Below, piece by piece: positions 1 through 64,000 of a stretch of DNA of 64,000 bases. Position 1 is the first letter of the stretch; each line of letters starts with the position of its first letter. The notes beneath the pieces are model-generated. The model ran no database searches and was not told the origin of the DNA. It saw only the letters and a list, made by a program, of their open reading frames with translations. The stretch spans positions 1,116,001 to 1,180,000 of the forward strand of contig NZ_CP116398.1 of NCBI RefSeq assembly GCF_029643245.1, written 5' to 3'. The position numbers were made by a program, and so were the translations under genes. This DNA is from Methylomonas sp. EFPC3 (GTDB taxonomy: Bacteria; Pseudomonadota; Gammaproteobacteria; Methylococcales; Methylomonadaceae).

Positions 1-2040
1 GTGGAAGAGCCGTCAGTCAAGGGCAAAGGCTTCCAGCCAAAGCCGTTCAAAATTCAAAGCCGTTACCAACCGGCCGGCGACCAGCCCACAGCGATTCGAC
101 AATTAGTGGAAGGCATTAACGACGGCGAAGTTCACCAAACCCTGCTTGGGGTAACCGGTTCCGGCAAAACCTTCACCATCGCCAACGTGATACAGCAGAC
201 GCAACGGCCGGCGATGATCATGGCGCCGAACAAAACCCTGGCAGCCCAGCTTTACGGCGAGATGAAGGAGTTTTTTCCGGAAAACAGCGTCGAGTACTTC
301 GTCTCCTATTACGATTACTACCAGCCGGAAGCCTACATTCCGGCTTCCGATACCTTCATCGACAAAGACGCTTCGCTGAACGAACACATCGAGCAAATGC
401 GCTTGTCGGCGACCAAAGCCTTGCTGGAACGGCGCGATACCATCGTCGTTGCGACGGTGTCGGCGATCTATGGCTTGGGCGAGCCGGAATCCTATTTCCA
501 GATGGTGTTGCATCTGGTGCGCGGCGATATGATCAAGCAGCGCGACATTCTGCGCCGGTTGGCGGAAATGCAATACACCCGCAACGATATCGAACTGCGC
601 CGCGCGACTTACCGGGTGCGCGGCGACGTGATCGACGTGTTTCCGGCCGAATCGGAAGAACAGGCGCTACGGATCGAACTGTTCGACGACGAGATCGAAC
701 GTCTGTCGATGTTCGACCCGTTGACCGGCGAGGTCACCCAGCGTCTGGCCCGGTTCACGCTGTATCCGAAAAGCCATTACGTCACGCCGCGCGACCAGTT
801 GCTCAGTGCGGTCGAAAAAATCAAGTTGGAATTGGTCGAACGGCTGGCGCAGTTGCGCGAAGACCATAAGTTAGTCGAAGCCCAGCGGCTGGAGCAGCGC
901 ACGCTGTTCGACATCGAAATGATTATGGAAGTCGGCTACTGCTCCGGCATCGAAAACTACTCGCGTCATTTGTCCAATCGCACTGAAGGCGAGTCGCCGC
1001 CGACTATGTTCGACTATCTACCGAAAGATGCGTTGGTCATTATCGACGAAAGCCACGTCACGGTGCCGCAGATCGGCGCGATGTATAAAGGCGACCGTTC
1101 GCGTAAGGAAACCTTGGTCGAATACGGTTTCAGACTGCCGTCGGCGCTGGATAACCGGCCGCTACGTTTCGAAGAGTTCGAGCGCATTTGCGGGCAGCGG
1201 ATTTACGTGTCGGCCACGCCGGGCGGTTACGAGAAGGAACACGCCGGCGCCGTGGTCGAGCAAGTGGTGCGTCCGACCGGCTTGGTCGATCCGATCGTGG
1301 AAGTGCGGCCGGCCACCAGCCAGGTCGACGATTTGCTGTCGGAGATCAACAAGCGGATTGCGGTGCAGGAACGGGTGTTGGTGACGACATTGACCAAGCG
1401 CATGTCGGAAGATTTGACCGATTACCTGATGGAACACGGTATTAAGGTCAGGTATCTGCATTCCGATATCGAGACGGTGGAACGGGTGGAAATCATCCGC
1501 GATTTGCGGCTGGGGGTGTTCGACGTATTGGTCGGCATCAACCTGTTGCGTGAGGGTCTGGATATCCCGGAAGTCTCGCTGGTGGCGATTCTGGATGCCG
1601 ATAAGGAAGGCTTTTTACGCTCGTTGACCTCGTTGATCCAGACCATCGGCCGCGCGGCGCGCAACGCCAACGGTAAAGTGATTCTGTACGGCGACAAAAT
1701 CACCGGCTCGATGCAGCAGGCGATCGACGAAACCGAACGGCGGCGGGCGAAGCAGATCGAATTCAACAAGCAGCATAATATCCAGCCCCGCACCGTGTTC
1801 AAATCGGTCACCGACATCCTGGAGTTGGCGATTCCCGGTTCCGGCGGTTCGATCAGTACCGCCCGCGCCAAAGTGGCGGAACCGGCCGGCAATTACAAAG
1901 CGTTGACGCCGAAGCAGGCCGCCAAGACCCTCAAGCAATTGGAAGAAAAGATGTATCAGCATGCCAAGAATCTGGAATTCGAGGACGCCGCCCGGGTCAG
2001 GGATCAAATCAAACTGTTGCAGGCAGAGATGGCGGTTTGA
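1..2040 (+). CDS. uvrB: UvrABC excinuclease subunit B
   Basis: UvrB takes DNA from UvrA, verifies the lesion and recruits UvrC in nucleotide excision repair. The 679-residue product has the Walker A GVTGSGKT at residues 50-57, the beta-hairpin region [12 protein letters not shown] near residue 100, helicase motifs through the centre ([20 protein letters not shown]) and a C-terminal UVR coiled-coil (about 640-675) that would contact UvrC. The frame opens with GTG at base 1. Family members usually begin close to the [10 protein letters not shown] segment, so the gene is complete or nearly so, but the true start could lie just outside the window. Confidence 0.97.
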
Positions 2041-2216
2041 GCGGATACCGGCGGTGGCAGACAAATGATTACCATCGTCTAAACTTTGAACTGAGTTGAA
2101 ACAAAGCGACCGCGTCTGGGGTAAAACGTCCTTACATCTCGCTCCGCGTCAAGGTGACATGGCTAGCGCGACGCCGAAACATTGCTAGGAACGGTTCGAA
2201 TTTTAAGTCCAAAAAC

Positions 2217-2380
2217 ATGATTGCCGCCAAACACTTGCTTACCGATAACGTCAGAATCCTGAAAAGCGAGGTCTCCAAAACCACCTACCAAGGCGTGGCC
2301 ATCGCCCTGCTGGCGATCGTCTGTGCACTGTTGGCTTTGAGTTTTTATTACACCGGCGAGATCTCGTTCGCGGGCATCAT
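2217..2380 (+). pseudogene. 5' fragment of a membrane-anchored GGDEF-EAL gene, cut by the prophage
   Basis: The ATG at 2217 opens about 54 residues: a short basic N-terminus, then a transmembrane helix (VAIALLAIVCALLALSFYY). The reading frame is interrupted by prophage DNA at 2381 and runs on into it to a stop at 2505-2507. Joining this fragment to 41777 onward across the shared ATCAT restores an uninterrupted frame (..FAGI-IRAQTEN..), so both belong to one gene of about 542 codons. An in-frame GTG at 2154 is an alternative start. No clear Shine-Dalgarno is seen for either. Confidence 0.85.
2376..2380. repeat. Left copy of 5-bp target-site duplication ATCAT
   Basis: ATCAT immediately precedes the prophage and is repeated immediately after it (41777-41781). 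A 5-bp duplication is the hallmark of Mu-family transposition. Collapsing the two copies restores the reading frame of the split GGDEF-EAL gene, which fixes the boundaries to the base. Confidence 0.9.
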
Positions 2381-2391
2381 AGTAGGGAGGG

Positions 2392-2581
2392 GGTGGAAAC
2401 GGGACAGGTTAACTAACCCCATTTCGCCCGGAAACCCGCGAAAACACTGGATTCTCGCCGTAACGTCAAGAATCTTGAATTCCGGACAAAATCGGGCTCA
2501 ATTGTAGGAAATATCCCGAGAATATCGGCATAAATTAGCCGCGTAATAAGGGTAATTTCCCCCGGTTTTCGCTTGAAAACC
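2392..2581. promoter_or_regulatory. Left-end candidate transposase-binding sites
   Basis: The strong site TTGAATTCCGGACAAA is at 2475-2490. It is the exact reverse complement of the right-end site at 41749-41764. Weaker relatives are at 2392-2407 (GTGGAAACGGGACAGG) and 2573-2581 (TTGAAAACC, matching the start of the inverted right-end site at 41693-41707). Multiple A-protein sites near both ends, in inverted orientation, are expected for a Mu-type transpososome. The two weaker sites are tentative. Confidence 0.6.
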
Positions 2582-2634
2582 TGCCGCAACAGAGCGTCAA
2601 TACCGTCAACACAACCTACCGACGGAGAGAAACA

Positions 2635-2997
2635 ATGACGCAAATCATCCCGCAAACACAAAATATCGAATGGGGCTTTTGGGGCACTTTAGATGGGCAT
2701 GCCGACCCGGCTGCCGCATGGCCCATAGCGGTTAAAAAAATTGCCGATGCCACCCACCAGCCGTTCGAAACCATCCAACCCTTTTTAGACAGCCGGTACG
2801 GCCGACAATTTGGCGATACCGTCCTAAACCACCTTTTAATAAAGCCCGACCTAACCGATGCGATCGCCGCCGCCGTTGACCAATGGATGAGTTGGACGAT
2901 CAGCAACATGACCGCGAAAGAATACGGCATACCGAAAAACCTGCCATATCTAACCGGCTTCGTGATCCACTGTGAAGTCGTCGAATACGCCGATTAA
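2635..2997 (+). CDS. Conserved hypothetical cargo protein at the prophage left end
   Basis: 120 residues, with a good Shine-Dalgarno (GGAG about 10 nt before the ATG). It lies between the left phage end and the head operon and is transcribed towards that operon, so it has its own unit. The sequence (WGFWGT near residue 15, RYGRQFGD in the middle, YGIPKNLPYLTGFVIHCE at the C-terminus) resembles a small family I recall as hypothetical proteins on integrative elements and plasmids. No domain or catalytic motif is evident. Position at a phage end against the late operon suggests a non-structural moron. Confidence 0.7.
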   Translation: MTQIIPQTQNIEWGFWGTLDGHADPAAAWPIAVKKIADATHQPFETIQPFLDSRYGRQFGDTVLNHLLIKPDLTDAIAAAVDQWMSWTISNMTAKEYGIPKNLPYLTGFVIHCEVVEYAD

Positions 2998-3012
2998 ATT
3001 CCCTTCAAACGA

Positions 3013-3534
3013 TCATCGAACCCGGTTTAAAACCCGCGTGAGATGATCGATCGTGACATGCTCCACCAAATTCTTGTCGCTATCCGGAAAGCCCAGCAAC
3101 TCCCGCTTGGGTAAGCCTGGATGATTCACCCGCCGCCGCACAATCCCCCCAAACGCCAACGCTTTCTTATTTCGCGGCCGAATCACATAGGGATCGGTAC
3201 CGCCGTGGTGAATCGCCGCCAGCCTGGCATCCCTCGCACCGTCAAAACCCACAACCAACGTGTCGCCATCTATCTGATAAAGCAAACTGGCCAACATCCG
3301 CCCGGTTTTTTTCAGCGGCCCGCCCTTGCGCTTACCCTCAGACAACGTCATCGCAGACAGCGGCTTCCACTCCTTACCCTCCGGATCCACGCCTTTTTCA
3401 TGCCGCTTCCGGTTAACCCGTAACAACGACTCGCCGATACTGCCCAGCATCTCCGCCGGTGTTGCAATCTCTCGCCTGGCCGCTTCCAAAATATGATCCA
3501 AGTGACTGGTATCAAACTCGATCTCAAATTGCAT
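3013..3534 (-). CDS. Phage virion morphogenesis protein, Mu gpG-like
   Basis: 173 residues of the phage virion morphogenesis family: an N-terminal helix (HLDHILEAARREI), the stretch DPEGKEWKPLS, the LKKTGRMLASL segment and IHHGGTDPY followed by a basic stretch. In Mu, gpG acts in head and tail assembly. It is the last gene of the leftward late operon, separated from the F-like gene by about 100 nt that contain a perfect hairpin. Confidence 0.88.
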   Translation of the reverse strand: MQFEIEFDTSHLDHILEAARREIATPAEMLGSIGESLLRVNRKRHEKGVDPEGKEWKPLSAMTLSEGKRKGGPLKKTGRMLASLLYQIDGDTLVVGFDGARDARLAAIHHGGTDPYVIRPRNKKALAFGGIVRRRVNHPGLPKRELLGFPDSDKNLVEHVTIDHLTRVLNRVR

Positions 3535-3612
3535 AATCGTTCATCGCCTATATAATAAGTATCATGGTGACGGAGCTGCGGTTCTGCATGGCCCTCAAAC
3601 CCGATCCTGTTG

Positions 3613-3634
3613 CCAAGTTTGTGCAGAAACTTGG
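3613..3634 (-). other. Perfect hairpin between the F-like and G-like genes
   Basis: CCAAGTTT and AAACTTGG (8 bp) around a 6-nt loop, starting 2 nt after the F-like stop in the direction of transcription. There is no U-run, so it is not a simple terminator. It may set mRNA stability or the expression ratio of F to G. Confidence 0.5.
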
Positions 3635-3635
3635 C

Positions 3636-4922
3636 TCAATCACCCTTCTTGAACACCAAGCGGCCATTGCGCTGCTTATCGAAATATTCCTCCCGCAAAT
3701 CTTCGCTCGGCTGATTTGTCATAAACGTTGTTGAACCCGTCCAGCCATTGCTGCCCCACTCAAATACCGTCACGGCATAGGTTTTCTCGCCATCGATTGT
3801 AAATGCGCGCAGATAACGCCGCTTTAGCCGCCACTTACCTTTTTCGTGATGATCTTTAACCCACAGCCACCAGATTTCATCCGGCTCAATCAAGGCCATC
3901 GCCATCAAATTGATATAGCGCAACCGTTCGGCTTTGCGTTCGCTGGCCAGCCATTTGAAATCGCCTTTGCCGTCTTGAAATAGCGCCTTGGTAATCGCCA
4001 AGGTACTACCAGCCGCATCGGTAAATGCCACGCCTTGATCTATTGTTGCGCCAAAAATATCCAGATATTCCGCCACCGCATCTTCTGGCACAGCGCCCGG
4101 TGGATTAATGATTTTTGACGAAACATTCGTCGGTTTCGACTTACCTGGCTTTACAAAATCAGTAGGCCAGGGTTTATGGCGTTGTTGTAACGCCGCATCG
4201 GCCCCCGTCAACGGCGGAACCGTCAGCGGTTCCAGGTACGCCTTGCCGGGGTTATACGCAAACCCCGGATCAATCCCCTTCGGCACTCGAACAGTGCGCG
4301 GCGACGCACCTTTGCTGCCGACCGTCTTTTCCTCCCATTCGATCGGCGGCGCGGTGTCCGGGCCGGTCATGCCTTTGGCCTGCCAGGCCTGTTCCGCTTC
4401 GTAATTGGACAGCGAATTGACCCGGCACCGGCAACCCCAGCCATTCTGCGGCATGTGCGTATCCCACCAGACATCATCGGCGGATAAAATCAAACCATCC
4501 CAGGCCTTATGCTCCAACCGAGGATGCTCGATCGACGTATGGTCATACTCCCAATACGGTCGCAGATGCTTGACCGCCACCATTTGCTGATAGCGCCCAG
4601 CGTTGTACGACTGATTGATATTGGTGTCGTAGATCACCTTGCTCCGCCAGCCGGCGGAACCGTTATAACTCCAGCCGTGCTTGGCCACGATCTCGTCAAA
4701 CCGCCCGCGAAAATCCTCATAACCGCCGCCGTTCTGCTTGGCATCGAAAATCGCGTTATAGAAGTCTTCGACCAGCGCATCGTGTGCCGCACCGGCTACG
4801 ACAAAGGCGTGGCTGTGCTGCTCCTGCCAAATATCCGTCCAACTGGCGGTCGGCAGCCGGATCTTAGCCTTATAAAAATCAATCGCCTCTTTAAACGGCA
4901 GTTTGGCCGGCGAATCCGTCAC
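3636..4922 (-). CDS. Phage head morphogenesis protein, Mu gpF-like (SPP1 gp7 family)
   Basis: About 428 residues from a GTG that overlaps the upstream stop (GTGA at 4919-4922); a longer frame continues upstream but overlaps the preceding gene. The N-terminal half matches the SPP1 gp7/Mu F minor head protein: FKEAIDFYKAKI near the start, YDTNINQSYNAGRY, and the DGLILSADDVWWDTHMPQNG..C.C zinc-like segment. These proteins bind near the portal and help start head assembly. The C-terminal 150 residues (KALFQDGKGDFKWL onward) form a separate domain resembling nuclease/toxin-like tails in other Mu-like F proteins. Confidence 0.88.
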   Translation of the reverse strand: MTDSPAKLPFKEAIDFYKAKIRLPTASWTDIWQEQHSHAFVVAGAAHDALVEDFYNAIFDAKQNGGGYEDFRGRFDEIVAKHGWSYNGSAGWRSKVIYDTNINQSYNAGRYQQMVAVKHLRPYWEYDHTSIEHPRLEHKAWDGLILSADDVWWDTHMPQNGWGCRCRVNSLSNYEAEQAWQAKGMTGPDTAPPIEWEEKTVGSKGASPRTVRVPKGIDPGFAYNPGKAYLEPLTVPPLTGADAALQQRHKPWPTDFVKPGKSKPTNVSSKIINPPGAVPEDAVAEYLDIFGATIDQGVAFTDAAGSTLAITKALFQDGKGDFKWLASERKAERLRYINLMAMALIEPDEIWWLWVKDHHEKGKWRLKRRYLRAFTIDGEKTYAVTVFEWGSNGWTGSTTFMTNQPSEDLREEYFDKQRNGRLVFKKGD

Positions 4923-5227
4923 AACGGTATCTCCCACAGCGCCAATTGGCCCTTGGTGCGGATCACTCTGCCGCCGTAAGGCACTTTGCGGCCGATCTTG
5001 CGCCAGCAATGCACCAACTCAAACCCGGCCGCGGCTAATTCGGCTTTCAAATCGGCGATATCGCCGCGATTGAGTTTACGTTGCGACAAATCCGCCGACA
5101 GCAGTACCGTATCCGGCCCGATTTTGTCCAATTTCACGACGGATACGAACGGCGCCGCATCTTCGAAACGCTTGCCGGGATCGAACGTCCGCGCCACGCC
5201 CTGCGTCCATTCGATATGCACACTCAT
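4919..5227 (-). CDS. Small phage protein between portal and F-like genes
   Basis: 102 residues with ATGA-type overlaps on both sides (portal stop at 5224, F-like start at 4922), so it is clearly translated within the head operon. The sequence starts with a beta-strand-like segment and carries GDIADLKAELAAAGFELVHCWRK. I do not recognise the family. It may be an accessory head protein. Confidence 0.7.
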   Translation of the reverse strand: MSVHIEWTQGVARTFDPGKRFEDAAPFVSVVKLDKIGPDTVLLSADLSQRKLNRGDIADLKAELAAAGFELVHCWRKIGRKVPYGGRVIRTKGQLALWEIPL

Positions 5228-6810
5228 TTTGCACCGCCGATATCGCCGCGCCCGGCCAAATGCGCCGCCGCCATGCCCAGCTGCAACGACCCGGCCCAGG
5301 CGTTACTATCCAAATTCAGCGCCTCGATGCCGGCAATCGCATCGTCAAACGAACCTGCCGCCGCCACCACCGCTGCAATCTGCTGAATCGCTGCCTCTTC
5401 GTGCGGCATGCACAGCGCAGCCAATTGTTGGCTGTAATTGCCGACGATATCGCCGTCTTGTTGTTTCCTGGCCAGCGCCGCCAGGCGGGACAGCGCAGCC
5501 CCGGCCGGACTCGACGCCGCAGCACGGCCGGCCGTCGTCAAAATCTTTGCCTGATCGCCTGCGCGCGGAATCTGCAACGCCCGGTGCGCCCAATCGACAT
5601 CGATCTCCATGCCCAACGCTGCGCCTTTCTCCAGCACGTCGACCATCGCCTTTTGGTCCACTTCGTCGGACGTGTCGTAGCAAAATTCCGGCATGCGGTC
5701 TTCAGCAAACATCCCGTTCAACAGCACAATCGGCCGGACGATATCGCGGTTTACTGTCGGCTGGATCTGCTGCACGTCGTGCAGCATGATTTCGCGCCGC
5801 ACCTTGTCGTGGATCGCTCCCAACGCATTGGTGCTGGTCTTGCCGTCCGCCTGGCTCGTCAACGTCCCGCCCAGGATGGCCATCGATTGCTTGCGCTCCC
5901 AATACTGGATCGCGTTCAAAAAATCGGTGACGTTGCCGGTCGAGCTTTGGGTGACAAAATCGATGGTCATGGTGCTGGGCACGATGCCGGCACCGTCGTT
6001 GCCAATATTGCGCACCGCGCGCAATAACTGGTCGCGTTCGGTCTTGCCAATGCCGGCCGGATACTTACCCAAGCGCAGCGGCATGCCATACACTTCCAGG
6101 AAGCGTTGCATGTCGCGCACGTTGTAGGCCTTGTACGCGTAGGTCCAAGCCAGAACCCGGAACAGCGCCGCCTGCTCGATGTAGCCCGACTTGGCCCGGT
6201 GCTCGTGAATCACCCAGCCCCACTCGCGTAGCGACTCCGGCATGCCGTTTTTGCGGTACATCAACTCACCGCTTTTGATATCAATCTGAAATTCCCGCTG
6301 CGGCACCCAATGTAAGGCCGCCGGCACCCATTCCGCGCCGGTGCGCCACTGAATCTCTTGTGCCGCCAAACCTTTACCGATCGCATCCGTTAAATCGAAC
6401 AGCACGTCGGAAAAGCTTTGGTATTTTCGCTGCCCTGAATCGTCAACGCCTTTGATCTGGCACAGCATGTCTTTCAGCTCTTTGGCCCTGTCGATCTCGG
6501 CCTGGGTCGCGTCGTCCTTCGGATGCAGGTCCCAATTCAGCCCGGTCACCGCGCGGCGGCGCTTGGCCAGCTCCGAAAAAATATGCGCGTCCTGCTCTTC
6601 GACCAACTCGAACAGCGTCGCCTGATCGGTGATGAAACCCTGATCAGCCTGGGCAAACGCATTCGCCAGCCGGGTCGGGTCGAGGGTGTTGACGCTGTTG
6701 TAATTCATCGGCGTGCTTTGCGTTGAGCGGGCGCCGGCTTGCAGCACTTGCAGACCTTTTTTACTGACACCCGCCAGCGCGGCCAGGGCGGCTTTGGCTT
6801 GTTTAATCAT
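5224..6810 (-). CDS. Portal protein, Mu gp29-like (DUF935)
   Basis: 528 residues. DUF935 portals form the dodecameric ring at the head vertex through which DNA is packaged and ejected. Typical segments are DLHPKDDATQAEI, WGWVIHEHRAKSGYI, AWTYAYKAYNVRDMQRFLEVYG and LGGTLTSQADGKTSTNALGAIHD. The start chosen is the ATG at 6810 (MIKQAKAAL), 2 nt after the upstream stop; the frame stays open to an ATG at 6837 inside the previous gene. Confidence 0.95.
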   Translation of the reverse strand: MIKQAKAALAALAGVSKKGLQVLQAGARSTQSTPMNYNSVNTLDPTRLANAFAQADQGFITDQATLFELVEEQDAHIFSELAKRRRAVTGLNWDLHPKDDATQAEIDRAKELKDMLCQIKGVDDSGQRKYQSFSDVLFDLTDAIGKGLAAQEIQWRTGAEWVPAALHWVPQREFQIDIKSGELMYRKNGMPESLREWGWVIHEHRAKSGYIEQAALFRVLAWTYAYKAYNVRDMQRFLEVYGMPLRLGKYPAGIGKTERDQLLRAVRNIGNDGAGIVPSTMTIDFVTQSSTGNVTDFLNAIQYWERKQSMAILGGTLTSQADGKTSTNALGAIHDKVRREIMLHDVQQIQPTVNRDIVRPIVLLNGMFAEDRMPEFCYDTSDEVDQKAMVDVLEKGAALGMEIDVDWAHRALQIPRAGDQAKILTTAGRAAASSPAGAALSRLAALARKQQDGDIVGNYSQQLAALCMPHEEAAIQQIAAVVAAAGSFDDAIAGIEALNLDSNAWAGSLQLGMAAAHLAGRGDIGGAK

Positions 6811-6812
6811 GG

Positions 6813-7142
6813 TTATGACCCCAGCAATTTTCGACAAGCAACAATAAATTCAGGATCAAATAGATCTTCGTTGTATAGATTAAGCGTCCTTAGCAGTCGT
6901 TTTGCCTCATGTAACTCCTGCTCGATTTTTTTCAGAACAGGGTCAATCTCTGCACCATCCGAAATCAGTAAACCAAATGGATCGGAGCCAATATCTTTAG
7001 GATCGCGATTAGTTCCTGTCCATGGGTTAACTAGCCACGCGACTTTTCCGTGATACTTACGGTAATGATCTGCATTTGATGGAAACGGATTAGATGTCCC
7101 ATAAGCGGGGCAGCAAATCATCAATTTATTTTGGTTAATCAT
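6813..7142 (-). CDS. Inserted hypothetical protein between terminase and portal
   Basis: 109 residues, starting at an ATG that overlaps the end of the terminase gene (stop at 7135). Notable segments are an N-terminal cysteine pair (MICCPAYG), HGKVAWLVNPWTGTNRDP and a helical C-terminus. No family recognised. Mu has no gene here, and the base composition is visibly more AT-rich than the neighbours, so it is probably a recently acquired moron that exploits the overlap. Confidence 0.65.
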   Translation of the reverse strand: MINQNKLMICCPAYGTSNPFPSNADHYRKYHGKVAWLVNPWTGTNRDPKDIGSDPFGLLISDGAEIDPVLKKIEQELHEAKRLLRTLNLYNEDLFDPEFIVACRKLLGS

Positions 7143-8895
7143 CATCCCAATCCTCGTCATAATCGCTATTGCCCCGGCTGGTGGAGCGCCGCTGTCCGCG
7201 ACTGCTGCCTGCCGACGTGTAATCCCACTCGCCGCCAAACTGTTTGGCGATCTGCCACAGCATTTCCAGCGCGTCCGGGCCGTCGTCGTGGTCCGCTTCC
7301 GGCCAAAACTTCAGCTGCTCGATCAGCGTGGACTGGCTGCGGTGCAGCCGAATCAGCCCGTTGTTGATGTGCGGTTGCAGGCTGATAATCCGCAGCGCTT
7401 TGTCAGTATCCGGTTGCACCGGAACGCCAGGAAACGCAATAGAACGGCGCGCCGCCTCTTTTATTAACTGTGTATGCAGAAAAAATTGAAACTGCACAGT
7501 TTCAACTGCCCACGCCAGGCAGTGATACTCAATCTGATAGTCAATCGCTCTGGTAATGATTAACTCAGGAACCCGCTTGCAGATGTCAGCCTCCACCACG
7601 TCCAGCACCATCTTTTTACGATCCAAACCGCCCACCAAAATCGCTGACGGGTCGCCTTTGACCGTGCCTTTTTTCCCAAGCGACGGGTCTATCGAGCCGA
7701 AAAACACCCAGTCAGACAGCCGGTTGACCCAAAACTGAATGTCCTTAAACGGCGCGTTCTCGTCGTTGCCGGCCTCGTTTTGCTGTTCCTGATTAAACGC
7801 ATCGTGATCGGTCGCCCGCATGCACATCAGCCGGTACAGCGGCCGCACCTCCGGCCAACTGACCACCGCGCCGGCATCCATCAGGGCTTTGTTGGCTTCG
7901 TAAAACGCCAGCGCTTCGGCTTCGAACTGTTCCTTTTCCTCGTCTTCGCCGCTACGGGTGTACAGGGCTTCCCACTCATCCCACAGATCCATGCGGTCCG
8001 GCATTTTTACGATCGACTTAAATACCTTCTTGCGCCAACCCGGCTTGCGGCCCACACGATTAATAGCGGCGTCGTAATGTAGCGACGTGCCCACGTAAAA
8101 TACGTCCATGCCGCCGCCCGGTCCGGCCAAGCCGATCACCGCCTTCAACACCACGTCTTCGATCTTGTCGCGTTGGCTTTTGACTTTAACGTTCTCGTCG
8201 TTTTCCAAATCGTCCAGAAAGATGGCATCAGGCCGGTGCGGGCCGTGCTTCATGCCCCGGATTTTCTTGCCGGTACCGCCGATGCGGACTTTGATATTGT
8301 TGTTGGTGATGGCCGTGGTGGACTGCCACTTTTTGCCGGCCCCTGTGCATTCCGGATAATCCATCAGCAAGCGGGGATTGGTGTCCAGCTCCGCTTTGAT
8401 GGCTTCCAGCATCTCCGCCGCTTGCTCCTCCGTGTTCATGACGATGCCCATCATGTGCTTTCTAGCCTTCGCGGGTAATCCCAACGCCTGGACACCGCCT
8501 TTTTCGTCGATCAACACGGCCCGGCAGATGCACCACAACAAACCCAGCTGCGTTTCGTAGGTCGATTTAGCCTCGCCGCGCGGCGCCAGATGAACTTCGC
8601 GCGCATCCCGAGTGGCATCGATACATTCCGGCAGCCGCTTGAAAATAAACCGATGGAACTCGCTGAAATACGCCGTGGGCACGTAGTGCGGGAAATACGT
8701 ATGGCAGAAAAATTGATAATCGAACAGGCAGCGCTCGCGGCGCTCCTTCGTCGCTTCCGGATCGGTGGCAAACGCCTCGCACTCCAGCTCGATCTGCTGG
8801 CGGATTTGCTCGCCGAGAACGGTCAGCTCTTTTTCGAACTCGCGCCAGTTGCGGACTTCTTGGATGTCGATGGATTCAGACATTTTTGCAGTCAT
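7135..8895 (-). CDS. Terminase large subunit, Mu gp28-like
   Basis: 586 residues. The ATPase has a Walker A variant APRGEAKST near residue 105, Walker B AIFLDDLEND near residue 225, and a C-terminal RNase-H-like nuclease half beginning at FFGSIDPSLGKKG with a further acidic site near the GPDAL motif. It packages phage DNA into the prohead and would cut host DNA next to the integrated phage in headful packaging. The ATG at 8895 overlaps the upstream gene; an in-frame ATG at 8883 is also possible. Confidence 0.95.
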   Translation of the reverse strand: MTAKMSESIDIQEVRNWREFEKELTVLGEQIRQQIELECEAFATDPEATKERRERCLFDYQFFCHTYFPHYVPTAYFSEFHRFIFKRLPECIDATRDAREVHLAPRGEAKSTYETQLGLLWCICRAVLIDEKGGVQALGLPAKARKHMMGIVMNTEEQAAEMLEAIKAELDTNPRLLMDYPECTGAGKKWQSTTAITNNNIKVRIGGTGKKIRGMKHGPHRPDAIFLDDLENDENVKVKSQRDKIEDVVLKAVIGLAGPGGGMDVFYVGTSLHYDAAINRVGRKPGWRKKVFKSIVKMPDRMDLWDEWEALYTRSGEDEEKEQFEAEALAFYEANKALMDAGAVVSWPEVRPLYRLMCMRATDHDAFNQEQQNEAGNDENAPFKDIQFWVNRLSDWVFFGSIDPSLGKKGTVKGDPSAILVGGLDRKKMVLDVVEADICKRVPELIITRAIDYQIEYHCLAWAVETVQFQFFLHTQLIKEAARRSIAFPGVPVQPDTDKALRIISLQPHINNGLIRLHRSQSTLIEQLKFWPEADHDDGPDALEMLWQIAKQFGGEWDYTSAGSSRGQRRSTSRGNSDYDEDWDDD

Positions 8896-9073
8896 GCGTT
8901 AACTTGGCAGCATCCAGCGCACCCATTAAGAACATATCCGCTTCCGCTTTTTTGAGAGTGATAGGCTCGGACCGTTTAGATTCATAACCGCACGGGCACA
9001 CAAGCTTAAAACTGACTAACAATCGGTTTCGTTTGGCCGGCGATATCGCCTCAATCAATCGCAAATCAGCCAT
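8876..9073 (-). CDS. Small phage protein with a CxC motif
   Basis: 65 residues from the ATG at 9073, which overlaps the stop of the DUF1804 gene. It has VCPCGYESKRSEP, a half zinc-ribbon, and a final HDC that could complete a metal site. Located between the terminase subunits and overlapping both. Family not recognised; role probably linked to packaging, by position only. Confidence 0.6.
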   Translation of the reverse strand: MADLRLIEAISPAKRNRLLVSFKLVCPCGYESKRSEPITLKKAEADMFLMGALDAAKLTHDCKNV

Positions 9074-9560
9074 ACCTTTTCCCCAACACCGCCCCAATCT
9101 CCTCAATGTGCGGCTGCAAGGCTCGCAGCGCTTGCGGATCGCGCTTTTGCAACAAATCGACCACGGTTTTCAGCGTATCCAGCGCCACCGATAAACCACT
9201 AAATTGCGGATTGATGCGCGAAAAGGCCTTGGCAAACTTGGCATGGGCGTCAGCCAGCTGCGACAGCACGCCGGCTTTCTCGTGGGCGGGAATGGTCGAG
9301 TTGTCCAGCTCGCGCGTCGTGGTCAACACCAACCGGGCAAAATCTTCGATCATGTTCTTGTTCAGCTCGTCGATGCCTTGCTCGCTGACGCGGTAGGCGG
9401 CCCGCGCGGTGTCCCAATCGTCGCCCCGTTCCTTGCCCAGACGCTTCCACTCGCGCGCCGTGTCGTAGCTGACATTGCAGCAAGCGGCAGCGGCCGTCAG
9501 CGCCATGCCTTCCACGTACATGCGGCGGACGTTGGCCCGCGTTTCCGGCGTGTGGGCCAT
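9066..9560 (-). CDS. Terminase small subunit, Mu gp27-like (DUF1804)
   Basis: 164 residues. The N-terminus has the typical HTH (RANVRRMYVEGMALTAAA followed by YDTAREWKRLGKERG), and the helical C-terminal half ends in QALRALQPHIEEIGAVLGKRYG. DUF1804 proteins lie directly before the large terminase in Mu-like phages and act as DNA-recognition subunits. It overlaps the next gene by 8 nt. Confidence 0.9.
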   Translation of the reverse strand: MAHTPETRANVRRMYVEGMALTAAAACCNVSYDTAREWKRLGKERGDDWDTARAAYRVSEQGIDELNKNMIEDFARLVLTTTRELDNSTIPAHEKAGVLSQLADAHAKFAKAFSRINPQFSGLSVALDTLKTVVDLLQKRDPQALRALQPHIEEIGAVLGKRYG

Positions 9561-9563
9561 GTG

Positions 9564-9893
9564 CTAGACCACTCGCTTCAAAATCTCGACCAGCCCGGCT
9601 ACCAGCGCGCCGCTGGCACCGCCACCCAAGGCGCCCAGCTTGGCCACCTTCTCGATGATGCGTTTGTCCTCGCTTTGCAGCTCGCCGATCTTGGTTTCCA
9701 CCGCATCCAACCGACCGGACAACCGATCTTCCAGACGCTCGATGCGCTTGTTGCTGGTGTCTTCCAACCGGCGCATGTCCTCGCGCAAATGCTCAATGCT
9801 GGCTAGTACTGCCGCATGCATGGCGCGGATTTCGCCGGTCAAGTGGCCAATCTGTTGGGCCAGCGCGGCTTCGTTATTGTTCTGTTCGGTCAT
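9564..9893 (-). CDS. Coiled-coil phage protein with hydrophobic C-terminus
   Basis: 109 residues: a long heptad-rich helix (about 5-80; MHAAVLASIEHLREDMRRLE, RIERLEDRLSGRLDAVE) followed by a Gly/Ala/Val-rich hydrophobic end (ALGGGASGALVAGLVEIL). Mu has a comparable coiled-coil, membrane-linked protein (gp25, DUF2730) just before the terminase genes, although there the hydrophobic part is N-terminal. A holin-like accessory role is possible but not shown. It overlaps the Rz gene. Confidence 0.7.
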   Translation of the reverse strand: MTEQNNNEAALAQQIGHLTGEIRAMHAAVLASIEHLREDMRRLEDTSNKRIERLEDRLSGRLDAVETKIGELQSEDKRIIEKVAKLGALGGGASGALVAGLVEILKRVV

Positions 9894-10371
9894 CGGGACG
9901 TCCTTCTTCGTAATCGATCAATGCGCCGAGCCGGGCTCGGCAGGTTTCGTATTGGCCTTGGGCGTTGCCGATCCAGCCGGCGACGTCGGTATCGGTGGCA
10001 ATGGCGGCACTCTCTGCAACAGATGCGCCGGCGGCTTGGGGCACGGTACGCGGGGCGCCGTTGAGCAGGCGGACAGCAGCATCGCCAAGACAAGCGCGAC
10101 CAGTAGTAACTTTAGAAACGGCACGGGTCACCTCCAGGGTGCGTAGGATTAAATCGGATTCGGTGTGCGCCAACCGATTGGACAGCGCATCGCCGCGGGC
10201 TTTCTCGTCGACAAACCGGCGGTGGTAAATTTGCGCAGATGCGGCCACAGCCTTGGCCTGGCTGGCTTCCATGATTGCAATCCGTTCGCCCATTACCGCT
10301 TCGGTCACATAGACGCCGCCGCCCAGGCCGCAGATCAGGCCGGCCAAGCCGGCTATCGCTAATGGATTCAT
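9874..10371 (-). CDS. Inner-membrane spanin subunit (Rz-like)
   Basis: 165 residues with one N-terminal transmembrane helix (AIAGLAGLICGLGGGVYV), then a helical periplasmic part (residues 30-95). This is the Rz pattern. Rz spans the periplasm with its lipoprotein partner to fuse inner and outer membranes in the last step of lysis. The call is strengthened by the complete Rz1 lipoprotein gene nested inside it in another frame. It starts with an ATGA overlap of the DUF4406 gene. Confidence 0.83.
   Translation of the reverse strand: MNPLAIAGLAGLICGLGGGVYVTEAVMGERIAIMEASQAKAVAASAQIYHRRFVDEKARGDALSNRLAHTESDLILRTLEVTRAVSKVTTGRACLGDAAVRLLNGAPRTVPQAAGASVAESAAIATDTDVAGWIGNAQGQYETCRARLGALIDYEEGRPDDRTEQ
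9918..10124 (-). CDS. Outer-membrane spanin lipoprotein (Rz1-like), nested in Rz
   Basis: 68 residues encoded wholly inside the Rz-like gene in a different frame. It has a basic start, a hydrophobic core and the lipobox LLSAC, so the mature lipoprotein starts at Cys20. It is then proline-rich (PCPKPPAHLLQRVPPLPPIP), as is typical of Rz1. Such fully nested Rz/Rz1 pairs are known from lambda-like phages and BcepMu. The protein would sit in the inner leaflet of the outer membrane. Confidence 0.87.
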   Translation of the reverse strand: MPFLKLLLVALVLAMLLSACSTAPRVPCPKPPAHLLQRVPPLPPIPTSPAGSATPKANTKPAEPGSAH

Positions 10372-10679
10372 GCGTCCTCCGCAAGAAGATCGCCCACCAT
10401 ACGGATAGGCATGGATAATTGCGTCGCCACTTCATGCTCCAGCTGGGCGCCGCGCGATTGCTCCCAATTCGGTAAAAACACGGCCATGTCGCAGGTCAAC
10501 ATCTGCCGAATGGATAGCCGCATATACTCACGCCAACTGTTGCCCTCGGGTACCGGATTCTCGGCCGGGTTTTCCACGTGGTAACCCTTGGCGCGCAGCT
10601 TTTCGGCAGTTGCGTTGAACAGCGGGTAATTGAAGTCGGCAATGCCGGACATCGGGCCGGCGAGATAAATGCGAGTCAT
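10368..10679 (-). CDS. DUF4406 protein (nucleoside deoxyribosyltransferase-like fold)
   Basis: 103 residues from the ATG at 10679 (TRIYLAGPMSGI). The first strand plus AGPMSG, a central NPVPEGNSWREY and SRGAQLEHEVATQL match DUF4406, small phage and plasmid proteins related in fold to nucleoside 2-deoxyribosyltransferases; the glutamate in QLEHEV occupies the position of the catalytic Glu. It overlaps both the endolysin gene and the Rz gene and so is part of the late lysis operon. The substrate is unknown. Confidence 0.8.
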   Translation of the reverse strand: MTRIYLAGPMSGIADFNYPLFNATAEKLRAKGYHVENPAENPVPEGNSWREYMRLSIRQMLTCDMAVFLPNWEQSRGAQLEHEVATQLSMPIRMVGDLLAEDA

Positions 10680-11329
10680 GGCGTAACCTCCCCGCCCCAA
10701 GCGGAGTAGAGAGGTTGCAGAGTAAATAGAATGCGCCGGGGATAACCCAGGTTTTCGGCGCAATGCACGGCCGCGCGGCTGGCCGATCCGCAAGCGCGGT
10801 CCACCTCCGCGCGCTGATAGCTGCCGGCGTTTTTAGCCTCGTTCAACCAATGTCCCAGGCCGCCGTTGTAACTGCGCAATGCTGCCCAATGCCGGTCGAA
10901 ATCAGAATCACCCGATACCCGTTGATACAGCCAGCGGTCATACCCCACCAAGGCACGCATCGACCAAACCGGATTAGTCGGTTGGCAATCCTCGGCTGGT
11001 AGGCGCTGCACCTGGCACCACCACACCGCCGTGGCCGGCATGAACTGTGCCATGCCCCTGGCGCCGACGCGGGACACCGCCTCCGGCCGCCAGCCGCTCT
11101 CTTGATGGATTTGCGCGGCAAACGCCGCCACCGGCGCAGCCAATCCCCATTCAGCATGGGCGATGCGAGTAAGCTCGGACCGATAAGCGATAGCGGCGCG
11201 CGGTACGATAGGTGCGGCCTGGGCCGGACCGGACAGCAAATGCACGCCCATCAATATCACCAGAATGCCGCCGAACAACGCCAGCAATTCGCGGGCGATG
11301 TCGGCCAAATGTAAGCTGCGGCGTGCCAT
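10676..11329 (-). CDS. Lytic transglycosylase endolysin (SLT family)
   Basis: 217 residues. An N-terminal hydrophobic segment (ALFGGILVILMGVHLLSG) followed by AQA looks like a signal or signal-anchor-release sequence. The SLT domain follows: catalytic Glu in IHQESGWRPEAVS, GARGMAQFMPATA, and SYNGGLGHW. It would cleave peptidoglycan after secretion. It overlaps the holin-like gene by 1 nt and the DUF4406 gene by 4 nt. Confidence 0.92.
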   Translation of the reverse strand: MARRSLHLADIARELLALFGGILVILMGVHLLSGPAQAAPIVPRAAIAYRSELTRIAHAEWGLAAPVAAFAAQIHQESGWRPEAVSRVGARGMAQFMPATAVWWCQVQRLPAEDCQPTNPVWSMRALVGYDRWLYQRVSGDSDFDRHWAALRSYNGGLGHWLNEAKNAGSYQRAEVDRACGSASRAAVHCAENLGYPRRILFTLQPLYSAWGGEVTP

Positions 11330-11670
11330 TACGCCCCCAAGCTCACGGCCAGCATCGCGGCGGCCACAATCAGAGCCCGGCGCAGCATCGCCAGGGCAAA
11401 CACCACGTGATAGTGTTTATTGACGCGAAAATCCGCATCCTCAGCCGAACACTCGGCGTGATACCGCCTGTCCGGATGATGTCGTAAATACCCATCCGGC
11501 CGCGCATACGGAAACAACGCCCGGTCCAGGTAATAACCCACCACGCCGGCCGTCGTCACCAGCGCGACCTTAAATAGCGCTACGCCGATCTGCTGCGGAT
11601 ACAGCAGCGCAATCACGGCCAACAGCAGCAGGCTTATGCCCGCCCACACAGACAATCTCGGTAATTTCAT
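11329..11670 (-). CDS. Putative phage holin (2/3-TM type)
   Basis: 113 residues: two close N-terminal transmembrane helices (VWAGISLLLLAVIALLYP; ALFKVALVTTAGVVGYYL), a polar His-rich loop, and a third helix at the C-terminus (LAMLRRALIVAAAMLAVSL). The topology and the place directly before the transglycosylase fit the putative 2/3TM holin family. It is the first gene of the leftward late operon, under the palindromic late promoter at 11722-11768. Confidence 0.82.
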   Translation of the reverse strand: MKLPRLSVWAGISLLLLAVIALLYPQQIGVALFKVALVTTAGVVGYYLDRALFPYARPDGYLRHHPDRRYHAECSAEDADFRVNKHYHVVFALAMLRRALIVAAAMLAVSLGA

Positions 11671-11721
11671 CTCAGTCTCCTGCGTTAATGACGATTCAAA
11701 AACGAATCAAATGCAGGGTGA

Positions 11722-11768
11722 AATTTACGCGCGCGCGCGAAGGCCGGTCAGGCTGGAAACGTTTCCAG
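11722..11768 (-). promoter_or_regulatory. Late promoter 1: palindrome plus -10, left arm
   Basis: CTGGAAACGTTTCCAG (11753-11768) is a perfect 16-bp palindrome. Reading leftward, exactly 25 nt separate it from the -10-like TAAATT (11722-11727), and the holin start is about 50 nt further on. No -35 box is visible, as expected for an activator-dependent promoter. The same palindrome and spacing recur at 23834, 32255 and 37278. The gap between 11671 and 11830 holds no gene. Confidence 0.75.
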
Positions 11769-11830
11769 GGTAAGCAACGGCAGGCCGGCGGCGTATCGTT
11801 CGCCGCGTCTTAACCCAACAGGAAACTCCG

Positions 11831-12331
11831 ATGACACTAACACTCAGAATCGTGCAATGGCTGCTGTACCTGCCGCTGCATTTGCTGGTCGCCGTTGCCC
11901 GCTACCCGCTGGCGCCCGTTGCCGTGGCGTCCTTTACCACAAACGACAAACGCTTTTTGCTGTTTCCATTCACCTGGCTGGAAACCATCGACAACGATCT
12001 GTCCGGCGACGACGGCTGGCGCACCGAGCATATCCGCCCCGGCAGCGACCCGCTTAGCCTCTGGAACCGCATCCGTTGGCTGTGGCGCAACGGCGGCAAC
12101 CGAGTTAACTACATGGTGCTGGGATGTCCGGACGATCCGAACTTTCGCGCTGATTGGGGCGACACGCAGGACCGCGACGCTCTCTGGATACGCGACGACG
12201 GCTATTGGATGATCAGAGGCCATATCCCGATCGGCCGCAAATACCTGTATCTTTTTGTCGGCTGGTCCTTATTCGGACCGCTCTGCGCGCGCTGTAAATT
12301 CACCTGCACCATCCGGATCAAAACCAATTAG
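11831..12331 (+). CDS. Phage membrane-associated protein (DUF7338-like)
   Basis: 166 residues with an N-terminal hydrophobic helix (WLLYLPLHLLVAVARYPLAPVAV), a central WLWRNGGNRVNYMVLG stretch, an aspartate-rich segment and a hydrophobic C-terminal stretch (YLYLFVGWSLFGPLC). I recall similar proteins (DUF7338) in myophages, function unknown. Transcribed divergently from the holin and preceded by AGGAAACTCCG. Possibly associated with virion or lysis. Confidence 0.65.
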   Translation: MTLTLRIVQWLLYLPLHLLVAVARYPLAPVAVASFTTNDKRFLLFPFTWLETIDNDLSGDDGWRTEHIRPGSDPLSLWNRIRWLWRNGGNRVNYMVLGCPDDPNFRADWGDTQDRDALWIRDDGYWMIRGHIPIGRKYLYLFVGWSLFGPLCARCKFTCTIRIKTN

Positions 12332-12343
12332 CCGGGGTAATGT

Positions 12344-13048
12344 GTGATGACGCCTGACGACTTGAAAAAAATCGCAAACAAAATCGCCAAATGTCTGGCC
12401 CTGGCGAGTAGCGACAACCCGGCGGAAGCCGAAGCCGCCAAACGCCAGGCCGATGCTTTGATGCAGAAGTACAACCTCACCAGTGGTGACGTGGCCGCGG
12501 CCAATGTCCATGACGAAACGGTCGATACCGGTGCCGCCTTTAAGTTGCCGCCCTATCTGGGCGATCTGTCCGTCATTATTGCCAAGGCCTTTGGCTGCGG
12601 CGTGGTCTGCGAGCTGGGTTTCATCAATATCCATACCCAGGTGCGTTTTTTTGGGCTGGGTATCAAGCCGGAGCTGGCCGCGTACACCTACGATGTGTTG
12701 CGCCGCCATGTGCAGCGCGACCGCGCGGCATTCAACGCCGGCCAGAGCAGCCGCCTGAAACGCGCAACGAAAATCAGGCGCGCCGACTTGTTCTGCCAGG
12801 CCTGGGTTCAACGCATCGCCAAGCAGGTCAACGAATTCGCCGGCAATGAAGCCGAGCGACAAGCCATTGCCGCCTTCAAGCAGCAAAAGTACGGAGACAT
12901 GTTAAGCGACGATACACGGCCCGGCGCATCCACCAAGCACGGCAACGACTGGCAAGCCAGCGCCGCCGGCTACCAAGCGGCGGCGGACGTGTCATTGCAT
13001 AAACCGGTGCAGGCTAAGCGCGGCGCGTTGTTGGGGGTATCGCCATGA
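12344..13048 (+). CDS. DUF2786-domain phage protein
   Basis: 234 residues. The N-terminal 45 residues (IANKIAKCLALASSDNPAEA, AKRQADALMQKYNL) are a clear DUF2786 domain; the remainder (RRHVQRDRAAFNAGQ, CQAWVQRIAKQVNEF) matches the domain usually attached to it (DUF7168). These occur in phages and plasmids with no known activity. It follows the previous gene by 12 nt, and its stop overlaps the next start. Confidence 0.82.
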   Translation: MMTPDDLKKIANKIAKCLALASSDNPAEAEAAKRQADALMQKYNLTSGDVAAANVHDETVDTGAAFKLPPYLGDLSVIIAKAFGCGVVCELGFINIHTQVRFFGLGIKPELAAYTYDVLRRHVQRDRAAFNAGQSSRLKRATKIRRADLFCQAWVQRIAKQVNEFAGNEAERQAIAAFKQQKYGDMLSDDTRPGASTKHGNDWQASAAGYQAAADVSLHKPVQAKRGALLGVSP

Positions 13049-13182
13049 AAGCCGGCGTACTGATTCGCTGGGGTAGCGTGTGGATCGGCGCGCATTGGTC
13101 GCCGTACAACAAGCGCCTGTGCATCAACGTCCTGCCGTGCGTGACTGTTTGGATTGTGTTTCCGGGAGGGAATAAACCGTGA
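13045..13182 (+). CDS. Small hypothetical protein (45 aa)
   Basis: ATGA overlap with the DUF2786 gene and a GTG overlap with the next gene argue for real translation. The product (MKAGVLIRWGSVWIGAHWSP..) is rich in Trp and Val and resembles short proteins found beside transposable-phage early genes. No function can be assigned. Confidence 0.55.
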   Translation: MKAGVLIRWGSVWIGAHWSPYNKRLCINVLPCVTVWIVFPGGNKP

Positions 13183-13322
13183 AAAACCTGTTTTTACAAC
13201 TGACGCTAAAGAATGCTCTGGTATGGCTATTCAGCTGGTGTATCTGGGGTTTGGCTCATCACGAGGTTGCTACCGAATGTAGACTTCTCGGCCGGTTTTA
13301 CGTCGGCAGCCAGGTGTTCTAA
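13179..13322 (+). CDS. Small membrane-like protein (47 aa)
   Basis: A GTG start overlaps the preceding stop (GTGA). The product has a single aromatic hydrophobic stretch (ALVWLFSWCIWGLAHH) and a polar tail. Function unknown. Supported by the overlap, not by homology. Confidence 0.5.
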   Translation: MKNLFLQLTLKNALVWLFSWCIWGLAHHEVATECRLLGRFYVGSQVF

Positions 13323-13360
13323 TGCCATCCGAATGACCTAAACCTGGGCAGCGATGAAGA

Positions 13361-13492
13361 ATGATTGAGTTTATAGCGGCCTGGTTGATTTTCGGTGGGC
13401 TGGCAATCAATACCGGCAGCCCTTTGGCATCTTTCTTTTTTGGGGTTGTCACTGGCGTGCTCTGGGCCGTTTATGCAATGGTCGTCAAATGA
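13361..13492 (+). CDS. Small membrane protein (43 aa)
   Basis: Almost entirely hydrophobic: two likely transmembrane helices (IEFIAAWLIFGGLAI and LASFFFGVVTGVLWAVYAM). Its stop overlaps the next ATG (ATGA). Function unknown; it could be an accessory holin-like or immunity peptide, but nothing shows this. Confidence 0.5.
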   Translation: MIEFIAAWLIFGGLAINTGSPLASFFFGVVTGVLWAVYAMVVK

Positions 13493-13665
13493 CCTGGCAA
13501 GCGCGAGCCGACCGCAACTACCAGCGCATCAAGGCGTTTTACGAGAGCAATGGCGGCACGAAATGGAAAGAAGTGTCCGCCGATCCGAGATTTTTTAACC
13601 GCGTATGGCGGGCGATGTTGAGATTGCCTACTGGCTATAATCCGCCATCAATCGATAGGAGATAA
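13489..13665 (+). CDS. Small hypothetical phage protein (58 aa)
   Basis: Basic, soluble product (MTWQARADRNYQRIKAFYES..) starting with an ATGA overlap. The repeated overlaps from 13045 to 13492 indicate a tight unit of very small genes. Family not recognised. Confidence 0.5.
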   Translation: MTWQARADRNYQRIKAFYESNGGTKWKEVSADPRFFNRVWRAMLRLPTGYNPPSIDRR

Positions 13666-13668
13666 AGT

Positions 13669-13950
13669 ATGTTTGCGAAATTGTTCGGCCCAGATGACGA
13701 CCAAGTTTTGGTGAAATTGGATGAGGGTGAAAATGGACCAGAAGTTAGGTTTTTTTGCGAACCGCCAGGATTGGGCGTTTGCTCGATCGCGGTTCAATTT
13801 ACAGAATCCGACAGTGCATGGAATAAAGCAAAGGCTTATTTCAACGATATAGATGAGACCAAAGCTATTGGCACAGCCCGTCGGTTTAAAAGGGAGTTAA
13901 TAGGGCAATTTAATGAATTTAAAGAAGCGTCTATATCTACTGGAGATTAG
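13669..13950 (+). CDS. Hypothetical protein (93 aa)
   Basis: Good Shine-Dalgarno (AGGAG, 8 nt before the ATG). Acidic, soluble product with alternating strands followed by a helical C-terminus (ARRFKRELIGQFNEFKE). The DNA is more AT-rich than the preceding phage genes, suggesting separate acquisition. No family recognised. Confidence 0.6.
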   Translation: MFAKLFGPDDDQVLVKLDEGENGPEVRFFCEPPGLGVCSIAVQFTESDSAWNKAKAYFNDIDETKAIGTARRFKRELIGQFNEFKEASISTGD

Positions 13951-13952
13951 TT

Positions 13953-14153
13953 TTGAATATACCGACACCAGGCACACAAGTGACGAAACAAGGTGTAACA
14001 CTCACCGTTGATTTTGTTCATAACGGCGAGGTGTATTACATGAAGCATCGCCGAAAACCAGACGGAGAACCAGATTCAGTATCGAGTGATTGGTCTCGGT
14101 TTTTAGGGTTATTCAGGGTGCCTATCTCAGTATGGGTCACGCAAGCGGGTTAA
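13953..14153 (+). CDS. Small hypothetical protein (66 aa), TTG start
   Basis: The frame starts at TTG 13953 with GGAG 7 nt upstream. The product begins NIPTPGTQVTKQGVTLTVDF and is predicted to be mostly beta-strand. It follows the 93-residue gene by 2 nt, so the two are probably translated together. Function unknown. Confidence 0.5.
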   Translation: MNIPTPGTQVTKQGVTLTVDFVHNGEVYYMKHRRKPDGEPDSVSSDWSRFLGLFRVPISVWVTQAG

Positions 14154-14178
14154 AAACGAGAGCCTAGAGCTCCATGCA

Positions 14179-14219
14179 GAGCGCCGCGAGCGCCTACACT
14201 CAGAGCGCCTCTGAGCGCC
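14179..14219 (+). repeat. Four direct GAGCGCC repeats with a small hairpin
   Basis: GAGCGCC occurs at 14179, 14188, 14203 and 14213. The third copy sits inside a small hairpin (CAGAG-CGC-CTCTG), and TTTTT follows the fourth. It lies between convergent genes and probably helps end transcription, although the distance from hairpin to T-run is not classical. Confidence 0.45.
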
Positions 14220-14234
14220 TTTTTATGGGTTAGT

Positions 14235-14558
14235 TTATGGAATTTCAGATGGAATAGGACGCCGAATACCAGGTATAAAACGGTTTCCTTTTGCAACATC
14301 CAGTCCGGAGTCATTTAATTGCGCTACGTAAATGCCCCCTGTAACTCTGACAACTATCGTGTTAGCTGTTTGCTCAAGCCAAGACAGTTCTATATAAAGT
14401 TGGTCATGACTAATCGCATTCCCAAACTCATTCAACGCAAACAGCAATAATTCTTGATTAGCCATGTAGGTTGTCTGTTGACTGAGAATTTGTAGAATCA
14501 AAAACCTAATATCAGACTGTTTAAATTCCCGGATTTTTTTCTCAGAGTCAGCGTTCAT
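14235..14558 (-). CDS. VpaChn25_0724-family phage protein (winged-helix-like)
   Basis: 107 residues. The pattern of N-terminal helices, ISHDQLYIELSWLEQTANTIVV and the ending LDVAKGNRFIPGIRRP is that of a Mu-like phage family found beside gp25-gp27 in Mu relatives. It looks like a small winged-helix protein. Here it is away from the terminase genes, at the end of the leftward repressor operon. Role unknown. Confidence 0.72.
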   Translation of the reverse strand: MNADSEKKIREFKQSDIRFLILQILSQQTTYMANQELLLFALNEFGNAISHDQLYIELSWLEQTANTIVVRVTGGIYVAQLNDSGLDVAKGNRFIPGIRRPIPSEIP

Positions 14559-14573
14559 TTCGAATTATAAAAT

Positions 14574-15227
14574 TTAACGACAAATAGACTCGCAAGGAAT
14601 CCCGTCATGGTCGCGATCCAGCCGAGAAAGGCCGCAGTCGTTCAGGTAATGCTTCGCCTCGGCGCAACTGTTCATCTGCCCGCAGGTACGTTTCGCCCCA
14701 CAATTACCACCGTCCCCAAAACCGGGTAAATCATCATCGGCTTTCGCCGTTGGCGCGGCTTTCTTGGGTTTACCTCCATGCCTGAACTCCCAGGGTGGAG
14801 TCGGTTCAGCATCCGCCCATAAGCCCACGCCAGCGGCCTTCGCAGATTCTTCCAGGGCGGCAATATTTTGATCGGTCAGATATTGCCTATAGGCCCAGGC
14901 AAAGCCACGTTTTACCTGTTCGGCATTGGCATCGACACCATTGCACTTAATGCGTCCAATCGTCCGTTTATATTTATCCGTGCCTTTGTCCTCTACGACG
15001 GCGGACTTTTTAAAACAAAGCTCGGACAATGATTGCTTGGCCTGAGTGCCAAACGCTTGCTTGGATTCAGGCGCATCAATTTCAGCCAAGCGGATTTTGA
15101 TCTGCTTTTTCTGAGCATTCAAAACCGTCAATGTGTCGCCGTCGGATATGCCGACGACGGTCCCGGTCCATTCGTTTGCGAACGCCAGCAAAGGGGTCAG
15201 GATTAACAAGGGGAATAGTTTTTTCAT
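14574..15227 (-). CDS. Exported thermonuclease (SNase) with C-terminal excalibur domain
   Basis: 217 residues: signal peptide (KKLFPLLILTPLLAFA), staphylococcal-nuclease fold (about 20-150) with GISDGDTLTV, IRLAEIDAPE and YKRTIGRIKC, then a linker and a Ca-binding excalibur motif (LDRDHDGIPCE). It should degrade nucleic acids outside the cytoplasm, most likely in the periplasm. It overlaps the upstream exported-protein gene by 4 nt and lies downstream of the repressor, so it may be expressed in the lysogen. Confidence 0.88.
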   Translation of the reverse strand: MKKLFPLLILTPLLAFANEWTGTVVGISDGDTLTVLNAQKKQIKIRLAEIDAPESKQAFGTQAKQSLSELCFKKSAVVEDKGTDKYKRTIGRIKCNGVDANAEQVKRGFAWAYRQYLTDQNIAALEESAKAAGVGLWADAEPTPPWEFRHGGKPKKAAPTAKADDDLPGFGDGGNCGAKRTCGQMNSCAEAKHYLNDCGLSRLDRDHDGIPCESICR

Positions 15228-15748
15228 TTTGATTGTTCAATAGTCGCTTTTGTAATAAGAGCAATCCATAAGCCATCATTCATGCCGCATGAAACAGTAA
15301 AATTTTTGACTGTTTTTTTCAGTGCGCCTGGATGACCTGTGGCGTATATGTCCACACATAATTTTTCAAGTTCACCGGCTTCAGAACTCGGGCCGAATAT
15401 AGTCGTTCCTACTAATGATCTGACGTTGAATAAATCTAATTCTTCACTTTTATTGTCTGATTTTGATATCACCCCTATCGCATAAGGATGACCATTTTTC
15501 TTGTCGATATTGATAGTAACTATCGCATTGGGTAGTACGTAATGCTGTAAGGTTACGAACTGCTCGTTTTCCGCCGCTTTCTCCATCTTTGACTTCGCAG
15601 GCAGCTTTTTCATGCCGTCCACTTTTGAAGCTAGAGAGTTATAGGTTTCTATTAACTGATCGGCAGATATTTTGAATGTTGGTGGATTAGCGCTTTGGCT
15701 ATCCATCGAAAAGGTAAGAATAGCGGCAGACAATGTTTTTTTGATCAT
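15224..15748 (-). CDS. Exported hypothetical protein in the repressor operon
   Basis: 174 residues from the ATG at 15748. A basic start and short hydrophobic stretch (KKTLSAAILTFSM) ending near SQSA look like a signal peptide. The mature part has no recognised domain (LVGTTIFGPSSEAGELEKLC is typical of its style). It begins 5 nt after the repressor stop and overlaps the thermonuclease gene by 4 nt, so it is very likely co-transcribed with both. Possibly a partner or chaperone for the nuclease, by position only. Confidence 0.68.
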   Translation of the reverse strand: MIKKTLSAAILTFSMDSQSANPPTFKISADQLIETYNSLASKVDGMKKLPAKSKMEKAAENEQFVTLQHYVLPNAIVTINIDKKNGHPYAIGVISKSDNKSEELDLFNVRSLVGTTIFGPSSEAGELEKLCVDIYATGHPGALKKTVKNFTVSCGMNDGLWIALITKATIEQSK

Positions 15749-15753
15749 GCTTT

Positions 15754-16116
15754 TTATCCTTCTATGGCCGGCTCTAATTTCTGTTCGGGCCATTCAATAC
15801 CATTTGAAATCCTCAAGAAGTTAAGACCGTCTAGGCCTTGTTGTGCCAATCCTTTGGTAGCCAGTGCGCGGCATTGGCGTAAGTACGCCAGTTCAATAGG
15901 TGAGCCAGCGACGTTTTCGAAGCGTTCGCCACTAATCACATACCCGACATCAACCCCTAGCATTGCCACTTTGGCCAGATAGCTTCCTTTGGGTGTAGTC
16001 CGGTTTGATTCGTATGCGTGCTGCGTTTGCTTTGTCGTACCGCCAGCCTCCGCAAATACAGGCTGCGTAAGCTTTAGACGCTCGCGCTCCTCTCTCAATC
16101 TTTCCCCGATAGTCAT
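15754..16116 (-). CDS. XRE-family phage repressor
   Basis: About 120 residues from the ATG at 16116 (MTIGERLREERERL). The HTH region spans residues 5-55 (LTQPVFAEAGGTTKQT), followed by YLAKVAMLGVDVGYVISGERF, typical of small phage repressors. Divergent from the early genes across an operator-bearing promoter, so it is the likely immunity repressor. The HTH is paralogous to the XRE protein at 16385-16711. The gene heads a leftward operon that carries two exported proteins. Confidence 0.85.
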   Translation of the reverse strand: MTIGERLREERERLKLTQPVFAEAGGTTKQTQHAYESNRTTPKGSYLAKVAMLGVDVGYVISGERFENVAGSPIELAYLRQCRALATKGLAQQGLDGLNFLRISNGIEWPEQKLEPAIEG

Positions 16117-16138
16117 AATAATCTTTCTCTTTTTGTTA

Positions 16139-16167
16139 TTGACAGGGAAAGTTTTCTTTCCCATAAT
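16139..16167 (+). promoter_or_regulatory. Early promoter with operator in its spacer
   Basis: TTGACA (16139-16144), 17-nt spacer, CATAAT (16162-16167): a near-consensus sigma70 promoter directed at the Ner-like, transposase and B genes. The spacer is almost exactly filled by GGGAAAG-tttt-CTTTCCC (16145-16162), a perfect 7-bp inverted repeat. A repressor dimer bound here would block RNA polymerase. This is a direct candidate for the lysis-lysogeny switch operator. Confidence 0.82.
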
Positions 16168-16202
16168 AAGCCATCATCAATTATCACGATGGAGCTTAGA
16201 GC

Positions 16203-16388
16203 ATGACACTTGAACAAGTCAAAACCGAGTTCGCCAATCGGGGCGAAACCTTCAGCGATTGGGCCAAGACCCATCAATTCAAATATTCAACCGTACTGGC
16301 CGTTATCAACGGCACGAATAAAGGTCGTCGGGGAGAGGCGCACCGCGTGGCGGTGGCACTCGGTCTGAAACAAGGAGAAGCCGCATGA
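16203..16388 (+). CDS. Ner-like DNA-binding protein (BcepMu gp16 family)
   Basis: 61 residues; good Shine-Dalgarno (GGAG) before the ATG. The sequence VKTEFANRGETFSDWAKTHQ with YSTVLAVINGTNKGRRGEAH is the BcepMu gp16-like phage DNA-binding family, in the place of Mu ner as first gene rightward of the switch. It would repress early transcription or the repressor promoter. Its stop overlaps the next start. Confidence 0.83.
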   Translation: MTLEQVKTEFANRGETFSDWAKTHQFKYSTVLAVINGTNKGRRGEAHRVAVALGLKQGEAA

Positions 16389-16711
16389 TTACCGATGGAA
16401 TTGTTAGAAATAGCCGGATAGGTATTGGTGTCGAAATTGGCTTGTCAACACCTCGTGATACCAAAACTGTGAATGCCGTACGGTCTCTTTCAACTGCCGT
16501 TCAGTCATCAATTGGAAGTCGGTTAAGAGAAGAAAGAAAAAGATTAGGATTTTCTCAGGCTGCTTTTGGCGGCAAGGTAGGGGTTGGCAAGCAGGCAGTA
16601 GTTAAATGGGAAGATGATCGTCGTTCTCCATGCGCTAGATACCTAGCACTTGCTGGTGATTTGGGTATGGACATTGGCTATATCGTGACAGGGGGGCGTC
16701 ATGGCCAATGA
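16385..16711 (+). CDS. Second XRE-family regulator, paralogue of the repressor
   Basis: 108 residues. About 40 residues without clear features are followed by an HTH (IGSRLREERKRLGFSQAAF, KQAVVKWEDDRRSP, LGMDIGYIVTGGR). Nearly every structural position matches the repressor at 15754-16116, so the two arose by duplication. Located in the early operon, it could act as a Cro-like antagonist at the same operator. The DNA is locally AT-rich. Confidence 0.8.
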   Translation: MITDGIVRNSRIGIGVEIGLSTPRDTKTVNAVRSLSTAVQSSIGSRLREERKRLGFSQAAFGGKVGVGKQAVVKWEDDRRSPCARYLALAGDLGMDIGYIVTGGRHGQ

Positions 16712-17762
16712 TCAATTTATAGATTTGGGTATCGGTGCTGCACCAGTTGGTGAGCTAGATATGGACTTGCCGCCAGCGCGCACCTTTGTTGACGGCGAGT
16801 TGATCAATATCGATACCGATGCGCAGTCATTAACGCCAGTAGCCAGTCAGGAACAAACTCAGCTACAGGTATGTTTACGCGATTTTGGCTTGTCCGATTT
16901 GGGCGTAAGCGAACTGATGACGATTGGTATCGAAGAGCTGAATACCAGTATGCTCAAGGCCTGCCGGGCCGGAGCGGCCTTTTGGGCGGCTCAGGAAGCG
17001 GTTAAAAATGCCGACTACGCCGGCGGCGTAGTCGGTGATTTTAAAGCATGGATTGAGAAATCCGGTTTAGTTGAAGCGCGAGTTTACGAGTGCATACGTC
17101 TCGCCAAATACTACGCTCGCCTGCCTGAAAGCCAACGCGGCAAGATGTTGAGCATCGGCAAAAAACAAGCGTTATTGCTGGCTAAGCTGCCACAAGAGGT
17201 CATAGACCGCGTTGCCGAAAACGGCACCGATGTGCTCGACGAAGCCGAAACCATGACCTACGACCAACTGCGCGATCTGCTGAAAACCGCCGAGCGGCGC
17301 AATCAGCAGCTGAACGCCGAGGTCGAGCACCGCGACGCCCTGATCAACAAGTTCAAGCAGCGCGACAACCGCGACTACGAGTTCCATTGGAAAACCCACA
17401 CCGTCCGCGAAGAGTGCTTGGCGTACCAAGCCGAATGCGAAGTGGCGTTAAACAGCCTGCAAGCGGTGTTTAACGAGCAGTTGAACGATATGGAAGTAGC
17501 CGAGAAAGAGCTGCGGATCGAGCAATTGTGGGTGACCGCCAACGTAATTGCTGCCCGCGCCGCCACGGTTATGGAGCATATCCGCCTAAATAGTTTGGTC
17601 GATCTGCCCAACACTATCACCAGCAAGCACATGCTGACCGACGACGAGGCGCAGCGCTGGCTGCTGGATTACCCGTTGATTGAGCGCAAGCACGAAGCGG
17701 CCAAAGCCAAGCGCGAAGACGCCCGGCCAAATCGCCCAGGCCGCCCCAAAAAGGACAAATAG
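16701..17762 (+). CDS. Early-region protein, DUF3102-like
   Basis: 353 residues. The central part (GAAFWAAQEAVKNADYAGGVV, FKAWIEKSGLVEARVYECIRLAKYY) resembles DUF3102/ParB-like DNA-associated proteins that sit ahead of transposase in BcepMu-type phages. It has a long helical mid-section and a basic C-terminus (RPNRPGRPKKDK, an AT-hook-like tail). It probably binds DNA and assists transposition or replication. It overlaps the XRE gene by 11 nt. Confidence 0.65.
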   Translation: MANDQFIDLGIGAAPVGELDMDLPPARTFVDGELINIDTDAQSLTPVASQEQTQLQVCLRDFGLSDLGVSELMTIGIEELNTSMLKACRAGAAFWAAQEAVKNADYAGGVVGDFKAWIEKSGLVEARVYECIRLAKYYARLPESQRGKMLSIGKKQALLLAKLPQEVIDRVAENGTDVLDEAETMTYDQLRDLLKTAERRNQQLNAEVEHRDALINKFKQRDNRDYEFHWKTHTVREECLAYQAECEVALNSLQAVFNEQLNDMEVAEKELRIEQLWVTANVIAARAATVMEHIRLNSLVDLPNTITSKHMLTDDEAQRWLLDYPLIERKHEAAKAKREDARPNRPGRPKKDK

Positions 17763-17774
17763 AGGGCATGAGCC

Positions 17775-19439
17775 ATGCGCCGCAACGCCAATCCACTCGT
17801 ACAACAGATGGCCGATAACAGCCCCGCCGTGCGCCCCACTGCCCAGGTCATCGCGCTACGCCAGCGCGACCCTTGGAAAGAGGCCAACGACAGCCAGCGC
17901 GCGGTCGCCACGGCACGGTTCGATATCGTCAATTCCATCCTGGACATGGAGCGCAACGGGTTTAGCGCCAACAAAGCCATCGAAACCTTGCTGGCCCGCG
18001 CGGAAACCGGCGCGCTGCATCCGTACCTGCAAAACGCGATGAAGACCGCCGCCAAAGCTAACCGCGCCGCGCCGACCCGCAGCGTGTTGTTCGAATGGTT
18101 GAAGGTGGTCAAGGCCGGCGGCGGTAGAGTCGATCTGTTGGAACAACACAAGGGCCGCGTCGTCACCGAGCAACCGGCCTGGTGGGGGCCGGCGCTGGAG
18201 TATTACAACCAGCCCAGCCAACCGGAAATGTCGGTGGTCTGGCGGCAACTGGCCGAGGTGGAAGGCTTTGCCTGCACCTACGACCAGGTGCGCGGCTATC
18301 TCAACAGCGTCCCAGCCATGCTCGGCCGCCACAGCCCGGCTCGCATCGGCCGCAAGCTGTACCGCCTGACCGAGAAGGCTTACATCCGCCGCTGCACCGA
18401 GCGCGCTTTGCCGGGCGACGTGTACGTTGCCGACGGTTACATGGCCGACATTTACCTGGTCAACCCCATCGACGGCAAGTTTCCTTGGCGGCCCGAGTTG
18501 ACCGTGGCGATGGATCTGCGCAGCCGCTTTATCGTCGGCTGGCGGGCCGACGAGCACGAGGGCACCACGGCCGTGCAGAACTTGTGGGCGGAAACTTTCG
18601 CCCGCTGGAACCACGTGCCCCTGTTTCTCTATGTGGATAACGGTTCCGGCCATAAAAACAAGCTGATGAGCGACGACATGACCGGCTTTTACGCCCGCCA
18701 TAACATCGAGGTGATTCACGCCATCCCCGGCAACCCGCACGGAAAGGGCTGGATCGAGCGCTTCTTCGTCGAGGTCAAGCGCGACTTTCTGAAAGCCTGG
18801 CGCCCGGCGTTTTACTGCGGCGACGACATGTGCGACGAGGCCCGCGCCGAAACCATCAAAGCCGTCAAAAGTGGCAAGTTGCAACCTCCCACCTTGATGG
18901 AGTTTGCCGAGGCATTTAACGCCTGGATCGCCCGCTACGTGCAACGTCAGCACCCGGAGAACAAGCACGTCAGCCGCGCCCAGGTGTGGGGCGAGTTGTC
19001 GCCGCTGCCGCCGCATGCCGACCTGCTGGAAATGAAGCGGCAGGCGGTGGTGCTGACCGTGCGCCGGGCCAGTATCACCCATAACAAGCGCCAATACGGC
19101 CATCCGGACCTGCATGCTTACAACCACCTGCAAGTGGTGCTGGAGTACGACCTGATGGACAACCGCGTCGCCGTCATTCGCACCCAGGACGGCCGCTGGA
19201 TCTGCGATGCGCATTTGATCAACAGCGTCGATGCCGTGGACAAGAGCCGGTTGGAAGAGCGCCGCGACAAGCGGGTGGAAGACCAGCGCAAACGCTTGCA
19301 ACGCAAGGTGGACGAACTCAACGCCCGCGCCGGCCTGGTGATCGATGCCGACGCCGTCGCCAGCAATGCGCAAACCCTGTTGGACCAAACCCCGGCGCTG
19401 CCGGAAACCATTGAGATTGATCTTTTTAGCTTTGAGTGA
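17775..19439 (+). CDS. Transposase A (MuA-like DDE recombinase)
   Basis: 554 residues. The DDE catalytic triad is visible: Asp220 (YVADGYMAD), Asp288 (LYVDNGSGHKN) and Glu328 (GKGWIERFF). An N-terminal DNA-binding region precedes it, and a beta-barrel plus coiled-coil C-terminus (about 430-520) follows. It catalyses integration and replicative transposition at the phage ends listed in this annotation. A large antisense frame over this gene is a codon-bias shadow. Confidence 0.95.
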   Translation: MRRNANPLVQQMADNSPAVRPTAQVIALRQRDPWKEANDSQRAVATARFDIVNSILDMERNGFSANKAIETLLARAETGALHPYLQNAMKTAAKANRAAPTRSVLFEWLKVVKAGGGRVDLLEQHKGRVVTEQPAWWGPALEYYNQPSQPEMSVVWRQLAEVEGFACTYDQVRGYLNSVPAMLGRHSPARIGRKLYRLTEKAYIRRCTERALPGDVYVADGYMADIYLVNPIDGKFPWRPELTVAMDLRSRFIVGWRADEHEGTTAVQNLWAETFARWNHVPLFLYVDNGSGHKNKLMSDDMTGFYARHNIEVIHAIPGNPHGKGWIERFFVEVKRDFLKAWRPAFYCGDDMCDEARAETIKAVKSGKLQPPTLMEFAEAFNAWIARYVQRQHPENKHVSRAQVWGELSPLPPHADLLEMKRQAVVLTVRRASITHNKRQYGHPDLHAYNHLQVVLEYDLMDNRVAVIRTQDGRWICDAHLINSVDAVDKSRLEERRDKRVEDQRKRLQRKVDELNARAGLVIDADAVASNAQTLLDQTPALPETIEIDLFSFE

Positions 19440-19449
19440 GGCAAACCCT

Positions 19450-19776
19450 ATGAGCACATTTACCGATGCATTTTTAGTCAACCGACGGCTAGCCATTCAG
19501 TTGGGCGAATCGATGGTATGGGCGGTTGTCAGAATGGACATTGATAGCCGAGAGTTGCTATCGCTGGATTATCAGAGTGAGTTTCACGAGCAGCAGCGCA
19601 CGGCGTACCAGCCGGTCAGCAAGCCACACGTTAAAGGCGCTATTGAATTGTTTTTGGGGAAATTAGATCGCGCGGTGCTGATGAAAACCGAGGCCAAGAA
19701 CCTGGACCAGTTGCGGTATGACACCCGCGAATTCCTGGACATTCTGCGCAACGCGGACGGCAAGGTGGTTTTATGA
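19450..19776 (+). CDS. Small protein between transposase A and ATPase B
   Basis: 108 residues from the ATG at 19450; its stop overlaps the start of B by 4 nt. The C-terminus (KNLDQLRYDTREFLDILR) is helical. BcepMu-like phages often have a small unknown gene here. Probably tied to transposition by position, but no domain is recognised. Confidence 0.65.
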   Translation: MSTFTDAFLVNRRLAIQLGESMVWAVVRMDIDSRELLSLDYQSEFHEQQRTAYQPVSKPHVKGAIELFLGKLDRAVLMKTEAKNLDQLRYDTREFLDILRNADGKVVL

Positions 19777-20711
19777 GCAACTACCCCCAACACTACACGC
19801 CGGACGATATCGCCCTGATCGAACAGATCAAGGCTTGGCTGGCCGAGCGCGATTACAAACAAGCCGCGCTGGCTAGGCTGGCCCGCGTCTCGGCCAGCAC
19901 GCTGAGCCAAATCCTGGGCGGCAGTTATGCCACCAGCCCCAGCAAGATGCTGGTCAACGTCGCCAACGCCATGAAACACGCCGACGACACCGCCAGCGAT
20001 ACCGTGGCGCCGGTGGAAACCAGCGTGTTCCGCCTGGCGTTGACCGCCTGCCAAATGGCCCGTCGCTACCGTAACTTCGCGGTGCTGAGCGCCTTTGTCG
20101 GCACCGGCAAGACCTTTGCCGTCAAGCATTACCAGCGCACCACACCCAACACTTACTTAATCGAGGCCACGCCGACCATGACCGTGCAAAGCCTGATCAA
20201 GCTGCTGGCCCGCACCGTGGCCGGCTACGAGGGCAAAGGCAGCATCGACGACAAATTCCAGTCGGTCATCAACAGCCTGCAGAACACCGACAGCCTGTTG
20301 ATCGTCGACGAGGCCGACACGCTGACGCCGCACGTCCTCCACACGCTGCGCCGCCTGCGTGACCTGGCCAACATCGGCATCGTACTGGCCGGCACCGAAC
20401 ACCTGACCGGCCTGATCAGACCAGCCCACGGCCAGTTCGACCAAATCCGCAGCCGCACCGGCTTCTGGCCGGAAACCGTCAAGGGCATCACCGCCGACGA
20501 TGCCGCCGCATTGACCCAGGCCGCGTTCGGCGACGAGGACGTCAGCGACGACGTGGTCAAGCGCCTGTATGCCTACAGCAAGGGCAGCGCTCGGATGCTG
20601 ATCGAGGGCTTGGTAGCCGCCATCCAGCAATTCCGCGGCAACCGCGAGTTGAACGTGGCCCTGGTGGATGCGGTGGCCAAACAGGCTTTGTGCCTGCAAT
20701 CGGTAGCGTAG
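19773..20711 (+). CDS. Transposition target-choice ATPase B (MuB-like, AAA)
   Basis: 312 residues. An N-terminal HTH (residues 25-65: YKQAALARLARVSASTLSQI) precedes an AAA ATPase with Walker A GTGKT (110-114) and Walker B LLIVDEAD (175-182). MuB binds DNA non-specifically in its ATP form, picks target sites and activates A. It overlaps the previous gene by 4 nt. Confidence 0.94.
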   Translation: MSNYPQHYTPDDIALIEQIKAWLAERDYKQAALARLARVSASTLSQILGGSYATSPSKMLVNVANAMKHADDTASDTVAPVETSVFRLALTACQMARRYRNFAVLSAFVGTGKTFAVKHYQRTTPNTYLIEATPTMTVQSLIKLLARTVAGYEGKGSIDDKFQSVINSLQNTDSLLIVDEADTLTPHVLHTLRRLRDLANIGIVLAGTEHLTGLIRPAHGQFDQIRSRTGFWPETVKGITADDAAALTQAAFGDEDVSDDVVKRLYAYSKGSARMLIEGLVAAIQQFRGNRELNVALVDAVAKQALCLQSVA

Positions 20712-20719
20712 GAGGCTCC

Positions 20720-20911
20720 GTGGCTATTTACCTAATCAAAATCCGCGACACCGAACGCGGCGTGGAAATCGAAGGCACCGAAGTCGCCAACCCCGGCGAG
20801 CGCAACGCGCCGTCGGCGGTACTGGGCGAAGCAATGGTCGCCAACGCCACCCGCTACCTGGAACAACACGGTCGGCATATCACGCTGGCCGAGACGGTTA
20901 CCCGCCATTGA
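20720..20911 (+). CDS. Small early protein (63 aa)
   Basis: The GTG at 20720 has an ideal GGAGG Shine-Dalgarno 5 nt upstream, favouring it over an ATG at 20690 inside B. The product begins VAIYLIKIRDTERGVEIEG and is a compact alpha/beta protein. Unknown function. Confidence 0.6.
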   Translation: MAIYLIKIRDTERGVEIEGTEVANPGERNAPSAVLGEAMVANATRYLEQHGRHITLAETVTRH

Positions 20912-20918
20912 GGCCGCC

Positions 20919-21074
20919 ATGAACAACTATCTCGTCAATCGATTTCTGCGCGGCGACTACGCCGGCAAAACCCAGCGCCAGGCCAACCAGCTCAAGCGGT
21001 TGGTGGCCCGGCAATGCCACAAACCGCACAACCGGCTGCGCGTGCGCGTGCAATCGGACTGGGCTTTCTACTAG
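20919..21074 (+). CDS. Small basic early protein (51 aa)
   Basis: Very basic product (MNNYLVNRFLRGDYAGKTQR, then RLVARQCHKPHNRLRVRV), consistent with nucleic-acid binding. It begins 8 nt after the preceding stop and is followed 11 nt later by the next gene, within the early operon. No family recognised. Confidence 0.5.
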   Translation: MNNYLVNRFLRGDYAGKTQRQANQLKRLVARQCHKPHNRLRVRVQSDWAFY

Positions 21075-21084
21075 GAGAGACGCC

Positions 21085-21327
21085 ATGCCTTTGGTTAACC
21101 AAATGATCGAACAACGCCGTCGCCGCCAGCAAATTGAACGCGACCAACGCCTGTCCGGGCACGACCGGATCATCGACGACCTGCTCGGCAAAGAGGGCCG
21201 TTTGCGCCACAAGCTCACCGATACCCGCTGGATCGCTGCCATCGGCTGGGCCGCGTTTGCCTACCTGGCGTATTGCCATTGGGCCGCGCCGATCATGGTG
21301 GTCGCCGGCCTGGAGTGCCGCCTGTGA
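21085..21327 (+). CDS. Small early membrane protein (80 aa)
   Basis: Shine-Dalgarno AGGAGAGA before the ATG. Basic helical N-terminus (QMIEQRRRRQQIERDQR) and a C-terminal transmembrane helix (WIAAIGWAAFAYLAYCHWAAPIMV). Its stop overlaps the next gene's GTG. Function unknown. Confidence 0.6.
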   Translation: MPLVNQMIEQRRRRQQIERDQRLSGHDRIIDDLLGKEGRLRHKLTDTRWIAAIGWAAFAYLAYCHWAAPIMVVAGLECRL

Positions 21328-21878
21328 GCAACGCCTGCGCCATCCCGTGCCCGTACTGCGGCAAGGACGTCGATATCGTCCAGGCGCTGGAAGTGGCGGC
21401 CGGCAACGAATGGACCGGATTGCTCAACGGCTTACCGATCAGCCTGGTCGGCGCGCTGTTGCGCTACCTGGAGCTGTTCAAGCCGCTGAAGCAGGAGCTG
21501 CGCTGGTCCAGGCGTTTGGCGCTGACCAAAGAACTGGTGCCGCTGATCAAGGACGCGCAGATCAAGCGCAACGGCATCGCCTATTCGGCGCCGGCGGCGA
21601 TTTGGGAAGCGGAGATGATGAAACTGGTCGTCAACCGTCCCGAATCGTTAGTGCTGCCCCTCAAATCCAACGGCTATCTGCTGAGCATGATCGCCGGCCG
21701 CGGCGAGCGGGCGGCCGCCAAGCTGGAGCAGGACAAAATCGAGCAACAGCGCAACCGCAGCAACGTTGGCGGTGCGCCGGTGTCGGTGGCCAGTCTCGCC
21801 GCCCAGGCACAAACCAAAACCAGGAGCAAGCCGCCGGCCAACTGGAAAGGCGGGGTGGCGCCGCCGGACACATCGTAG
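21324..21878 (+). CDS. Early-region hypothetical protein with N-terminal CxxC
   Basis: 184 residues from a GTG that overlaps the preceding stop. It starts with CAIPCPYCGKD (a zinc-ribbon half), followed by a helical region and a Gln/Arg-rich tail. Related proteins occur in the early regions of Mu-like phages without assigned function. Its TAG stop codon is supplied by the first bases of the 78-bp repeat element at 21874-21951. Confidence 0.62.
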   Translation: MSNACAIPCPYCGKDVDIVQALEVAAGNEWTGLLNGLPISLVGALLRYLELFKPLKQELRWSRRLALTKELVPLIKDAQIKRNGIAYSAPAAIWEAEMMKLVVNRPESLVLPLKSNGYLLSMIAGRGERAAAKLEQDKIEQQRNRSNVGGAPVSVASLAAQAQTKTRSKPPANWKGGVAPPDTS

Positions 21879-21951
21879 GGTGGGTAGAGCAAAGCGAAAC
21901 CCAGCAAAACGCAATCAACGCTGGGTTGCACGTTGTTTAACCCAGCCTACG
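21874..21951. repeat. 78-bp MITE-like repeat with terminal inverted repeats
   Basis: CGTAGGGTGGGT at the left and ACCCAGCCTACG at the right match as inverted repeats in 11 of 12 positions, with inner complementary AACCCAGC/GCTGGGTT segments. This style of element is common in gammaproteobacterial chromosomes and here lies inside the prophage early region, ending one gene and preceding gam. No coding content. Confidence 0.65.
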
Positions 21952-21975
21952 TATCATGAAACATAGGAGCCACAC

Positions 21976-22485
21976 ATGGCCAAACGTATTAAAGCCCCCG
22001 CAGCAACTTATGCCTGCCAAACCAAAGAACAAACCCAGGCCGCCATCTGTGAGCTGGGTTTGGCACAGCGCGAATTGACTCGCATCGAAACCGAGATCAA
22101 CGACGAAATCGCCAAAATTACTGACAGCCGCAAAGTGCATATCGAGGCGTTAAAAACCAAGATCGACGCCCTGTTAAATGGTATTCAAACCTGGTGTGAA
22201 GCCAACCGCGCTGAATTGTGTAAGGACGGCGGCAAGACCGCCAACCTGATCACCGGCGAAGTCAGCTGGCGGCAGCGTCCGCCCAGCGTCAGCGTGCGGG
22301 CTGTCGACAAGGTGCTGGAAACCTTACGCAATCTTGGCCTGTCGCGCTTTATTCGCACCAAGGACGAGCTTAACAAAGAAGCGGTGTTGGCCGAACCGAA
22401 GGCCGTACAAGGTATTGCCGGGATCACCATCAATACCGGTGTTGAAGATTTTGCCGTCGTGCCGTTCGAACAGGACATTGCGTAA
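21976..22485 (+). CDS. gam: Host-nuclease inhibitor Gam
   Basis: 169 residues of the Mu Gam family: long N-terminal helix pair (AICELGLAQRELTRIETEIN, ALKTKIDALLNGIQTWCEAN), then TGEVSWRQRPPSVSVR and a C-terminal strand. Gam binds DNA ends (Ku-like) and protects them from RecBCD. It is in the expected early position before gemA. Confidence 0.93.
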   Translation: MAKRIKAPAATYACQTKEQTQAAICELGLAQRELTRIETEINDEIAKITDSRKVHIEALKTKIDALLNGIQTWCEANRAELCKDGGKTANLITGEVSWRQRPPSVSVRAVDKVLETLRNLGLSRFIRTKDELNKEAVLAEPKAVQGIAGITINTGVEDFAVVPFEQDIA

Positions 22486-22658
22486 TGGACGCCCGTATCC
22501 GCCAACTCCGCGATCGCGCCCGGCATCTGGCCGATGCCGCGCGCAACGCGGACAGCATGTTCGATTACAACCGGTTGATGTCCGAATCGGCCAAAGCCGA
22601 AGACGAGGCCGACGAGCTGGAAGCTCAGCGCTACGATCGGGAGGCCGTTCATGGCTGA
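22485..22658 (+). CDS. Small charged early protein (57 aa)
   Basis: The ATG overlaps the last base of the gam stop codon (TAATG). The product is highly charged and helical (MDARIRQLRDRARHLADAAR, EDEADELEAQRY). It overlaps the gemA start. Unknown function. Confidence 0.6.
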   Translation: MDARIRQLRDRARHLADAARNADSMFDYNRLMSESAKAEDEADELEAQRYDREAVHG

Positions 22659-23097
22659 TTTGCTGGCGCACTACATCAAGCTGGTCGGCATCGCCAAAAG
22701 CTGGGCCGAGAAAAGCTTGCCCGGTTGGGGCGACGACATGCACCGCACCTTACTCGCCCGTCACGGTGCGACCGAGCATGGCGGCCATATCAGCGCCAAA
22801 ACGCTGAACGTGCCGCAACTGGCTAACGTGCTTGACGACTACGCCGCCCGCGGCTGGCCGCGGCGGAACACCTACGGTGCTGGCAATAGCACTAAAGCCG
22901 TATCGCCGCAGATCGGTCTGATCGTTAAGCTATGGGGCAAGCTGGGCAAGGCGGGCAAAATCGCCAACGCCTCTCGCCCGGCGCTGCTGGCCTTTTGCGC
23001 TAGACAAACCGCCCACAACGTACCCGACCTGGACAGCCTGACCGACATGGAGCGGCAGGCCATTATCGAAGCACTCAAAGCCTGGATGGCCCGCTAA
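22651..23097 (+). CDS. GemA-like regulatory protein (DUF1018, Mu gp16)
   Basis: 148 residues. The typical DUF1018 layout is seen: LAHYIKLVGIAKSWAEK, MHRTLLARHGATEHGG.ISAKTL, QIGLIVKLWGKL and a C-terminal helix. In Mu, GemA alters host supercoiling and gene expression. It lies just before mor, as in Mu-like phages. Confidence 0.85.
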   Translation: MADLLAHYIKLVGIAKSWAEKSLPGWGDDMHRTLLARHGATEHGGHISAKTLNVPQLANVLDDYAARGWPRRNTYGAGNSTKAVSPQIGLIVKLWGKLGKAGKIANASRPALLAFCARQTAHNVPDLDSLTDMERQAIIEALKAWMAR

Positions 23098-23101
23098 TCT
23101 C

Positions 23102-23506
23102 ATGGACGATTTCGACCTCTCCCCGGAACTGTTAGCCACACTGCCGCCCGTGCTGCGGGCGGTGGTGCGTGCGCTCGGCTACGGCCGCGCGCAGGAATGG
23201 CTGCGGCAATGGGGCGGGCTCTTGATCAATTTGCCCAAACACCACACCCGCGCGTTGGGCCTGACCGACGACGAGTTACAGCGCTTGCGGGCGGAACTGG
23301 CGCCGCATCTGGACAGCAACGACCGCTTCAGCGTGCCGAAAATCGACAAGCTGTGGATCAAGCACCGCAATTCCCTGATCAACGCGAACAAAGACTGGCA
23401 GAGCGCCTCGCACCAAGCCCGCGCCTACCACCTGACCGTGCGCCAGATTACCAACATTCGCCGCGAAGGCGAGTGCGACGATCGGCAGATGAGTTTATTC
23501 GACTGA
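23102..23506 (+). CDS. mor: Mor-family middle/late transcription activator
   Basis: 134 residues. The N-terminal dimerisation part is followed by GGLLINLPKHH and a C-terminal HTH (QARAYHLTVRQITNIRRE). Mor binds a dyad near -43 of the Mu middle promoter and contacts sigma and alpha of RNA polymerase. No separate C-type gene is visible, so this single Mor-like protein is the best candidate to act on the four palindromic late promoters. Confidence 0.9.
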   Translation: MDDFDLSPELLATLPPVLRAVVRALGYGRAQEWLRQWGGLLINLPKHHTRALGLTDDELQRLRAELAPHLDSNDRFSVPKIDKLWIKHRNSLINANKDWQSASHQARAYHLTVRQITNIRREGECDDRQMSLFD

Positions 23507-23511
23507 CCGAT

Positions 23512-23535
23512 CATTTTCGTGGTGTCACGAAAATG
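23512..23535 (+). other. Inverted repeat just after mor
   Basis: CATTTTCGTG-gtgt-CACGAAAATG is a perfect 10-bp hairpin starting 6 nt after the mor stop. It has no T-run and so is not a classical terminator; it may protect the end of the early mRNA or bind a protein. Confidence 0.5.
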
Positions 23536-23644
23536 GTCCTGAACAAGCCCCACGGGGGCACGGCTCCAGCGGGCGGTGAGCCAGCTACAAAAAACACCCG
23601 CAGCGGTCCCGGTGACTACCTCCCATCGGCGCAACCGTCGGCAT

Positions 23645-23670
23645 GGCCCCACGAGACGGGGCCGGTTTTT
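23645..23670 (+). terminator. Rho-independent terminator of the early operon
   Basis: GGCCCC (23645-23650) pairs with GGGGCC (23658-23663), followed by GG and TTTTT (23666-23670). It closes the rightward early transcript between mor and the late operon. The 401-bp gap 23507-23907 otherwise holds the mor-proximal hairpin, this terminator and the late promoter; no gene is seen. Confidence 0.8.
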
Positions 23671-23833
23671 CATAAATCGATATACAGGCCGCACACGGCG
23701 CTTAACGGTATTGATCGCCCCCGTTGCATAGCCCAAAAACGTTTAAACGCGCCTGCGAGGTTTTAAACGGGGTTTTGCCGCCAATGCAATCGGGTTATTA
23801 TCGATAACTCGTTCGGATACTAACAACCCACAC

Positions 23834-23880
23834 CTGGAAACATTTCCAGTCTCTTTTTACACCCCTCAAACCCGGATACT
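23834..23880 (+). promoter_or_regulatory. Late promoter 2: palindrome plus -10, head operon
   Basis: CTGGAAACATTTCCAG (23834-23849), exactly 25 nt, then GATACT (23875-23880). The protease start follows at 23908. Same palindrome and spacing as the copies at 11753, 32255 and 37278. No -35 box is seen. It probably drives protease, scaffold, major head protein and the first tail genes. Confidence 0.75.
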
Positions 23881-23907
23881 GGCCTCAACTGATTTACCGA
23901 GGCCGTC

Positions 23908-24918
23908 ATGTCCAAACCCGCTGTCAAAGTCGCATCCCTCGCATTCGAGATCGCCGCCGGCGCCAATGTGCCGACCGAGGCGCATTTGTTGCCGGTCGGT
24001 CCGTTCCGCGCCGACGATGGTCGGCCTTGGGATTGCGAAGCCTGGCAACTCGACGCGACGATTGCTGCGAATGTGATCCAGCGCCTGCGCGACCGCAAAA
24101 ACGACACCCTGATCGACTACGAACACCAATCCCTGCGTTCCGAATACAACGGCCAACCCGTTATCGCCGCCGGCTGGTTTCACGATATGCAATGGCGCGA
24201 CGGCAAAGGCCTGTATGCCATTGGCGTGGACTGGACCAGTACCGCCAAACAACGCATCGCCGACAAAGAGTACCGCTACATCAGCGCCGTTTTTTACTAC
24301 TACAGCGCCACCGGCGAAGTGCTGGACGTGATTTCCGTCGCACTCACCAACACCCCCGCCATCGACGGCCTGGACGGCCTGGACGATGACGACGGCATTG
24401 CCACCCTTTCCAAACGCTTTTCCTTACCCGATCTCAATCCGGAGACCACCGACATGCCAAGACCCGAAGAAGAACTCGCGGCGCTGCGCGTCACGCACGC
24501 CCAAACCGAAACCGCCCTGGCGGCACTCACCGCCGAACGCGACACGCTGAAAACCCAAGTCGCCGCGTTGACCACTGAGCGCGATACCGCGCTGGGCGAA
24601 TTGGCCGCGCTGAACAAGCAAATCAACGACGACAGAGCCGCGGCCGAAGCTCAGCAAAAAACCGACCTGATCGCCGCCGCGTTGACCGATGGCCGCATGG
24701 CGCCGGCATTGACACCCTGGGCGGAAAAGCAAAGCCTGGCCGCGTTGACCGAATTTCTGGAGACCACCGCGCCGCTGCCTGTCACCCAGCGCCAAACTGG
24801 TGATGACCGCACTACCGGTACCGCCGCGCTGACCGCCGAGCAAAAGAAAATTGCCGAGCAAATGGGCGTGACGGAAGAGGAATACCTGGCCACGCAGAAA
24901 AAGTACGCGGGCAAGTAA
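23908..24918 (+). CDS. Prohead protease with C-terminal scaffold (Mu gpI-like)
   Basis: 336 residues. The N-terminal protease part (about 1-165) has NDTLIDYEHQS, AAGWFHDM and EYRYISAVFYY typical of Mu protease I. The C-terminal half (from residue 183) is a long coiled coil rich in Ala, Thr and Glu (AALTAERDTLKTQVAALTTE), the scaffold. The protease matures the prohead. An internal start gives a separate scaffold protein. Confidence 0.92.
   Translation: MSKPAVKVASLAFEIAAGANVPTEAHLLPVGPFRADDGRPWDCEAWQLDATIAANVIQRLRDRKNDTLIDYEHQSLRSEYNGQPVIAAGWFHDMQWRDGKGLYAIGVDWTSTAKQRIADKEYRYISAVFYYYSATGEVLDVISVALTNTPAIDGLDGLDDDDGIATLSKRFSLPDLNPETTDMPRPEEELAALRVTHAQTETALAALTAERDTLKTQVAALTTERDTALGELAALNKQINDDRAAAEAQQKTDLIAAALTDGRMAPALTPWAEKQSLAALTEFLETTAPLPVTQRQTGDDRTTGTAALTAEQKKIAEQMGVTEEEYLATQKKYAGK
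24454..24918 (+). CDS. Scaffold protein from an internal in-frame start (Mu gpZ-like)
   Basis: The ATG at 24454 (MPRPEEELAALRV) is in frame inside the protease gene and has its own GGAG 9 nt upstream. It would give a 154-residue coiled-coil scaffold identical to the protease C-terminus, as with gene Z inside gene I of Mu. It fills the prohead interior and is removed by the protease. Confidence 0.75.
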   Translation: MPRPEEELAALRVTHAQTETALAALTAERDTLKTQVAALTTERDTALGELAALNKQINDDRAAAEAQQKTDLIAAALTDGRMAPALTPWAEKQSLAALTEFLETTAPLPVTQRQTGDDRTTGTAALTAEQKKIAEQMGVTEEEYLATQKKYAGK

Positions 24919-24959
24919 CGGCCTCTCGGATTTCATTTTTAGTTGAATAGGAGCCAGAC

Positions 24960-25859
24960 ATGGCACTCACACAAGCGCAACTCGACGCACTGAAAACTAC
25001 GCTCCAGGCCAATTTTGACAAAGGTCTGGTCAATACCCCGAGCAATTGGCGGATGATTGCCCGGTTGATGAAGTCCACCAGCAAAAGCAGCACGTATGCC
25101 TGGTTGACGCAATGGCCATCCTTCCGCAAGTGGGTGGGTTCGCGGCTGCATAAAGCCATCGCCGAAAAGGCCTACACCGTCACCAACGACAAATACGAAG
25201 CCACCATCGACGTGCAACGTACCGACGTCGAAGACGACGATTTCGGCCATTACGCCACGGTAGCCTACGGCCACGGCGAAGCAGCGGCGCGGTTGATGGA
25301 TGAAATCATGTTTTCCGCATTGTCGGCCGGCTGGTCGACCAACTGCTACGACGACCAATTCTTTTTCGACACCGATCACCCGGTATATGCCAATACCGAC
25401 GGTACCGGTGCTGTGACCGCAACCTTAAACATCCAGGCCGGTGCCGGTTCACCGTGGTACCTGTTTGCATCTAACGCCCCGGCACTGATTCTGCAGGAGC
25501 GGGTGCCGGCGCAATTGGAAAGCCAGACCAACCCCAACCAATCGACCAACGTGTTCGAAAACGATGTGTATTCGTTCGGCGGCCGTTGGCGCGGTGCGGC
25601 GGCGTATGGCTTCTGGCAGTGTTGCTACGGTTCCAAAGCCACGTTGAACGCCACCAACTTCGATGAGCTTTACAACCGCATGCTGTCGCAAAAAGGCGAT
25701 GGCGGCATCATTTTGGGCACCGTGCCCAGCTTGCTGGTTTGTGGCCCGGCTAATCGGGTAGCGGCGGAAGCGTTGTTGGCAAAAGAAATGATCGGCAACG
25801 GCGAAAGCAATACCAACTATAAGCGCGTGGATCTGCTGGTAAGCCCTTGGGTGCAGTAA
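24960..25859 (+). CDS. Major head protein (Mu gpT-like)
   Basis: 299 residues of the Mu-like major head family. Typical segments are ANFDKGLVNTPSNWRMIARL, WLTQWPSFRKWVGSR, RTDVEDDDFGHYATV, FFDTDHPVY and the C-terminal VDLLVSPWV. HK97-fold shell protein. A clear Shine-Dalgarno (AGGAG) precedes the ATG. Confidence 0.96.
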   Translation: MALTQAQLDALKTTLQANFDKGLVNTPSNWRMIARLMKSTSKSSTYAWLTQWPSFRKWVGSRLHKAIAEKAYTVTNDKYEATIDVQRTDVEDDDFGHYATVAYGHGEAAARLMDEIMFSALSAGWSTNCYDDQFFFDTDHPVYANTDGTGAVTATLNIQAGAGSPWYLFASNAPALILQERVPAQLESQTNPNQSTNVFENDVYSFGGRWRGAAAYGFWQCCYGSKATLNATNFDELYNRMLSQKGDGGIILGTVPSLLVCGPANRVAAEALLAKEMIGNGESNTNYKRVDLLVSPWVQ

Positions 25860-25890
25860 CCCCGCCCCGCTAATCGTTTAGGAGACTGAC

Positions 25891-26601
25891 ATGCCAAAAC
25901 TGTATTGCCGCGTGAATCCACGCACCGACATCGAAAAGCGCGACCGCGCCGGCCAACGTTTTACCCGCAACTGGCGCGAGCTGGACGGTATGGACGATGC
26001 CACCGTGGCCGCACTGCAAGAAGACCCGTATCTGGAAGTAACCGACAAACCGACTGTGTTGGTCGAGGTGGCCGCGACCAGCCAGGCCGGCGCCATCGAA
26101 ACCGAACAAGGCCCGAACAACCCTGTGAAGAGCGAAGCAACTGATGAGGGATCGACTGGGGAGACTGCGGCGGAAGGAACCGATACCGGTACCGCCTCCC
26201 CGGTGGCCAATACGGCCGATGCTGACCTGGGCAACGAAAACCCGGTCGAAACAGGTCCGGAGGCCGACGGGTCCGAAGGCCTCGCTACCACCGACGAAAT
26301 TAAAACGGGCGACGACGCCCCGGCCGCGGATGCCGCTGACGCTGGAGCGGATGGCACCGCTGCAACGGATGGCGAACAACCGGCGAACACCGCTGAAAAA
26401 ACCGCAGCCGAGCTCAGAATTGAGCAAATCAAAGGTGCAATCGAGGTGTTGAATCCGAACGTTGCCGAAAACTGGCTGGGGGACGGTCGCCCGGCAACGA
26501 AAGCCATTGAGCTGATTCTCGGTGCGCCGTTGTCTCCGGTCTCGGCCGCAGAACGGGACGCCATTTGGGCTGAAATCCAATCCGCCCGGAGCGCCGGCTA
26601 A
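25891..26601 (+). CDS. HI1506-related phage protein, acidic linker
   Basis: 236 residues. The N-terminal domain (YCRVNPRTDIEKRDRAGQRF.RNWRELDGMDD) resembles Mu-like gp35/HI1506 proteins. A very acidic, low-complexity middle follows (residues 70-165, many Glu, Asp, Thr, Ala), then a C-terminal domain (IEVLNPNVAENWLGDGRPAT) repeated in such proteins. Probable head-decoration or head-completion role by position. Confidence 0.8.
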   Translation: MPKLYCRVNPRTDIEKRDRAGQRFTRNWRELDGMDDATVAALQEDPYLEVTDKPTVLVEVAATSQAGAIETEQGPNNPVKSEATDEGSTGETAAEGTDTGTASPVANTADADLGNENPVETGPEADGSEGLATTDEIKTGDDAPAADAADAGADGTAATDGEQPANTAEKTAAELRIEQIKGAIEVLNPNVAENWLGDGRPATKAIELILGAPLSPVSAAERDAIWAEIQSARSAG

Positions 26602-27104
26602 TGCCCTTCGCCACCCGCGCCGATCTGCTGGCCCGCACCAACGCCCGCCGTCTGGCACAGCTGGCGGTACCGGCAGACATGGTCATGCCGCCGGAGGCCG
26701 CGCTACGCGTCGCCATCGACGGCGGCAGTCTGACCGGCTACAGCGCGGACGAGCAAACCGCGCTGGCCGGCGCGCTGGATGCGATCGACAAATGCCTGGC
26801 CGATGCCGACGCGTTGATCCTCAGCTACGGCATTCCGGATACGGTGCAAACCACGTTAATCGCTCGTCTCGCCTCGACGGTGGCGCTGTATTACCTCCAC
26901 GGCGCCGAGCGGATGACCGACGACGCGGCCAAAGCTTACCAAGGCGTGATCGACACGCTGAAGGCCCATGCCCGCGGCGAGTTGAATTTGATCCCGCCCG
27001 AGCCGCCGTTACCGACTGATCCGGTCGTATCCGACGACCTGGTTCAGTTCGAAAGCTCGGCCCGCCGCTACGGCGGCACGTCCACCGTAGTCGAGGATTG
27101 GTAA
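26601..27104 (+). CDS. Phage protein gp36-like (DUF1320)
   Basis: 167 residues. DUF1320 pattern: FATRADLLARTNARRLAQLA, DKCLADADALILSYG, YYLHGAERMTDDAAKAYQGVID and the final RRYGGTSTVVEDW. Mu gp36 is a neck or head-tail connector component. The ATG overlaps the previous stop codon. Confidence 0.9.
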   Translation: MPFATRADLLARTNARRLAQLAVPADMVMPPEAALRVAIDGGSLTGYSADEQTALAGALDAIDKCLADADALILSYGIPDTVQTTLIARLASTVALYYLHGAERMTDDAAKAYQGVIDTLKAHARGELNLIPPEPPLPTDPVVSDDLVQFESSARRYGGTSTVVEDW

Positions 27105-27105
27105 C

Positions 27106-27594
27106 GTGATTTCGCTGACGCCTGTGCTCGAACACCTGCGCACCAAACCGGCTGCATTTCCGCGCGCCTGGTTCCGCGATTACGGGCTGGCGGCGGAATA
27201 CGCCAGGATCGATCCGGACCGGCTGCCGCTGCCGGCGTTGTGGCTGGTACGCGCCGCCGACAAGTCCGACGAGCTGGACGCCGAGGCTCGCGCCGCGAAT
27301 ATCACCCTCGGCTTCGATGCCGTGATTGCGATCGAGAACATTCGCGCCGAGCGTGCCGGCGAAACCGATGATGTGCTGCTGGCCTATCGCGACGCCGTCC
27401 GCACCAAATTGCAAGGCTGGGAGATCGAAGCCGGCGTGAGGCCGATCCGATTCAAGGGCGGCAAGGTGCTGGAGTACACCGCGCAGGACATCTACTGGGC
27501 TGATCGATACGAATTCTCGGCCCTGATCACCAACTATTTACCCGACCCAGGCGCCTACGACAGCCTGGTCTACACTGGAGCCCCCGCGCTATGA
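27106..27594 (+). CDS. Phage protein gp37-like (DUF1834)
   Basis: 162 residues from a GTG 1 nt after the preceding stop. The DUF1834 pattern includes VFRDYGLAAEYARIDPDRLP-like and NYLPDPGAYDSL near the C-terminus. A head-tail joining role is likely. It overlaps the sheath start by 4 nt. Confidence 0.85.
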   Translation: MISLTPVLEHLRTKPAAFPRAWFRDYGLAAEYARIDPDRLPLPALWLVRAADKSDELDAEARAANITLGFDAVIAIENIRAERAGETDDVLLAYRDAVRTKLQGWEIEAGVRPIRFKGGKVLEYTAQDIYWADRYEFSALITNYLPDPGAYDSLVYTGAPAL

Positions 27595-29051
27595 CTATCT
27601 CATTTGACAATATCCCGCAGGCGCTACGCTATCCGGGCGTCTATATCGAAATCGACGGCAGCCAGGCCGGCCTGGGCGACGACATTCCGGCGGTGTTGCT
27701 GGTCGGCCAAAAACTGGCGGCCGGTAGCGCCGTGGCCGGTGAGATTACCCGGATTAGTTCGGTCTATGACGCAGTGCAAAAAGCCGGCGCCGGCTCGATG
27801 TTGGCGCAGATGGCGGCGCGTTACCGGGCCATCGATGCGACGCTGGATCTGTACATGCTGCCGTACAGCGACAACGGCGCCGGCGTGGCCGCGACCGGTA
27901 CCATTACCGTGACCAACGCTGCCACGGCCGACGGCACACTCTCATTATATATAGGCGGCCGCTTGGTCTCGGTAGGCGTGACCAGCACCATGACCACTGC
28001 ACAAATCGCCACGGCCATTGCCGCCGCGTTTACCGATGCCGATTTACCGGTGACGGCCGCCGCCGTGGCCAGCGTCGTCACGTTGACCGCAAAGCACAAA
28101 GGCACCTGCGGCAATAACATCGATATGCGGCTGAATCTGTACGGCGAACTCAAGCCGACCGGTTTGGCGTTGACCCTGGCTGCGATGGCCGGCGGATCCG
28201 GCGACCCGGCGCCGGGCAACCTGGCGACATTGCTGGGCGCAAACCGCTGGTACCGTTACATCGCGCTGGGCATCAACGACGCCGCCACGCTAGCCGCCTG
28301 GCACACCGAGAGCGGGCGCCGGTATCAACCGCCGGTGCAGGCCGGCTTTAGGTGCTTCACCGCCCATCGCGGCGATTACGCCGCAGCGGCAGCGTTTGGC
28401 GAAACCAAAAACTACGAGCACATCTGCGACCTGTCGCTGGAGATCAACCCGACCCCGACTTGGGAAGCGGCGGCGATATTGTGCGCGGCGGCCGCGCCCA
28501 AGCTCTACAACAGCCCGGTGCAATCACTGGAAGGTGTGGCGCTGACCGGCATGGTTGGCGTGACCTATCACGACTGGACCAACGCCAACAGCTTGCTGTT
28601 TAAAGGCATGAGCGTGATGCAAATCGCCCAGGACGGCAGTTGCTACATCAAGCGGCTGATTACCCTGCACCAGCGCCGGCCGGACGGTTCGCCGGACGAC
28701 GCCTACCTGGACGTCAATACGCCGGAGACATTGGAGCGCGTGCGCTACGAGCAACGCATCGGCGCTATCAAAGCGTTCGTCGGCACCGCCGCGGCCAAAA
28801 CCAACGAAGGCTACCGTCCAGGCCTGCGCATCACCACCGAGGACAGCGTGCGGGCATTTCTGTTGAGCCTGTATCAAAACGTGCTGATGCGCGAATACGG
28901 CTGGGTGCAGAACTACGACCATTACAAAACCACGCTAGTCGTCGAACAAGACGCCGACAATCCGAGCCGGTTCAACTATCTGGATACGCCGATCATATTA
29001 TCGCCGTTCCAAATCCTGGCCGGCCGCGCGCAGTTTGCGAAGCGGGTTTAA
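27591..29051 (+). CDS. Tail sheath protein (Mu gpL-like)
   Basis: 486 residues. The start FDNIPQALRYPGVYIEIDGS and the central AGGSGDPAPGNLATLLGANR, then the C-terminal domain with DDAYLDVNTPETLERVRYEQR and NPSRFNYLDTPIILSPFQIL, are typical of the Mu-like contractile sheath. This makes the phage a myovirus-type particle. Confidence 0.96.
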   Translation: MTISFDNIPQALRYPGVYIEIDGSQAGLGDDIPAVLLVGQKLAAGSAVAGEITRISSVYDAVQKAGAGSMLAQMAARYRAIDATLDLYMLPYSDNGAGVAATGTITVTNAATADGTLSLYIGGRLVSVGVTSTMTTAQIATAIAAAFTDADLPVTAAAVASVVTLTAKHKGTCGNNIDMRLNLYGELKPTGLALTLAAMAGGSGDPAPGNLATLLGANRWYRYIALGINDAATLAAWHTESGRRYQPPVQAGFRCFTAHRGDYAAAAAFGETKNYEHICDLSLEINPTPTWEAAAILCAAAAPKLYNSPVQSLEGVALTGMVGVTYHDWTNANSLLFKGMSVMQIAQDGSCYIKRLITLHQRRPDGSPDDAYLDVNTPETLERVRYEQRIGAIKAFVGTAAAKTNEGYRPGLRITTEDSVRAFLLSLYQNVLMREYGWVQNYDHYKTTLVVEQDADNPSRFNYLDTPIILSPFQILAGRAQFAKRV

Positions 29052-29065
29052 TCGATTGACCGTCA

Positions 29066-29088
29066 TTCCGGCAGGGATTGCCGGAATC
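29066..29088 (+). repeat. REP-like hairpin between sheath and tube genes
   Basis: ATTCCGGC-agggatt-GCCGGAAT, a perfect 8-bp inverted repeat of a kind scattered in many proteobacterial chromosomes. It sits in the 82-nt gap between the sheath and tube genes of the late operon. It may attenuate or stabilise the message so that sheath and tube levels differ. Confidence 0.6.
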
Positions 29089-29133
29089 CAGTCTTCAAGG
29101 ATGCTTTAAAGCGAATTTACAGAGGATTCGAAT

Positions 29134-29499
29134 ATGGCCGAATTAAACAACATCCGCACCGTCTCGGTGCCGTCCATCGGCAAATTGCCGTTGGCAACGC
29201 CGGCCGGGTCCTTCACCCCGGCCGGCGAATCGCGCGAACACAAACCCGGCCGCCTGCCGGAAGACGGCGGCTTTTTGACCGGCTACAAACCGGCCGTGCT
29301 GGAGCTGAACATCAATCTGCAAGCCGGCGTCGATTTGGATGCGATCAACGCCATCAAAAATGAGACAGTCACGATCCGGCTGGAAAGCGGCCAAGTCTAC
29401 ATGATGGCGCAAGCATTTAGGTCCGGCGATCCGGCCGGCTGGGGTGATGGTGAGAGCAAAATAACCCTCATGAGTAATACGTCTGAGAGGATTTCGTAA
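29134..29499 (+). CDS. Tail tube protein (Mu gpM-like)
   Basis: 121 residues. The N-terminus (VPSIGKLPLATPAGSFTPAG), LELNINLQAGVDLDAINAI and the ending SGDPAGWGDGESKITLMSNT match the Mu-like tail tube family. It forms the inner tube within the sheath. Shine-Dalgarno AGAGGA before the ATG. Confidence 0.92.
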   Translation: MAELNNIRTVSVPSIGKLPLATPAGSFTPAGESREHKPGRLPEDGGFLTGYKPAVLELNINLQAGVDLDAINAIKNETVTIRLESGQVYMMAQAFRSGDPAGWGDGESKITLMSNTSERIS

Positions 29500-31710
29500 A
29501 TGGTTGCCCGCGTAGCTCGTGAGGAATGGGACTTCGATTCCATTGAGGATTTTTTTGCTGAGGGTGGCGCCGATTACGGCGAGGGGGCCGTGGTAATCGG
29601 TGGCACCCGCCACGTTTCGGGATTGATTCCCAATTCGACAAAACAAGCCCATGCTCTATTCAATACCGCGTTGTTGCAAAAATGGTTGAATTCAGGAACC
29701 AAGCGCGTGGATATCACCCTGCCGGGCACATATGCGTTTGCCGGCGGATCCGACCCCCAGGCTATCTGCACCGTTCCTAGCGACACAACGGTATATATCG
29801 GCCCAGGTGTAATCATCGATAACATCGCCGCCAGTTTTGGTCTAAGTAAGACCATGTTCATCAACGAAAACGCGCTGAGCAATGCGATCGCTGTCACCGA
29901 ATTAACTCACGTAATAGATAACCCTGCATGGACCAGCACGGTAACGCTGAATATCGGTGCGGCAATAAACCCATTCGCAGTAGGTGACTACGTCTACATC
30001 CGTCCGGCGTATACTGGCGGAGACACCACAGGTTTTTTCAACTATATCTACAAAGTCATTGGCATCGATAACAGCGACGCCAACAATAAAAAAGTGCGCT
30101 ACCGAATGGCGAACGGTTCGTCTAGCTATGTCCCGTCACCGAATGGGGCATTGATCTGCTATCAAGCCGATGCGAATATTCGGATATTCGGCGAAGGAAA
30201 AGTTCGGCAAAGTGTCCAAAACCGGGGATCAAACATCCGCGGTAATATTAGCTATCAACAAACCATACTGAACAAAATCCTGAATGGCTATATCGGATTA
30301 GGGCTAACAGAGTCTCCAGGATCGTGTTTTGCCGCCCTCGCTAACTCATTCGGCAGCACCATCGAAAACGGCATGTCCGACAATTCGACGGGGTTTTGGC
30401 TGCATGGAAACTGCTACGGCACCAGAGTGCTGAACGTGGCCGGCGAATCCAAAGACGATCTCGGCGCCATCTTCACTGATGGGGCCAACACACCATTGTA
30501 TGACGCGGATGGCGTCACAGTTAATTCCGCTGGCGATATAGTTGGGATCTACATCGATTTTGGCAAAAAGCATCACAGAAAGGCCTCGTCTCAGGGCATT
30601 TCTATGATTTCCGAGAACAATCACCTGATCGATGACGTAACTATCGTCAACTATCACGGTGAGGACATCATGGGCCAACCATTCCATTTTGGTTGCGGCT
30701 ACGGCGTCAACGGCACGGGCAGATACGGCAAGATTACGTTCAAGGACGGCTACTACGTGCCCAGAAGGGGGCGCGGTCTCGCATATATCAGCAACGGTGC
30801 AGGTGGTGGATCGGTAACGATAGACGAAGTCGTGTTCGACAATTTCCGCGTTCCAGCCCTGCCATCCGCAGATGGCAACGCTGGCTTTCAAAACGCGGGG
30901 GCCGGCATTTTCAACGCAGCCAATACTACAGGCTCGCACTGGATCAAGAAAATCGAAATCACAGGCGGTTCCGAATTCAACTTCGACATGGGCGCTAGCG
31001 GATCGTCAGATGTTAATGCCATGTATTTTGCCGAGCGTGTGCTGGTAGACGAGATCGTGCTAAAAGGCAGCAAAATCAAGGCCAGCGGTTCAGCCAGAGT
31101 ATTGAACCCGATCAGGTCTGTTGGTGAATCCAGCTCGTACGGTATCAAGCGCATCACGATTGATGACTGCGTCACCGACTGCCCCGGCGCCGGATTTATC
31201 CAGATCGCCAACACTGCAGTTGCGCCAGAGATTCACATCTCAAAATCGCGGCCATCTGTCGCTGCTGTGTCGCTCGCATTTCAGGCTGGCGCTATTCCAC
31301 ACAACACCCGATTTTACTTTGCCGACAACGATGTCAGTGGGTTTGTGCGCGGATTGATCTATCCGAGCGGCACTACTGCAAAAACCATCAACCTCACGTA
31401 TGGCGGCACAAAAGTGGCTGGATGGTGCTTCAATCCGTCGAATGCGCAAAATATCACATACAACATCCGGTCGACTGGTGGCAATGAAGGCACCGGAGCG
31501 CAAGGCGTCGGCACGTCAAATACGTTCAACCTATATGGTAACTGTGCTGATTTGCAATGGGATGTAACACAGATTGCTAGGGTCAATGGTGCGATTCTTT
31601 ACAACACCAACGCCGCTGCCGGAACGCTGGGACAAGCCGGTTTAGTTGCGGGGGGCGGCACGGGTGCAAATAGCTGGAAATTATTAACTGATACGACAAA
31701 GGCATATTGA
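29500..31710 (+). CDS. Right-handed beta-helix tailspike-like protein
   Basis: 736 residues. The repeated short strands with many Gly, Asn, Asp and Ser, and the phrases PSDTTVYIGPGVIIDNI and GIYIDFGKKHHRKASSQG, indicate a pectate-lyase-type beta-helix like polysaccharide-degrading tailspikes. A short alpha-helical N-terminus (EEWDFDSIEDFFAEGG) may attach it. It directly abuts the tube gene (ATG at 29500), and the tail chaperone start overlaps its stop. Mu has no such gene here. It could be a capsule- or LPS-depolymerising spike. Confidence 0.72.
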   Translation: MVARVAREEWDFDSIEDFFAEGGADYGEGAVVIGGTRHVSGLIPNSTKQAHALFNTALLQKWLNSGTKRVDITLPGTYAFAGGSDPQAICTVPSDTTVYIGPGVIIDNIAASFGLSKTMFINENALSNAIAVTELTHVIDNPAWTSTVTLNIGAAINPFAVGDYVYIRPAYTGGDTTGFFNYIYKVIGIDNSDANNKKVRYRMANGSSSYVPSPNGALICYQADANIRIFGEGKVRQSVQNRGSNIRGNISYQQTILNKILNGYIGLGLTESPGSCFAALANSFGSTIENGMSDNSTGFWLHGNCYGTRVLNVAGESKDDLGAIFTDGANTPLYDADGVTVNSAGDIVGIYIDFGKKHHRKASSQGISMISENNHLIDDVTIVNYHGEDIMGQPFHFGCGYGVNGTGRYGKITFKDGYYVPRRGRGLAYISNGAGGGSVTIDEVVFDNFRVPALPSADGNAGFQNAGAGIFNAANTTGSHWIKKIEITGGSEFNFDMGASGSSDVNAMYFAERVLVDEIVLKGSKIKASGSARVLNPIRSVGESSSYGIKRITIDDCVTDCPGAGFIQIANTAVAPEIHISKSRPSVAAVSLAFQAGAIPHNTRFYFADNDVSGFVRGLIYPSGTTAKTINLTYGGTKVAGWCFNPSNAQNITYNIRSTGGNEGTGAQGVGTSNTFNLYGNCADLQWDVTQIARVNGAILYNTNAAAGTLGQAGLVAGGGTGANSWKLLTDTTKAY

Positions 31711-32232
31711 TGAAATTACTAACCCCGTTGCGTCTTTTAAAAACGGAAATTACTGAACTCAACTTCCGCGCCCACACCACCGCCGAAGATTACCTATGCT
31801 TCGACCAGCGCGGCGGCGTTGCGCAGCGGATTGCGTTGATCGCCTCGCTGACGGGTACCGACGAGGCATTGATCCGGCAGTTGCGCGGGCCGGATTACAT
31901 CCGCGCCGAGCAGCTGGCCAGCGACATGTTGGAGGCCGATGCCACGGCGGCAAGCGAGGCCAACGCCGATCGGATCAAGCTGTTGTCCCGGTTGACCGGT
32001 GCGACCGAAAGTGAGGTGGCGAAGATCCTCGGCGTGCTGACCGAACAGGCTAAGACGGCAGCAACCAACGACGAGGGCGCCGCCGAAAAAAGTTGTCAGA
32101 ATCATCACCGCAGTCGGTTTAGTCGCCAAAGTGATGAACCAGCCGCTGCCGATCGTCAAGCGCATGCCCTTGGCCGAGTTGTTCATGTGGGCCAAGATGG
32201 CGGCGGCGATGGATGGGCGGCAGTTTGATTAA
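31707..32232 (+). CDS. Tail assembly chaperone with programmed -2 frameshift (Mu gp41-like)
   Basis: The unshifted frame from the ATG at 31707 encodes the gp41-like part (LRLLKTEITELNFRAHTTAED, IASLTGTDEALIRQLRGPDYI, RLTGATESEVAKILGVL). At GAAAAAAG (32085-32092) a -2 slip (or an equivalent +1) enters a frame encoding ITAVGLVAKVMNQPLPIVKR and ending MAAAMDGRQFD at 32232. That extension is the conserved one; the unshifted frame runs to 32228 with unrelated residues. A frameshift at the tape-measure chaperone is conserved in tailed phages, and Mu itself is reported to use -2. A sequencing error in the A-run is the alternative. Confidence 0.8.
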
Positions 32233-32254
32233 TCCAATGTAGGGAGGGTTTACC

Positions 32255-32301
32255 CCGGAAACATTTCCAGCCTAAGCGCGCATCCCATAACTCAATAAAC
32301 T
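32255..32301 (+). promoter_or_regulatory. Late promoter 3: palindrome plus -10, tape-measure segment
   Basis: CCGGAAACATTTCCAG (32255-32270), exactly 25 nt, then TAAACT (32296-32301). The tape-measure start follows at 32332. Same element as the copies at 11753, 23834 and 37278. Confidence 0.75.
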
Positions 32302-32331
32302 CCAGTTACATCCCGTAACCGGAGTTTTTTT

Positions 32332-34296
32332 ATGTCCAACGCTGCCGACGTCGAGTTGCGCGTCAAGTTTGTCGATCAGACCGGCAACGGCTTCGACAAA
32401 TACGTCAAGCACGTCGAGCAAACCACCCGGCGCACGGAAGCCACCGTTACCCAATCCAATGCGCGCCAGCGCACCTCATTCGAGAGAACGTCGCTCGCCC
32501 GCGAGACGTTGGGCGTTCGCTCCGAGCAGCGCATCCAGCGCGAAATTCAACAGACCGAGGCCGCTTACAAGCGGCTAGCCGCGTCCGGTAAGCTCAGCCA
32601 GGACGAGCTGACCCGCGCCGCCGAAAAGACCCGGCAAAAGATCACCGGCCTGACCAATGAGATGGGTAAGCTGACCAAAGAGCAGCAACGCGCCGCCAAG
32701 GCCGCGAAGGACTTCGAAACCGCACAAGGGCGGATGCGTACCGGTGTAGCTGTCGGCGCCGGCGTAGCGGCGGCGGGCTATGCATTGAAAGCGCCGGTGA
32801 TGAATGCGATGAGCATGGATGAGAGGCTTGCCAGTCTGGCCAACACGGCGTATCGAGAGCGAGACGTTACCGGTCGTTTGGCAGGCGCGAAGGATTTAGA
32901 GTCTGCGATCAATAAGTCGGTCGATCTTAGGCAAGGTGGAGGTGGCACGCGCGAACAGGCACTTGATGCGCTTGAGGCGTTGGCGTCTAAGGACGCGCTG
33001 AATAGTACAGATAAGGCAATGGCCTTTTTGCCGACGGTGATGCGTACCGCATACGGTTCTGGCTCTAACCCATTAGACATAGCCAATCTGGTCAGCGCTT
33101 TGGTTGGTCAGAACATTGTCGGCAACGGGCGCGACCTGAAACGCGCGTTGAATATGATCACTGCCTCCGGCCAGGCTGGAGGCTTTGAAATCAAAGATAT
33201 GGCGCGGGCACTCCCGGGCCAGTTGGCGATCGGAAAAACTGCAGGCTTGGTGGGTCTGCCAGGATTGCAAAAAATCCTGACCATGAACCAAGCAGCGGTG
33301 CTGACCGCCGGCGATACCGCGACGGCCGGCAACAATGTCAGCAATTTGCTGAGTAAGCTCGCGTCGAACGATACCGCCAAGGATTTTGAAAAAGCGGGAC
33401 CGAAAGGCGCCGATCTGACGAAGTTTTTGATGGATCAACGCATCAAAGGTATAGACGCGGTCGACGCCTGGATGAATCTTATCGATAAACTGTCGCTACG
33501 CGATCCGCAAATGAAAGCGGCGCTGACCAAGTTGGAAAAGTCCGGCAATAAGGCCGATCAGCAGGCGGCTATCGAGTCGATATCGCAGTTGGCAGAAGGT
33601 GGCGTGATCGGTAAATTCTTTCAGGATATGCAGGCGCGCGGCGCATTGTTTGGCATGCGCAATAAAAGCCTGACGAATCGCGTCGGCTCATTCATCAGTC
33701 AGAACAATACAGAATTCGGCGCCAACGACCTCAACTACCAAACCATGGCCGGCACCGGCGCCGCCGCGATCCGCAACGCCGAACAGGAAGCGGCGATCAA
33801 GCAAAAAGCCGCTATGGAGCAGTTAATTCCGACAATTACCAGAGCGGCGGAAATGTTTGTCGACCTGTCGCAAAAGTATCCGGACTTGAGTGCTGCGGTC
33901 GTAGGCGCCACGCCGCCGATTATCGCACTAGGCACAGCGGCTGGAGTTACTGCAATGACGATGGGTGGCGCAAAAGGCGTCGGCGTGATTGGTGCTGGCG
34001 CCAGTTATTTAGCACGTGGCGCTGGGGCGTTTAGCGCGGGATATTTGGCAGGTGATTATGTTGCCAACCCGATCCTCAATTGGTCGGCGCAAAAATTAAC
34101 CGGTAACGATAACGCCACACTCGGCACCGCGTTATTCGATTATTTCAACAAAGGCCAGCCCAATAAGTCCGAAGTGCATCTGACTGTGGAGTCGACCACA
34201 CCCGGCTTTATGGTCAAGCAAAAATCCAAATCCGACGGTGTCAGTGTGACGACTCGCGGCAGCACCGGCAACATCTTCAGCGGAGCCCCTGAATAA
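32332..34296 (+). CDS. Tail tape measure protein (Mu gp42-like)
   Basis: 654 residues. A long helical coiled region (about 20-140), then a hydrophobic glycine-rich segment (VAVGAGVAAAGYALKAPVM) and a second one at about 520-570, typical of tape measures that set tail length and later form a channel. It directly follows the frameshifted chaperone gene, as expected. Confidence 0.93.
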   Translation: MSNAADVELRVKFVDQTGNGFDKYVKHVEQTTRRTEATVTQSNARQRTSFERTSLARETLGVRSEQRIQREIQQTEAAYKRLAASGKLSQDELTRAAEKTRQKITGLTNEMGKLTKEQQRAAKAAKDFETAQGRMRTGVAVGAGVAAAGYALKAPVMNAMSMDERLASLANTAYRERDVTGRLAGAKDLESAINKSVDLRQGGGGTREQALDALEALASKDALNSTDKAMAFLPTVMRTAYGSGSNPLDIANLVSALVGQNIVGNGRDLKRALNMITASGQAGGFEIKDMARALPGQLAIGKTAGLVGLPGLQKILTMNQAAVLTAGDTATAGNNVSNLLSKLASNDTAKDFEKAGPKGADLTKFLMDQRIKGIDAVDAWMNLIDKLSLRDPQMKAALTKLEKSGNKADQQAAIESISQLAEGGVIGKFFQDMQARGALFGMRNKSLTNRVGSFISQNNTEFGANDLNYQTMAGTGAAAIRNAEQEAAIKQKAAMEQLIPTITRAAEMFVDLSQKYPDLSAAVVGATPPIIALGTAAGVTAMTMGGAKGVGVIGAGASYLARGAGAFSAGYLAGDYVANPILNWSAQKLTGNDNATLGTALFDYFNKGQPNKSEVHLTVESTTPGFMVKQKSKSDGVSVTTRGSTGNIFSGAPE

Positions 34297-35474
34297 TGGC
34301 CGAGCAATCCTATCTGGACCGCTGGGCGCCGGCAAAATGGCGCGATATCGAGTTTTTGACTGATCGCCACGAAGCCAAGGCCGGTCGGCGCCTGGTGGTG
34401 CATGAATTCCCAGGTGCCGAAGCGCCCTTGGTCGAAGACCTGGGCGGCAAGGCCTGGGACTACCAATTAAACGCTTATTTTCTGAGCAAGGATTACGACC
34501 TCGAGGTCGACGCGCTGATTGCGGAATTGAACAAGCCGGGCGCGGATTGGTTGGTGCATCCCTGGCTGGGCCGGTTATGGCTGCGGCCGCAAACCTGGTC
34601 GCGGCAAGAAAGCAACGATGCCAACGGTTATTGCACGCTGAACATCGGCTGGGCGCCGGGCGGCGAGCCACCACTGGTGCCGCGTCCGGATGCGGCCGAT
34701 CTGGCCATGGCCTCATTGGCGGAATGGGCCAACAGCGCGGAGGACGATTTCGATTTGTTGGCGATGGGCGAAGACGCCCTGGCCGCGTTCAGTTCCGTCA
34801 CGCAATCCGGCATGGAAATGGTGCGCCAGGCGATATCGCTGTCGGCGTTGCCGTTGTCGTTTGCGCAGAAGATCATGACCGGCGCGCTCGGCTTTCAACA
34901 CGATATCGCTACGCTGGCGGCAGTACGGCGCAGCTATTCCAACGCCTTGCGCGGCCTGTTGGGCGGTATCGGCCTCGGCGCCGACGATGTCGGCCTGGCA
35001 TCCGGTAGCCGGGTACGGTTGGTGTCTCGGTTGGCAGGCTTGGCCGTGGCCAGTGCCACCCCGACATTCATCACCCCGGCCGGCGTGTCGCTGATCGATG
35101 CGACGGCGCGAACCAATATCGTCGCGGCCGCCGAGTTGCAAAGCCGGCTACTGTTCTATGCCGCGATGCAAACGGCGCTGGCCGACTTTACTACCGAGTT
35201 CGACCGCGACATGGCGGTGCTGGCGATCGACACGGCCTACGATGCGTTGCTGCCGGCGCTGCCCGATACCTTGTTCCAAGCCGCGGTATCCGCCCGTGCC
35301 GCGGTCGTAAAAGCGCTGCTGGCACAGGATCTTAAGCCGCAGCAGATCCGCGATATCGTCTCGCCACTGCCGTCCACGGTGTTGGCGCATCGGATGCAGA
35401 TCGATGAGGCCGTGTTTTTAGAGCGCAATGCGGTGCGGCATCCGCTGTTCGTCCAGGGCCGGGTGTATGGTTGA
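34296..35474 (+). CDS. DNA circularisation/tail protein (Mu gpN-like)
   Basis: 392 residues. N-terminal WRDIEFLTDRHEAKAGRRLVVHEFPG, DYQLNAYFLSKDYD and PWLGRLWLRPQTW define the DNA-circulation protein family (Mu gpN). It is a tail hub protein at the tape-measure tip. It overlaps the tape-measure stop by 1 nt. Confidence 0.92.
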   Translation: MAEQSYLDRWAPAKWRDIEFLTDRHEAKAGRRLVVHEFPGAEAPLVEDLGGKAWDYQLNAYFLSKDYDLEVDALIAELNKPGADWLVHPWLGRLWLRPQTWSRQESNDANGYCTLNIGWAPGGEPPLVPRPDAADLAMASLAEWANSAEDDFDLLAMGEDALAAFSSVTQSGMEMVRQAISLSALPLSFAQKIMTGALGFQHDIATLAAVRRSYSNALRGLLGGIGLGADDVGLASGSRVRLVSRLAGLAVASATPTFITPAGVSLIDATARTNIVAAAELQSRLLFYAAMQTALADFTTEFDRDMAVLAIDTAYDALLPALPDTLFQAAVSARAAVVKALLAQDLKPQQIRDIVSPLPSTVLAHRMQIDEAVFLERNAVRHPLFVQGRVYG

Positions 35475-36510
35475 GTTGCGGTTTAACGGCCAGCGCTACG
35501 CCTATTGGCAAAAGGTGTACATCAAAAGCTCGGTGGACGATTTGGTTGCCGATATGAACTTTGCGGTAACCCGCGACGGCCTGGGCAAACTGTCGGCGCT
35601 TGATGAAAACACGGTGGTGCAGGTGTTGATCGACGATCATTTGGTGTCGACGATTCGCCCCGATATCGTCAACGAAACGGTGCGCGCGCAAAGCCACAGT
35701 ATCGAGATCGACGGCCGGTCGCTGGGCCGCGAGTTTGTCGACTGTAAATATTCGAAAAGCCTGTCCGGATTGAAGCTCGACGAGATTGTAAAGCAGCTTT
35801 GCAGCACGTTTAACGTGCCGGTACAGATCGATGCCGAAACCGCCGTGGTCGCCGATTTTGCGATGCAATGCGAGACGCCGGCCAATGCGCTGATCAACGC
35901 CGCCCGCGCGGCCAACCTGTTGTTGTATCCCACCCCGGACGGCGGCCTGAAACTGACCAAGCCGACCGCGGCAGCGCCGGTGGCCACGCTGGTCTACGGC
36001 GACCATATCGAAAGCTATAGCGTGGTCGATGAATACCGGCTGCGCTACTCAGATTATCTCGTTAAAGGCTACGACTACGCCGCCAATCAGGCCTTGAAAG
36101 GTGCGGTAAAGGATGGCGGTCTGACCTATTTCCGGCCGCTGCATATCATGGCGGACAAGCTGGGCAAAAGCCTGGGCGGCTGTGACCGGCGCGCCGAGCT
36201 CGAACGCAACCGGCGCTTGGCCCGCGCCCATCGCATCGATCTGGACGTGTACGGCTGGACCCACTCCGGCGGAGTATGGGAGATCAATACCCAGGTGCGG
36301 GTGGTAATCCCCGCTCGCAACATCGACGGCGTGTATTTGATCGGCGACCGGATTTTTACGTTGGACGATCAGAGCGGCAGCATGACGCGATTGACGGTGA
36401 TGCAGCGCGATGCCTTTATCGGCGAAGACAAACCCGCCGCTCACGGTAAACGCAGCGCGGCCAAGAAGCCGGCCAAACAGAAGACGATTTATGCAGCAGA
36501 TTTGGAATAG
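35467..36510 (+). CDS. Baseplate hub protein (Mu gpP-like)
   Basis: 347 residues from the ATG at 35467, overlapping the stop of the N-like gene. VELRFNGQRYAYWQKVYIKS, VDCKYSKSLSGLKLDEIVKQL and GWTHSGGVWEINTQVRV match Mu gpP (phage late control D / gp44 family), the hub related to T4 gp27. The Lys/Ala-rich C-terminus is typical. Confidence 0.93.
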   Translation: MVELRFNGQRYAYWQKVYIKSSVDDLVADMNFAVTRDGLGKLSALDENTVVQVLIDDHLVSTIRPDIVNETVRAQSHSIEIDGRSLGREFVDCKYSKSLSGLKLDEIVKQLCSTFNVPVQIDAETAVVADFAMQCETPANALINAARAANLLLYPTPDGGLKLTKPTAAAPVATLVYGDHIESYSVVDEYRLRYSDYLVKGYDYAANQALKGAVKDGGLTYFRPLHIMADKLGKSLGGCDRRAELERNRRLARAHRIDLDVYGWTHSGGVWEINTQVRVVIPARNIDGVYLIGDRIFTLDDQSGSMTRLTVMQRDAFIGEDKPAAHGKRSAAKKPAKQKTIYAADLE

Positions 36511-36961
36511 ATTGCAGTTGCTGTTCTCGCAGGGCGTGGCGACTTTAGTCGGAGCCGATAAGGTGCAGGCGCGGGTGCTGGATAACGAGATACTGGATAA
36601 CCTGGCGCGGGTCGAGCCGTATGGCTTCAGTTATCGGCCAAAGCCGGGCGCGCAGGTCTATCTGGCGTTCCCGGCCGGCGACCGCAGCTATGGCGTGGCG
36701 TTGGTGGTGGGCGACAGACGGTATCAAGTGGAATTACAAGCGGGCGAAGTGGCGCTGCATGACGATATCGGCCACGTCATAAAACTGGGGCGCGATGGAA
36801 TTTCGATCGATGGCGGCGGCCATGACTTGAACATTGTCAATACACCACGCGTGTTGATTCCGGACGGCGATATCGTCGTCAATGACATTTCGTTTTTAGA
36901 TCATGCCCACGGCAACGTGCAAAACGGTGGCGGCAATACCAGTCCGCCGGTGGGAGGCTAA
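36491..36961 (+). CDS. Baseplate spike protein gp45-like (gpV)
   Basis: 156 residues from the ATG at 36491 inside the end of the P-like gene. The motif YRPKPGAQVYLAFPAGDRS, DDIGHVIKLGRDGISIDGGG and the final HAHGNVQNGGGNTSPP match the Mu gp45 membrane-piercing spike. The His residues of the HAH motif near the tip may bind a metal, as in related spikes. Confidence 0.92.
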   Translation: MQQIWNRLQLLFSQGVATLVGADKVQARVLDNEILDNLARVEPYGFSYRPKPGAQVYLAFPAGDRSYGVALVVGDRRYQVELQAGEVALHDDIGHVIKLGRDGISIDGGGHDLNIVNTPRVLIPDGDIVVNDISFLDHAHGNVQNGGGNTSPPVGG

Positions 36962-37357
36962 ATGTTGAAACTGGTCCAAGTCGATCACGGCGTATTCGAT
37001 CTGCAATTCGACGATCCGGCATTGAACGATGCCGATGCCGCGATCCGCACTGTCGTTTACGCGGCGTTATTTACCGATGCCGAAGCGCCGGCGCGCCGCG
37101 TGCCGGATCGATACGAGCGCCGCGGCTGGTGGGCCGATCCGGAAGCCGGCAGCGGATTGTGGCATGTGCGCTGGCAAGGGCTAAGCGACGCGGCCCGGCG
37201 CGAAGCCGTGTTTATGGTGCGGCAGGCTTTGTTGGACCATGGCGTCTCCGATGTTGCCGTGGTTGAGCAGGCTGTCCCCGGAAATGTTTCCAGCCTCTTT
37301 ATGCGCATCTCCGGTGCTCATAATGGCCGCAACTTCGATCTGAGCATTGAGCTGTGA
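36962..37357 (+). CDS. Baseplate protein gp46-like
   Basis: 131 residues. It follows the spike gene with no gap. WWADPEAGSGLWHVRW and the C-terminal FDLSIEL match the Mu gp46 / GPW_gp25-like baseplate wedge family. The fourth late-promoter palindrome lies inside its 3' end (37278-37324). Confidence 0.87.
   Translation: MLKLVQVDHGVFDLQFDDPALNDADAAIRTVVYAALFTDAEAPARRVPDRYERRGWWADPEAGSGLWHVRWQGLSDAARREAVFMVRQALLDHGVSDVAVVEQAVPGNVSSLFMRISGAHNGRNFDLSIEL
37278..37324 (+). promoter_or_regulatory. Late promoter 4: palindrome plus -10, inside the gp46-like gene
   Basis: CCGGAAATGTTTCCAG (37278-37293), exactly 25 nt, then CATAAT (37319-37324), the best -10 of the four. Transcription would begin near 37331, about 25 nt before the gp47-like start. 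Same element as at 11753, 23834 and 32255, but embedded in coding sequence. Confidence 0.72.
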
Positions 37358-38400
37358 CCAACTACGTCCGCCCGTCGTATTCCGAATTAAAGGCCCGCAT
37401 CCAAAACGACCTGGCAGCGCTGCCGGCTGTGTTGGCCGGACCGTTGGCGGCCGCCTGGGCGCGAGCCTGCCACGGCGTGCACGGCAATCTGGACTGGATC
37501 GATCGCCAATGCTCACCGCTGACCTGCGAGCTGGAACGGTTGTACGACTGGGCGGCGCTGTACGGTGTCGATCGATTGGCTGCGACGGCAGCAACCGGTC
37601 ACGTGCTGGCCACCGGTACCGCCGGCACTGATCTACTGGCCGACACCCTGCTGCGCGGCCAAAACGGCCTTGATTACAAGGTGCTGGCTGCCGTGGAATT
37701 GGGCGCCGGCGCCACGCCAGTGGCGGTGCGCTGCCAGACGGCCGGCTCCGCCGGCAATTTGATCGCCGGCCAGAGTTTGACTCTGGTCGATCCGGTACCC
37801 GGCATTGCCGGTTCATTGGCCGTCGACAGCAATGGCCTGACCGGCGGCGAAGCGGAAGAGTCGCTGGAGAATTGGCGGATACGGGTCGCCGATGAATGGC
37901 GGGTGATGGTTACGCGTGGCGGTCGGTCAGGAAAACCCGAGGATTATCGGTTCTGGGCCAAAACTGCGCACCCATCGGTGACCGGCGCACTGGTGCAGTC
38001 GCATGCGTTGGGTATCGGTACGGTCATCGTCCGTCCCATTTGTAACGGCCTGCTGGACCGATTACCGAGCCCGGCTGTTCTGGATGCGGTAGCAGCGTAT
38101 CTAGCCGCCATCGCCCCGGCGACCGCCGATTGGCGGGTGGCCGCTCCGATCGTCAAGCGCGTGTCCGTGACGATCGATCTTTTGCCCGGTTATGACAGCC
38201 AGGCCAATCGCGTTGCGATTGTCGCGGCGCTGCAAGACCTGGTGTTGTCCGAGTCGTCTGAAACGGCATTGTTGGCCATGGCGGAAATAGACGCGGCGAT
38301 TGCGTCCGTGACCCAGCAATATACCCGTTTGGCGCCGCTGGCCGATTTACACGTCGCTGCCGGCGAATTGTTCGTATTGAATCCGGTGACCTGGGCATGA
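37354..38400 (+). CDS. Baseplate J-like protein (Mu gp47-like)
   Basis: 348 residues from a GTG overlapping the preceding stop. GPLAAAWARACHGVHGNLDWI, VRCQTAGSAGNLIAGQSLTL and EESLENWRIRVADEWR match the gp47/baseplate J family, which forms the wedge ring around the hub. Confidence 0.94.
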   Translation: MTNYVRPSYSELKARIQNDLAALPAVLAGPLAAAWARACHGVHGNLDWIDRQCSPLTCELERLYDWAALYGVDRLAATAATGHVLATGTAGTDLLADTLLRGQNGLDYKVLAAVELGAGATPVAVRCQTAGSAGNLIAGQSLTLVDPVPGIAGSLAVDSNGLTGGEAEESLENWRIRVADEWRVMVTRGGRSGKPEDYRFWAKTAHPSVTGALVQSHALGIGTVIVRPICNGLLDRLPSPAVLDAVAAYLAAIAPATADWRVAAPIVKRVSVTIDLLPGYDSQANRVAIVAALQDLVLSESSETALLAMAEIDAAIASVTQQYTRLAPLADLHVAAGELFVLNPVTWA

Positions 38401-38969
38401 TGCAAATTCGTCCCCACACCGCTGACGAATATGCGGCGGCCATTGGCTATCTGTTACTGCCTGGCGCCGGATGGCGATGGCCCGTTAATGGGTTCGGCCA
38501 TGGGTTGTTGTTGGCTACCGGACAGGAACTGGCCCGCGTCGAAGCCGAGACCCAAAAGGTGTTGGATCGCGCGGTAGAGATTCATCGGCCGCGGGCCGCG
38601 AATTGGCATATCAGCACGTACCGGGCGGTAGCAAATAATGCCGTGGCCGACGTTGTCGAGACTATTCCGCGCAAACCAATTCGGGTTGGCGGTCGGGTGG
38701 GCGAACGGCTGTGGCGGGCGGATGCGGTGTTTCCGGTGCCATTGGTGCAAGTCGACCATCTATTTGGTCCGCTCCGCGTCGGCAGCCGCGTCGGCGATAG
38801 GGTGTGGGGTACGCGATCGAGGTATGTGCTGCGGGTGCGGTATTACCGATCCGTTGTTAACCCAAAAGTATTGTGGCGGGCGCTGAACGAGTTCAAACAG
38901 TCGCACGTTTTTCTCTGGTTCGAAGACATTACCGGCATCGGTGGTGAGGTGAGTTATGCACAAGATTGA
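38397..38969 (+). CDS. Baseplate/tail protein gp48-like (DUF2313)
   Basis: 190 residues; overlaps the J-like stop. The N-terminus (IRPHTADEYAAAIGYLLLPGAGW) is the DUF2313 signature. The C-terminal half differs from Mu, with GRVGERLWRADAVFP and GSRVGDRVWGTR repeats. It connects fibres to the baseplate in related phages. Confidence 0.85.
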   Translation: MMQIRPHTADEYAAAIGYLLLPGAGWRWPVNGFGHGLLLATGQELARVEAETQKVLDRAVEIHRPRAANWHISTYRAVANNAVADVVETIPRKPIRVGGRVGERLWRADAVFPVPLVQVDHLFGPLRVGSRVGDRVWGTRSRYVLRVRYYRSVVNPKVLWRALNEFKQSHVFLWFEDITGIGGEVSYAQD

Positions 38970-40275
38970 CGGCGCCGGCAATATTGGCGGGATGTTTGTT
39001 TGGGAAGATTCCGATCTGAACCGGCCGCCGACCGAGTTGACGGCAGAATGGCTCAATGCGGTTCAGCAAGAATTGATCAACGTGATTTTGTGGGCCGAGC
39101 TGGACTTAAACAAGTCGGATAACTCGCAATTGCTGCAAGCGCTGCAAGCCAGGTTTGCATCTATCGATCCGGGTGGCGATTACGCAGCCAAGGCCGCCGT
39201 CCAAGCCGACGATTATAAGATCGCGGACGCTACCGGGACTGCTAATGCAATCGTGGGTGCGTTTTTTCCGGCGATCACGTCGCTGACCTCGGCTCATGGC
39301 ACGGCCGTATTTGTACGGGCCACGGCAGCGAATACGATCGCTGCGCCGACCTTCACTCCGAACACTGGCACGGTCGCAGCCAAGGCCATCGTCAAAGGCA
39401 ACAATCTGCCGTTGGCGCCCGGCGATATCGCCGGCGCCGGGTATTGGATGGAGTTGCGTTACGACTCGGCCTTCGATAAATGGGTGCTGGCCAACCCGGC
39501 CCGCGGCTTGTCGAGTGCGTCGGCGGCTGTATCAGGCAGTGCGAAGAATTTGCGTGCATCGGCCACCGGCGCCAGTGCGAGCATTTCGATTTCGGCCGAT
39601 GAGATCGTAGTGAAAAACGCGCTGGGAGAATCAGTGACGCTGGAGAACGTCGCGGTGGTGCTGAATACTGCGTCGGTGGGCGTTAACGGACTGGATAGCG
39701 GTATTTTGGCGGCTAACACCTGGTACGACCGCTACATCATTTATGACGGCACGACACAGGCGGCGCTAATGTGCGTGTCCGGTAATAGTCCGGTGCTGCC
39801 GGCTGGGTATTCATTTAAAGCGTATGTTGGCGCGTTCCGGACGGACAACACCGTTAATAAATTTCCTGTGGGGTTTACTCAGGCCGGCGGAATGTTTCAG
39901 CCTCGGGTAGCTGCCGGCGGAAATCTGCCGGCGTTGCCCGTGATGGCAAATGGGGTGGTTGGTTCCGGTATTGCGTCGGCTACACCGACATGGGGCGCTG
40001 TAGCCGTCCGAGGAGTTGTAGCCCCCCCCAACGCCACTGCGGTGCATTTTGTCGTTGCCTGTTTCACAAATAGCTCTGGCGCTCAATTCATTGTGGCTCC
40101 GAATAACCAATATGGTGGCCTGGGTCTGACGAATAGTCCGGCACCTATCGCTAGTAACGGTTATGGGTTTGCGAATTTTCAAGGCCGCGTGCTGTTGGAG
40201 TCGAATAACATTTATTACGTATCCGGCAGCGCATCGTTGACGATGTATTGCTTTGGATGGGAGGAGGCGTTATGA
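38956..40275 (+). CDS. Tail fibre protein
   Basis: 439 residues; the first 14 nt overlap gp48. The N-terminus (HKIDGAGNIGGMFVWEDSD..RPPTELTAEWLNAVQQEL) is the conserved phage tail fibre attachment region of Mu relatives. The remainder is beta-rich with Ala/Thr repeats and should form the receptor-binding trimer. Confidence 0.87.
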   Translation: MHKIDGAGNIGGMFVWEDSDLNRPPTELTAEWLNAVQQELINVILWAELDLNKSDNSQLLQALQARFASIDPGGDYAAKAAVQADDYKIADATGTANAIVGAFFPAITSLTSAHGTAVFVRATAANTIAAPTFTPNTGTVAAKAIVKGNNLPLAPGDIAGAGYWMELRYDSAFDKWVLANPARGLSSASAAVSGSAKNLRASATGASASISISADEIVVKNALGESVTLENVAVVLNTASVGVNGLDSGILAANTWYDRYIIYDGTTQAALMCVSGNSPVLPAGYSFKAYVGAFRTDNTVNKFPVGFTQAGGMFQPRVAAGGNLPALPVMANGVVGSGIASATPTWGAVAVRGVVAPPNATAVHFVVACFTNSSGAQFIVAPNNQYGGLGLTNSPAPIASNGYGFANFQGRVLLESNNIYYVSGSASLTMYCFGWEEAL

Positions 40276-40637
40276 GTTTTGCGGTGCGCGTGGATGGGCT
40301 TGGATTTCGCACGGTGGGCGGTGTCGACGAATTGTTGCCGGGTGAGGTGTTTAGCCAAACCCAGCCGCAGTTGATCGGCATGGGCGACGATCTTGCTCAG
40401 CGGCGGGCGTTGATGGCGGTCGATGCCTGGCGTATTTTGCGAGCGCTAACCGTGTTGGGGTGGCGTGATGACGTGGAATCCCTTATTTCCGGAAGCAGCC
40501 AGGACGTGAAAGATATGTACACTCGGGCGCCTGTTTTTCGGCGCTTGTCGCCCTTCGTCGAGTTGGTGGCGGCCGCTATGAATAAAACGGATGCCGAAGT
40601 AGACGAGTTGTTCGAGCTGGCAGCGACGATCGAGTAA
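40272..40637 (+). CDS. Hypothetical protein after the tail fibre
   Basis: 121 residues with ATGA overlap. The start (FAVRVDGLGFRTVGGVDELLPG) looks like the linker segment of tail-fibre associated proteins, and the rest is helical (LAQRRALMAVDAWRILRALTV). Possibly a fibre assembly protein by position. A small hairpin (CGATG-ttcgag-CATCG) follows in the 126-nt gap to com. Confidence 0.62.
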   Translation: MSFAVRVDGLGFRTVGGVDELLPGEVFSQTQPQLIGMGDDLAQRRALMAVDAWRILRALTVLGWRDDVESLISGSSQDVKDMYTRAPVFRRLSPFVELVAAAMNKTDAEVDELFELAATIE

Positions 40638-40763
40638 AACCGGTGCGACCTGACGCGATGTTCGAGCATCGTGCCAGGCCACCTTTCGCAGGGATGAGCT
40701 GCTTCAGGCCTAGTCACCGTGCCGTGTACACAGCGTGACAAGCCTAGTTGAAAGTGGCTATTT

Positions 40764-40970
40764 ATGGAAATTGTGCGTTGCGGCCATTGCGGCCGAAAAT
40801 TGGCCGAAGCCGAATTTGTTCGGTTGGCTATTAAGTGTCCCCGTTGCGGGACGTTGAATACCTTGAAGGCCGTCGAGCCTCTTACCCGCGCGCCACGAGC
40901 GCCCGACTGCGAGTGTTACGATGGCAAAACCAATTGTCCCGTGGGTGGGCGGCAAACGCCGCCTGGCTAA
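40764..40970 (+). CDS. com: Com-like zinc-finger translational regulator
   Basis: 68 residues. IVRCGHCGRKLAEAEF and IKCPRCGTLNTLKA form the CxxC-CxxC zinc finger of Mu Com, an RNA-binding protein that activates translation of mom. The 3' end overlaps the downstream methylase start by 50 nt, the same arrangement as com-mom in Mu. Confidence 0.87.
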   Translation: MEIVRCGHCGRKLAEAEFVRLAIKCPRCGTLNTLKAVEPLTRAPRAPDCECYDGKTNCPVGGRQTPPG

Positions 40971-41688
40971 ACATATCCTGCCGTTGTTTCCCGAGCATGG
41001 CTGCTACGTCGAGCCGTTCGCTGGGGGCGCAGCTTTGTTCTTTATGAAGCAGCAGGCCGAAACCGAGGTGTTGAACGATATCAACGGCGATTTGGTGAAC
41101 CTTTACAGGGTCGTCAAACACCATTTGGAGGAGTTTGTACGCCAGTTTAAATGGGCGCTGATCAGCCGGCAGATATACGCCTGGTTGCGCGATACGCCGA
41201 TCGAGACGTTGACCGATATCCAGCGCGCCGCCCGGTTTTACTACCTGCAAAAGCTGGCGTTCGGCGGCAAGGTGTCTGACCAGACCTTTGGCACCGCTAC
41301 CACCGGTAAGCCTCGTTTGAATTTGCTGCGCATCGAAGAGGAATTGTCGGCGGCGCACTTACGCTTGTCGCGAGTATTTATCGAGCACTTGGCGTGGGAC
41401 GAATGCATTAGGCGTTACGATCGACCGCACACGCTGTGCTATCTCGATCCGCCGTATTGGGGAACGGAGGGCTACGGCGTACCGTTTGGGCTAGAGCAAT
41501 ACGATTTGATGGCGGCGTTGGCTAGGTCCATCGAAGGCAGAATGGTGATATCGGTGAACGATATCCCGGAAATGCGCCAGGCGTTTGCTGGTTTGGAAAT
41601 TGACCAGGTCGACATTAATTACACCGTCGGCGGCGGCGCAAAGCGCAAGGCGGCAAGGGAATTGATTATCCGAAATTGGTCCGATTAA
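40921..41688 (+). CDS. D12-class DNA adenine methyltransferase
   Basis: 255 residues. SAM motif I EPFAGGAALFF near residue 33, WVGGKRRLAKHI at the N-terminus, and catalytic motif IV LCYLDPPYWGTEGYG near residue 180: the D12 Dam family. It replaces mom in the com-mom arrangement, so it probably modifies phage DNA against host restriction late in infection. Translation may depend on Com. Recognition site not predictable from sequence. Confidence 0.93.
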   Translation: MAKPIVPWVGGKRRLAKHILPLFPEHGCYVEPFAGGAALFFMKQQAETEVLNDINGDLVNLYRVVKHHLEEFVRQFKWALISRQIYAWLRDTPIETLTDIQRAARFYYLQKLAFGGKVSDQTFGTATTGKPRLNLLRIEEELSAAHLRLSRVFIEHLAWDECIRRYDRPHTLCYLDPPYWGTEGYGVPFGLEQYDLMAALARSIEGRMVISVNDIPEMRQAFAGLEIDQVDINYTVGGGAKRKAARELIIRNWSD

Positions 41689-41692
41689 TTCG

Positions 41693-41764
41693 TTGTCCGG
41701 TTTTCAAGGCAAATCGGCGTTTATTCCCCGTCCGAAATTCAACGCCGCTTTGTCCGGAATTCAA
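41693..41764. promoter_or_regulatory. Right-end candidate transposase-binding sites
   Basis: Three sites in the same orientation: TTGTCCGGTTTTCAA (41693-41707), CGTCCGAAATTCAA (41729-41742) and TTTGTCCGGAATTCAA (41749-41764). They are inverted relative to the left-end site at 2475-2490. The last one ends 12 bp from the phage end. Multiple right-end A sites fit a Mu-type transpososome. Confidence 0.7.
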
Positions 41765-41776
41765 ACGCGCTTTACT

Positions 41777-41781
41777 ATCAT
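41777..41781. repeat. Right copy of target-site duplication ATCAT
   Basis: Identical to 2376-2380; marks the right boundary of the prophage. Confidence 0.9.
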
Positions 41782-43246
41782 CCGCGCCCAAACCGAAAAC
41801 TACGGCTTGTGGGTGTTGGAGGCGCTACCGTTTCTGTTCGGGTTTTGGGGCCAATATTCGAGTTCGGTGATTGCTTATCAGGCTGGCGCCATGATATTCG
41901 ACCAGACTCAGGAGTTGCGCAACCGGGCCGAAACCTTGGAGAAACAAGTCAGTTACTCGTCCACCCACGATGCGGTGACCGACTTGCCCAACCGGGTTTT
42001 GTTTTACGACCGGGTAGAGCAAGCGCTACATGCGGCCAACAACCAGGGCAAAATGTTATCGGTACTGTTGGTCGAGGTCGCCAACTTCAAGGAAGTTTAC
42101 GACACGCTCGGCCGTAACAGCAGCGACATGATCTTGCGCCAAATCGCCACCCGCCTGCAAAGCGTGGTGATGGGGAGCGACAGCGTGGCTCGGATCGACA
42201 GCAATATTTTCAGTTTGCTGCTGCCCGCCACCGAAAGCGAAGACGCATCGCTGAATCTGGCCAAGAACATTCAGGCGGCCTTGGATCCCGCGTTCAAAGT
42301 CGAACGTTTGAATCTGGCCATCCACACCAACATCGGCATCGTCAATTTTCCGGAACACGGCGACGACGTCGACACATTGGTGCAAAAAGCCGGCGTGGCC
42401 TTGTTCATGGCCGCCAAATCGCACGAGGGTTATACGATTTACGCGCCGTCGTACGACGACCACAGCCCGCGCCGATTGACACTGATGAGCGAGCTGCGTC
42501 AGGCCATCGAAAAAGAACAACTGATGATTTATTACCAGCCAAAAGTGTCGATTCAGACCGGAAAAATCTACGGCGTCGAAGGCTTGGTAAGGTGGGCCCA
42601 TCCCAAACATGGCTTTATCGCGCCGGACGAGTTTATCCCGATGGCGGAAAGAACTCGCGTCATCAAGCACCTGACCTTGTGGATGTTGAAACGTGCGTTC
42701 AGGGATTGCGCGGAATGGCGGCGGCAAGGTCTGGAGCTGGTGGTGTCGGTCAACCTGTCGACCAAGGATTTGCACGATCCGGATTTGCCGGACGTGATGG
42801 CCGGCGTCGCCGCGGCGGCTAACATCAAGCCGGCCTGGATGATGCTGGAGATCACCGAAAGTTCGATCATGAACGATCCGGAGCGGGCCATGGAAACCAT
42901 TTTGCGCCTGCATGAGATGGGGTATAAATTGTCGATCGACGACTTTGGTACCGGGTATTCCTCGCTCGCGTATTTGAAAAAGATGCCGCTCAGCGAATTA
43001 AAGATCGACAAATCCTTTGTCTACGATTTATTAAAAAGCGACAACGACGCCGTAATCGTCAAAGCCACAATCAATCTGGCGCATAACCTGGGTTTGCAGG
43101 TCGTTGCCGAGGGTGTCGAAACCGGCGAGGTACTGGACCGACTGGCCAGTTACCGTTGCGATATCGCCCAGGGCTACTGGTTTAGCAAGCCCAAGCCGTT
43201 CCACGAATTCAATACTTGGTTGCAGCAAAGCAGCCACAATCACTAA
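41782..43246 (+). pseudogene. 3' part of the interrupted GGDEF-EAL gene
   Basis: 487 codons: the rest of the membrane region (GLWVLEALPFLFGFWG), a GGDEF domain (STHDAVTDLPNRVLFYDRVE) whose active site is degenerate (RIDSNIF in place of the GGDEF loop), then an EAL domain with VEGLVRWAHP, SIDDFGTGYSSL and AEGVETGEVL largely intact. The original protein was probably a membrane-bound c-di-GMP phosphodiesterase. The frame stays open through the phage end to a TTG at 41693, so a protein lacking the first helix could still be made from phage-derived DNA. Confidence 0.88.
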
Positions 43247-43280
43247 ATTTGCCATTTACTCGCGAAGGAATAGAAAGACG

Positions 43281-43499
43281 ATGTCTACAGCTTGGGCCGG
43301 CGGGGCCGATGCGATAGCGGAACGCATGGAAAAAATGACGGAACTGTTCGTCGCCGAAACCCGAAAAGCGATATACACCGGGGAATCCGCTACCCACTGC
43401 GAAGAATGCGGCGAGCCGATTCCGGAAGCGCGGCGCGCGGCAATTCCCTGCAAATACTGTTTGCCCTGCCAAACCAGCCTGGAAAAAGCCGGTAAATAA
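43281..43499 (+). CDS. DksA/TraR-family zinc-finger protein
   Basis: 72 residues with the C4 zinc finger HCEECGEPIPEARRAAIPCKYC. Short TraR-like proteins bind the RNA polymerase secondary channel. It follows the interrupted EAL gene by 34 nt and so may be affected by the prophage insertion. A Shine-Dalgarno-like AAGGAATAGAAAG precedes the ATG. Confidence 0.85.
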   Translation: MSTAWAGGADAIAERMEKMTELFVAETRKAIYTGESATHCEECGEPIPEARRAAIPCKYCLPCQTSLEKAGK

Positions 43500-43504
43500 C
43501 CCGC

Positions 43505-44644
43505 TCAGGCGTCGCTTTGCCGGAAAGGCAGATATTGTGCGACATCCAATTTGTACTCTGCGATCAGTTGCCGTTCCCGAGTGACGAAACGTGCCACCGC
43601 GGCGGCGAAACCGGGATCGCGCAGCCAATGGGCGGAATAGGTCGTGACCGGCTCGAAACCGCGGGCGATTTTATGCTCGCCTTGCGCACCGGAATCGAAA
43701 CGCTGTAAACCGTGCTCGATGCAATATTCCAATCCCTGGTAATAACAGGCCTCGAAATGCAAGGCGCTGTATTCTTCGTAACATCCCCAATAGCGGCCAT
43801 ACAGCGTGTCGGCGCCAACAAAGCTCAGGGCTGCGGCAACCGGCTGCCGCTGTTTGAATGCGACGACCATCAATAAGCGCTCCGGGATTTCGGCGGCGAG
43901 CAGCCTGAAAAACTCCGGATTCAGGTAAGGTTGGGATTGGCGTTTTAGATACGTTAGCGCATAAAAGTCATAGAACGCTCGCCAATACTCGTCGCCGATA
44001 TCGCGGCCGCTCAAGCGCAACATGCTAATGCCTTGCTCCTCCACCCGCCGCCGTTCGCGTTTGACCATCTTGCGCTTACTGGAGCTCAGCGTCGCCAGGA
44101 AATCGGCAAAGTCCCGGTAACCGCGGTTGAACCATTGAAATTGAACGCCTTCGCGGATGTTAAACCCGCGCGCCGCCATAATCTCGGCCATTTCCCGTTC
44201 CGGGAACAGGCAGTGCAGCGACGAAATACCCTGGGCAGCGGTGTTGTCAGCCAGAAAACCGCATAGGGTATCGACTACCTGGTCCGGACTCACGCCCTGC
44301 CGCAACGCAAGCCGCGGTCCGGGGCAGGGCGTGAACGGAATCGCATTCAGCCACTTCGGATAGTACGCCATACCTTGTTCGGCATAAGCCTGAGCCCAGC
44401 GCTGATCGAACACGTATTCGCCCCAAGAGTGGCTTTTCCGATACAAGGGCAGGGCGGCGACCAATTCGCCGTTATCGGTGCAGCGCAAATGCGCGGGTTG
44501 CCAGCCGTTCTCGGCGGAGACGGCTCCGCTACGCTCCAACGCGCTAAGGAAGGCATAGTCGAAAAAGGGATAACGGTCATCGGCCAAACTGCGCCATTCC
44601 TTATCTCCAAAGTCGGCGAAACCGCTAATTTGCGTGACGTCCAT
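43505..44644 (-). CDS. GNAT/FemAB-like acyl-aminoacyl transferase family protein
   Basis: 379 residues from the ATG at 44644 (MDVTQISGFADFG); an ATG at 44656 is also possible. Segments FFDYAFLSALERSGAV, FTPCPGPRLAL, LSSSKRKMVKRERRRVEEQG, YGRYWGCYEEYSALHFEACYYQGLEYCIEHGLQ-type region and GAQGEHKIARGFEP match the widespread PF04339 (peptidogalycan biosynthesis/GNAT) family. Substrate unknown. Transcribed away from the DUF938 gene, whose start is only 52 nt off. Confidence 0.87.
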   Translation of the reverse strand: MDVTQISGFADFGDKEWRSLADDRYPFFDYAFLSALERSGAVSAENGWQPAHLRCTDNGELVAALPLYRKSHSWGEYVFDQRWAQAYAEQGMAYYPKWLNAIPFTPCPGPRLALRQGVSPDQVVDTLCGFLADNTAAQGISSLHCLFPEREMAEIMAARGFNIREGVQFQWFNRGYRDFADFLATLSSSKRKMVKRERRRVEEQGISMLRLSGRDIGDEYWRAFYDFYALTYLKRQSQPYLNPEFFRLLAAEIPERLLMVVAFKQRQPVAAALSFVGADTLYGRYWGCYEEYSALHFEACYYQGLEYCIEHGLQRFDSGAQGEHKIARGFEPVTTYSAHWLRDPGFAAAVARFVTRERQLIAEYKLDVAQYLPFRQSDA

Positions 44645-44695
44645 GGCTAAAACCATTACAGTTGAAAGCCACAAGATACCACCGATAATTGGCTT

Positions 44696-45301
44696 ATGAC
44701 GACGCAAAAACCGTTTTCCCAATCCTGCGAAAATAACAAACAGCCTATCTTGCGGGTGATCGAAACCGTATTCACCGATCCGACCACGGTCTGGGAAATC
44801 GGCAGCGGCACCGGCCAGCACGCTTGCTACTTTGCCGAACAATTGCCGCATTTGGCCTGGCAACCCACCGACCGCGCCGAAAACCTGGCCGGTATCGAGC
44901 AGTGGCGAATCGCAGCCGGCTTGCCCAACCTGCATCCGCCGCTGTGCCTGGACGTTGAGCACTCCCCCTGGCCATGTACGCGAATCCAGGCCTTGTTTAG
45001 CGCCAATACCCTGCACATCATGAGCCAAACCCAGGTCGAAGCCTGTTTTGCCGGCTTAGGCGAATACCTGAACGCCGCGGCTCCCGTTTGCTTCTACGGC
45101 CCGTTTAACTACGCCGGCAGTTACACCAGCGACAGCAATGCCCGTTTCGACGAGTGGTTAAAGCAGCGCGATCCGCTGAGCGGTATCAAACATTTCGAGA
45201 ATATTGTCGAACTGGCAGCCCAAGCCGGGCTGGAATTGCGCTCGGATTATGAAATGCCGGCCAATAACCGGTTGTTGGTGTTTCGCAAAAGTGATGGCTA
45301 A
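44696..45301 (+). CDS. DUF938 SAM-dependent methyltransferase
   Basis: 201 residues. Motif I VWEIGSGTGQHACYFA near residue 35, acidic loop PTDRAEN, FSANTLHIMS and YGPFNYAGSYTSDSNARFDEWLK match DUF938, a class I methyltransferase family of unknown substrate. Divergent from the GNAT-like gene. Confidence 0.92.
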   Translation: MTTQKPFSQSCENNKQPILRVIETVFTDPTTVWEIGSGTGQHACYFAEQLPHLAWQPTDRAENLAGIEQWRIAAGLPNLHPPLCLDVEHSPWPCTRIQALFSANTLHIMSQTQVEACFAGLGEYLNAAAPVCFYGPFNYAGSYTSDSNARFDEWLKQRDPLSGIKHFENIVELAAQAGLELRSDYEMPANNRLLVFRKSDG

Positions 45302-45346
45302 ACCGATTGGGTGTCGAGTTCGCCGAATCGCGGCCGGATAGCCCCG

Positions 45347-45706
45347 CTAAACGGCGTGGATCTCTAACTTGTCCAGGACTTGTTTCACCGCTTGCAGCGA
45401 AACCGGCTTGATCAATATGGCATCGACACCGAATTCGCTGACCCAATCCAGATACATGACGTTACTGGATACTGCAATCAATTTCGGGCATTGGCTCTTT
45501 TCTTTCAGTTCCAGTATGGTTTCGATCCCGTCTTTACCTTCCATCACGATATCGATGAAGCAGGCCGCTGGAGATTCTTCGCGGATTTGTTGATACAGGT
45601 GCAGCGCAGAATCGTTTTCGATGGCGGTAAAACCAAGTTGGGAAAGATGATGTTTCATCACGTGCCGAAACATCGCGTCGTCATCGACGACAAGGAGTTT
45701 TTTCAT
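45347..45706 (-). CDS. Single-domain response regulator
   Basis: 119 residues: a lone receiver domain. Acidic pocket Asp8-Asp10 (VVDDD), phospho-acceptor Asp52 (FIDIVMEGKDG), Ser80 and Lys100 (LIKPVS). No output domain, so it works by protein interaction. It lies 23 nt downstream of the hybrid kinase and is probably its partner in a phosphorelay. Confidence 0.93.
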   Translation of the reverse strand: MKKLLVVDDDAMFRHVMKHHLSQLGFTAIENDSALHLYQQIREESPAACFIDIVMEGKDGIETILELKEKSQCPKLIAVSSNVMYLDWVSEFGVDAILIKPVSLQAVKQVLDKLEIHAV

Positions 45707-45729
45707 GGTGTTCTCTAACGGTTACTGCT

Positions 45730-48700
45730 TCATTCTTCAAGCCAGTCGCGGATTGCAGCTATCAAACGCCGATTGGCTGCCAGCAGTTCATGTTGACTGC
45801 CAAGGATGTGATCGCTACGTTTAGCCAACGCATTTTCCAACAGTTCGGCGCTTTCCGCCAGCTCAATTGCCGCCAGACTTGCCGCTTGCCCTCTCAACTT
45901 ATGCGCAAATTTTGCTGCCTCGTCAAACCGGTTGTGCGCGAGATGGTCCGTCAATTTCGCCATCAAACTCGAATTCTCGCTAACGAATAGCGTTGCCAGT
46001 TCAGCGAATAGCGATAAGCTTCCACCCAAAAGCAACGCGGCTTGCTTGGTATCGATCCCGGCGATTGTTGGCCAAAGCGGATCGGCTGCGTTTTCGGGTT
46101 CAGCGTCGGGAGGCGGATTAACAAGCGTGGCCTGGGCCGCAGTCGGCAATAACCATTGGTTCAGCTTGGCGATCAATCCCTCGGGATCGACGGGCTTGGT
46201 CAGAAAGTCATTGAAGCCGGATTCGAGGCAGGCCTTATGTTCTGCGACGGAAATGCTGGCGCTCAAGGCAATGACCGGCAGCGACCGATGGCAGTCCTTG
46301 TTTCTGATCGCTTGGGTCGTGCTTATGCCGTCCAGCTCCGGCATTTGGATGTCCATTAAAATGGCATCGTAGAGAAACGCATCGATTTGCGCGAGCGCTT
46401 CCAGGCCATTGTTGACCGCATCCACTTCCATTCCAGCCAACTGCAAAAATTCCGCAACCACCCGCTGATTGATCCTGTTGTCTTCCACAACCAAAATGCG
46501 CTTACCCGCCAGCGCTTGAGCCGCTTGCCCGATTTGGCCGAAAACCGAAGGCGAAGCCGCGTCAGTCGCGGTGGTCTTATCCGCCGTCTGCAATACCGAT
46601 GCCGCTTCTCGACACTGGTGGCAGCATTCGTCCACTAGGGCACGGGGCACTTGCCGTTGTTTCGCCGCCCGTTCCAGGATCGATGCCGCGCCGAATAAGG
46701 CTTTTGCGCCAAAATTTCCGGCCGAACCTTTGATCTCGTGGGCAAGGGCCATTATTGCGGCGCTATCGTCGGCCGCGAAATAGGCGTTCAGCCGCGCTTC
46801 CACCGTTGTCAGGCTGCGCGCAAAACCTTGCAGCAATTCGAACATATCTTCCTCGTTGCCTCCCAGCATTAAATTTAGGTTGGACAGATCGAACCCAGGC
46901 AACTTCAGGCGCGGCCTTTGGGGGGCGGTTAGCATGCCGATAGCGTCCGCATCGGTCCTGGACAATTCCGGCTTGGTCCAATTCAACAGGGTGTTTAACA
47001 AATGCACTGGCTCGATCGGTTTGGATACGAAATCGGTCATCCCCGAGGCCAGGCAATGTTCCTTTTCCTCGTAGGTTACGCCGGCCGTCAGAGCGATAAT
47101 CGGCAGCCGAGCGTGTGCGGGTTGTTGCCGAATTAATTGGGTTGCCTCGATTCCGCCCATCTCCGGCATGTTCACATCCATCAATATTGCGGCAAAGCCG
47201 GGGTTTAACGCCAAGCATTCGAGCGCCTCCCGACCGTTGGTCGCAAACGTGGTCTTGATGCCGGCCAGTTGTAAAAACTCGCGCACAACCTGTCGATTTA
47301 ACGGATTATCTTCCGCGATCAGTACTTCCATGCCGGTCAACACCGCGGCATAGGTTTGCATACGGTCAGTTAGACCGCCGGCGCTGCTGTGAATGGGTTG
47401 CTCCTGGCAAAGCTGCGTTTCTTGTTCGGTCGCCAATCCCAGCGACAAAGTGAAGGTAAAAGTACTGCCCCGGTTTACGGCACTCGCGACATGAAAATCG
47501 CTGCCCATCATCAGTAGCAATTTACGGCTGATGGCCAAACCGAGGCCGGTCCCGCCGAATCGACGGGATATGGAACTGTCGGCCTGGCTGAAGGGTTGAA
47601 ATAACTTTTCCTGGTCGGCCGGGGCAATCCCAATCCCTTGGTCTGCAATGGCGAATGCCAAATTTACCCGTTGCTCCTCGCGGGAAACCAGCTCGATCGT
47701 CAAACGCACTCGACCTTGCGTCGTGAATTTGAGTGCATTGGAGATCAAATTGGTTAAGATCTGTTGAATCCGCAATTTGTCGCCCACAACCATCGCGGGC
47801 ACATCGTTTCCGATCCGCAATTGCAGCTCCAAACCTTTTTGTTCTGCCGGAAATCGAAATAGCCCCTCAATATCCGCGACCAGGCGGGCAATGCCGAACG
47901 GATGGGCTTCTATGGTCATGCCGCCGGCTTCGATTTTCGAAAAATCGAGAATGTCATTGATGATGCTGAGTAAATGATCGGAAGAACCTTTGATTTTTTC
48001 CAGATAATCCCGAATCTGCGGCGATACATCCCGATTCATGGCAAGTTGCGACAAACCGACGATCGCGTTCATTGGGGTCCGTATTTCGTGACTCATATTG
48101 GCCAGGAATTCGCTTTTCGAACGAGCGGCAGATTCCGCTTTGCTATTGGCTTGTCTGAGATCCTGTTCCAACCGTTTCAGTTCGGTGATATCGGCGGCGC
48201 AGACGACCGTGCCGTCTTCCTTACCTTGCCGGTCGTAGATCATGGTTGCGTCCAACATGAACTGGCGATATTGGCCCAGGCTATTGCGCAAACTATGGTG
48301 CGCGGTGTAATTGCCCTCTAACCGAATCCGCTCCAACAGACAGGAATAAATCTGCCACGGGCGTGGCGGCGTTTGCTCTTTCAGCAGTCGAATGTCGTCT
48401 GCGGATAACCAATCGTCCAAATAAAAGGGGGTTGCGGCATCTAACGCCGCCAAACCCAAAAATTGCAAACCTTGTTGATTGGCCTGCACGATACGGCCAT
48501 AGGGGTCAAGCCGATAGACCAGGCTGGAAACGGCATCGATCACACGTTGACTGCGATTAGCCAGATCCTGTTGCAGCCGATTGGCGGCGCTTAATTCGTT
48601 ACGCTGACGCTCCACTTCCCGCAGCATCGCGTCGGCGTGTTCGGCTTCCTCCAGCAATTGTTTTTGTAATGCGGCATTTGCCAGTTTTAGCGATTCGATC

Positions 48701-48741
48701 TGCAGTTGCAGCGCCTCAAAATCCTGATTGTTCTGGTTCAT
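45730..48741 (-). CDS. Hybrid sensor histidine kinase with two receiver and two Hpt domains
   Basis: 1003 residues: N-terminal coiled coil (1-60), PAS (about 65-190; DPYGRIVQANQQG), HisKA (phospho-His in FLANMSHEIRTPMNAIVG), HATPase (NALKFTTQGRV, DQGIGIAP, FGGTGLGLAIS), receiver 1 (LMDVNMPEMGGI), Hpt 1 (HEIKGSAGNFGAKAL), receiver 2 (LMDIQMPELDGIS) and Hpt 2 (FAHKLRGQAASLAAI). No transmembrane helix, so the sensor is cytoplasmic. The doubled receiver/Hpt modules look like an internal duplication. Confidence 0.94.
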   Translation of the reverse strand: MNQNNQDFEALQLQIESLKLANAALQKQLLEEAEHADAMLREVERQRNELSAANRLQQDLANRSQRVIDAVSSLVYRLDPYGRIVQANQQGLQFLGLAALDAATPFYLDDWLSADDIRLLKEQTPPRPWQIYSCLLERIRLEGNYTAHHSLRNSLGQYRQFMLDATMIYDRQGKEDGTVVCAADITELKRLEQDLRQANSKAESAARSKSEFLANMSHEIRTPMNAIVGLSQLAMNRDVSPQIRDYLEKIKGSSDHLLSIINDILDFSKIEAGGMTIEAHPFGIARLVADIEGLFRFPAEQKGLELQLRIGNDVPAMVVGDKLRIQQILTNLISNALKFTTQGRVRLTIELVSREEQRVNLAFAIADQGIGIAPADQEKLFQPFSQADSSISRRFGGTGLGLAISRKLLLMMGSDFHVASAVNRGSTFTFTLSLGLATEQETQLCQEQPIHSSAGGLTDRMQTYAAVLTGMEVLIAEDNPLNRQVVREFLQLAGIKTTFATNGREALECLALNPGFAAILMDVNMPEMGGIEATQLIRQQPAHARLPIIALTAGVTYEEKEHCLASGMTDFVSKPIEPVHLLNTLLNWTKPELSRTDADAIGMLTAPQRPRLKLPGFDLSNLNLMLGGNEEDMFELLQGFARSLTTVEARLNAYFAADDSAAIMALAHEIKGSAGNFGAKALFGAASILERAAKQRQVPRALVDECCHQCREAASVLQTADKTTATDAASPSVFGQIGQAAQALAGKRILVVEDNRINQRVVAEFLQLAGMEVDAVNNGLEALAQIDAFLYDAILMDIQMPELDGISTTQAIRNKDCHRSLPVIALSASISVAEHKACLESGFNDFLTKPVDPEGLIAKLNQWLLPTAAQATLVNPPPDAEPENAADPLWPTIAGIDTKQAALLLGGSLSLFAELATLFVSENSSLMAKLTDHLAHNRFDEAAKFAHKLRGQAASLAAIELAESAELLENALAKRSDHILGSQHELLAANRRLIAAIRDWLEE

Positions 48742-49173
48742 CGCTATGTTTACCGAATACCCATGAGAAAACAGGCCGTCTAGCCTTTGCGATAATAGAT
48801 GCGTACGCCGGACGGAACTTGGATTTCTGCGCCAGCGACCCCGTTCTGAAATGAGTGCAGGCTCGGTTTAAAACCGAACCTCGGTTAGGTGTTAACAGCC
48901 GCCAGGGCTAAAGGATTGGCTAAACCTAGCCGCCAAATCGATCCATCCATTTCAGAAAAAGCTGTTGCAGTGGTGGCGGGGAAGCGGGTGAAACCGGAGC
49001 ATCGATCGGTCTGCAGCAATCGCGGCAAGATCCGCCGCCTTCACAGTCGGTTTCGACACCATTCTGAAGCAGCAAAAATTTTTGACACTGTGCAGCCCGC
49101 GTTAGCCGGTGTCACTGCCGATGTAGCCGGTTTGCGAGTATGTCAGCAGTTTTTTTGGCGAAAGTAGGACAAG
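48742..49173. other. Non-coding gap upstream of the hybrid kinase
   Basis: No convincing gene. A frame at 48889-49167 has no family resemblance or ribosome site. The stretch holds a small perfect inverted repeat (TCGGTTT-a-AAACCGA, 48863-48877) and an AT-rich run near 49075. Together with 49206-49413 it probably contains the kinase promoter, although no clear -35/-10 pair could be fixed. Confidence 0.5.
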
Positions 49174-49205
49174 CCAAAACCCGCAGCGCTTCTTGCGGGT
49201 TTTGG
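49174..49205. terminator. Strong bidirectional terminator hairpin
   Basis: CCAAAACCCGCA (49174-49185) pairs perfectly with TGCGGGTTTTGG (49194-49205) around an 8-nt loop. The A- and T-rich flanks within the stem fit termination in both directions. No gene adjoins it now, so it may be left over from a lost unit. Confidence 0.7.
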
Positions 49206-49413
49206 AATCGGTTAACCCGGCCCTTAAATACCGTTCGCCCCAAGCAAAGTAAGCCCTCTTCGGGCGCATGGCGTTAACAAGAAACAGGGCAACGCTTGCT
49301 GCAACGTCTGCATTTTGCCAAAGCCCGGCATAAACGGGATCGCGAGTACCCGTTCTGAAAAGAGGGCGTGCCGATATTGATATTTCGTCCGGGCTGAGCC
49401 TGTCTCAGCCTGA

Positions 49414-49527
49414 TGCGGTGCCAAGCCGGTTAAACGCGGTTACGTGAACTTACCGCAGCATTGGCGTTATTCCGGTGCCGCCAACTATCAAGGCTTGGCA
49501 GGGTTGGTGGAGATAGATGTTTGGTGA
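49414..49527 (+). pseudogene. 3' remnant of a REP-associated tyrosine transposase (RAYT)
   Basis: 37 codons before a TGA: KPVKRGYVNLPQHWRYSGA, then NYQGLAGLVEIDVW. This is the well-known C-terminal signature of Y1/RAYT transposases (..NPVKRGYV..P..WRYSSA..Y.G..GLIEV..). The catalytic Y and HUH motifs are absent, and an in-frame stop precedes it. A degraded element adjacent to a REP hairpin. Confidence 0.75.
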
Positions 49528-49551
49528 TGGACGTTGGAGCGTCCGGGGCGG

Positions 49552-49576
49552 CGCTCCCACGTGGAGCGTGGGAACG
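49552..49576. repeat. REP-type hairpin beside the RAYT remnant
   Basis: CGCTCCCACG and CGTGGGAACG (one wobble pair) around a 5-nt loop, in the widely seen context GGCGCTCCCACGTGGAGCG. RAYTs mobilise such REPs, so the pair is consistent with a decayed RAYT/REP locus. Confidence 0.7.
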
Positions 49577-49633
49577 ATGGAAATTCAGATTAGAAGTAAA
49601 CATAAGACACAGGGTGTGTAGGGTACATGTAAT

Positions 49634-49662
49634 TTGAGTTTTAATTGATTGTGGCATAAACT
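49634..49662 (+). promoter_or_regulatory. Candidate promoter of the retron ncRNA
   Basis: TTGAGT (49634-49639), 17-nt spacer, TAAACT (49657-49662). The predicted transcription start, about 7 nt downstream, coincides with the first base of the a1 arm at 49670. Each hexamer matches consensus in 4 of 6 positions. Confidence 0.65.
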
Positions 49663-49669
49663 TGTGCCG

Positions 49670-49833
49670 CTCTTTAGCGTTTTGACTATGTTCCCTATTA
49701 ATAGTCTTGTCTGGCGTTTCGCCAGACACTAACTTATTGTTGACATTTAGGTTGCGTTAGAAAATTTTCTACCGCTCCTCCGTGTCCTCCGGATCGCTAG
49801 AAAATTTTCTAACGCCCCCTTAAATGTAAAGAG
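49670..49833 (+). ncRNA. Retron msr-msd ncRNA
   Basis: All canonical parts can be read. a1 CTCTTTA (49670-49676) pairs with a2 TAAAGAG (49827-49833). The AGC after a1 puts the likely branching guanosine at 49677. msr hairpins: GACTAT..ATAGTC (49683-49705) and GTCTGGCG-TTT-CGCCAGAC (49709-49727). The msd stem has an outer ACATTTA/TAAATGT pair (49743-49749 with 49821-49827; the last base is shared with a2) and a perfect inner 18-bp stem, 49754-49771 with 49798-49815. Length 164 nt, similar to Ec86. Reverse transcription of msd would give msDNA of about 70-85 nt. Confidence 0.88.
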
Positions 49834-49840
49834 TATCAAA

Positions 49841-49863
49841 ACGGGCTGTTAAAGCCCGTTTTT
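49841..49863 (+). terminator. Intrinsic terminator between retron ncRNA and effector gene
   Basis: ACGGGCT (49841-49847) pairs with AGCCCGT (49853-49859), followed by TTTT to 49863, only 3 nt before the effector ATG. It would end most ncRNA transcripts and let a fraction read into the effector-RT genes. Confidence 0.8.
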
Positions 49864-49866
49864 ATT

Positions 49867-50862
49867 ATGATTGACGGATCGTATTTTGTGAGCAAAGAAT
49901 TTGAAGATAAATTAATTTTAGAATTCGAAAAGCTAGATCCGAAAAAATTATCAATTCTTTTATCGAGGCAACACATATTCTTATGTGGCGGCCTTGTTGA
50001 TGCCAAGATAGCAATTCCACCAAGTTTCAGAGATAGATTTGTTAGTTACATATCAAAAAAGAATAACATCTTATCTCAGTCCATAATTCTTGCAGAAAGA
50101 TTCAAAGACTACTTCAAAGAAAATAATTACTCAGACTTATTGGTATTCGAGGATGAGATTGCAAATCTATCAACCTTAGTTATTATTTTTCTTGAAAGTC
50201 CAGGCTCTCTTGTAGAGCTTGGTATGTTCTGTAGCAAACCTTATTTTTACAAAAAATTGATTATTGTTGCGCCTCAAAAAGAGGTGCAAGAAGAAGATTC
50301 ATTTATTTTTCTAGGGCCACTCGAAAACATAAGGCGAAAGGATAATTCGTCTGTTGTCGTCTATCCATGGCCAGATTCTAAAGTTCTGAATTTTGATGAC
50401 AATATTTTATCAGACTTGCTAAGCCATGTTGAAGGAAAGTTATTTTCGATTTCAAAGGAAAAGTCCGTAAGATTTGAAAATGAAAATAGTGGCCACAGAT
50501 CGCTCTTGATACTTGAAGTGGTTAGATTATGCTTTCCAATTCTAATTAGTGAGATTGAGCTTGCGCTAGAAGCATTAAACATATCTATGCCTGAAAGCGA
50601 AATTTCAAGGCACTTGTACTTATTATCAAGATTTAATTTAATTGAAAAGCAGTTTTATAGCAAAAATAAATATTATTTTCCGAAAAATATAGATGAGCAG
50701 GTAGCAAGGTTTTCCGCTAAATCAGGTAATAATGTGGTTGATGCTAATAAAATAAGAATGAGCATAGCTCAGTCATATGTTTTATCAAGAGACTCGAGTG
50801 ACATAAAGAGGGCAACCGCTCGAAAATTGATCTTGGAATCTTTGAACGGTGTTTCACAATGA
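49867..50862 (+). CDS. Retron effector: deoxyribosyltransferase-like domain plus winged helix (type II)
   Basis: 331 residues. N-terminal NDT-like domain: HIFLCGG (36-42), acidic VFEDEIANLSTLVIIFLESPGS and SPGSLVELGMF (111-121) with the likely catalytic Glu117, and FLGPLENIRRK. The C-terminal part (about 205-330) is winged-helix-like (ISEIELALEALNISMPESEI). The same motifs and order occur in the Ec86/Eco1 effector, a toxin reported to hydrolyse NAD+ and to be held inactive by msDNA and RT. No clear ribosome site precedes the ATG; a GTG at 49888 is an alternative. Very AT-rich relative to the host. Confidence 0.9.
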   Translation: MIDGSYFVSKEFEDKLILEFEKLDPKKLSILLSRQHIFLCGGLVDAKIAIPPSFRDRFVSYISKKNNILSQSIILAERFKDYFKENNYSDLLVFEDEIANLSTLVIIFLESPGSLVELGMFCSKPYFYKKLIIVAPQKEVQEEDSFIFLGPLENIRRKDNSSVVVYPWPDSKVLNFDDNILSDLLSHVEGKLFSISKEKSVRFENENSGHRSLLILEVVRLCFPILISEIELALEALNISMPESEISRHLYLLSRFNLIEKQFYSKNKYYFPKNIDEQVARFSAKSGNNVVDANKIRMSIAQSYVLSRDSSDIKRATARKLILESLNGVSQ

Positions 50863-51809
50863 ATGTACTCCAATATTTGTGCAACACACTCTGCATGAGT
50901 AAGCCAGAGATTATCAAGTTTTGTCTGACATCACCGCATCGTTATAAAACATATAAAATTCCAAAAAGGAATTCGGATCAGAAAAGAACCATATCGCACC
51001 CATCAAAGGAATTAAAGTTTATTCAGAGAGTATTGAATGATTACTTACGTGAAAAACTACCAATTCATGATTGCGCCTATGCATATAAACATGGGCTTAA
51101 CATAAAAGACAATGCCGAGGTTCATGCTAGCACTAAATATTTTCTTAAAATGGACTTTGAGGATTTTTTTCCCAGCATAACGCCGGATTTTTTCTTTACA
51201 ATGCTTGATAAGGCAGGGCTGGAAATAAATGAAATTGATTCAATTTTGTTAAAGAACTTTATTTTTTGCAAAGCCTCCAGGAAAAGTGGCTTATTTTTAA
51301 GTATAGGGGCTCCAAGCTCGCCACTTATATCTAACTTTGTATTATTTGGGTTTGACAAAAATATCAAGAGATTTTGTGCAGAGAAAAATATAAATTATAC
51401 CAGGTATGCGGATGACCTAACTTTTTCTTCTAACATTAAAAATTCTTTATTTGAGATTCCAGAAATTGTTAAATATTATTTAGATATAGAAACTAACGGT
51501 AAAATCAAAATAAATAAAAGAAAAACAGTTTTTTCCTCAAAAGCTCATAACAGACATGTGACCGGCGTTACTTTAACAAACGATGAAAAGCTATCTGTAG
51601 GCAGGGATCGAAAAAGACTGATTTCAGCAATGATACATCATTTCAAATGTGAAAAACTCGATCCAACTGAAATTGAAAAGTTAAAGGGGCTAATGTCTTT
51701 TGTAAATTATATTGAAGGAGATTTTTATAGGCGCATGATAATAAAGTATGGCTCCGAGACTATTGATAAGTTAAACAATTATAAGCAAGTAAAACGTGAT
51801 GCTAAATAG
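50859..51809 (+). CDS. Retron reverse transcriptase
   Basis: 316 residues. Retron hallmarks: NAXXH as NAEVH (85-89), DFEDFFPSI (99-107), the catalytic RYADDLTF with YADD (183-186) and the VTG motif (234-236; HVTGVTL). It lacks maturase or integrase domains. Its ATG overlaps the effector stop (ATGA), so the two are coupled. It makes msDNA from the upstream ncRNA. AT-rich, signs of horizontal origin. Confidence 0.95.
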   Translation: MNVLQYLCNTLCMSKPEIIKFCLTSPHRYKTYKIPKRNSDQKRTISHPSKELKFIQRVLNDYLREKLPIHDCAYAYKHGLNIKDNAEVHASTKYFLKMDFEDFFPSITPDFFFTMLDKAGLEINEIDSILLKNFIFCKASRKSGLFLSIGAPSSPLISNFVLFGFDKNIKRFCAEKNINYTRYADDLTFSSNIKNSLFEIPEIVKYYLDIETNGKIKINKRKTVFSSKAHNRHVTGVTLTNDEKLSVGRDRKRLISAMIHHFKCEKLDPTEIEKLKGLMSFVNYIEGDFYRRMIIKYGSETIDKLNNYKQVKRDAK

Positions 51810-51908
51810 GAAATCACGAAAGACAATAAAATGCAAATAGTCGCCCTTGATTCCGCTTACCCTTTATTAAGGCTGCGAGACCAACATCAGTCCACTTTTT
51901 CCAATCAA

Positions 51909-52783
51909 TCAATACGCTTGCACCCCAAACCGCAACAACATCCTCGGCAAAATATCATCCAGATTCAGCACATCCTTATCGGTCAACTCAATCAGATTGA
52001 AATTATACTTCTGATAAATTGCGAGTTTTTCCTGTTTTCGGGCCTGGTATTTGGCGTCGTTTTCATAGCCCCAGAATTCGATATAGACCTTACCGGTGGG
52101 GATGTAAAAGCGCAGTACATTTCCTCTTCGATCGGCAGTTTGCGTTCGTAGGCGTGGACGATTTCGGCCATGTACAGCCAGTTGTCGATCAACATTTCCG
52201 CCTTGGAGCGGACGAAGTGGCCGTCGGTGGTGCGGTGGGTGGCTTCGAATTTGTGGCGGAAGCTGTCCATTTTGTCGGCGTCGGTTTTGGGTTTGTCGAC
52301 GCCCTTGATGTTATCGACGTTGTCTTTCAGCGCGCGGTTGCGAACTATTTTTTCCGGCCAGCGCACGTAAGGAATGCCGGAGCGGCTGTCTTCGCCTTGT
52401 TCGGCTCCCATCGCCAAGCCTTGCTCGGTGACCAGCCAGCCTTTCAAGCCTTTTTTGATCCAGCCCAGTTCCGACAGGATGTAATTCATTTTATTGGCCG
52501 GGAGCTCGAATTGCTGCCCCAGCACGGTGGCGGTCAGCAATTTTGGCGCATCCGGTTTGCTCGGTATGTTGGGTAACTGAAAGTCTTCCGGCCAGGCCAC
52601 GTATTGGCCGTATTTCCCGGTCAGATAAACGCCGCCGGCGGCAACCCCGGCGTTGGTCAGTTGCCACTTGTCGTCTTGTTTTTCGATCAAACCCAAAGTG
52701 CTCAGTTGCCCGAACATTTGTTCCTGCGTTACCCCTCGCAGCTTGGCGAATTGGGTGGTGGAAAGGTATTTCTCGTCACTCAT
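51909..52783 (-). pseudogene. Frameshifted HTH plus PD-(D/E)XK nuclease-like protein
   Basis: The 5' frame (52783 to 51992) encodes an N-terminal HTH-like repeat region (YLSTTQFAKLRGVTQEQMF) and RSKAEMLIDNWLYMAEIVHAYERKL. At an A-run at 52106-52109 the conserved sequence moves to another frame: FYIPTGKVYIEFWGYEND, ARKQEKLAIYQKYNF, LDDILPRMLLRFGVQAY, ending at 51909. One missing T on the coding strand explains it. E..D..YIEFWG..K is a PD-(D/E)XK-like nuclease pattern. Either a real frameshift or an assembly error. Relatives are sometimes annotated glycerol kinase, which the sequence does not support. Confidence 0.72.
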
Positions 52784-52926
52784 CGCTGTAGTTCTCTAGT
52801 TAGATGAAGCGAAGTGTAGACCATCGATAATCGCTACCGCAAAGTGATTGGCAACGGTTGGTGGACCCTGGCAAGAAAAGAACTTGGGGTAACTTGTTGG
52901 GCTATACCGAGGAAATCGCGGCGCAA

Positions 52927-52961
52927 CAAAAAACCCGCTAAGCCTTTACAGCTTGCGGGTT
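52927..52961 (-). terminator. Terminator downstream of tRNA-Leu
   Basis: Read leftward: AACCCGC-AAGC / GCTT-A-GCGGGTT stem followed by TTTTTT. It lies 9 nt beyond the CCA end of the tRNA. Confidence 0.8.
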
Positions 52962-52969
52962 CTTGGATT

Positions 52970-53056
52970 TGGTGCCTCAGACCGGAATCGAACCGGTACG
53001 ACCTTTCGGTCGCGAGATTTTAAGTCTCGTGCGTCTACCTATTTCGCCACCGAGGC
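52970..53056 (-). tRNA. tRNA-Leu (anticodon UAA)
   Basis: 87 nt including an encoded CCA. The acceptor stem GCCTCGG pairs with CTGAGGC (one wobble), a long variable arm (CGACCGAAAGGTCG) marks a class II tRNA, the T-loop GGTTCGATTCC is standard, and the anticodon loop CTTAAAA gives anticodon TAA. Confidence 0.97.
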
Positions 53057-53151
53057 TTTCCGAACATGTGTTGGAAGGCCGCGAATTCTAAAGCAATGCC
53101 GGGAATTGTCAATCGAAACTTGGCACGCCCGGCGACCGATGCGGTATCGGC

Positions 53152-54333
53152 TTAAATTGCTTGTTTGATCCGGGCCAGTGCGTTTTCCAGATTGGCCATG
53201 CTGGTGGCGATGGAAATCCGGATGTGGCCGGGGCAGCCAAACGCAGAGCCTGGCACGAGGGCGACGCCGGCTTTTTCGATCAAAAATTCGGCAAACTCCA
53301 GGTCGTCGTTGATGCCGTCCAGACGTGCCAACAGCTTTTCGACGTTGGGGAATACGTAAAAGGTGCCGTCGGTCGGCAAGCATTCAATGCCGTCGATGCT
53401 GTTTAATTCGGCGACGACATAATCGTGGCGTTTCTTGAATTCGACCATCATGGTATCGATGCAGCCTTGGTCGCCGTTCAAGGCTTCTTCGGCGGCGACT
53501 TGCGAAATCGAGGTCGGGTTGGAGGTGCTTTGCGACTGGATGATGCACATCGCGTCGATCAAATCGGCTGGGCCAGCGGCATAGCCGATGCGCCAGCCGG
53601 TCATGGAATAGGCTTTGGAGACGCCGTTTAAAACGATGGTGCGGTCGTAAAAGTCCGGGTGGGCGTTGAGTATGTTGACGAATTGGCCTTTGTTCCACAG
53701 GATCAACTCATACATGTCGTCGGTGGCGATCAAAATCTCGGGATAGTCGCGCAATACGTCGCCCAAGGCTTTTAATTCATCCAAGCTGTATGCCGCGCCG
53801 GTCGGGTTGGAAGGGCTGTTGATCACCAGCAAGCGGGTTTTCGGGGTGATCGCCGCGCGCAATTGTGCCGGCGTGATTTTGAAACCCTGGCTTTGGCCGG
53901 TTTCAATAATCACTGGTACGCCGTCCGCCAGTAACACCATATCCGGATACGAGACCCAATACGGCGCCGGAATGATGACTTCGTCGCCGGGATTGAGCAG
54001 GGCTTGCGCGAGGTTGAAGAAGCTCTGTTTGCCGCCGCAAGATACCAAGATTTGTTTGGCTTGGTATTCCAGGCCGTTGTCGCGTTTGAATTTGGCAATA
54101 ATGGCTTTTTTCAGGCCGGCGGTACCGTCCACGGCGGTATATTTGGTAAATCCGGAGTTAATGGCCTGGATTGCGGCGTTTTTGATGTGGTCCGGCGTAT
54201 CGAAATCGGGTTCGCCGGCGCCCAGGCCGATAATGTCCTTACCGGCAGCGCGCATCGCGGCGGCTCTGGCGGTGATGGCCAGGGTAGGGGAGGGTTTAAC
54301 CGCTTTAACTCGGTCGGACAGTTTGATGCTCAT
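53152..54333 (-). CDS. aspC: Aspartate/aromatic aminotransferase (PLP, class I)
   Basis: 393 residues. PLP-binding Lys240 in NGVSKAYSMTGWRIGY, NSPSNPTGA (172-180), DDMYE (205-209), and the N-terminal LGAGEPDFDTP. This is the Thermus/Bacillus-type aspartate aminotransferase subfamily (Ib). It transfers the amino group between aspartate and 2-oxoglutarate. Ends about 95 nt from tRNA-Leu. Confidence 0.95.
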   Translation of the reverse strand: MSIKLSDRVKAVKPSPTLAITARAAAMRAAGKDIIGLGAGEPDFDTPDHIKNAAIQAINSGFTKYTAVDGTAGLKKAIIAKFKRDNGLEYQAKQILVSCGGKQSFFNLAQALLNPGDEVIIPAPYWVSYPDMVLLADGVPVIIETGQSQGFKITPAQLRAAITPKTRLLVINSPSNPTGAAYSLDELKALGDVLRDYPEILIATDDMYELILWNKGQFVNILNAHPDFYDRTIVLNGVSKAYSMTGWRIGYAAGPADLIDAMCIIQSQSTSNPTSISQVAAEEALNGDQGCIDTMMVEFKKRHDYVVAELNSIDGIECLPTDGTFYVFPNVEKLLARLDGINDDLEFAEFLIEKAGVALVPGSAFGCPGHIRISIATSMANLENALARIKQAI

Positions 54334-54388
54334 GATTCCTCGGTCGAAATTTACTCAAATGGTCGGCATTATACGGTATAAGCCGGCA

Positions 54389-55828
54389 TCAAACATGGTG
54401 TTTTGCGGCCAACTGGTCGGCATAATTTTCCAGAGCGTCCAGTAGCGTGTGATTCTGGCCACTATCGGCGCGCAAGGCGTTGATTTTTTCCCGGAACTGC
54501 GCCAAGCCCATGTAACCGGCGCTTTCCCGTTCCAGCCGGTCGCGGCAAAACGCCGACCATTGCCGGCGCTCTTCCTGGGTCAATTTGTCCGGGTAATTTC
54601 TGGCGCGGTAGCGAAACAGCATTTCCGGCAGACGCAAGTCTTCGAATTCGGATTCGAAATCGGCCAAGCTCGCGGGGGCGGCTTGTCGCAGCCGTTGGCA
54701 CAGAGACTTGTCGCGCTGGCTGAAAAAGCCGCCGCTATAGATCATCAAATCCGGATCGCTGGGTTTCGTGTCGTCGTTGCGGCGGCCGAACACCTCGGTT
54801 AACTTGGCGTCCAGAGCCGGTGCTGCCTGAATTTGTTTTAGGTGCCGATCATGCACGGCCAAATCCAGTTGCAAGCGCTCCCGGTCGGCCGGTTTCAGCA
54901 CGGAGATCGGCGCCAACACCGGACATTTGTTGATGTGGACAGTTTTCAACGGAATCCGCACCGTTCCCTCCGGCAAGTCCGTGTTAGCCACAAACAGGCG
55001 CTGTTTGATCTCTTCCGCGGATAGCGCCAATAACGGTTCCGGATCGGCGGCAAGGTCGTAAACGATGACTTCGTTGCTATTGGTCGGATGCTGCGCCAGC
55101 GGCAATACCACGGCCAGGCAGTGGTTGCGCGACGGCAAGCGGCCGGAAATATGTACCAACGGCGTAAAACTGCCGAGCCGCAGCAGAGTCGACACTTGGC
55201 TTTTATGGCGGTGGTTGATCAGGTAATCGAACAGTTTGGGCTGCTTTTGTTTGACCAGCTTTGCAATCGCGATCGTCGCGTACACGTCCGACAAGGCATC
55301 GTGCGCGGCGTCGTGCAACAAGCCGTTGGCTTGGGTCAGGTCTTCCAAACGAAAACTGGGCAGGCCGTCTTCCTTGTCCGGCCACTCGATGCCTTCCGGG
55401 CGCAAGGCTCTGGCGGCGCGGACCACGTCGATCAAATCCCAGCGCGAGTTACCGTTTTGCCACTCTCTGGAGTAGGGATCGAAGAAGTTGCGGTAAAGCA
55501 GATTGCGGGTGACTTCGTCGTCGAAGCGGATACTGTTGTAGCCGACGCCGCAGGTGCCGGGCTGAGACAGGGCGTCGTGAATCGTTTCGGCGAATGCCGC
55601 CTCGCAGACACCCTGCGCCGCCGCCAGTTGTGGCGTGATGCCGGTGATCAGGCAGGCTTCCGGATGCGGCAAATAATCGTCGGCCGGCCGACAGTAAAGC
55701 ATGATCGGATCGCCGACGAGGTTGAAGTCGGTATCGGTGCGGACTCCGGCAAATTGGCACGGCCGGTCGCGTTGCGGATCGGCGCCGAAAGTTTCGTAGT
55801 CGTGCCAGAAAAATGTGGTTGAACTCAT
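54389..55828 (-). CDS. sbcB: Exodeoxyribonuclease I
   Basis: 479 residues. DEDD exonuclease: FFWHDYETFGADPQRDRP at the N-terminus (Asp/Glu pair), later LLHDAAHDALSDVYATI; the SH3-like and C-terminal parts follow (KCPVLAPISVL, FRYRARNYPDKLTQEE). It degrades single-stranded DNA 3' to 5' in recombination and mismatch repair, and interacts with SSB. Confidence 0.95.
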   Translation of the reverse strand: MSSTTFFWHDYETFGADPQRDRPCQFAGVRTDTDFNLVGDPIMLYCRPADDYLPHPEACLITGITPQLAAAQGVCEAAFAETIHDALSQPGTCGVGYNSIRFDDEVTRNLLYRNFFDPYSREWQNGNSRWDLIDVVRAARALRPEGIEWPDKEDGLPSFRLEDLTQANGLLHDAAHDALSDVYATIAIAKLVKQKQPKLFDYLINHRHKSQVSTLLRLGSFTPLVHISGRLPSRNHCLAVVLPLAQHPTNSNEVIVYDLAADPEPLLALSAEEIKQRLFVANTDLPEGTVRIPLKTVHINKCPVLAPISVLKPADRERLQLDLAVHDRHLKQIQAAPALDAKLTEVFGRRNDDTKPSDPDLMIYSGGFFSQRDKSLCQRLRQAAPASLADFESEFEDLRLPEMLFRYRARNYPDKLTQEERRQWSAFCRDRLERESAGYMGLAQFREKINALRADSGQNHTLLDALENYADQLAAKHHV

Positions 55829-55951
55829 GAGTGGAACCGGGAGGAGGGCGGCCGGGAAAATTTCCGCAAACGCGCTTTTGCGGATACTGGCGGCGGAAAA
55901 TTATTCTATAATCGCCCGCTCCATTTTATGTGACCTTCATAGGAAAGTGTT

Positions 55952-56548
55952 ATGAAAAAAACCTCGCTACTCGTTTCATCCGTTTTGCTGATGTTCGCCG
56001 GCTTAGCCAATGCGCACGGCCCCGTCAGAGCGAAAATGACCGCTACCGTGACCGTCGACGCACCCGCGGCAAAAGTATGGGATTTGATCAAAAACTACGA
56101 CGACATGTCCTGGCATCCGAGCATCAAAAGCGTGAAAGGTAGCGGCAGCAACGACAAAGGCGCGGTGCGCACGCTGACTTTGGCTAACGGCGGTACCATC
56201 ACCGAGGAATTGAAAGCCTACGATGCCGCCAAAATGAGCTACAAATACAAAATCACCGAAATGAGCAACACCGGCACCATCAAACATGCCGGCCAGGACG
56301 AGCCGTTGCCGGTATTGCCGGTTGGTAACTATGCGGCCGAATTGCAAGTCACTGACAAAGGCGGCAAGACCGAAGTCGAGTGGGTTGCCACTTACTACCG
56401 CGCTTACGTCAACAACAACCCGCCGGCGGAATTGAACGAAGAAGCCGCAGACAAAGCGGTCAGCAACGTGTTGAAAACCGGCCTGGAAGCCTTGTCCAAA
56501 AAAGCTGGCTCCGCGGCTGCACACGTCGAAATCGATATCAAGCGTTAA
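55952..56548 (+). CDS. MxaD-like exported SRPBCC protein
   Basis: 198 residues with a signal peptide (TSLLVSSVLLMFAGLANA). The SRPBCC/START-like fold is indicated by VTVDAPAAKVWDLIKNYDD and KTEVEWVATYYRAY. MxaD is a periplasmic protein of methylotrophs thought to aid electron transfer from methanol dehydrogenase to cytochrome cL. The gene is not next to mxaF here, so the call is by similarity only. A Shine-Dalgarno-like AGGAAAG precedes the ATG. Confidence 0.8.
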   Translation: MKKTSLLVSSVLLMFAGLANAHGPVRAKMTATVTVDAPAAKVWDLIKNYDDMSWHPSIKSVKGSGSNDKGAVRTLTLANGGTITEELKAYDAAKMSYKYKITEMSNTGTIKHAGQDEPLPVLPVGNYAAELQVTDKGGKTEVEWVATYYRAYVNNNPPAELNEEAADKAVSNVLKTGLEALSKKAGSAAAHVEIDIKR

Positions 56549-56612
56549 TCGGCTTTATCCCCGTTCCCGGCCTTGAGCCGGGAACCATTTTCCTCCCGCC
56601 CCCATTTTGTTC

Positions 56613-57563
56613 ATGTCCAGATTCAGGTTTAAGGCTGTTTGCTTATTTGCTATCGCCGCGATGCCGGTTCACGCCAATCCGCGTGCCTTTATCACCAATC
56701 AACTGGATAATTCGGTCTCGGTGATCGATACCCAAAACCGTAGCGTCATCGAAACGATCAAAGTCGAAGGCAAACCGGCCGGCGTGGCGATAAACCCGCT
56801 ATTGAAACAAATTTACGTCAGCACGCCGGAGGGCGGTGGCTTTGCCGTGCTGGACGGCGACAAACTGACCAAGTTGCGAAATGTCAAAGTCGGTGGCGCG
56901 TCGTTGGGCATCACAACTGACCGCAAGGGCCAGCAAATTTTTGTTGCCGATTGGTATGAAAATTCGGTGGCCGTGTTCGATAGCAAGGATTTCAGCCCGT
57001 TAAAAACCATTACTGTGGGTAAATCGCCGTCGGGCATGACCGTCAGCCCCGACAACCGCTGGCTGTACGTCGCCAACCGGATAGACGATTCCATTTCCCA
57101 AATCGATTTGCGCAAACTGACCATCCGCAACACCACCAAAGTCGGCGCTCATCCGTTCGGGATTGCAGTGGATAGCCAAGGCAAGCGCTTGTATTCGGCC
57201 AATGTGGAAAGCGACGATGTTACCGTGTTGGACGCACGCAGCCTGAAACGGCTGGCCACAGTTAAAGTTGGCGCCCGACCTTACGCTGTGGCGCTGGCCA
57301 ATAGCGACGGTTTGTTGTTCGTGACTAATCAGGACGACAGCACCGTCTCGGTCGTCGATACCGCGACCTTGAAACAAGTTGCGGTGATTCCGGTCGGCGA
57401 CAAGCCGGAAGGCATTAGCGCGCACCCGGACGACAGGCATATTTATGTCGCCAATTGGTTCGATAACAATGTCTCGGTCATCGACGCCAAAACCCTGCAA
57501 GTGGTAGATACCATCAATACGGGGGAGGGCAGTCGCGCTTTCGGCGAGTTCATTACGCATTGA
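56613..57563 (+). CDS. YVTN-family seven-bladed beta-propeller protein, exported
   Basis: 316 residues starting at the ATG at 56613 (MSRFRFKAVCLFAIAAMP), a signal peptide ending near HANP. Repeated blades of about 42 residues carry FITNQLDNSVSVIDTQNRSV, FVADWYENSVAVFDSK, YVANRIDDSISQID, FVTNQDDSTVSVVD and YVANWFDNNVSVID. Such propellers are found next to PQQ-dependent alcohol oxidation genes. 64 nt after the MxaD-like gene; both are periplasmic. Confidence 0.85.
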   Translation: MSRFRFKAVCLFAIAAMPVHANPRAFITNQLDNSVSVIDTQNRSVIETIKVEGKPAGVAINPLLKQIYVSTPEGGGFAVLDGDKLTKLRNVKVGGASLGITTDRKGQQIFVADWYENSVAVFDSKDFSPLKTITVGKSPSGMTVSPDNRWLYVANRIDDSISQIDLRKLTIRNTTKVGAHPFGIAVDSQGKRLYSANVESDDVTVLDARSLKRLATVKVGARPYAVALANSDGLLFVTNQDDSTVSVVDTATLKQVAVIPVGDKPEGISAHPDDRHIYVANWFDNNVSVIDAKTLQVVDTINTGEGSRAFGEFITH

Positions 57564-57639
57564 GAGCCGACGGTATTTTGCAGGCGGCACCATTGCGGTG
57601 GTAGACTGCGCGCCGGCTTTAAAACTCGTTGAGAACTTT

Positions 57640-57930
57640 ATGACTGAAAACGTCGAAGATTTAACTATTCGTTACGAAGATGGCGGCGTCGAGACCGTCA
57701 AGGAATTGGACAAGAAGATCCTGAGCAAAGGCGCCTGGGCCACTGTGATTTTCCGTTATCAGGACTGGGAACCGGCCAAAAATCAATACAGCCAGGACCG
57801 TTTCAGCATCCGCCGTTACCAAAAACGCAACGGCGAATACCAACAAAAATCCAAGTTCAATATTTCCAGCGAAAAGCAGGCTCAGGAATTAATTGAAGCT
57901 TTGCAGGGCTGGCTTGCAGAGAGCAAGTAA
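57640..57930 (+). CDS. Conserved hypothetical protein (96 aa)
   Basis: ATG at 57640. Compact soluble protein with EDGGVETVKELDKKILSKGA, WATVIFRYQDWEPAKNQYS, FSIRRYQKRNGEYQQKSKFN and a C-terminal helix (AQELIEALQGWL). I recall similar proteins in methanotrophs and other gammaproteobacteria with no known role. Confidence 0.75.
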   Translation: MTENVEDLTIRYEDGGVETVKELDKKILSKGAWATVIFRYQDWEPAKNQYSQDRFSIRRYQKRNGEYQQKSKFNISSEKQAQELIEALQGWLAESK

Positions 57931-57965
57931 CTGTCCGGTTAGCGGGACAATTTCCCGCTAACACC

Positions 57966-58190
57966 TCAATCCACCCATTCGTAAATTTCGGTCAGCAGCG
58001 GATCGCATTTGCAACAACCGCCGCTGCCGCAAGCGCTGCCGGCCGCAGTTTGCTTGACCTTACCTTTGCTGATCCATTTGCCGAGCATGCCTCTCAAGGC
58101 GTCGGCGTCCATGTGAAAATGCAGGACCAAATCGTGCAGCGTAGCCCGGCGCTTGTCCTGCAAATAGCCGCGCAAGTCAGACAATATCAT
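57966..58190 (-). CDS. feoC: FeoC-like transcriptional regulator
   Basis: 74 residues. Winged-helix N-terminus (ILSDLRGYLQDKRRATLHDL, LRGMLGKWISKGKV) and a Cys-rich loop (ACGSGGCCKCDP) likely to hold an Fe-S cluster, typical of FeoC. It regulates or stabilises FeoB. It overlaps the feoB stop by 4 nt. Confidence 0.9.
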   Translation of the reverse strand: MILSDLRGYLQDKRRATLHDLVLHFHMDADALRGMLGKWISKGKVKQTAAGSACGSGGCCKCDPLLTEIYEWVD

Positions 58191-60505
58191 GGCGTTACTC
58201 CACGGATTTGACGGGCGCCGTAAAAGCGCAACACCAGCAGCACGCCGGCAAACAACAGCGTCAAACCGAAAATCCAGCCTATTGCCGTTTGCGGGTGCTG
58301 ACTGAAGGTCATGCCTTGATAGAACAGCGTCGCCGTCAGGTAAGCGACGAACGTGGTCCAACACACCACGAACAGAGCCCAGCCGCCGCTGGTTTCCTTG
58401 TAGATGGCAGCGGTGGCGGCCACGCATGGCGCGTAGAGCAGAATAAACAGCAGATAGGCAAATGCGCCGACCCGGCCGTCGAAATGTGCCTGCATCACGG
58501 CAAACGTATCCAATTTAACTTGTTGTTTTTCGGCAGCACTGGCTTGGTCAGCGACATTGGCAATGCCGATACCCAGCGGATCGAGTAATTTGTCGGCGAT
58601 CGCGATCAGATTGTCCGGCACGGTTTGACAGGCTTCCGATAAGGCTGCAGCCAAATCGAAACTTTTATCCTCGACATCAGCGTCGCTGGCCGCCATCTGG
58701 CTGTAAAGCGCATCCAGCGTACCCACCACGGCCTCTTTAGCCAGTACGCCGGTAAAAACGCCTACCGTAGCCGGCCAGTTGTCCCGAGCGATGCCCATCG
58801 GTTGAAATGCCGGAGTCAATTGCCGGCCGATTTCGCTGAGCACCGATTTGTCGCTGTTTTCCTGGCCGAAGCTGCCGTCGACTCCGACCGAATTCAGCAC
58901 GTTCAATACTAGCACCATCGGCACGATGACTTTGCCGGCGTTGACGATGAAGGTTTTCAGGCGCTCCCAGGTCTTGGTGTAAACCCCGCGTAGCGTCGGT
59001 AAGTGGTAGGCGGGCAATTCCATCAAAAAAGGAGTAGGGGAGCCGCGCAACAGGGTGTAACGCATGATCAGTCCGGTCAAAACCGCAACGACGATACCGA
59101 ACAGATACAGACCGAACACCAGATTTTGGCCGCCAACCGGAAAGAAGGCGGCGGCGAACAAGGCGTAGACCGGGAGGCGGGCGCCGCAGGACATGAACGG
59201 ATTCATCATGTTGGTCAATATCCGGTCGCGCTGGTTGTCCAGAGTGCGAGTGGCGATGATGGCGGGGACGTTGCAACCGAAACCAACGATCATGGGTACG
59301 AAGGATTTGCCCGGCAGGCCGATCATGCACATGAAGCGGTCCATTACGAAAGCGGCGCGCGACATGTATCCCGAGTCTTCCAACATGGACAGGAAGATGA
59401 ATAAAAAGCCAACGATCGGAATGAAAGTGGACACGACCTGAACACCGCCGCCGATACCGCTACTGGTTAAAACTACCAGCCAATCCGGCCAGTTCATTGC
59501 CGTCAGCCATACACTAAGGCCGTCTACCAATAACGCACCCACGGCTTTGTCGAAAAAGTCCACGAATGCGCTGCCAACGTTGATCGTAAACATGAACATG
59601 GCGTACATCACCAGCAGAAATATCGGGATGCCCAAAAACCGGTTCAGCACGATGGCGTCGATTTTGTCGGTGGTATTGCGCGAGACTTCGTTTAATTTAC
59701 ATACCGAGGCCTGCACCAGCCGGTTAACCAGACCGTAGCGGGCGTCGGCGGCCAGGATGTCGATTTCGTCGCCTGTCTGATCTTCGATTTGGCCCCGCAG
59801 GCGCTTGACCGTTTCGGTGAGTTCCGGCCCGGCCATCTGCTTGGCCAAGGTATCGTTTTCCAGCAGCCGCAAGGCCAGCCAGCGGCTATCGCAACGGTTG
59901 CGACCGGAGATATCTGACAATAGCGGTTTCAACTCCTCGACGGCCGCTTCGATCTCCGTTTGATAAGCGACTTGAAGCTGAGGAACCGGCTTCTCGGCGC
60001 AGGCTTTGCTGATGATTTCCAGCAAGTCCTTGATGCCTTGGCCGGTCGCCGCGGTTACCGGCACCACCGGGCAACCGAGATGTTTGGCCAACAATTCGGT
60101 ATCAATGCGGATGCCGCGCTTTTTTACGGCATCCATCATGTTCAGAACCAAAATCATCGGCACCCGCATCTCGAGCAATTGCGAGGTCAGGTAGAGATTG
60201 CGTTCGATGTTGGATGCATCGACGATGTTGATGATTAAATCGGCTTGGCGCGAGGCAACGTAATCGCGCGCGACTTTTTCGTCCAGCGAAATGCTGTCGT
60301 CATCGGCTTCCAGCGAATAAGTGCCAGGCAAATCGACAACGTCGATCTGCTTTCCTTTATATCTATACTCACCGGTTTTTTGTTCTACCGTGACACCGGG
60401 CCAATTGCCAACGTGTTGTTTGGAGCCGGTCAGAGCGTTGAACAACGTGGTTTTGCCGCAATTGGGGTTACCGACAACACCAACGGTATAAACGGCGTCT
60501 TTCAT
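58187..60505 (-). CDS. feoB: Ferrous iron transporter FeoB
   Basis: 772 residues. N-terminal G domain: GNPNCGKTT (12-20), DLPGTYSL, and NMMD for guanine recognition. The membrane part has gate segments (about 280-760) including FVPMIVGFGCNVPAI and FMSCGARLPVYALFA, the conserved Cys-containing motifs of FeoB. It imports Fe(II) across the inner membrane. Confidence 0.97.
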   Translation of the reverse strand: MKDAVYTVGVVGNPNCGKTTLFNALTGSKQHVGNWPGVTVEQKTGEYRYKGKQIDVVDLPGTYSLEADDDSISLDEKVARDYVASRQADLIINIVDASNIERNLYLTSQLLEMRVPMILVLNMMDAVKKRGIRIDTELLAKHLGCPVVPVTAATGQGIKDLLEIISKACAEKPVPQLQVAYQTEIEAAVEELKPLLSDISGRNRCDSRWLALRLLENDTLAKQMAGPELTETVKRLRGQIEDQTGDEIDILAADARYGLVNRLVQASVCKLNEVSRNTTDKIDAIVLNRFLGIPIFLLVMYAMFMFTINVGSAFVDFFDKAVGALLVDGLSVWLTAMNWPDWLVVLTSSGIGGGVQVVSTFIPIVGFLFIFLSMLEDSGYMSRAAFVMDRFMCMIGLPGKSFVPMIVGFGCNVPAIIATRTLDNQRDRILTNMMNPFMSCGARLPVYALFAAAFFPVGGQNLVFGLYLFGIVVAVLTGLIMRYTLLRGSPTPFLMELPAYHLPTLRGVYTKTWERLKTFIVNAGKVIVPMVLVLNVLNSVGVDGSFGQENSDKSVLSEIGRQLTPAFQPMGIARDNWPATVGVFTGVLAKEAVVGTLDALYSQMAASDADVEDKSFDLAAALSEACQTVPDNLIAIADKLLDPLGIGIANVADQASAAEKQQVKLDTFAVMQAHFDGRVGAFAYLLFILLYAPCVAATAAIYKETSGGWALFVVCWTTFVAYLTATLFYQGMTFSQHPQTAIGWIFGLTLLFAGVLLVLRFYGARQIRGVTP

Positions 60506-60735
60506 ACTTTTTCTACGAGTAACACCGACGCTTCGTTTTTGCGGAGCGACAAGGAAAAGCCGCGAATCTTAATCTCGACCGGATCGCCCATAGGCGCGAA
60601 ACGCGTCACGGTAAATTCAGTTCCCGGAGTCAAACCCATTGCCAACAGTTTTTTCCGATAAACTCCGCCGGATTGGTCAAACCCTAAGATGCGGCCAGTA
60701 TCGCCAGCCGCCAGCGCTTTAAAATTTGTCTGCAT
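60502..60735 (-). CDS. feoA: Ferrous iron transport protein FeoA
   Basis: 77 residues with an SH3-like fold (LAAGDTGRILGFDQSGGVYR, LLAMGLTPGTEFTV, FSLSLRKNEASVL). First gene of feoABC; its stop overlaps the feoB start. A Fur-box-like sequence lies directly upstream. Confidence 0.95.
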   Translation of the reverse strand: MQTNFKALAAGDTGRILGFDQSGGVYRKKLLAMGLTPGTEFTVTRFAPMGDPVEIKIRGFSLSLRKNEASVLLVEKV

Positions 60736-61192
60736 GCAGGCTAATTAATAATTGTTCTCATTAATAAGCACTATAGCATATCAACAAATCAATACGGCAA
60801 ATTTACATGTTCGACGAGCATTGCAGAGGCGTGCCACATCGGGATAATATTTCGCATAATGTATATTATGTAAAATAATTTGGAGTTACCAGCAAGCCTC
60901 GTAGTGAGAACTGCCGAAAGCCTATTGAGCAGCGGACTTGGTAAGCTGAATTGACCCTCGTTTGATTGTTTTGGGTTAAGAAACAAGTTATCAACAGTTC
61001 ATTTAATCTCGCCACTCCGCCTTCCTGTATATAGTGGAATTTACGTAGCATCACACAGGATGTAGTTAATTCTCGTCTTTGCAAAAGCTTCTACGGTATT
61101 GTCATTCGAACAGGAGACCAATCTTTCGTTATTTACAATTGTATATAACGGTATACACTACAAAACAGTGTTCGGGAATAAGGAGATTTGAC
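60736..61192. other. AT-rich intergenic region between feoA and modA
   Basis: 457 bp without a convincing gene; short frames on either strand lack ribosome sites and family signals. It holds the Fur-like box, an inverted repeat CATAAT-gtat-ATTATG (60855-60870) and TGTATA-taacgg-TATACA (61140-61157) upstream of modA. The latter partly resembles ModE-type half-sites built on TATA motifs, but the match is loose. Confidence 0.5.
60745..60763 (-). promoter_or_regulatory. Candidate Fur box upstream of feoA
   Basis: Leftward sequence TAATGAGAACAATTATTAA resembles the 19-bp Fur consensus GATAATGATAATCATTATC. It ends 9 nt before the feoA ATG. Iron-responsive repression is expected for feoABC. Confidence 0.6.
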
Positions 61193-61963
61193 ATGTTTTT
61201 TTCTGTAAATAGCAGACTTACGACGTTAGCTGCTCTATTGGTTATCAACACAACCGCACAGGCCGAAACGGCTTTAGTAGCGGTTGCGGCAAACTTCACC
61301 AAACCAATGAACGAAATTGCCCAAGTATTCGAAAAAACCAGCGGGCACACGGCGAAATTGTCATTCGGGTCGTCGGGGAAATTTGTCGCACAATTCGAGA
61401 ATGGCGCACCATTTGAAGTTTTCTTGTCCGCTGACGACAAGAGCCCGCTGAAACTCGAGGAATCCGGGCTAGCCATATCCGGCAGCCGGTTCACTTATGC
61501 TGTAGGCAAGTTGGTGTTGTGGTCGGCAACGGTGGATTTTGTGGATTCCCAAGGTCAAGTTTTGAACTCGGGCAGATTTAAACATATAGCACTGGCCGAC
61601 CCTAAGTTGGCACCTTACGGTGCCGCGGCGATAGACACTTTAACAAACCTCGGACTGTTAGATAAGCTGCAACCCACGTTCGTACATGGCGAGAATATTG
61701 CCCAAACATACCAATTCGTCAGTAGCGGCAATGCTGAATTGGGATTCGTTGCGCTTTCCCAAGTTATCGATAACGGCAAGATCGGCTCCGGTTCGGGCTG
61801 GATCGTTCCGACCAATCTTTACAAACCAATATTGCAAGATGCCGTTTTACTGAACAACGGCCGCGATAATCCGGCTGCAAAAGCCTTGTTGGAGTTCCTT
61901 AAAACCGCTCCCGCGCGAGCAATTATCGAAAAATATGGTTACTCGTTACCGCAGTTGCCATGA
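61193..61963 (+). CDS. modA: Molybdate ABC transporter substrate-binding protein
   Basis: 256 residues; start with a strong AAGGAG Shine-Dalgarno. Signal peptide (TLAALLVINTTAQA), then ALVAVAANFTKPMNEIAQVF, SGHTAKLSFGSSGKFVAQ, GAPFEVFLSADDKSP and VSSGNAELGFVALSQV: the ModA molybdate-binding pattern, including the Ser of FGSSGK. Periplasmic. Followed by mop and modC, but no modB. Confidence 0.94.
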   Translation: MFFSVNSRLTTLAALLVINTTAQAETALVAVAANFTKPMNEIAQVFEKTSGHTAKLSFGSSGKFVAQFENGAPFEVFLSADDKSPLKLEESGLAISGSRFTYAVGKLVLWSATVDFVDSQGQVLNSGRFKHIALADPKLAPYGAAAIDTLTNLGLLDKLQPTFVHGENIAQTYQFVSSGNAELGFVALSQVIDNGKIGSGSGWIVPTNLYKPILQDAVLLNNGRDNPAAKALLEFLKTAPARAIIEKYGYSLPQLP

Positions 61964-62006
61964 CGCCCTCCCCCTCTTAGCTAACAACTTTAAACCAGGA
62001 CTCATT

Positions 62007-62435
62007 ATGAAAACCAGCGCACGTAACCAATTTAGGGGCAAAGTCGAACAAGTGTTGATCGGCGCCGTCAATGCCGAGATATACCTGAGCTCGAAAGGCG
62101 GCGCGACCATCGTCGCGTCGATTACCAAAGAGTCGGTGGCAACGCTCGGAATCGAAGTCGGGGTAGAAGCCATTGCTTTGGTGAAAGCCCCGCAGATCAT
62201 CGTCGTCACTGATTTCGGCGGCTATAAAGTTTCCGCGCGTAACCAGCTGGCCGGAACCGTGGTGGCCGTCAAACCCGGCGCGGTCAATTCCGAGGTCGAC
62301 ATCGAACTCGGCGGCGGCGAGGTCGTCGCGGCGACGGTGACTAACGACAGCGTCGAAACGCTAGGACTAACTGTAGGTCAACCGGCCACGGCGATATTCA
62401 AGGCCGGCGCAGTTATTCTCGCCGTGCAAAGTTAA
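62007..62435 (+). CDS. Two-domain Mop (molbindin) protein
   Basis: 142 residues from the ATG at 62007: two tandem Mop/TOBE domains, each starting TSARNQFRGKVEQVLIGAVN and VSARNQLAGTVVAVKPGAVN. They bind molybdate or tungstate in multimers and store or buffer it in the cytoplasm. Located between modA and modC, in the place normally held by modB. Confidence 0.93.
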   Translation: MKTSARNQFRGKVEQVLIGAVNAEIYLSSKGGATIVASITKESVATLGIEVGVEAIALVKAPQIIVVTDFGGYKVSARNQLAGTVVAVKPGAVNSEVDIELGGGEVVAATVTNDSVETLGLTVGQPATAIFKAGAVILAVQS

Positions 62436-62468
62436 TCAAGTTCCGGCACTGTTCCGGCTGAGGCGATT

Positions 62469-63644
62469 ATGTTGTTGGACGTGAATGTAAAACTGCGGCG
62501 CGGCCATTTCGAGTTGGCTACGCAGATGTCGATAGACGATGCCAGCGTCGGTTTGCTGGGCAAGTCCGGCGCCGGCAAAAGCACACTTCTCAACCTGATC
62601 GCCGGCACCTTGCAACCGCAAAGCGGCTATATCAGCTTGAACGGCAAAATTTTGTACGACAGCAAGAAAGGCATTTTAATGCCGCGCGAGCAACGCCCGA
62701 TCGGAGCGGTACTGCAAACGGATTGCGCCGACAGCACCGAAACGGTGCGCGATACCCTGCAGGCAACCTATTTTCGTACCTTAAAACAACGCCGTTTGTT
62801 CAAACTCGATTACCTGATCGACCTGTTGGAGTTGGGCGGAATTCTGGATAATCCGCTGCAACTCCTATCCGGCGGCGAGCGGCAGCGGGTGGCATTGGCC
62901 CGCTCCCTGTTTAAATCACCGAAATTGCTGCTGTTGGACGAAACTTTTGCGACGATTGGCAAGGCTTATCGGATGCAGTTGCTGCCGATACTGAAGCGAT
63001 TGTTGGACGAATTCGGCCTAACGGTGTTGTACGCCAGCCAGTCGGTCGCCGAAATCATCGAACTAACCGACCAACTGGTGGTGCTCGAACACGGCCAAGT
63101 CATGCGCAGCGGTTCGCTGCGCGACATCGCCAAACAACACGGTGCGTTGCGTTATCTAGGCATCCGCCAGATCGACAATATTCTACCGATCACCGTCCGC
63201 CACCACGACTTTCAGGGCGGTAGCAGTCTGGCCGACAGTGCCGGCGCCACGTTGGTATTGCCGCTCCGCCCGAACTTGGAGGTCGGCAGCCAAACCCAGA
63301 TATCTATCCGCGCTAACGATATTGCGCTTTCCCGCGCTTATATCGACGGGATTTCGATCCAGAACCAACTCAAAGGCCGCATCTGTGCCTTGATTCCGAA
63401 CGGCGAAAGCTTGATCGTACAAATCGATTGTGGCGGGACCCTGTTGGCGGAGATCACGCCGGGCGCCTGCGCGACCATGGCTTTGCGCGAAGGCGACGTT
63501 GTCTATTGCTTGATCAAAACCCACGCCATCGTCTATCTGGCCGAGCTGGACCATCTGCCCTACCAGCGCGTCATCAGCCATGGCGACGGCTACTTTTACA
63601 TGAGCCCGGCCGCCATCGAGCCATTAACGTTTCCCGCGAGTTAA
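62469..63644 (+). CDS. modC: ModC-like ATPase with altered H-loop
   Basis: 391 residues. ABC ATPase: Walker A GKSGAGKS (31-38), signature LSGGERQRVALAR (133-145), Walker B LLLLDE (153-158). The H-loop His is replaced by Gln191 (YASQS), and the D-loop is TFATIG instead of PLAALD. The C-terminal half (about 280-360) is Mop-like. It follows mop directly; no membrane permease gene is present. It may be catalytically weakened or use a ModB elsewhere. Confidence 0.87.
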   Translation: MLLDVNVKLRRGHFELATQMSIDDASVGLLGKSGAGKSTLLNLIAGTLQPQSGYISLNGKILYDSKKGILMPREQRPIGAVLQTDCADSTETVRDTLQATYFRTLKQRRLFKLDYLIDLLELGGILDNPLQLLSGGERQRVALARSLFKSPKLLLLDETFATIGKAYRMQLLPILKRLLDEFGLTVLYASQSVAEIIELTDQLVVLEHGQVMRSGSLRDIAKQHGALRYLGIRQIDNILPITVRHHDFQGGSSLADSAGATLVLPLRPNLEVGSQTQISIRANDIALSRAYIDGISIQNQLKGRICALIPNGESLIVQIDCGGTLLAEITPGACATMALREGDVVYCLIKTHAIVYLAELDHLPYQRVISHGDGYFYMSPAAIEPLTFPAS

Positions 63645-63758
63645 CGTAAAAGCGGCGAACGGGTTCCAACCCGCCAGCGCATCTCTTCCCGCAAACCGAG
63701 GGGAAGGCTAACGGCTATCGGTTACAATCGACGCTTTTTAGCGACAAACGGCATAGAT

Positions 63759-64000
63759 ATGAGGCAGGCTTTTCGATCGCCATGGTGGCTGCCGGTGTTA
63801 TCCGGCATTTTCATCGGTACCAGCTACATCCCCTTCCCGCCTTGGGCTTCGTTGTTCTGTTTCGTCCCGCTGTGGCAATTCTGGCAAAGTCAGGACAGGC
63901 TGCGACCAGTCCTGCTAAGCGGGATATTGACCAGCTTTATCTATACGATGATCGGCTTCAACTGGGTGACATACACCCTGCACGAATTCGCCAACGTCAA
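63759..64000 (+). CDS. lnt: Apolipoprotein N-acyltransferase, N-terminal part
   Basis: The first 80 residues, running off the window end. Hydrophobic helices (WWLPVLSGIFIGTSYIPFP, ASLFCFVPLWQFWQ, LLSGILTSFIYTMIGFNWV) and the phrase NWVTYTLHEFAN match the N-terminus of Lnt, which adds the third acyl chain to lipoproteins. The nitrilase domain lies beyond the window. Confidence 0.75.
   Translation, partial: MRQAFRSPWWLPVLSGIFIGTSYIPFPPWASLFCFVPLWQFWQSQDRLRPVLLSGILTSFIYTMIGFNWVTYTLHEFANV

What the first reader, a model, noticed from the sequence alone, without database searches (positions are those of the whole stretch)
14235..16116. Repressor operon carrying an exported thermonuclease and an exported partner
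The phage repressor is followed, within 5 nt and then with a 4-nt overlap, by two signal-peptide proteins, one a thermonuclease with an excalibur Ca-binding tail. Genes expressed with the repressor are expressed in the lysogen. A periplasmic nuclease made by a prophage could cut incoming phage or plasmid DNA, a possible superinfection-exclusion system. The partner has no known domain.
Basis: inference. Interest (0 to 1): 0.68.

Follow-up and report, generated by a model that had tools for sequence, protein, structure and literature searches.

The report
Prophage repressor operon with exported nuclease
A virus lying dormant in a methane-eating bacterium makes, from the same operon as the repressor that keeps it dormant, a DNA-cutting enzyme that is exported from the cytoplasm; a sister virus in the same species has an unrelated, probable exported nuclease in exactly that place, which suggests that dormant viruses use such enzymes to destroy foreign DNA entering the cell.

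Summary
The operon is real: repressor, 5-nt gap, 174-aa partner with a weak signal peptide, 4-nt overlap, exported thermonuclease (SNase plus Excalibur tail). It lies in a BcepMu-like prophage (window about 2381-41776); a same-species genome has the empty site with a 5-bp duplication.

Comparison goes beyond the finding. Of 60 phage SNase clusters, 37 have a repressor within 2 kb upstream on the same strand, against 13.6% of other ORFs in the same loci. The gene between is not conserved but is usually secreted, lipoprotein or membrane; the window's partner has no relative found. The same-species genome holds a sister prophage, 80-96% identical where it aligns, whose immunity block is exchanged: repressor, membrane protein (4-nt overlap), exported HNH-like nuclease. 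That order recurs in four other loci.

Two unrelated exported nucleases in one lysogenic slot suggest that the activity is selected. Most likely it is a lysogen-expressed periplasmic DNA-entry barrier (superinfection exclusion, perhaps also blocking transformation). Expression, activity and exclusion are untested, and the HNH assignment rests on weak profile hits. Among transposase-anchored relatives only 3 of 10 carry a nuclease: recurrent cargo, not core.

The parts
15754..16116 (-). XRE-type prophage repressor, first gene of the operon, divergent from a BcepMu gp16-like regulator (16203-16388, +)
   Evidence: Pfam HTH_31 8.2e-06, HTH_3 7.3e-05; PHROG regulators; gp16-like neighbour TIGR04111 1.4e-23
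15224..15748 (-). Partner, 174 aa, weak signal peptide, no family; 39% GC against 57% for the prophage
   Evidence: No hit in Pfam, PHROGs, NCBIfam, PADLOC; no relative in phages, viral contigs, plasmids or 311 genomes of the order; GC
14574..15227 (-). Exported thermonuclease: signal peptide, SNase domain, C-terminal Excalibur domain
   Evidence: PF00565 3.5e-22, PF05901 2e-10; D29, D31, T32, R46, D51, E54, R88 invariant in 12 phage SNases; PDB thermonucleases 5.5e-15
14235..14558 (-). VpaChn25_0724 family phage protein, 15 nt downstream of the SNase, possibly in the same transcript
   Evidence: NCBIfam NF050184 1.2e-20; phrog_436 4.5e-21
16116..16203 (.). Divergent control region between repressor and early genes; a TTGACA-17-CATAAT match on the plus strand (16139-16167) and a weaker one on the minus strand (16209-16180)
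   Evidence: Consensus scan; the total number of matches in the region equals chance, so only suggestive
2381..41776 (.). BcepMu-like prophage that carries the operon, bounded by a 5-bp duplication ATCAT
   Evidence: Empty site in same-species genome G007, C76

Best explanation
A lysogeny-expressed DNA-entry barrier (superinfection exclusion by an exported nuclease). Repressor, partner and nuclease are transcribed together, so the nuclease is made while the prophage is dormant. The SNase leaves by the Sec pathway and works in the periplasm, where disulfides and the calcium-binding Excalibur tail would stabilise it; there it cuts naked DNA, such as phage genomes that are being injected, stalled or misdirected. 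The partner probably acts at the envelope, delaying or diverting the DNA or placing the nuclease. Shown by sequence: operon layout, domains, catalytic residues, SNase signal peptide, recurrent repressor linkage, replacement by an HNH-like exported protein. Inferred: expression in the lysogen, enzyme activity, location, DNA target, any role of the partner.
For: Operon spacing. 37 of 60 phage SNase clusters have a same-strand repressor within 2 kb upstream, against 84 of 617 other ORFs in the same loci (Fisher 1.2e-15; ORFs are not fully independent). Slot genes are mostly secreted, lipoprotein or membrane proteins. The sister prophage has repressor, TM protein, exported HNH-like nuclease in the same place; same order in L254, L256, L264, L265. 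Lysis genes are not in this operon: opposite-strand genes 11831-14153 lie between. Precedents: Ltp, exported, in the lysogeny module, blocks injection (PMC3952083); SNIPE, a membrane nuclease that cuts DNA during injection (PMC13190303).
Against: No expression, activity or exclusion data. Injected DNA is normally shielded by the tail or an injection channel, so how a soluble periplasmic nuclease reaches it is unclear. Most close relatives lack a nuclease in the slot (3 of 10 carry one). The HNH assignment rests on a motif and weak profile hits. The partner's export is uncertain.
Confidence: 0.5

Rival explanations
1. The exported nuclease mainly blocks natural transformation, so that the prophage is not replaced by prophage-free DNA from relatives.
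For: Nucleases with signal peptides on Campylobacter elements CJIE1, CJIE2 and CJIE4 block natural transformation (PMC4372405, citing Gaasbeek 2009, 2010). The host has a ComEC-type protein. Repressor-linked SNases also occur in Moraxella and Legionella loci, genera with competent members (my own knowledge).
Against: Competence of this host is untested, and the ComEC family also rings in E. coli. Why the gene should be swapped together with the immunity repressor is less obvious.
Confidence: 0.25
2. Lysogenic conversion for the host: scavenging of extracellular DNA for phosphate or carbon, or remodelling of biofilm DNA.
For: Extracellular DNases have such roles in other bacteria (PMC4372405). 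The host chromosome has another SNase with a signal-like N terminus (L002).
Against: The host already has its own SNase. Coupling to the repressor and exchange of the whole immunity block fit a phage-competition role better.
Confidence: 0.12
3. A late function: degrading host DNA or reducing viscosity at lysis.
For: In Curvibacter phage TJ1 the SNase lies just before holin and transglycosylase.
Against: Here the SNase is in the repressor operon and separated from the lysis genes by 2.3 kb of opposite-strand genes. In TJ1 and other phages it also follows the repressor.
Confidence: 0.06
4. Neutral or decaying cargo in a hypervariable slot, without a function of its own.
For: The slot is very variable and most BcepMu-like relatives lack a nuclease.
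Against: Catalytic residues are invariant across 12 diverse phage SNases; exported nucleases of two families recur there.
Confidence: 0.05

Closest known systems
Ltp of Streptococcus thermophilus phage TP-J34 (superinfection-exclusion lipoprotein; PMC3952083)
   Same: Exported protein, encoded in the lysogeny module near the repressor, transcribed in the prophage state
   Different: A lipoprotein that blocks injection; not a nuclease; Gram-positive host; no sequence relation found
SNIPE (PMC13190303)
   Same: A nuclease placed at the cell envelope that meets phage DNA at entry
   Different: N-terminal TM, DUF4041 and GIY-YIG nuclease facing the cytoplasm; here a soluble exported SNase with Excalibur
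Nucleases of Campylobacter elements CJIE1, CJIE2, CJIE4 (PMC4372405)
   Same: Element-encoded nucleases with a signal peptide that limit DNA entry (transformation)
   Different: Our protein is SNase plus Excalibur; the repressor-operon position was not checked in Campylobacter
Exported SNases of Curvibacter phage TJ1, Moraxella phage Mcat8, Microcystis phage Mae-JY22, and of many conjugative plasmids
   Same: Homologous SNase domain; the three phages share the repressor-linked layout
   Different: Two plasmid copies looked at are not beside a repressor, and most plasmid hits cover only about 60% of the query, the SNase part; TJ1 and Mae-JY22 lack the Excalibur tail

Membership tests
Staphylococcal nuclease (SNase) family | SNase domain over the curated cut-off | tested here: met
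   PF00565 79.3 bits, cut-off 21; PDB thermonucleases 5.5e-15
Staphylococcal nuclease (SNase) family | Catalytic and calcium-binding residues of the fold | tested here: met
   D31, R46, D51, E54, R88 invariant in 12 sequences, aligned with 5isr; correspondence to D21, R35, D40, E43, R87 of staphylococcal nuclease from my own knowledge
Staphylococcal nuclease (SNase) family | Calcium-dependent nuclease activity | not testable with these tools
   Needs an enzyme assay
Superinfection exclusion proteins | Encoded with the lysogeny genes | tested here: met
   Operon with the repressor; recurrent
Superinfection exclusion proteins | Envelope or periplasmic location | tested here: inconclusive
   SNase signal peptide clear by eye, partner's weak; no predictor or fractionation
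Superinfection exclusion proteins | Blocks infection by incoming phage | not testable with these tools
   Needs plating tests
[quoted passage not shown]
   Only SNase and Excalibur found in Pfam
BcepMu-like transposable phages | Mu-type transposase, gp16-like regulator, 5-bp target duplication | tested here: met
   phrog_310 7.1e-100; TIGR04111 1.4e-23; ATCAT duplication against the empty site
HNH nucleases (sister-prophage protein L215:7284-7775) | HNH motif recognised by family models | tested here: inconclusive
   Conserved DHI..LACGG...NMQWQ...KAKD; several HNH PHROGs at 0.002-0.09 on the same stretch; PDB Cas8f-HNH 0.02; no Pfam HNH model

The most novel reading that the evidence does not exclude
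A modular, undescribed class of superinfection exclusion: temperate phages pair an interchangeable envelope protein, which stalls or diverts incoming DNA, with an interchangeable exported nuclease (SNase or HNH type) that destroys it, both driven from the repressor operon and exchanged together with immunity.
Probability: 0.3. Interest if true: 0.8.

Novelty: new variant of a known kind. Interest (0 to 1): 0.6.

Why it matters
Relatives of this SNase are very common on plasmids (at least 5000 records, 4363 of them conjugative) and recur in phages, yet I found no assigned role: a review of superinfection exclusion does not mention nucleases, and no paper in the held library joins 'thermonuclease' with 'superinfection exclusion'. 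Repressor coupling, and replacement by an unrelated exported nuclease-like protein in a sister prophage, give a concrete and testable reason for such genes: a barrier to foreign DNA run by the resident prophage.

Tried and rejected
Relatives of the partner: none in phages, viral contigs, plasmids or 311 genomes of the order. AlphaFold of the partner from its single sequence: pLDDT 43, unusable, so no fold search. Distant homology of the partner to slot genes of L005, L275 and L113: L275 gave Z 3.6, but unrelated ORFs scored as high in a control, so rejected. A fixed repressor-partner-SNase trio: rejected, the middle gene varies. Similarity among 14 slot genes: one clear pair (L041-L148) and one borderline pair (L003-L019, Z 4.4); later searches show small families. 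SNIPE membership: rejected. Repressor detection used models built from the loci themselves and missed at least one (L114, seen by eye), so the linkage counts are probably lower bounds.

Full report
OBSERVATION. The minus-strand operon is as described: XRE repressor 16116-15754; partner 15748-15224 after 5 nt; SNase-Excalibur 15227-14574 overlapping the partner by 4 nt; and a VpaChn25_0724 family phage gene 14558-14235 after 15 nt. The partner start has a Shine-Dalgarno-like AGAAGG and the SNase start none obvious, which suggests translational coupling. The SNase signal peptide is clear by eye, the partner's weak. All eight Cys of the SNase lie in the mature part, and the pair at 71 and 95 is kept in 11 of 12 aligned relatives, consistent with an oxidising compartment. 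The partner has 39% GC against 57% for the prophage, which points to recent acquisition (inference).

WHERE IT LIES. The prophage is BcepMu-like: Mu-type transposase, gp16-like regulator, Mu-like protease, holin and transglycosylase. The same-species genome G007 has the uninterrupted site: window 1-2380 and 41777 onward meet there and share 5 bp (ATCAT), so the prophage is about 2381-41776.

THE SNASE IS REPRESSOR-LINKED IN MANY PHAGES. Viral contigs hold relatives at 48-74% identity in the first search and more distant ones in a second. Among the ten closest the order is repressor, variable gene or none, SNase. Clustering viral contigs, three named phages and the window at 90% SNase identity, 37 of 60 clusters with enough upstream sequence have a repressor within 2 kb on the same strand: 8 directly upstream, 29 with a slot between. 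For other ORFs in the same loci the figure is 84 of 617 (Fisher p 1.2e-15; ORFs in one locus are not independent). In loci from bacterial genomes it is 11 of 80, some of them prophages, so the layout belongs to phages rather than to SNases in general. Moraxella phage Mcat8, Curvibacter phage TJ1 and Microcystis phage Mae-JY22 share it. Catalytic residues are invariant.

THE PARTNER IS A SLOT. Genes between repressor and SNase are mostly unrelated to each other, and most carry a signal peptide, a lipobox or membrane helices. Some do not, for example the BRCT protein of L108. The window's partner has no relative found. A few slot proteins form small families, such as zinc-ribbon TM proteins with a tRNA_anti-like domain directly before the SNase in L151. 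Between L003 and L005 the SNase and the genes after it are 95-99% identical, while repressor plus slot gene are replaced.

A NATURAL EXPERIMENT. G007 carries a sister prophage at another site. The stretches that align are 80-96% identical to ours, but the block around window 13347-17074 is exchanged. In its place are a repressor (L215:6346-6777), a single-TM protein overlapping it by 4 nt (6774-7271, phrog_5882) and an exported HNH-like protein (7284-7775). G007 has no close copy of our SNase (best 45% identity, elsewhere), and our genome lacks the HNH-like protein. That family conserves DHI..LACGG..D.P.NMQWQ...KAKD. Several HNH PHROGs match that stretch weakly, the PDB profile search points to HNH domains at E 0.02, and a phage homologue is annotated 'hnhc'; no Pfam HNH model matches. 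I call it HNH-like, not proven. The same order (repressor, envelope protein, exported HNH-like protein) occurs in L265, L254, L256 and L264; in L266 a repressor precedes it with no clear gene between; five other viral loci showed no repressor close upstream.

HOW COMMON. Anchoring on the transposase instead of the nuclease, 3 of 10 relatives with a readable operon (window, G007, G003) carry an exported nuclease. The others carry other genes after the repressor, many of them membrane or secreted. So this is a lysogenic cargo slot in which exported nucleases recur, not a fixed phage function.

MECHANISM. Best supported is a barrier to DNA entering the lysogen: nuclease in the periplasm, partner at the envelope. 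Precedents are Ltp (exported, in the lysogeny module, blocks injection; PMC3952083) and SNIPE (cuts phage DNA at injection; PMC13190303). Blocking of transformation has direct precedent in Campylobacter elements (PMC4372405) and cannot be separated by sequence; the ComEC-type protein here is no proof of competence. A lysis role is unlikely, because the lysis genes lie beyond 2.3 kb of opposite-strand genes. Expression, activity, location and exclusion are all unshown.

NOVELTY. Repressor-linked exported exclusion proteins, entry-site nucleases and transformation-blocking element nucleases are each known. I did not find their combination described: one repressor operon with two unrelated exported nuclease types exchanged in one slot (open-licence papers only). 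I rate it a new variant of a known kind.

Noticed in passing
window 49867-51809 (+): Two-gene retron-type defence locus outside the prophage: effector (PADLOC NDT_II-A 4.7e-83) and reverse transcriptase (RT_II-A 4.8e-122). Window about 49588-51906 is missing from the matching stretch of the same-species genome G007, so it looks like an island.
   Followed up: partly
L264:1583-1810; relatives in L071, L077, L109, L112, L135, L220, L260: A small secreted Cys-rich protein (CSGKKGGVSHC..G.FICNDGT.S.SK..C, no Pfam) lies beside an exported SNase or HNH-like gene in 7 of 8 loci. It also follows a CI repressor, without a nuclease, in an E. coli P2-like prophage-plasmid, and has relatives in 19 Moraxella phages and Haemophilus phage S2.
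   Followed up: partly
L108:4344-4973 and L280:845-1519: A BRCT-domain protein recurs in repressor operons: between repressor and SNase in L108, and after a zinc-ribbon TM slot protein in L280.
   Followed up: no
window 40921-41688 (+): D12-class DNA adenine methyltransferase at the right end of the prophage (PF02086 1.1e-29; PADLOC MTase_II), with no restriction partner looked for.
   Followed up: no
window 3013-8895 (-) and 23908-40637 (+): Structural genes appear split: packaging and portal-type genes on the minus strand at the left, Mu-like protease and tail-type genes on the plus strand at the right, with regulation and early genes between.
   Followed up: no
L284 (Methylobacter sp. YRD-M1 plasmid NZ_CP091425.1): An SNase-Excalibur relative lies directly after the His-Xaa-Ser system maturase genes hxsB and hxsC.
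   Followed up: no
L215:8050-8607, L011:8896-9423, L264:2324-2863: A similar-looking protein with membrane helices lies downstream of the exported nuclease gene in several of these phages; no Pfam hit for the L215 copy.
   Followed up: no
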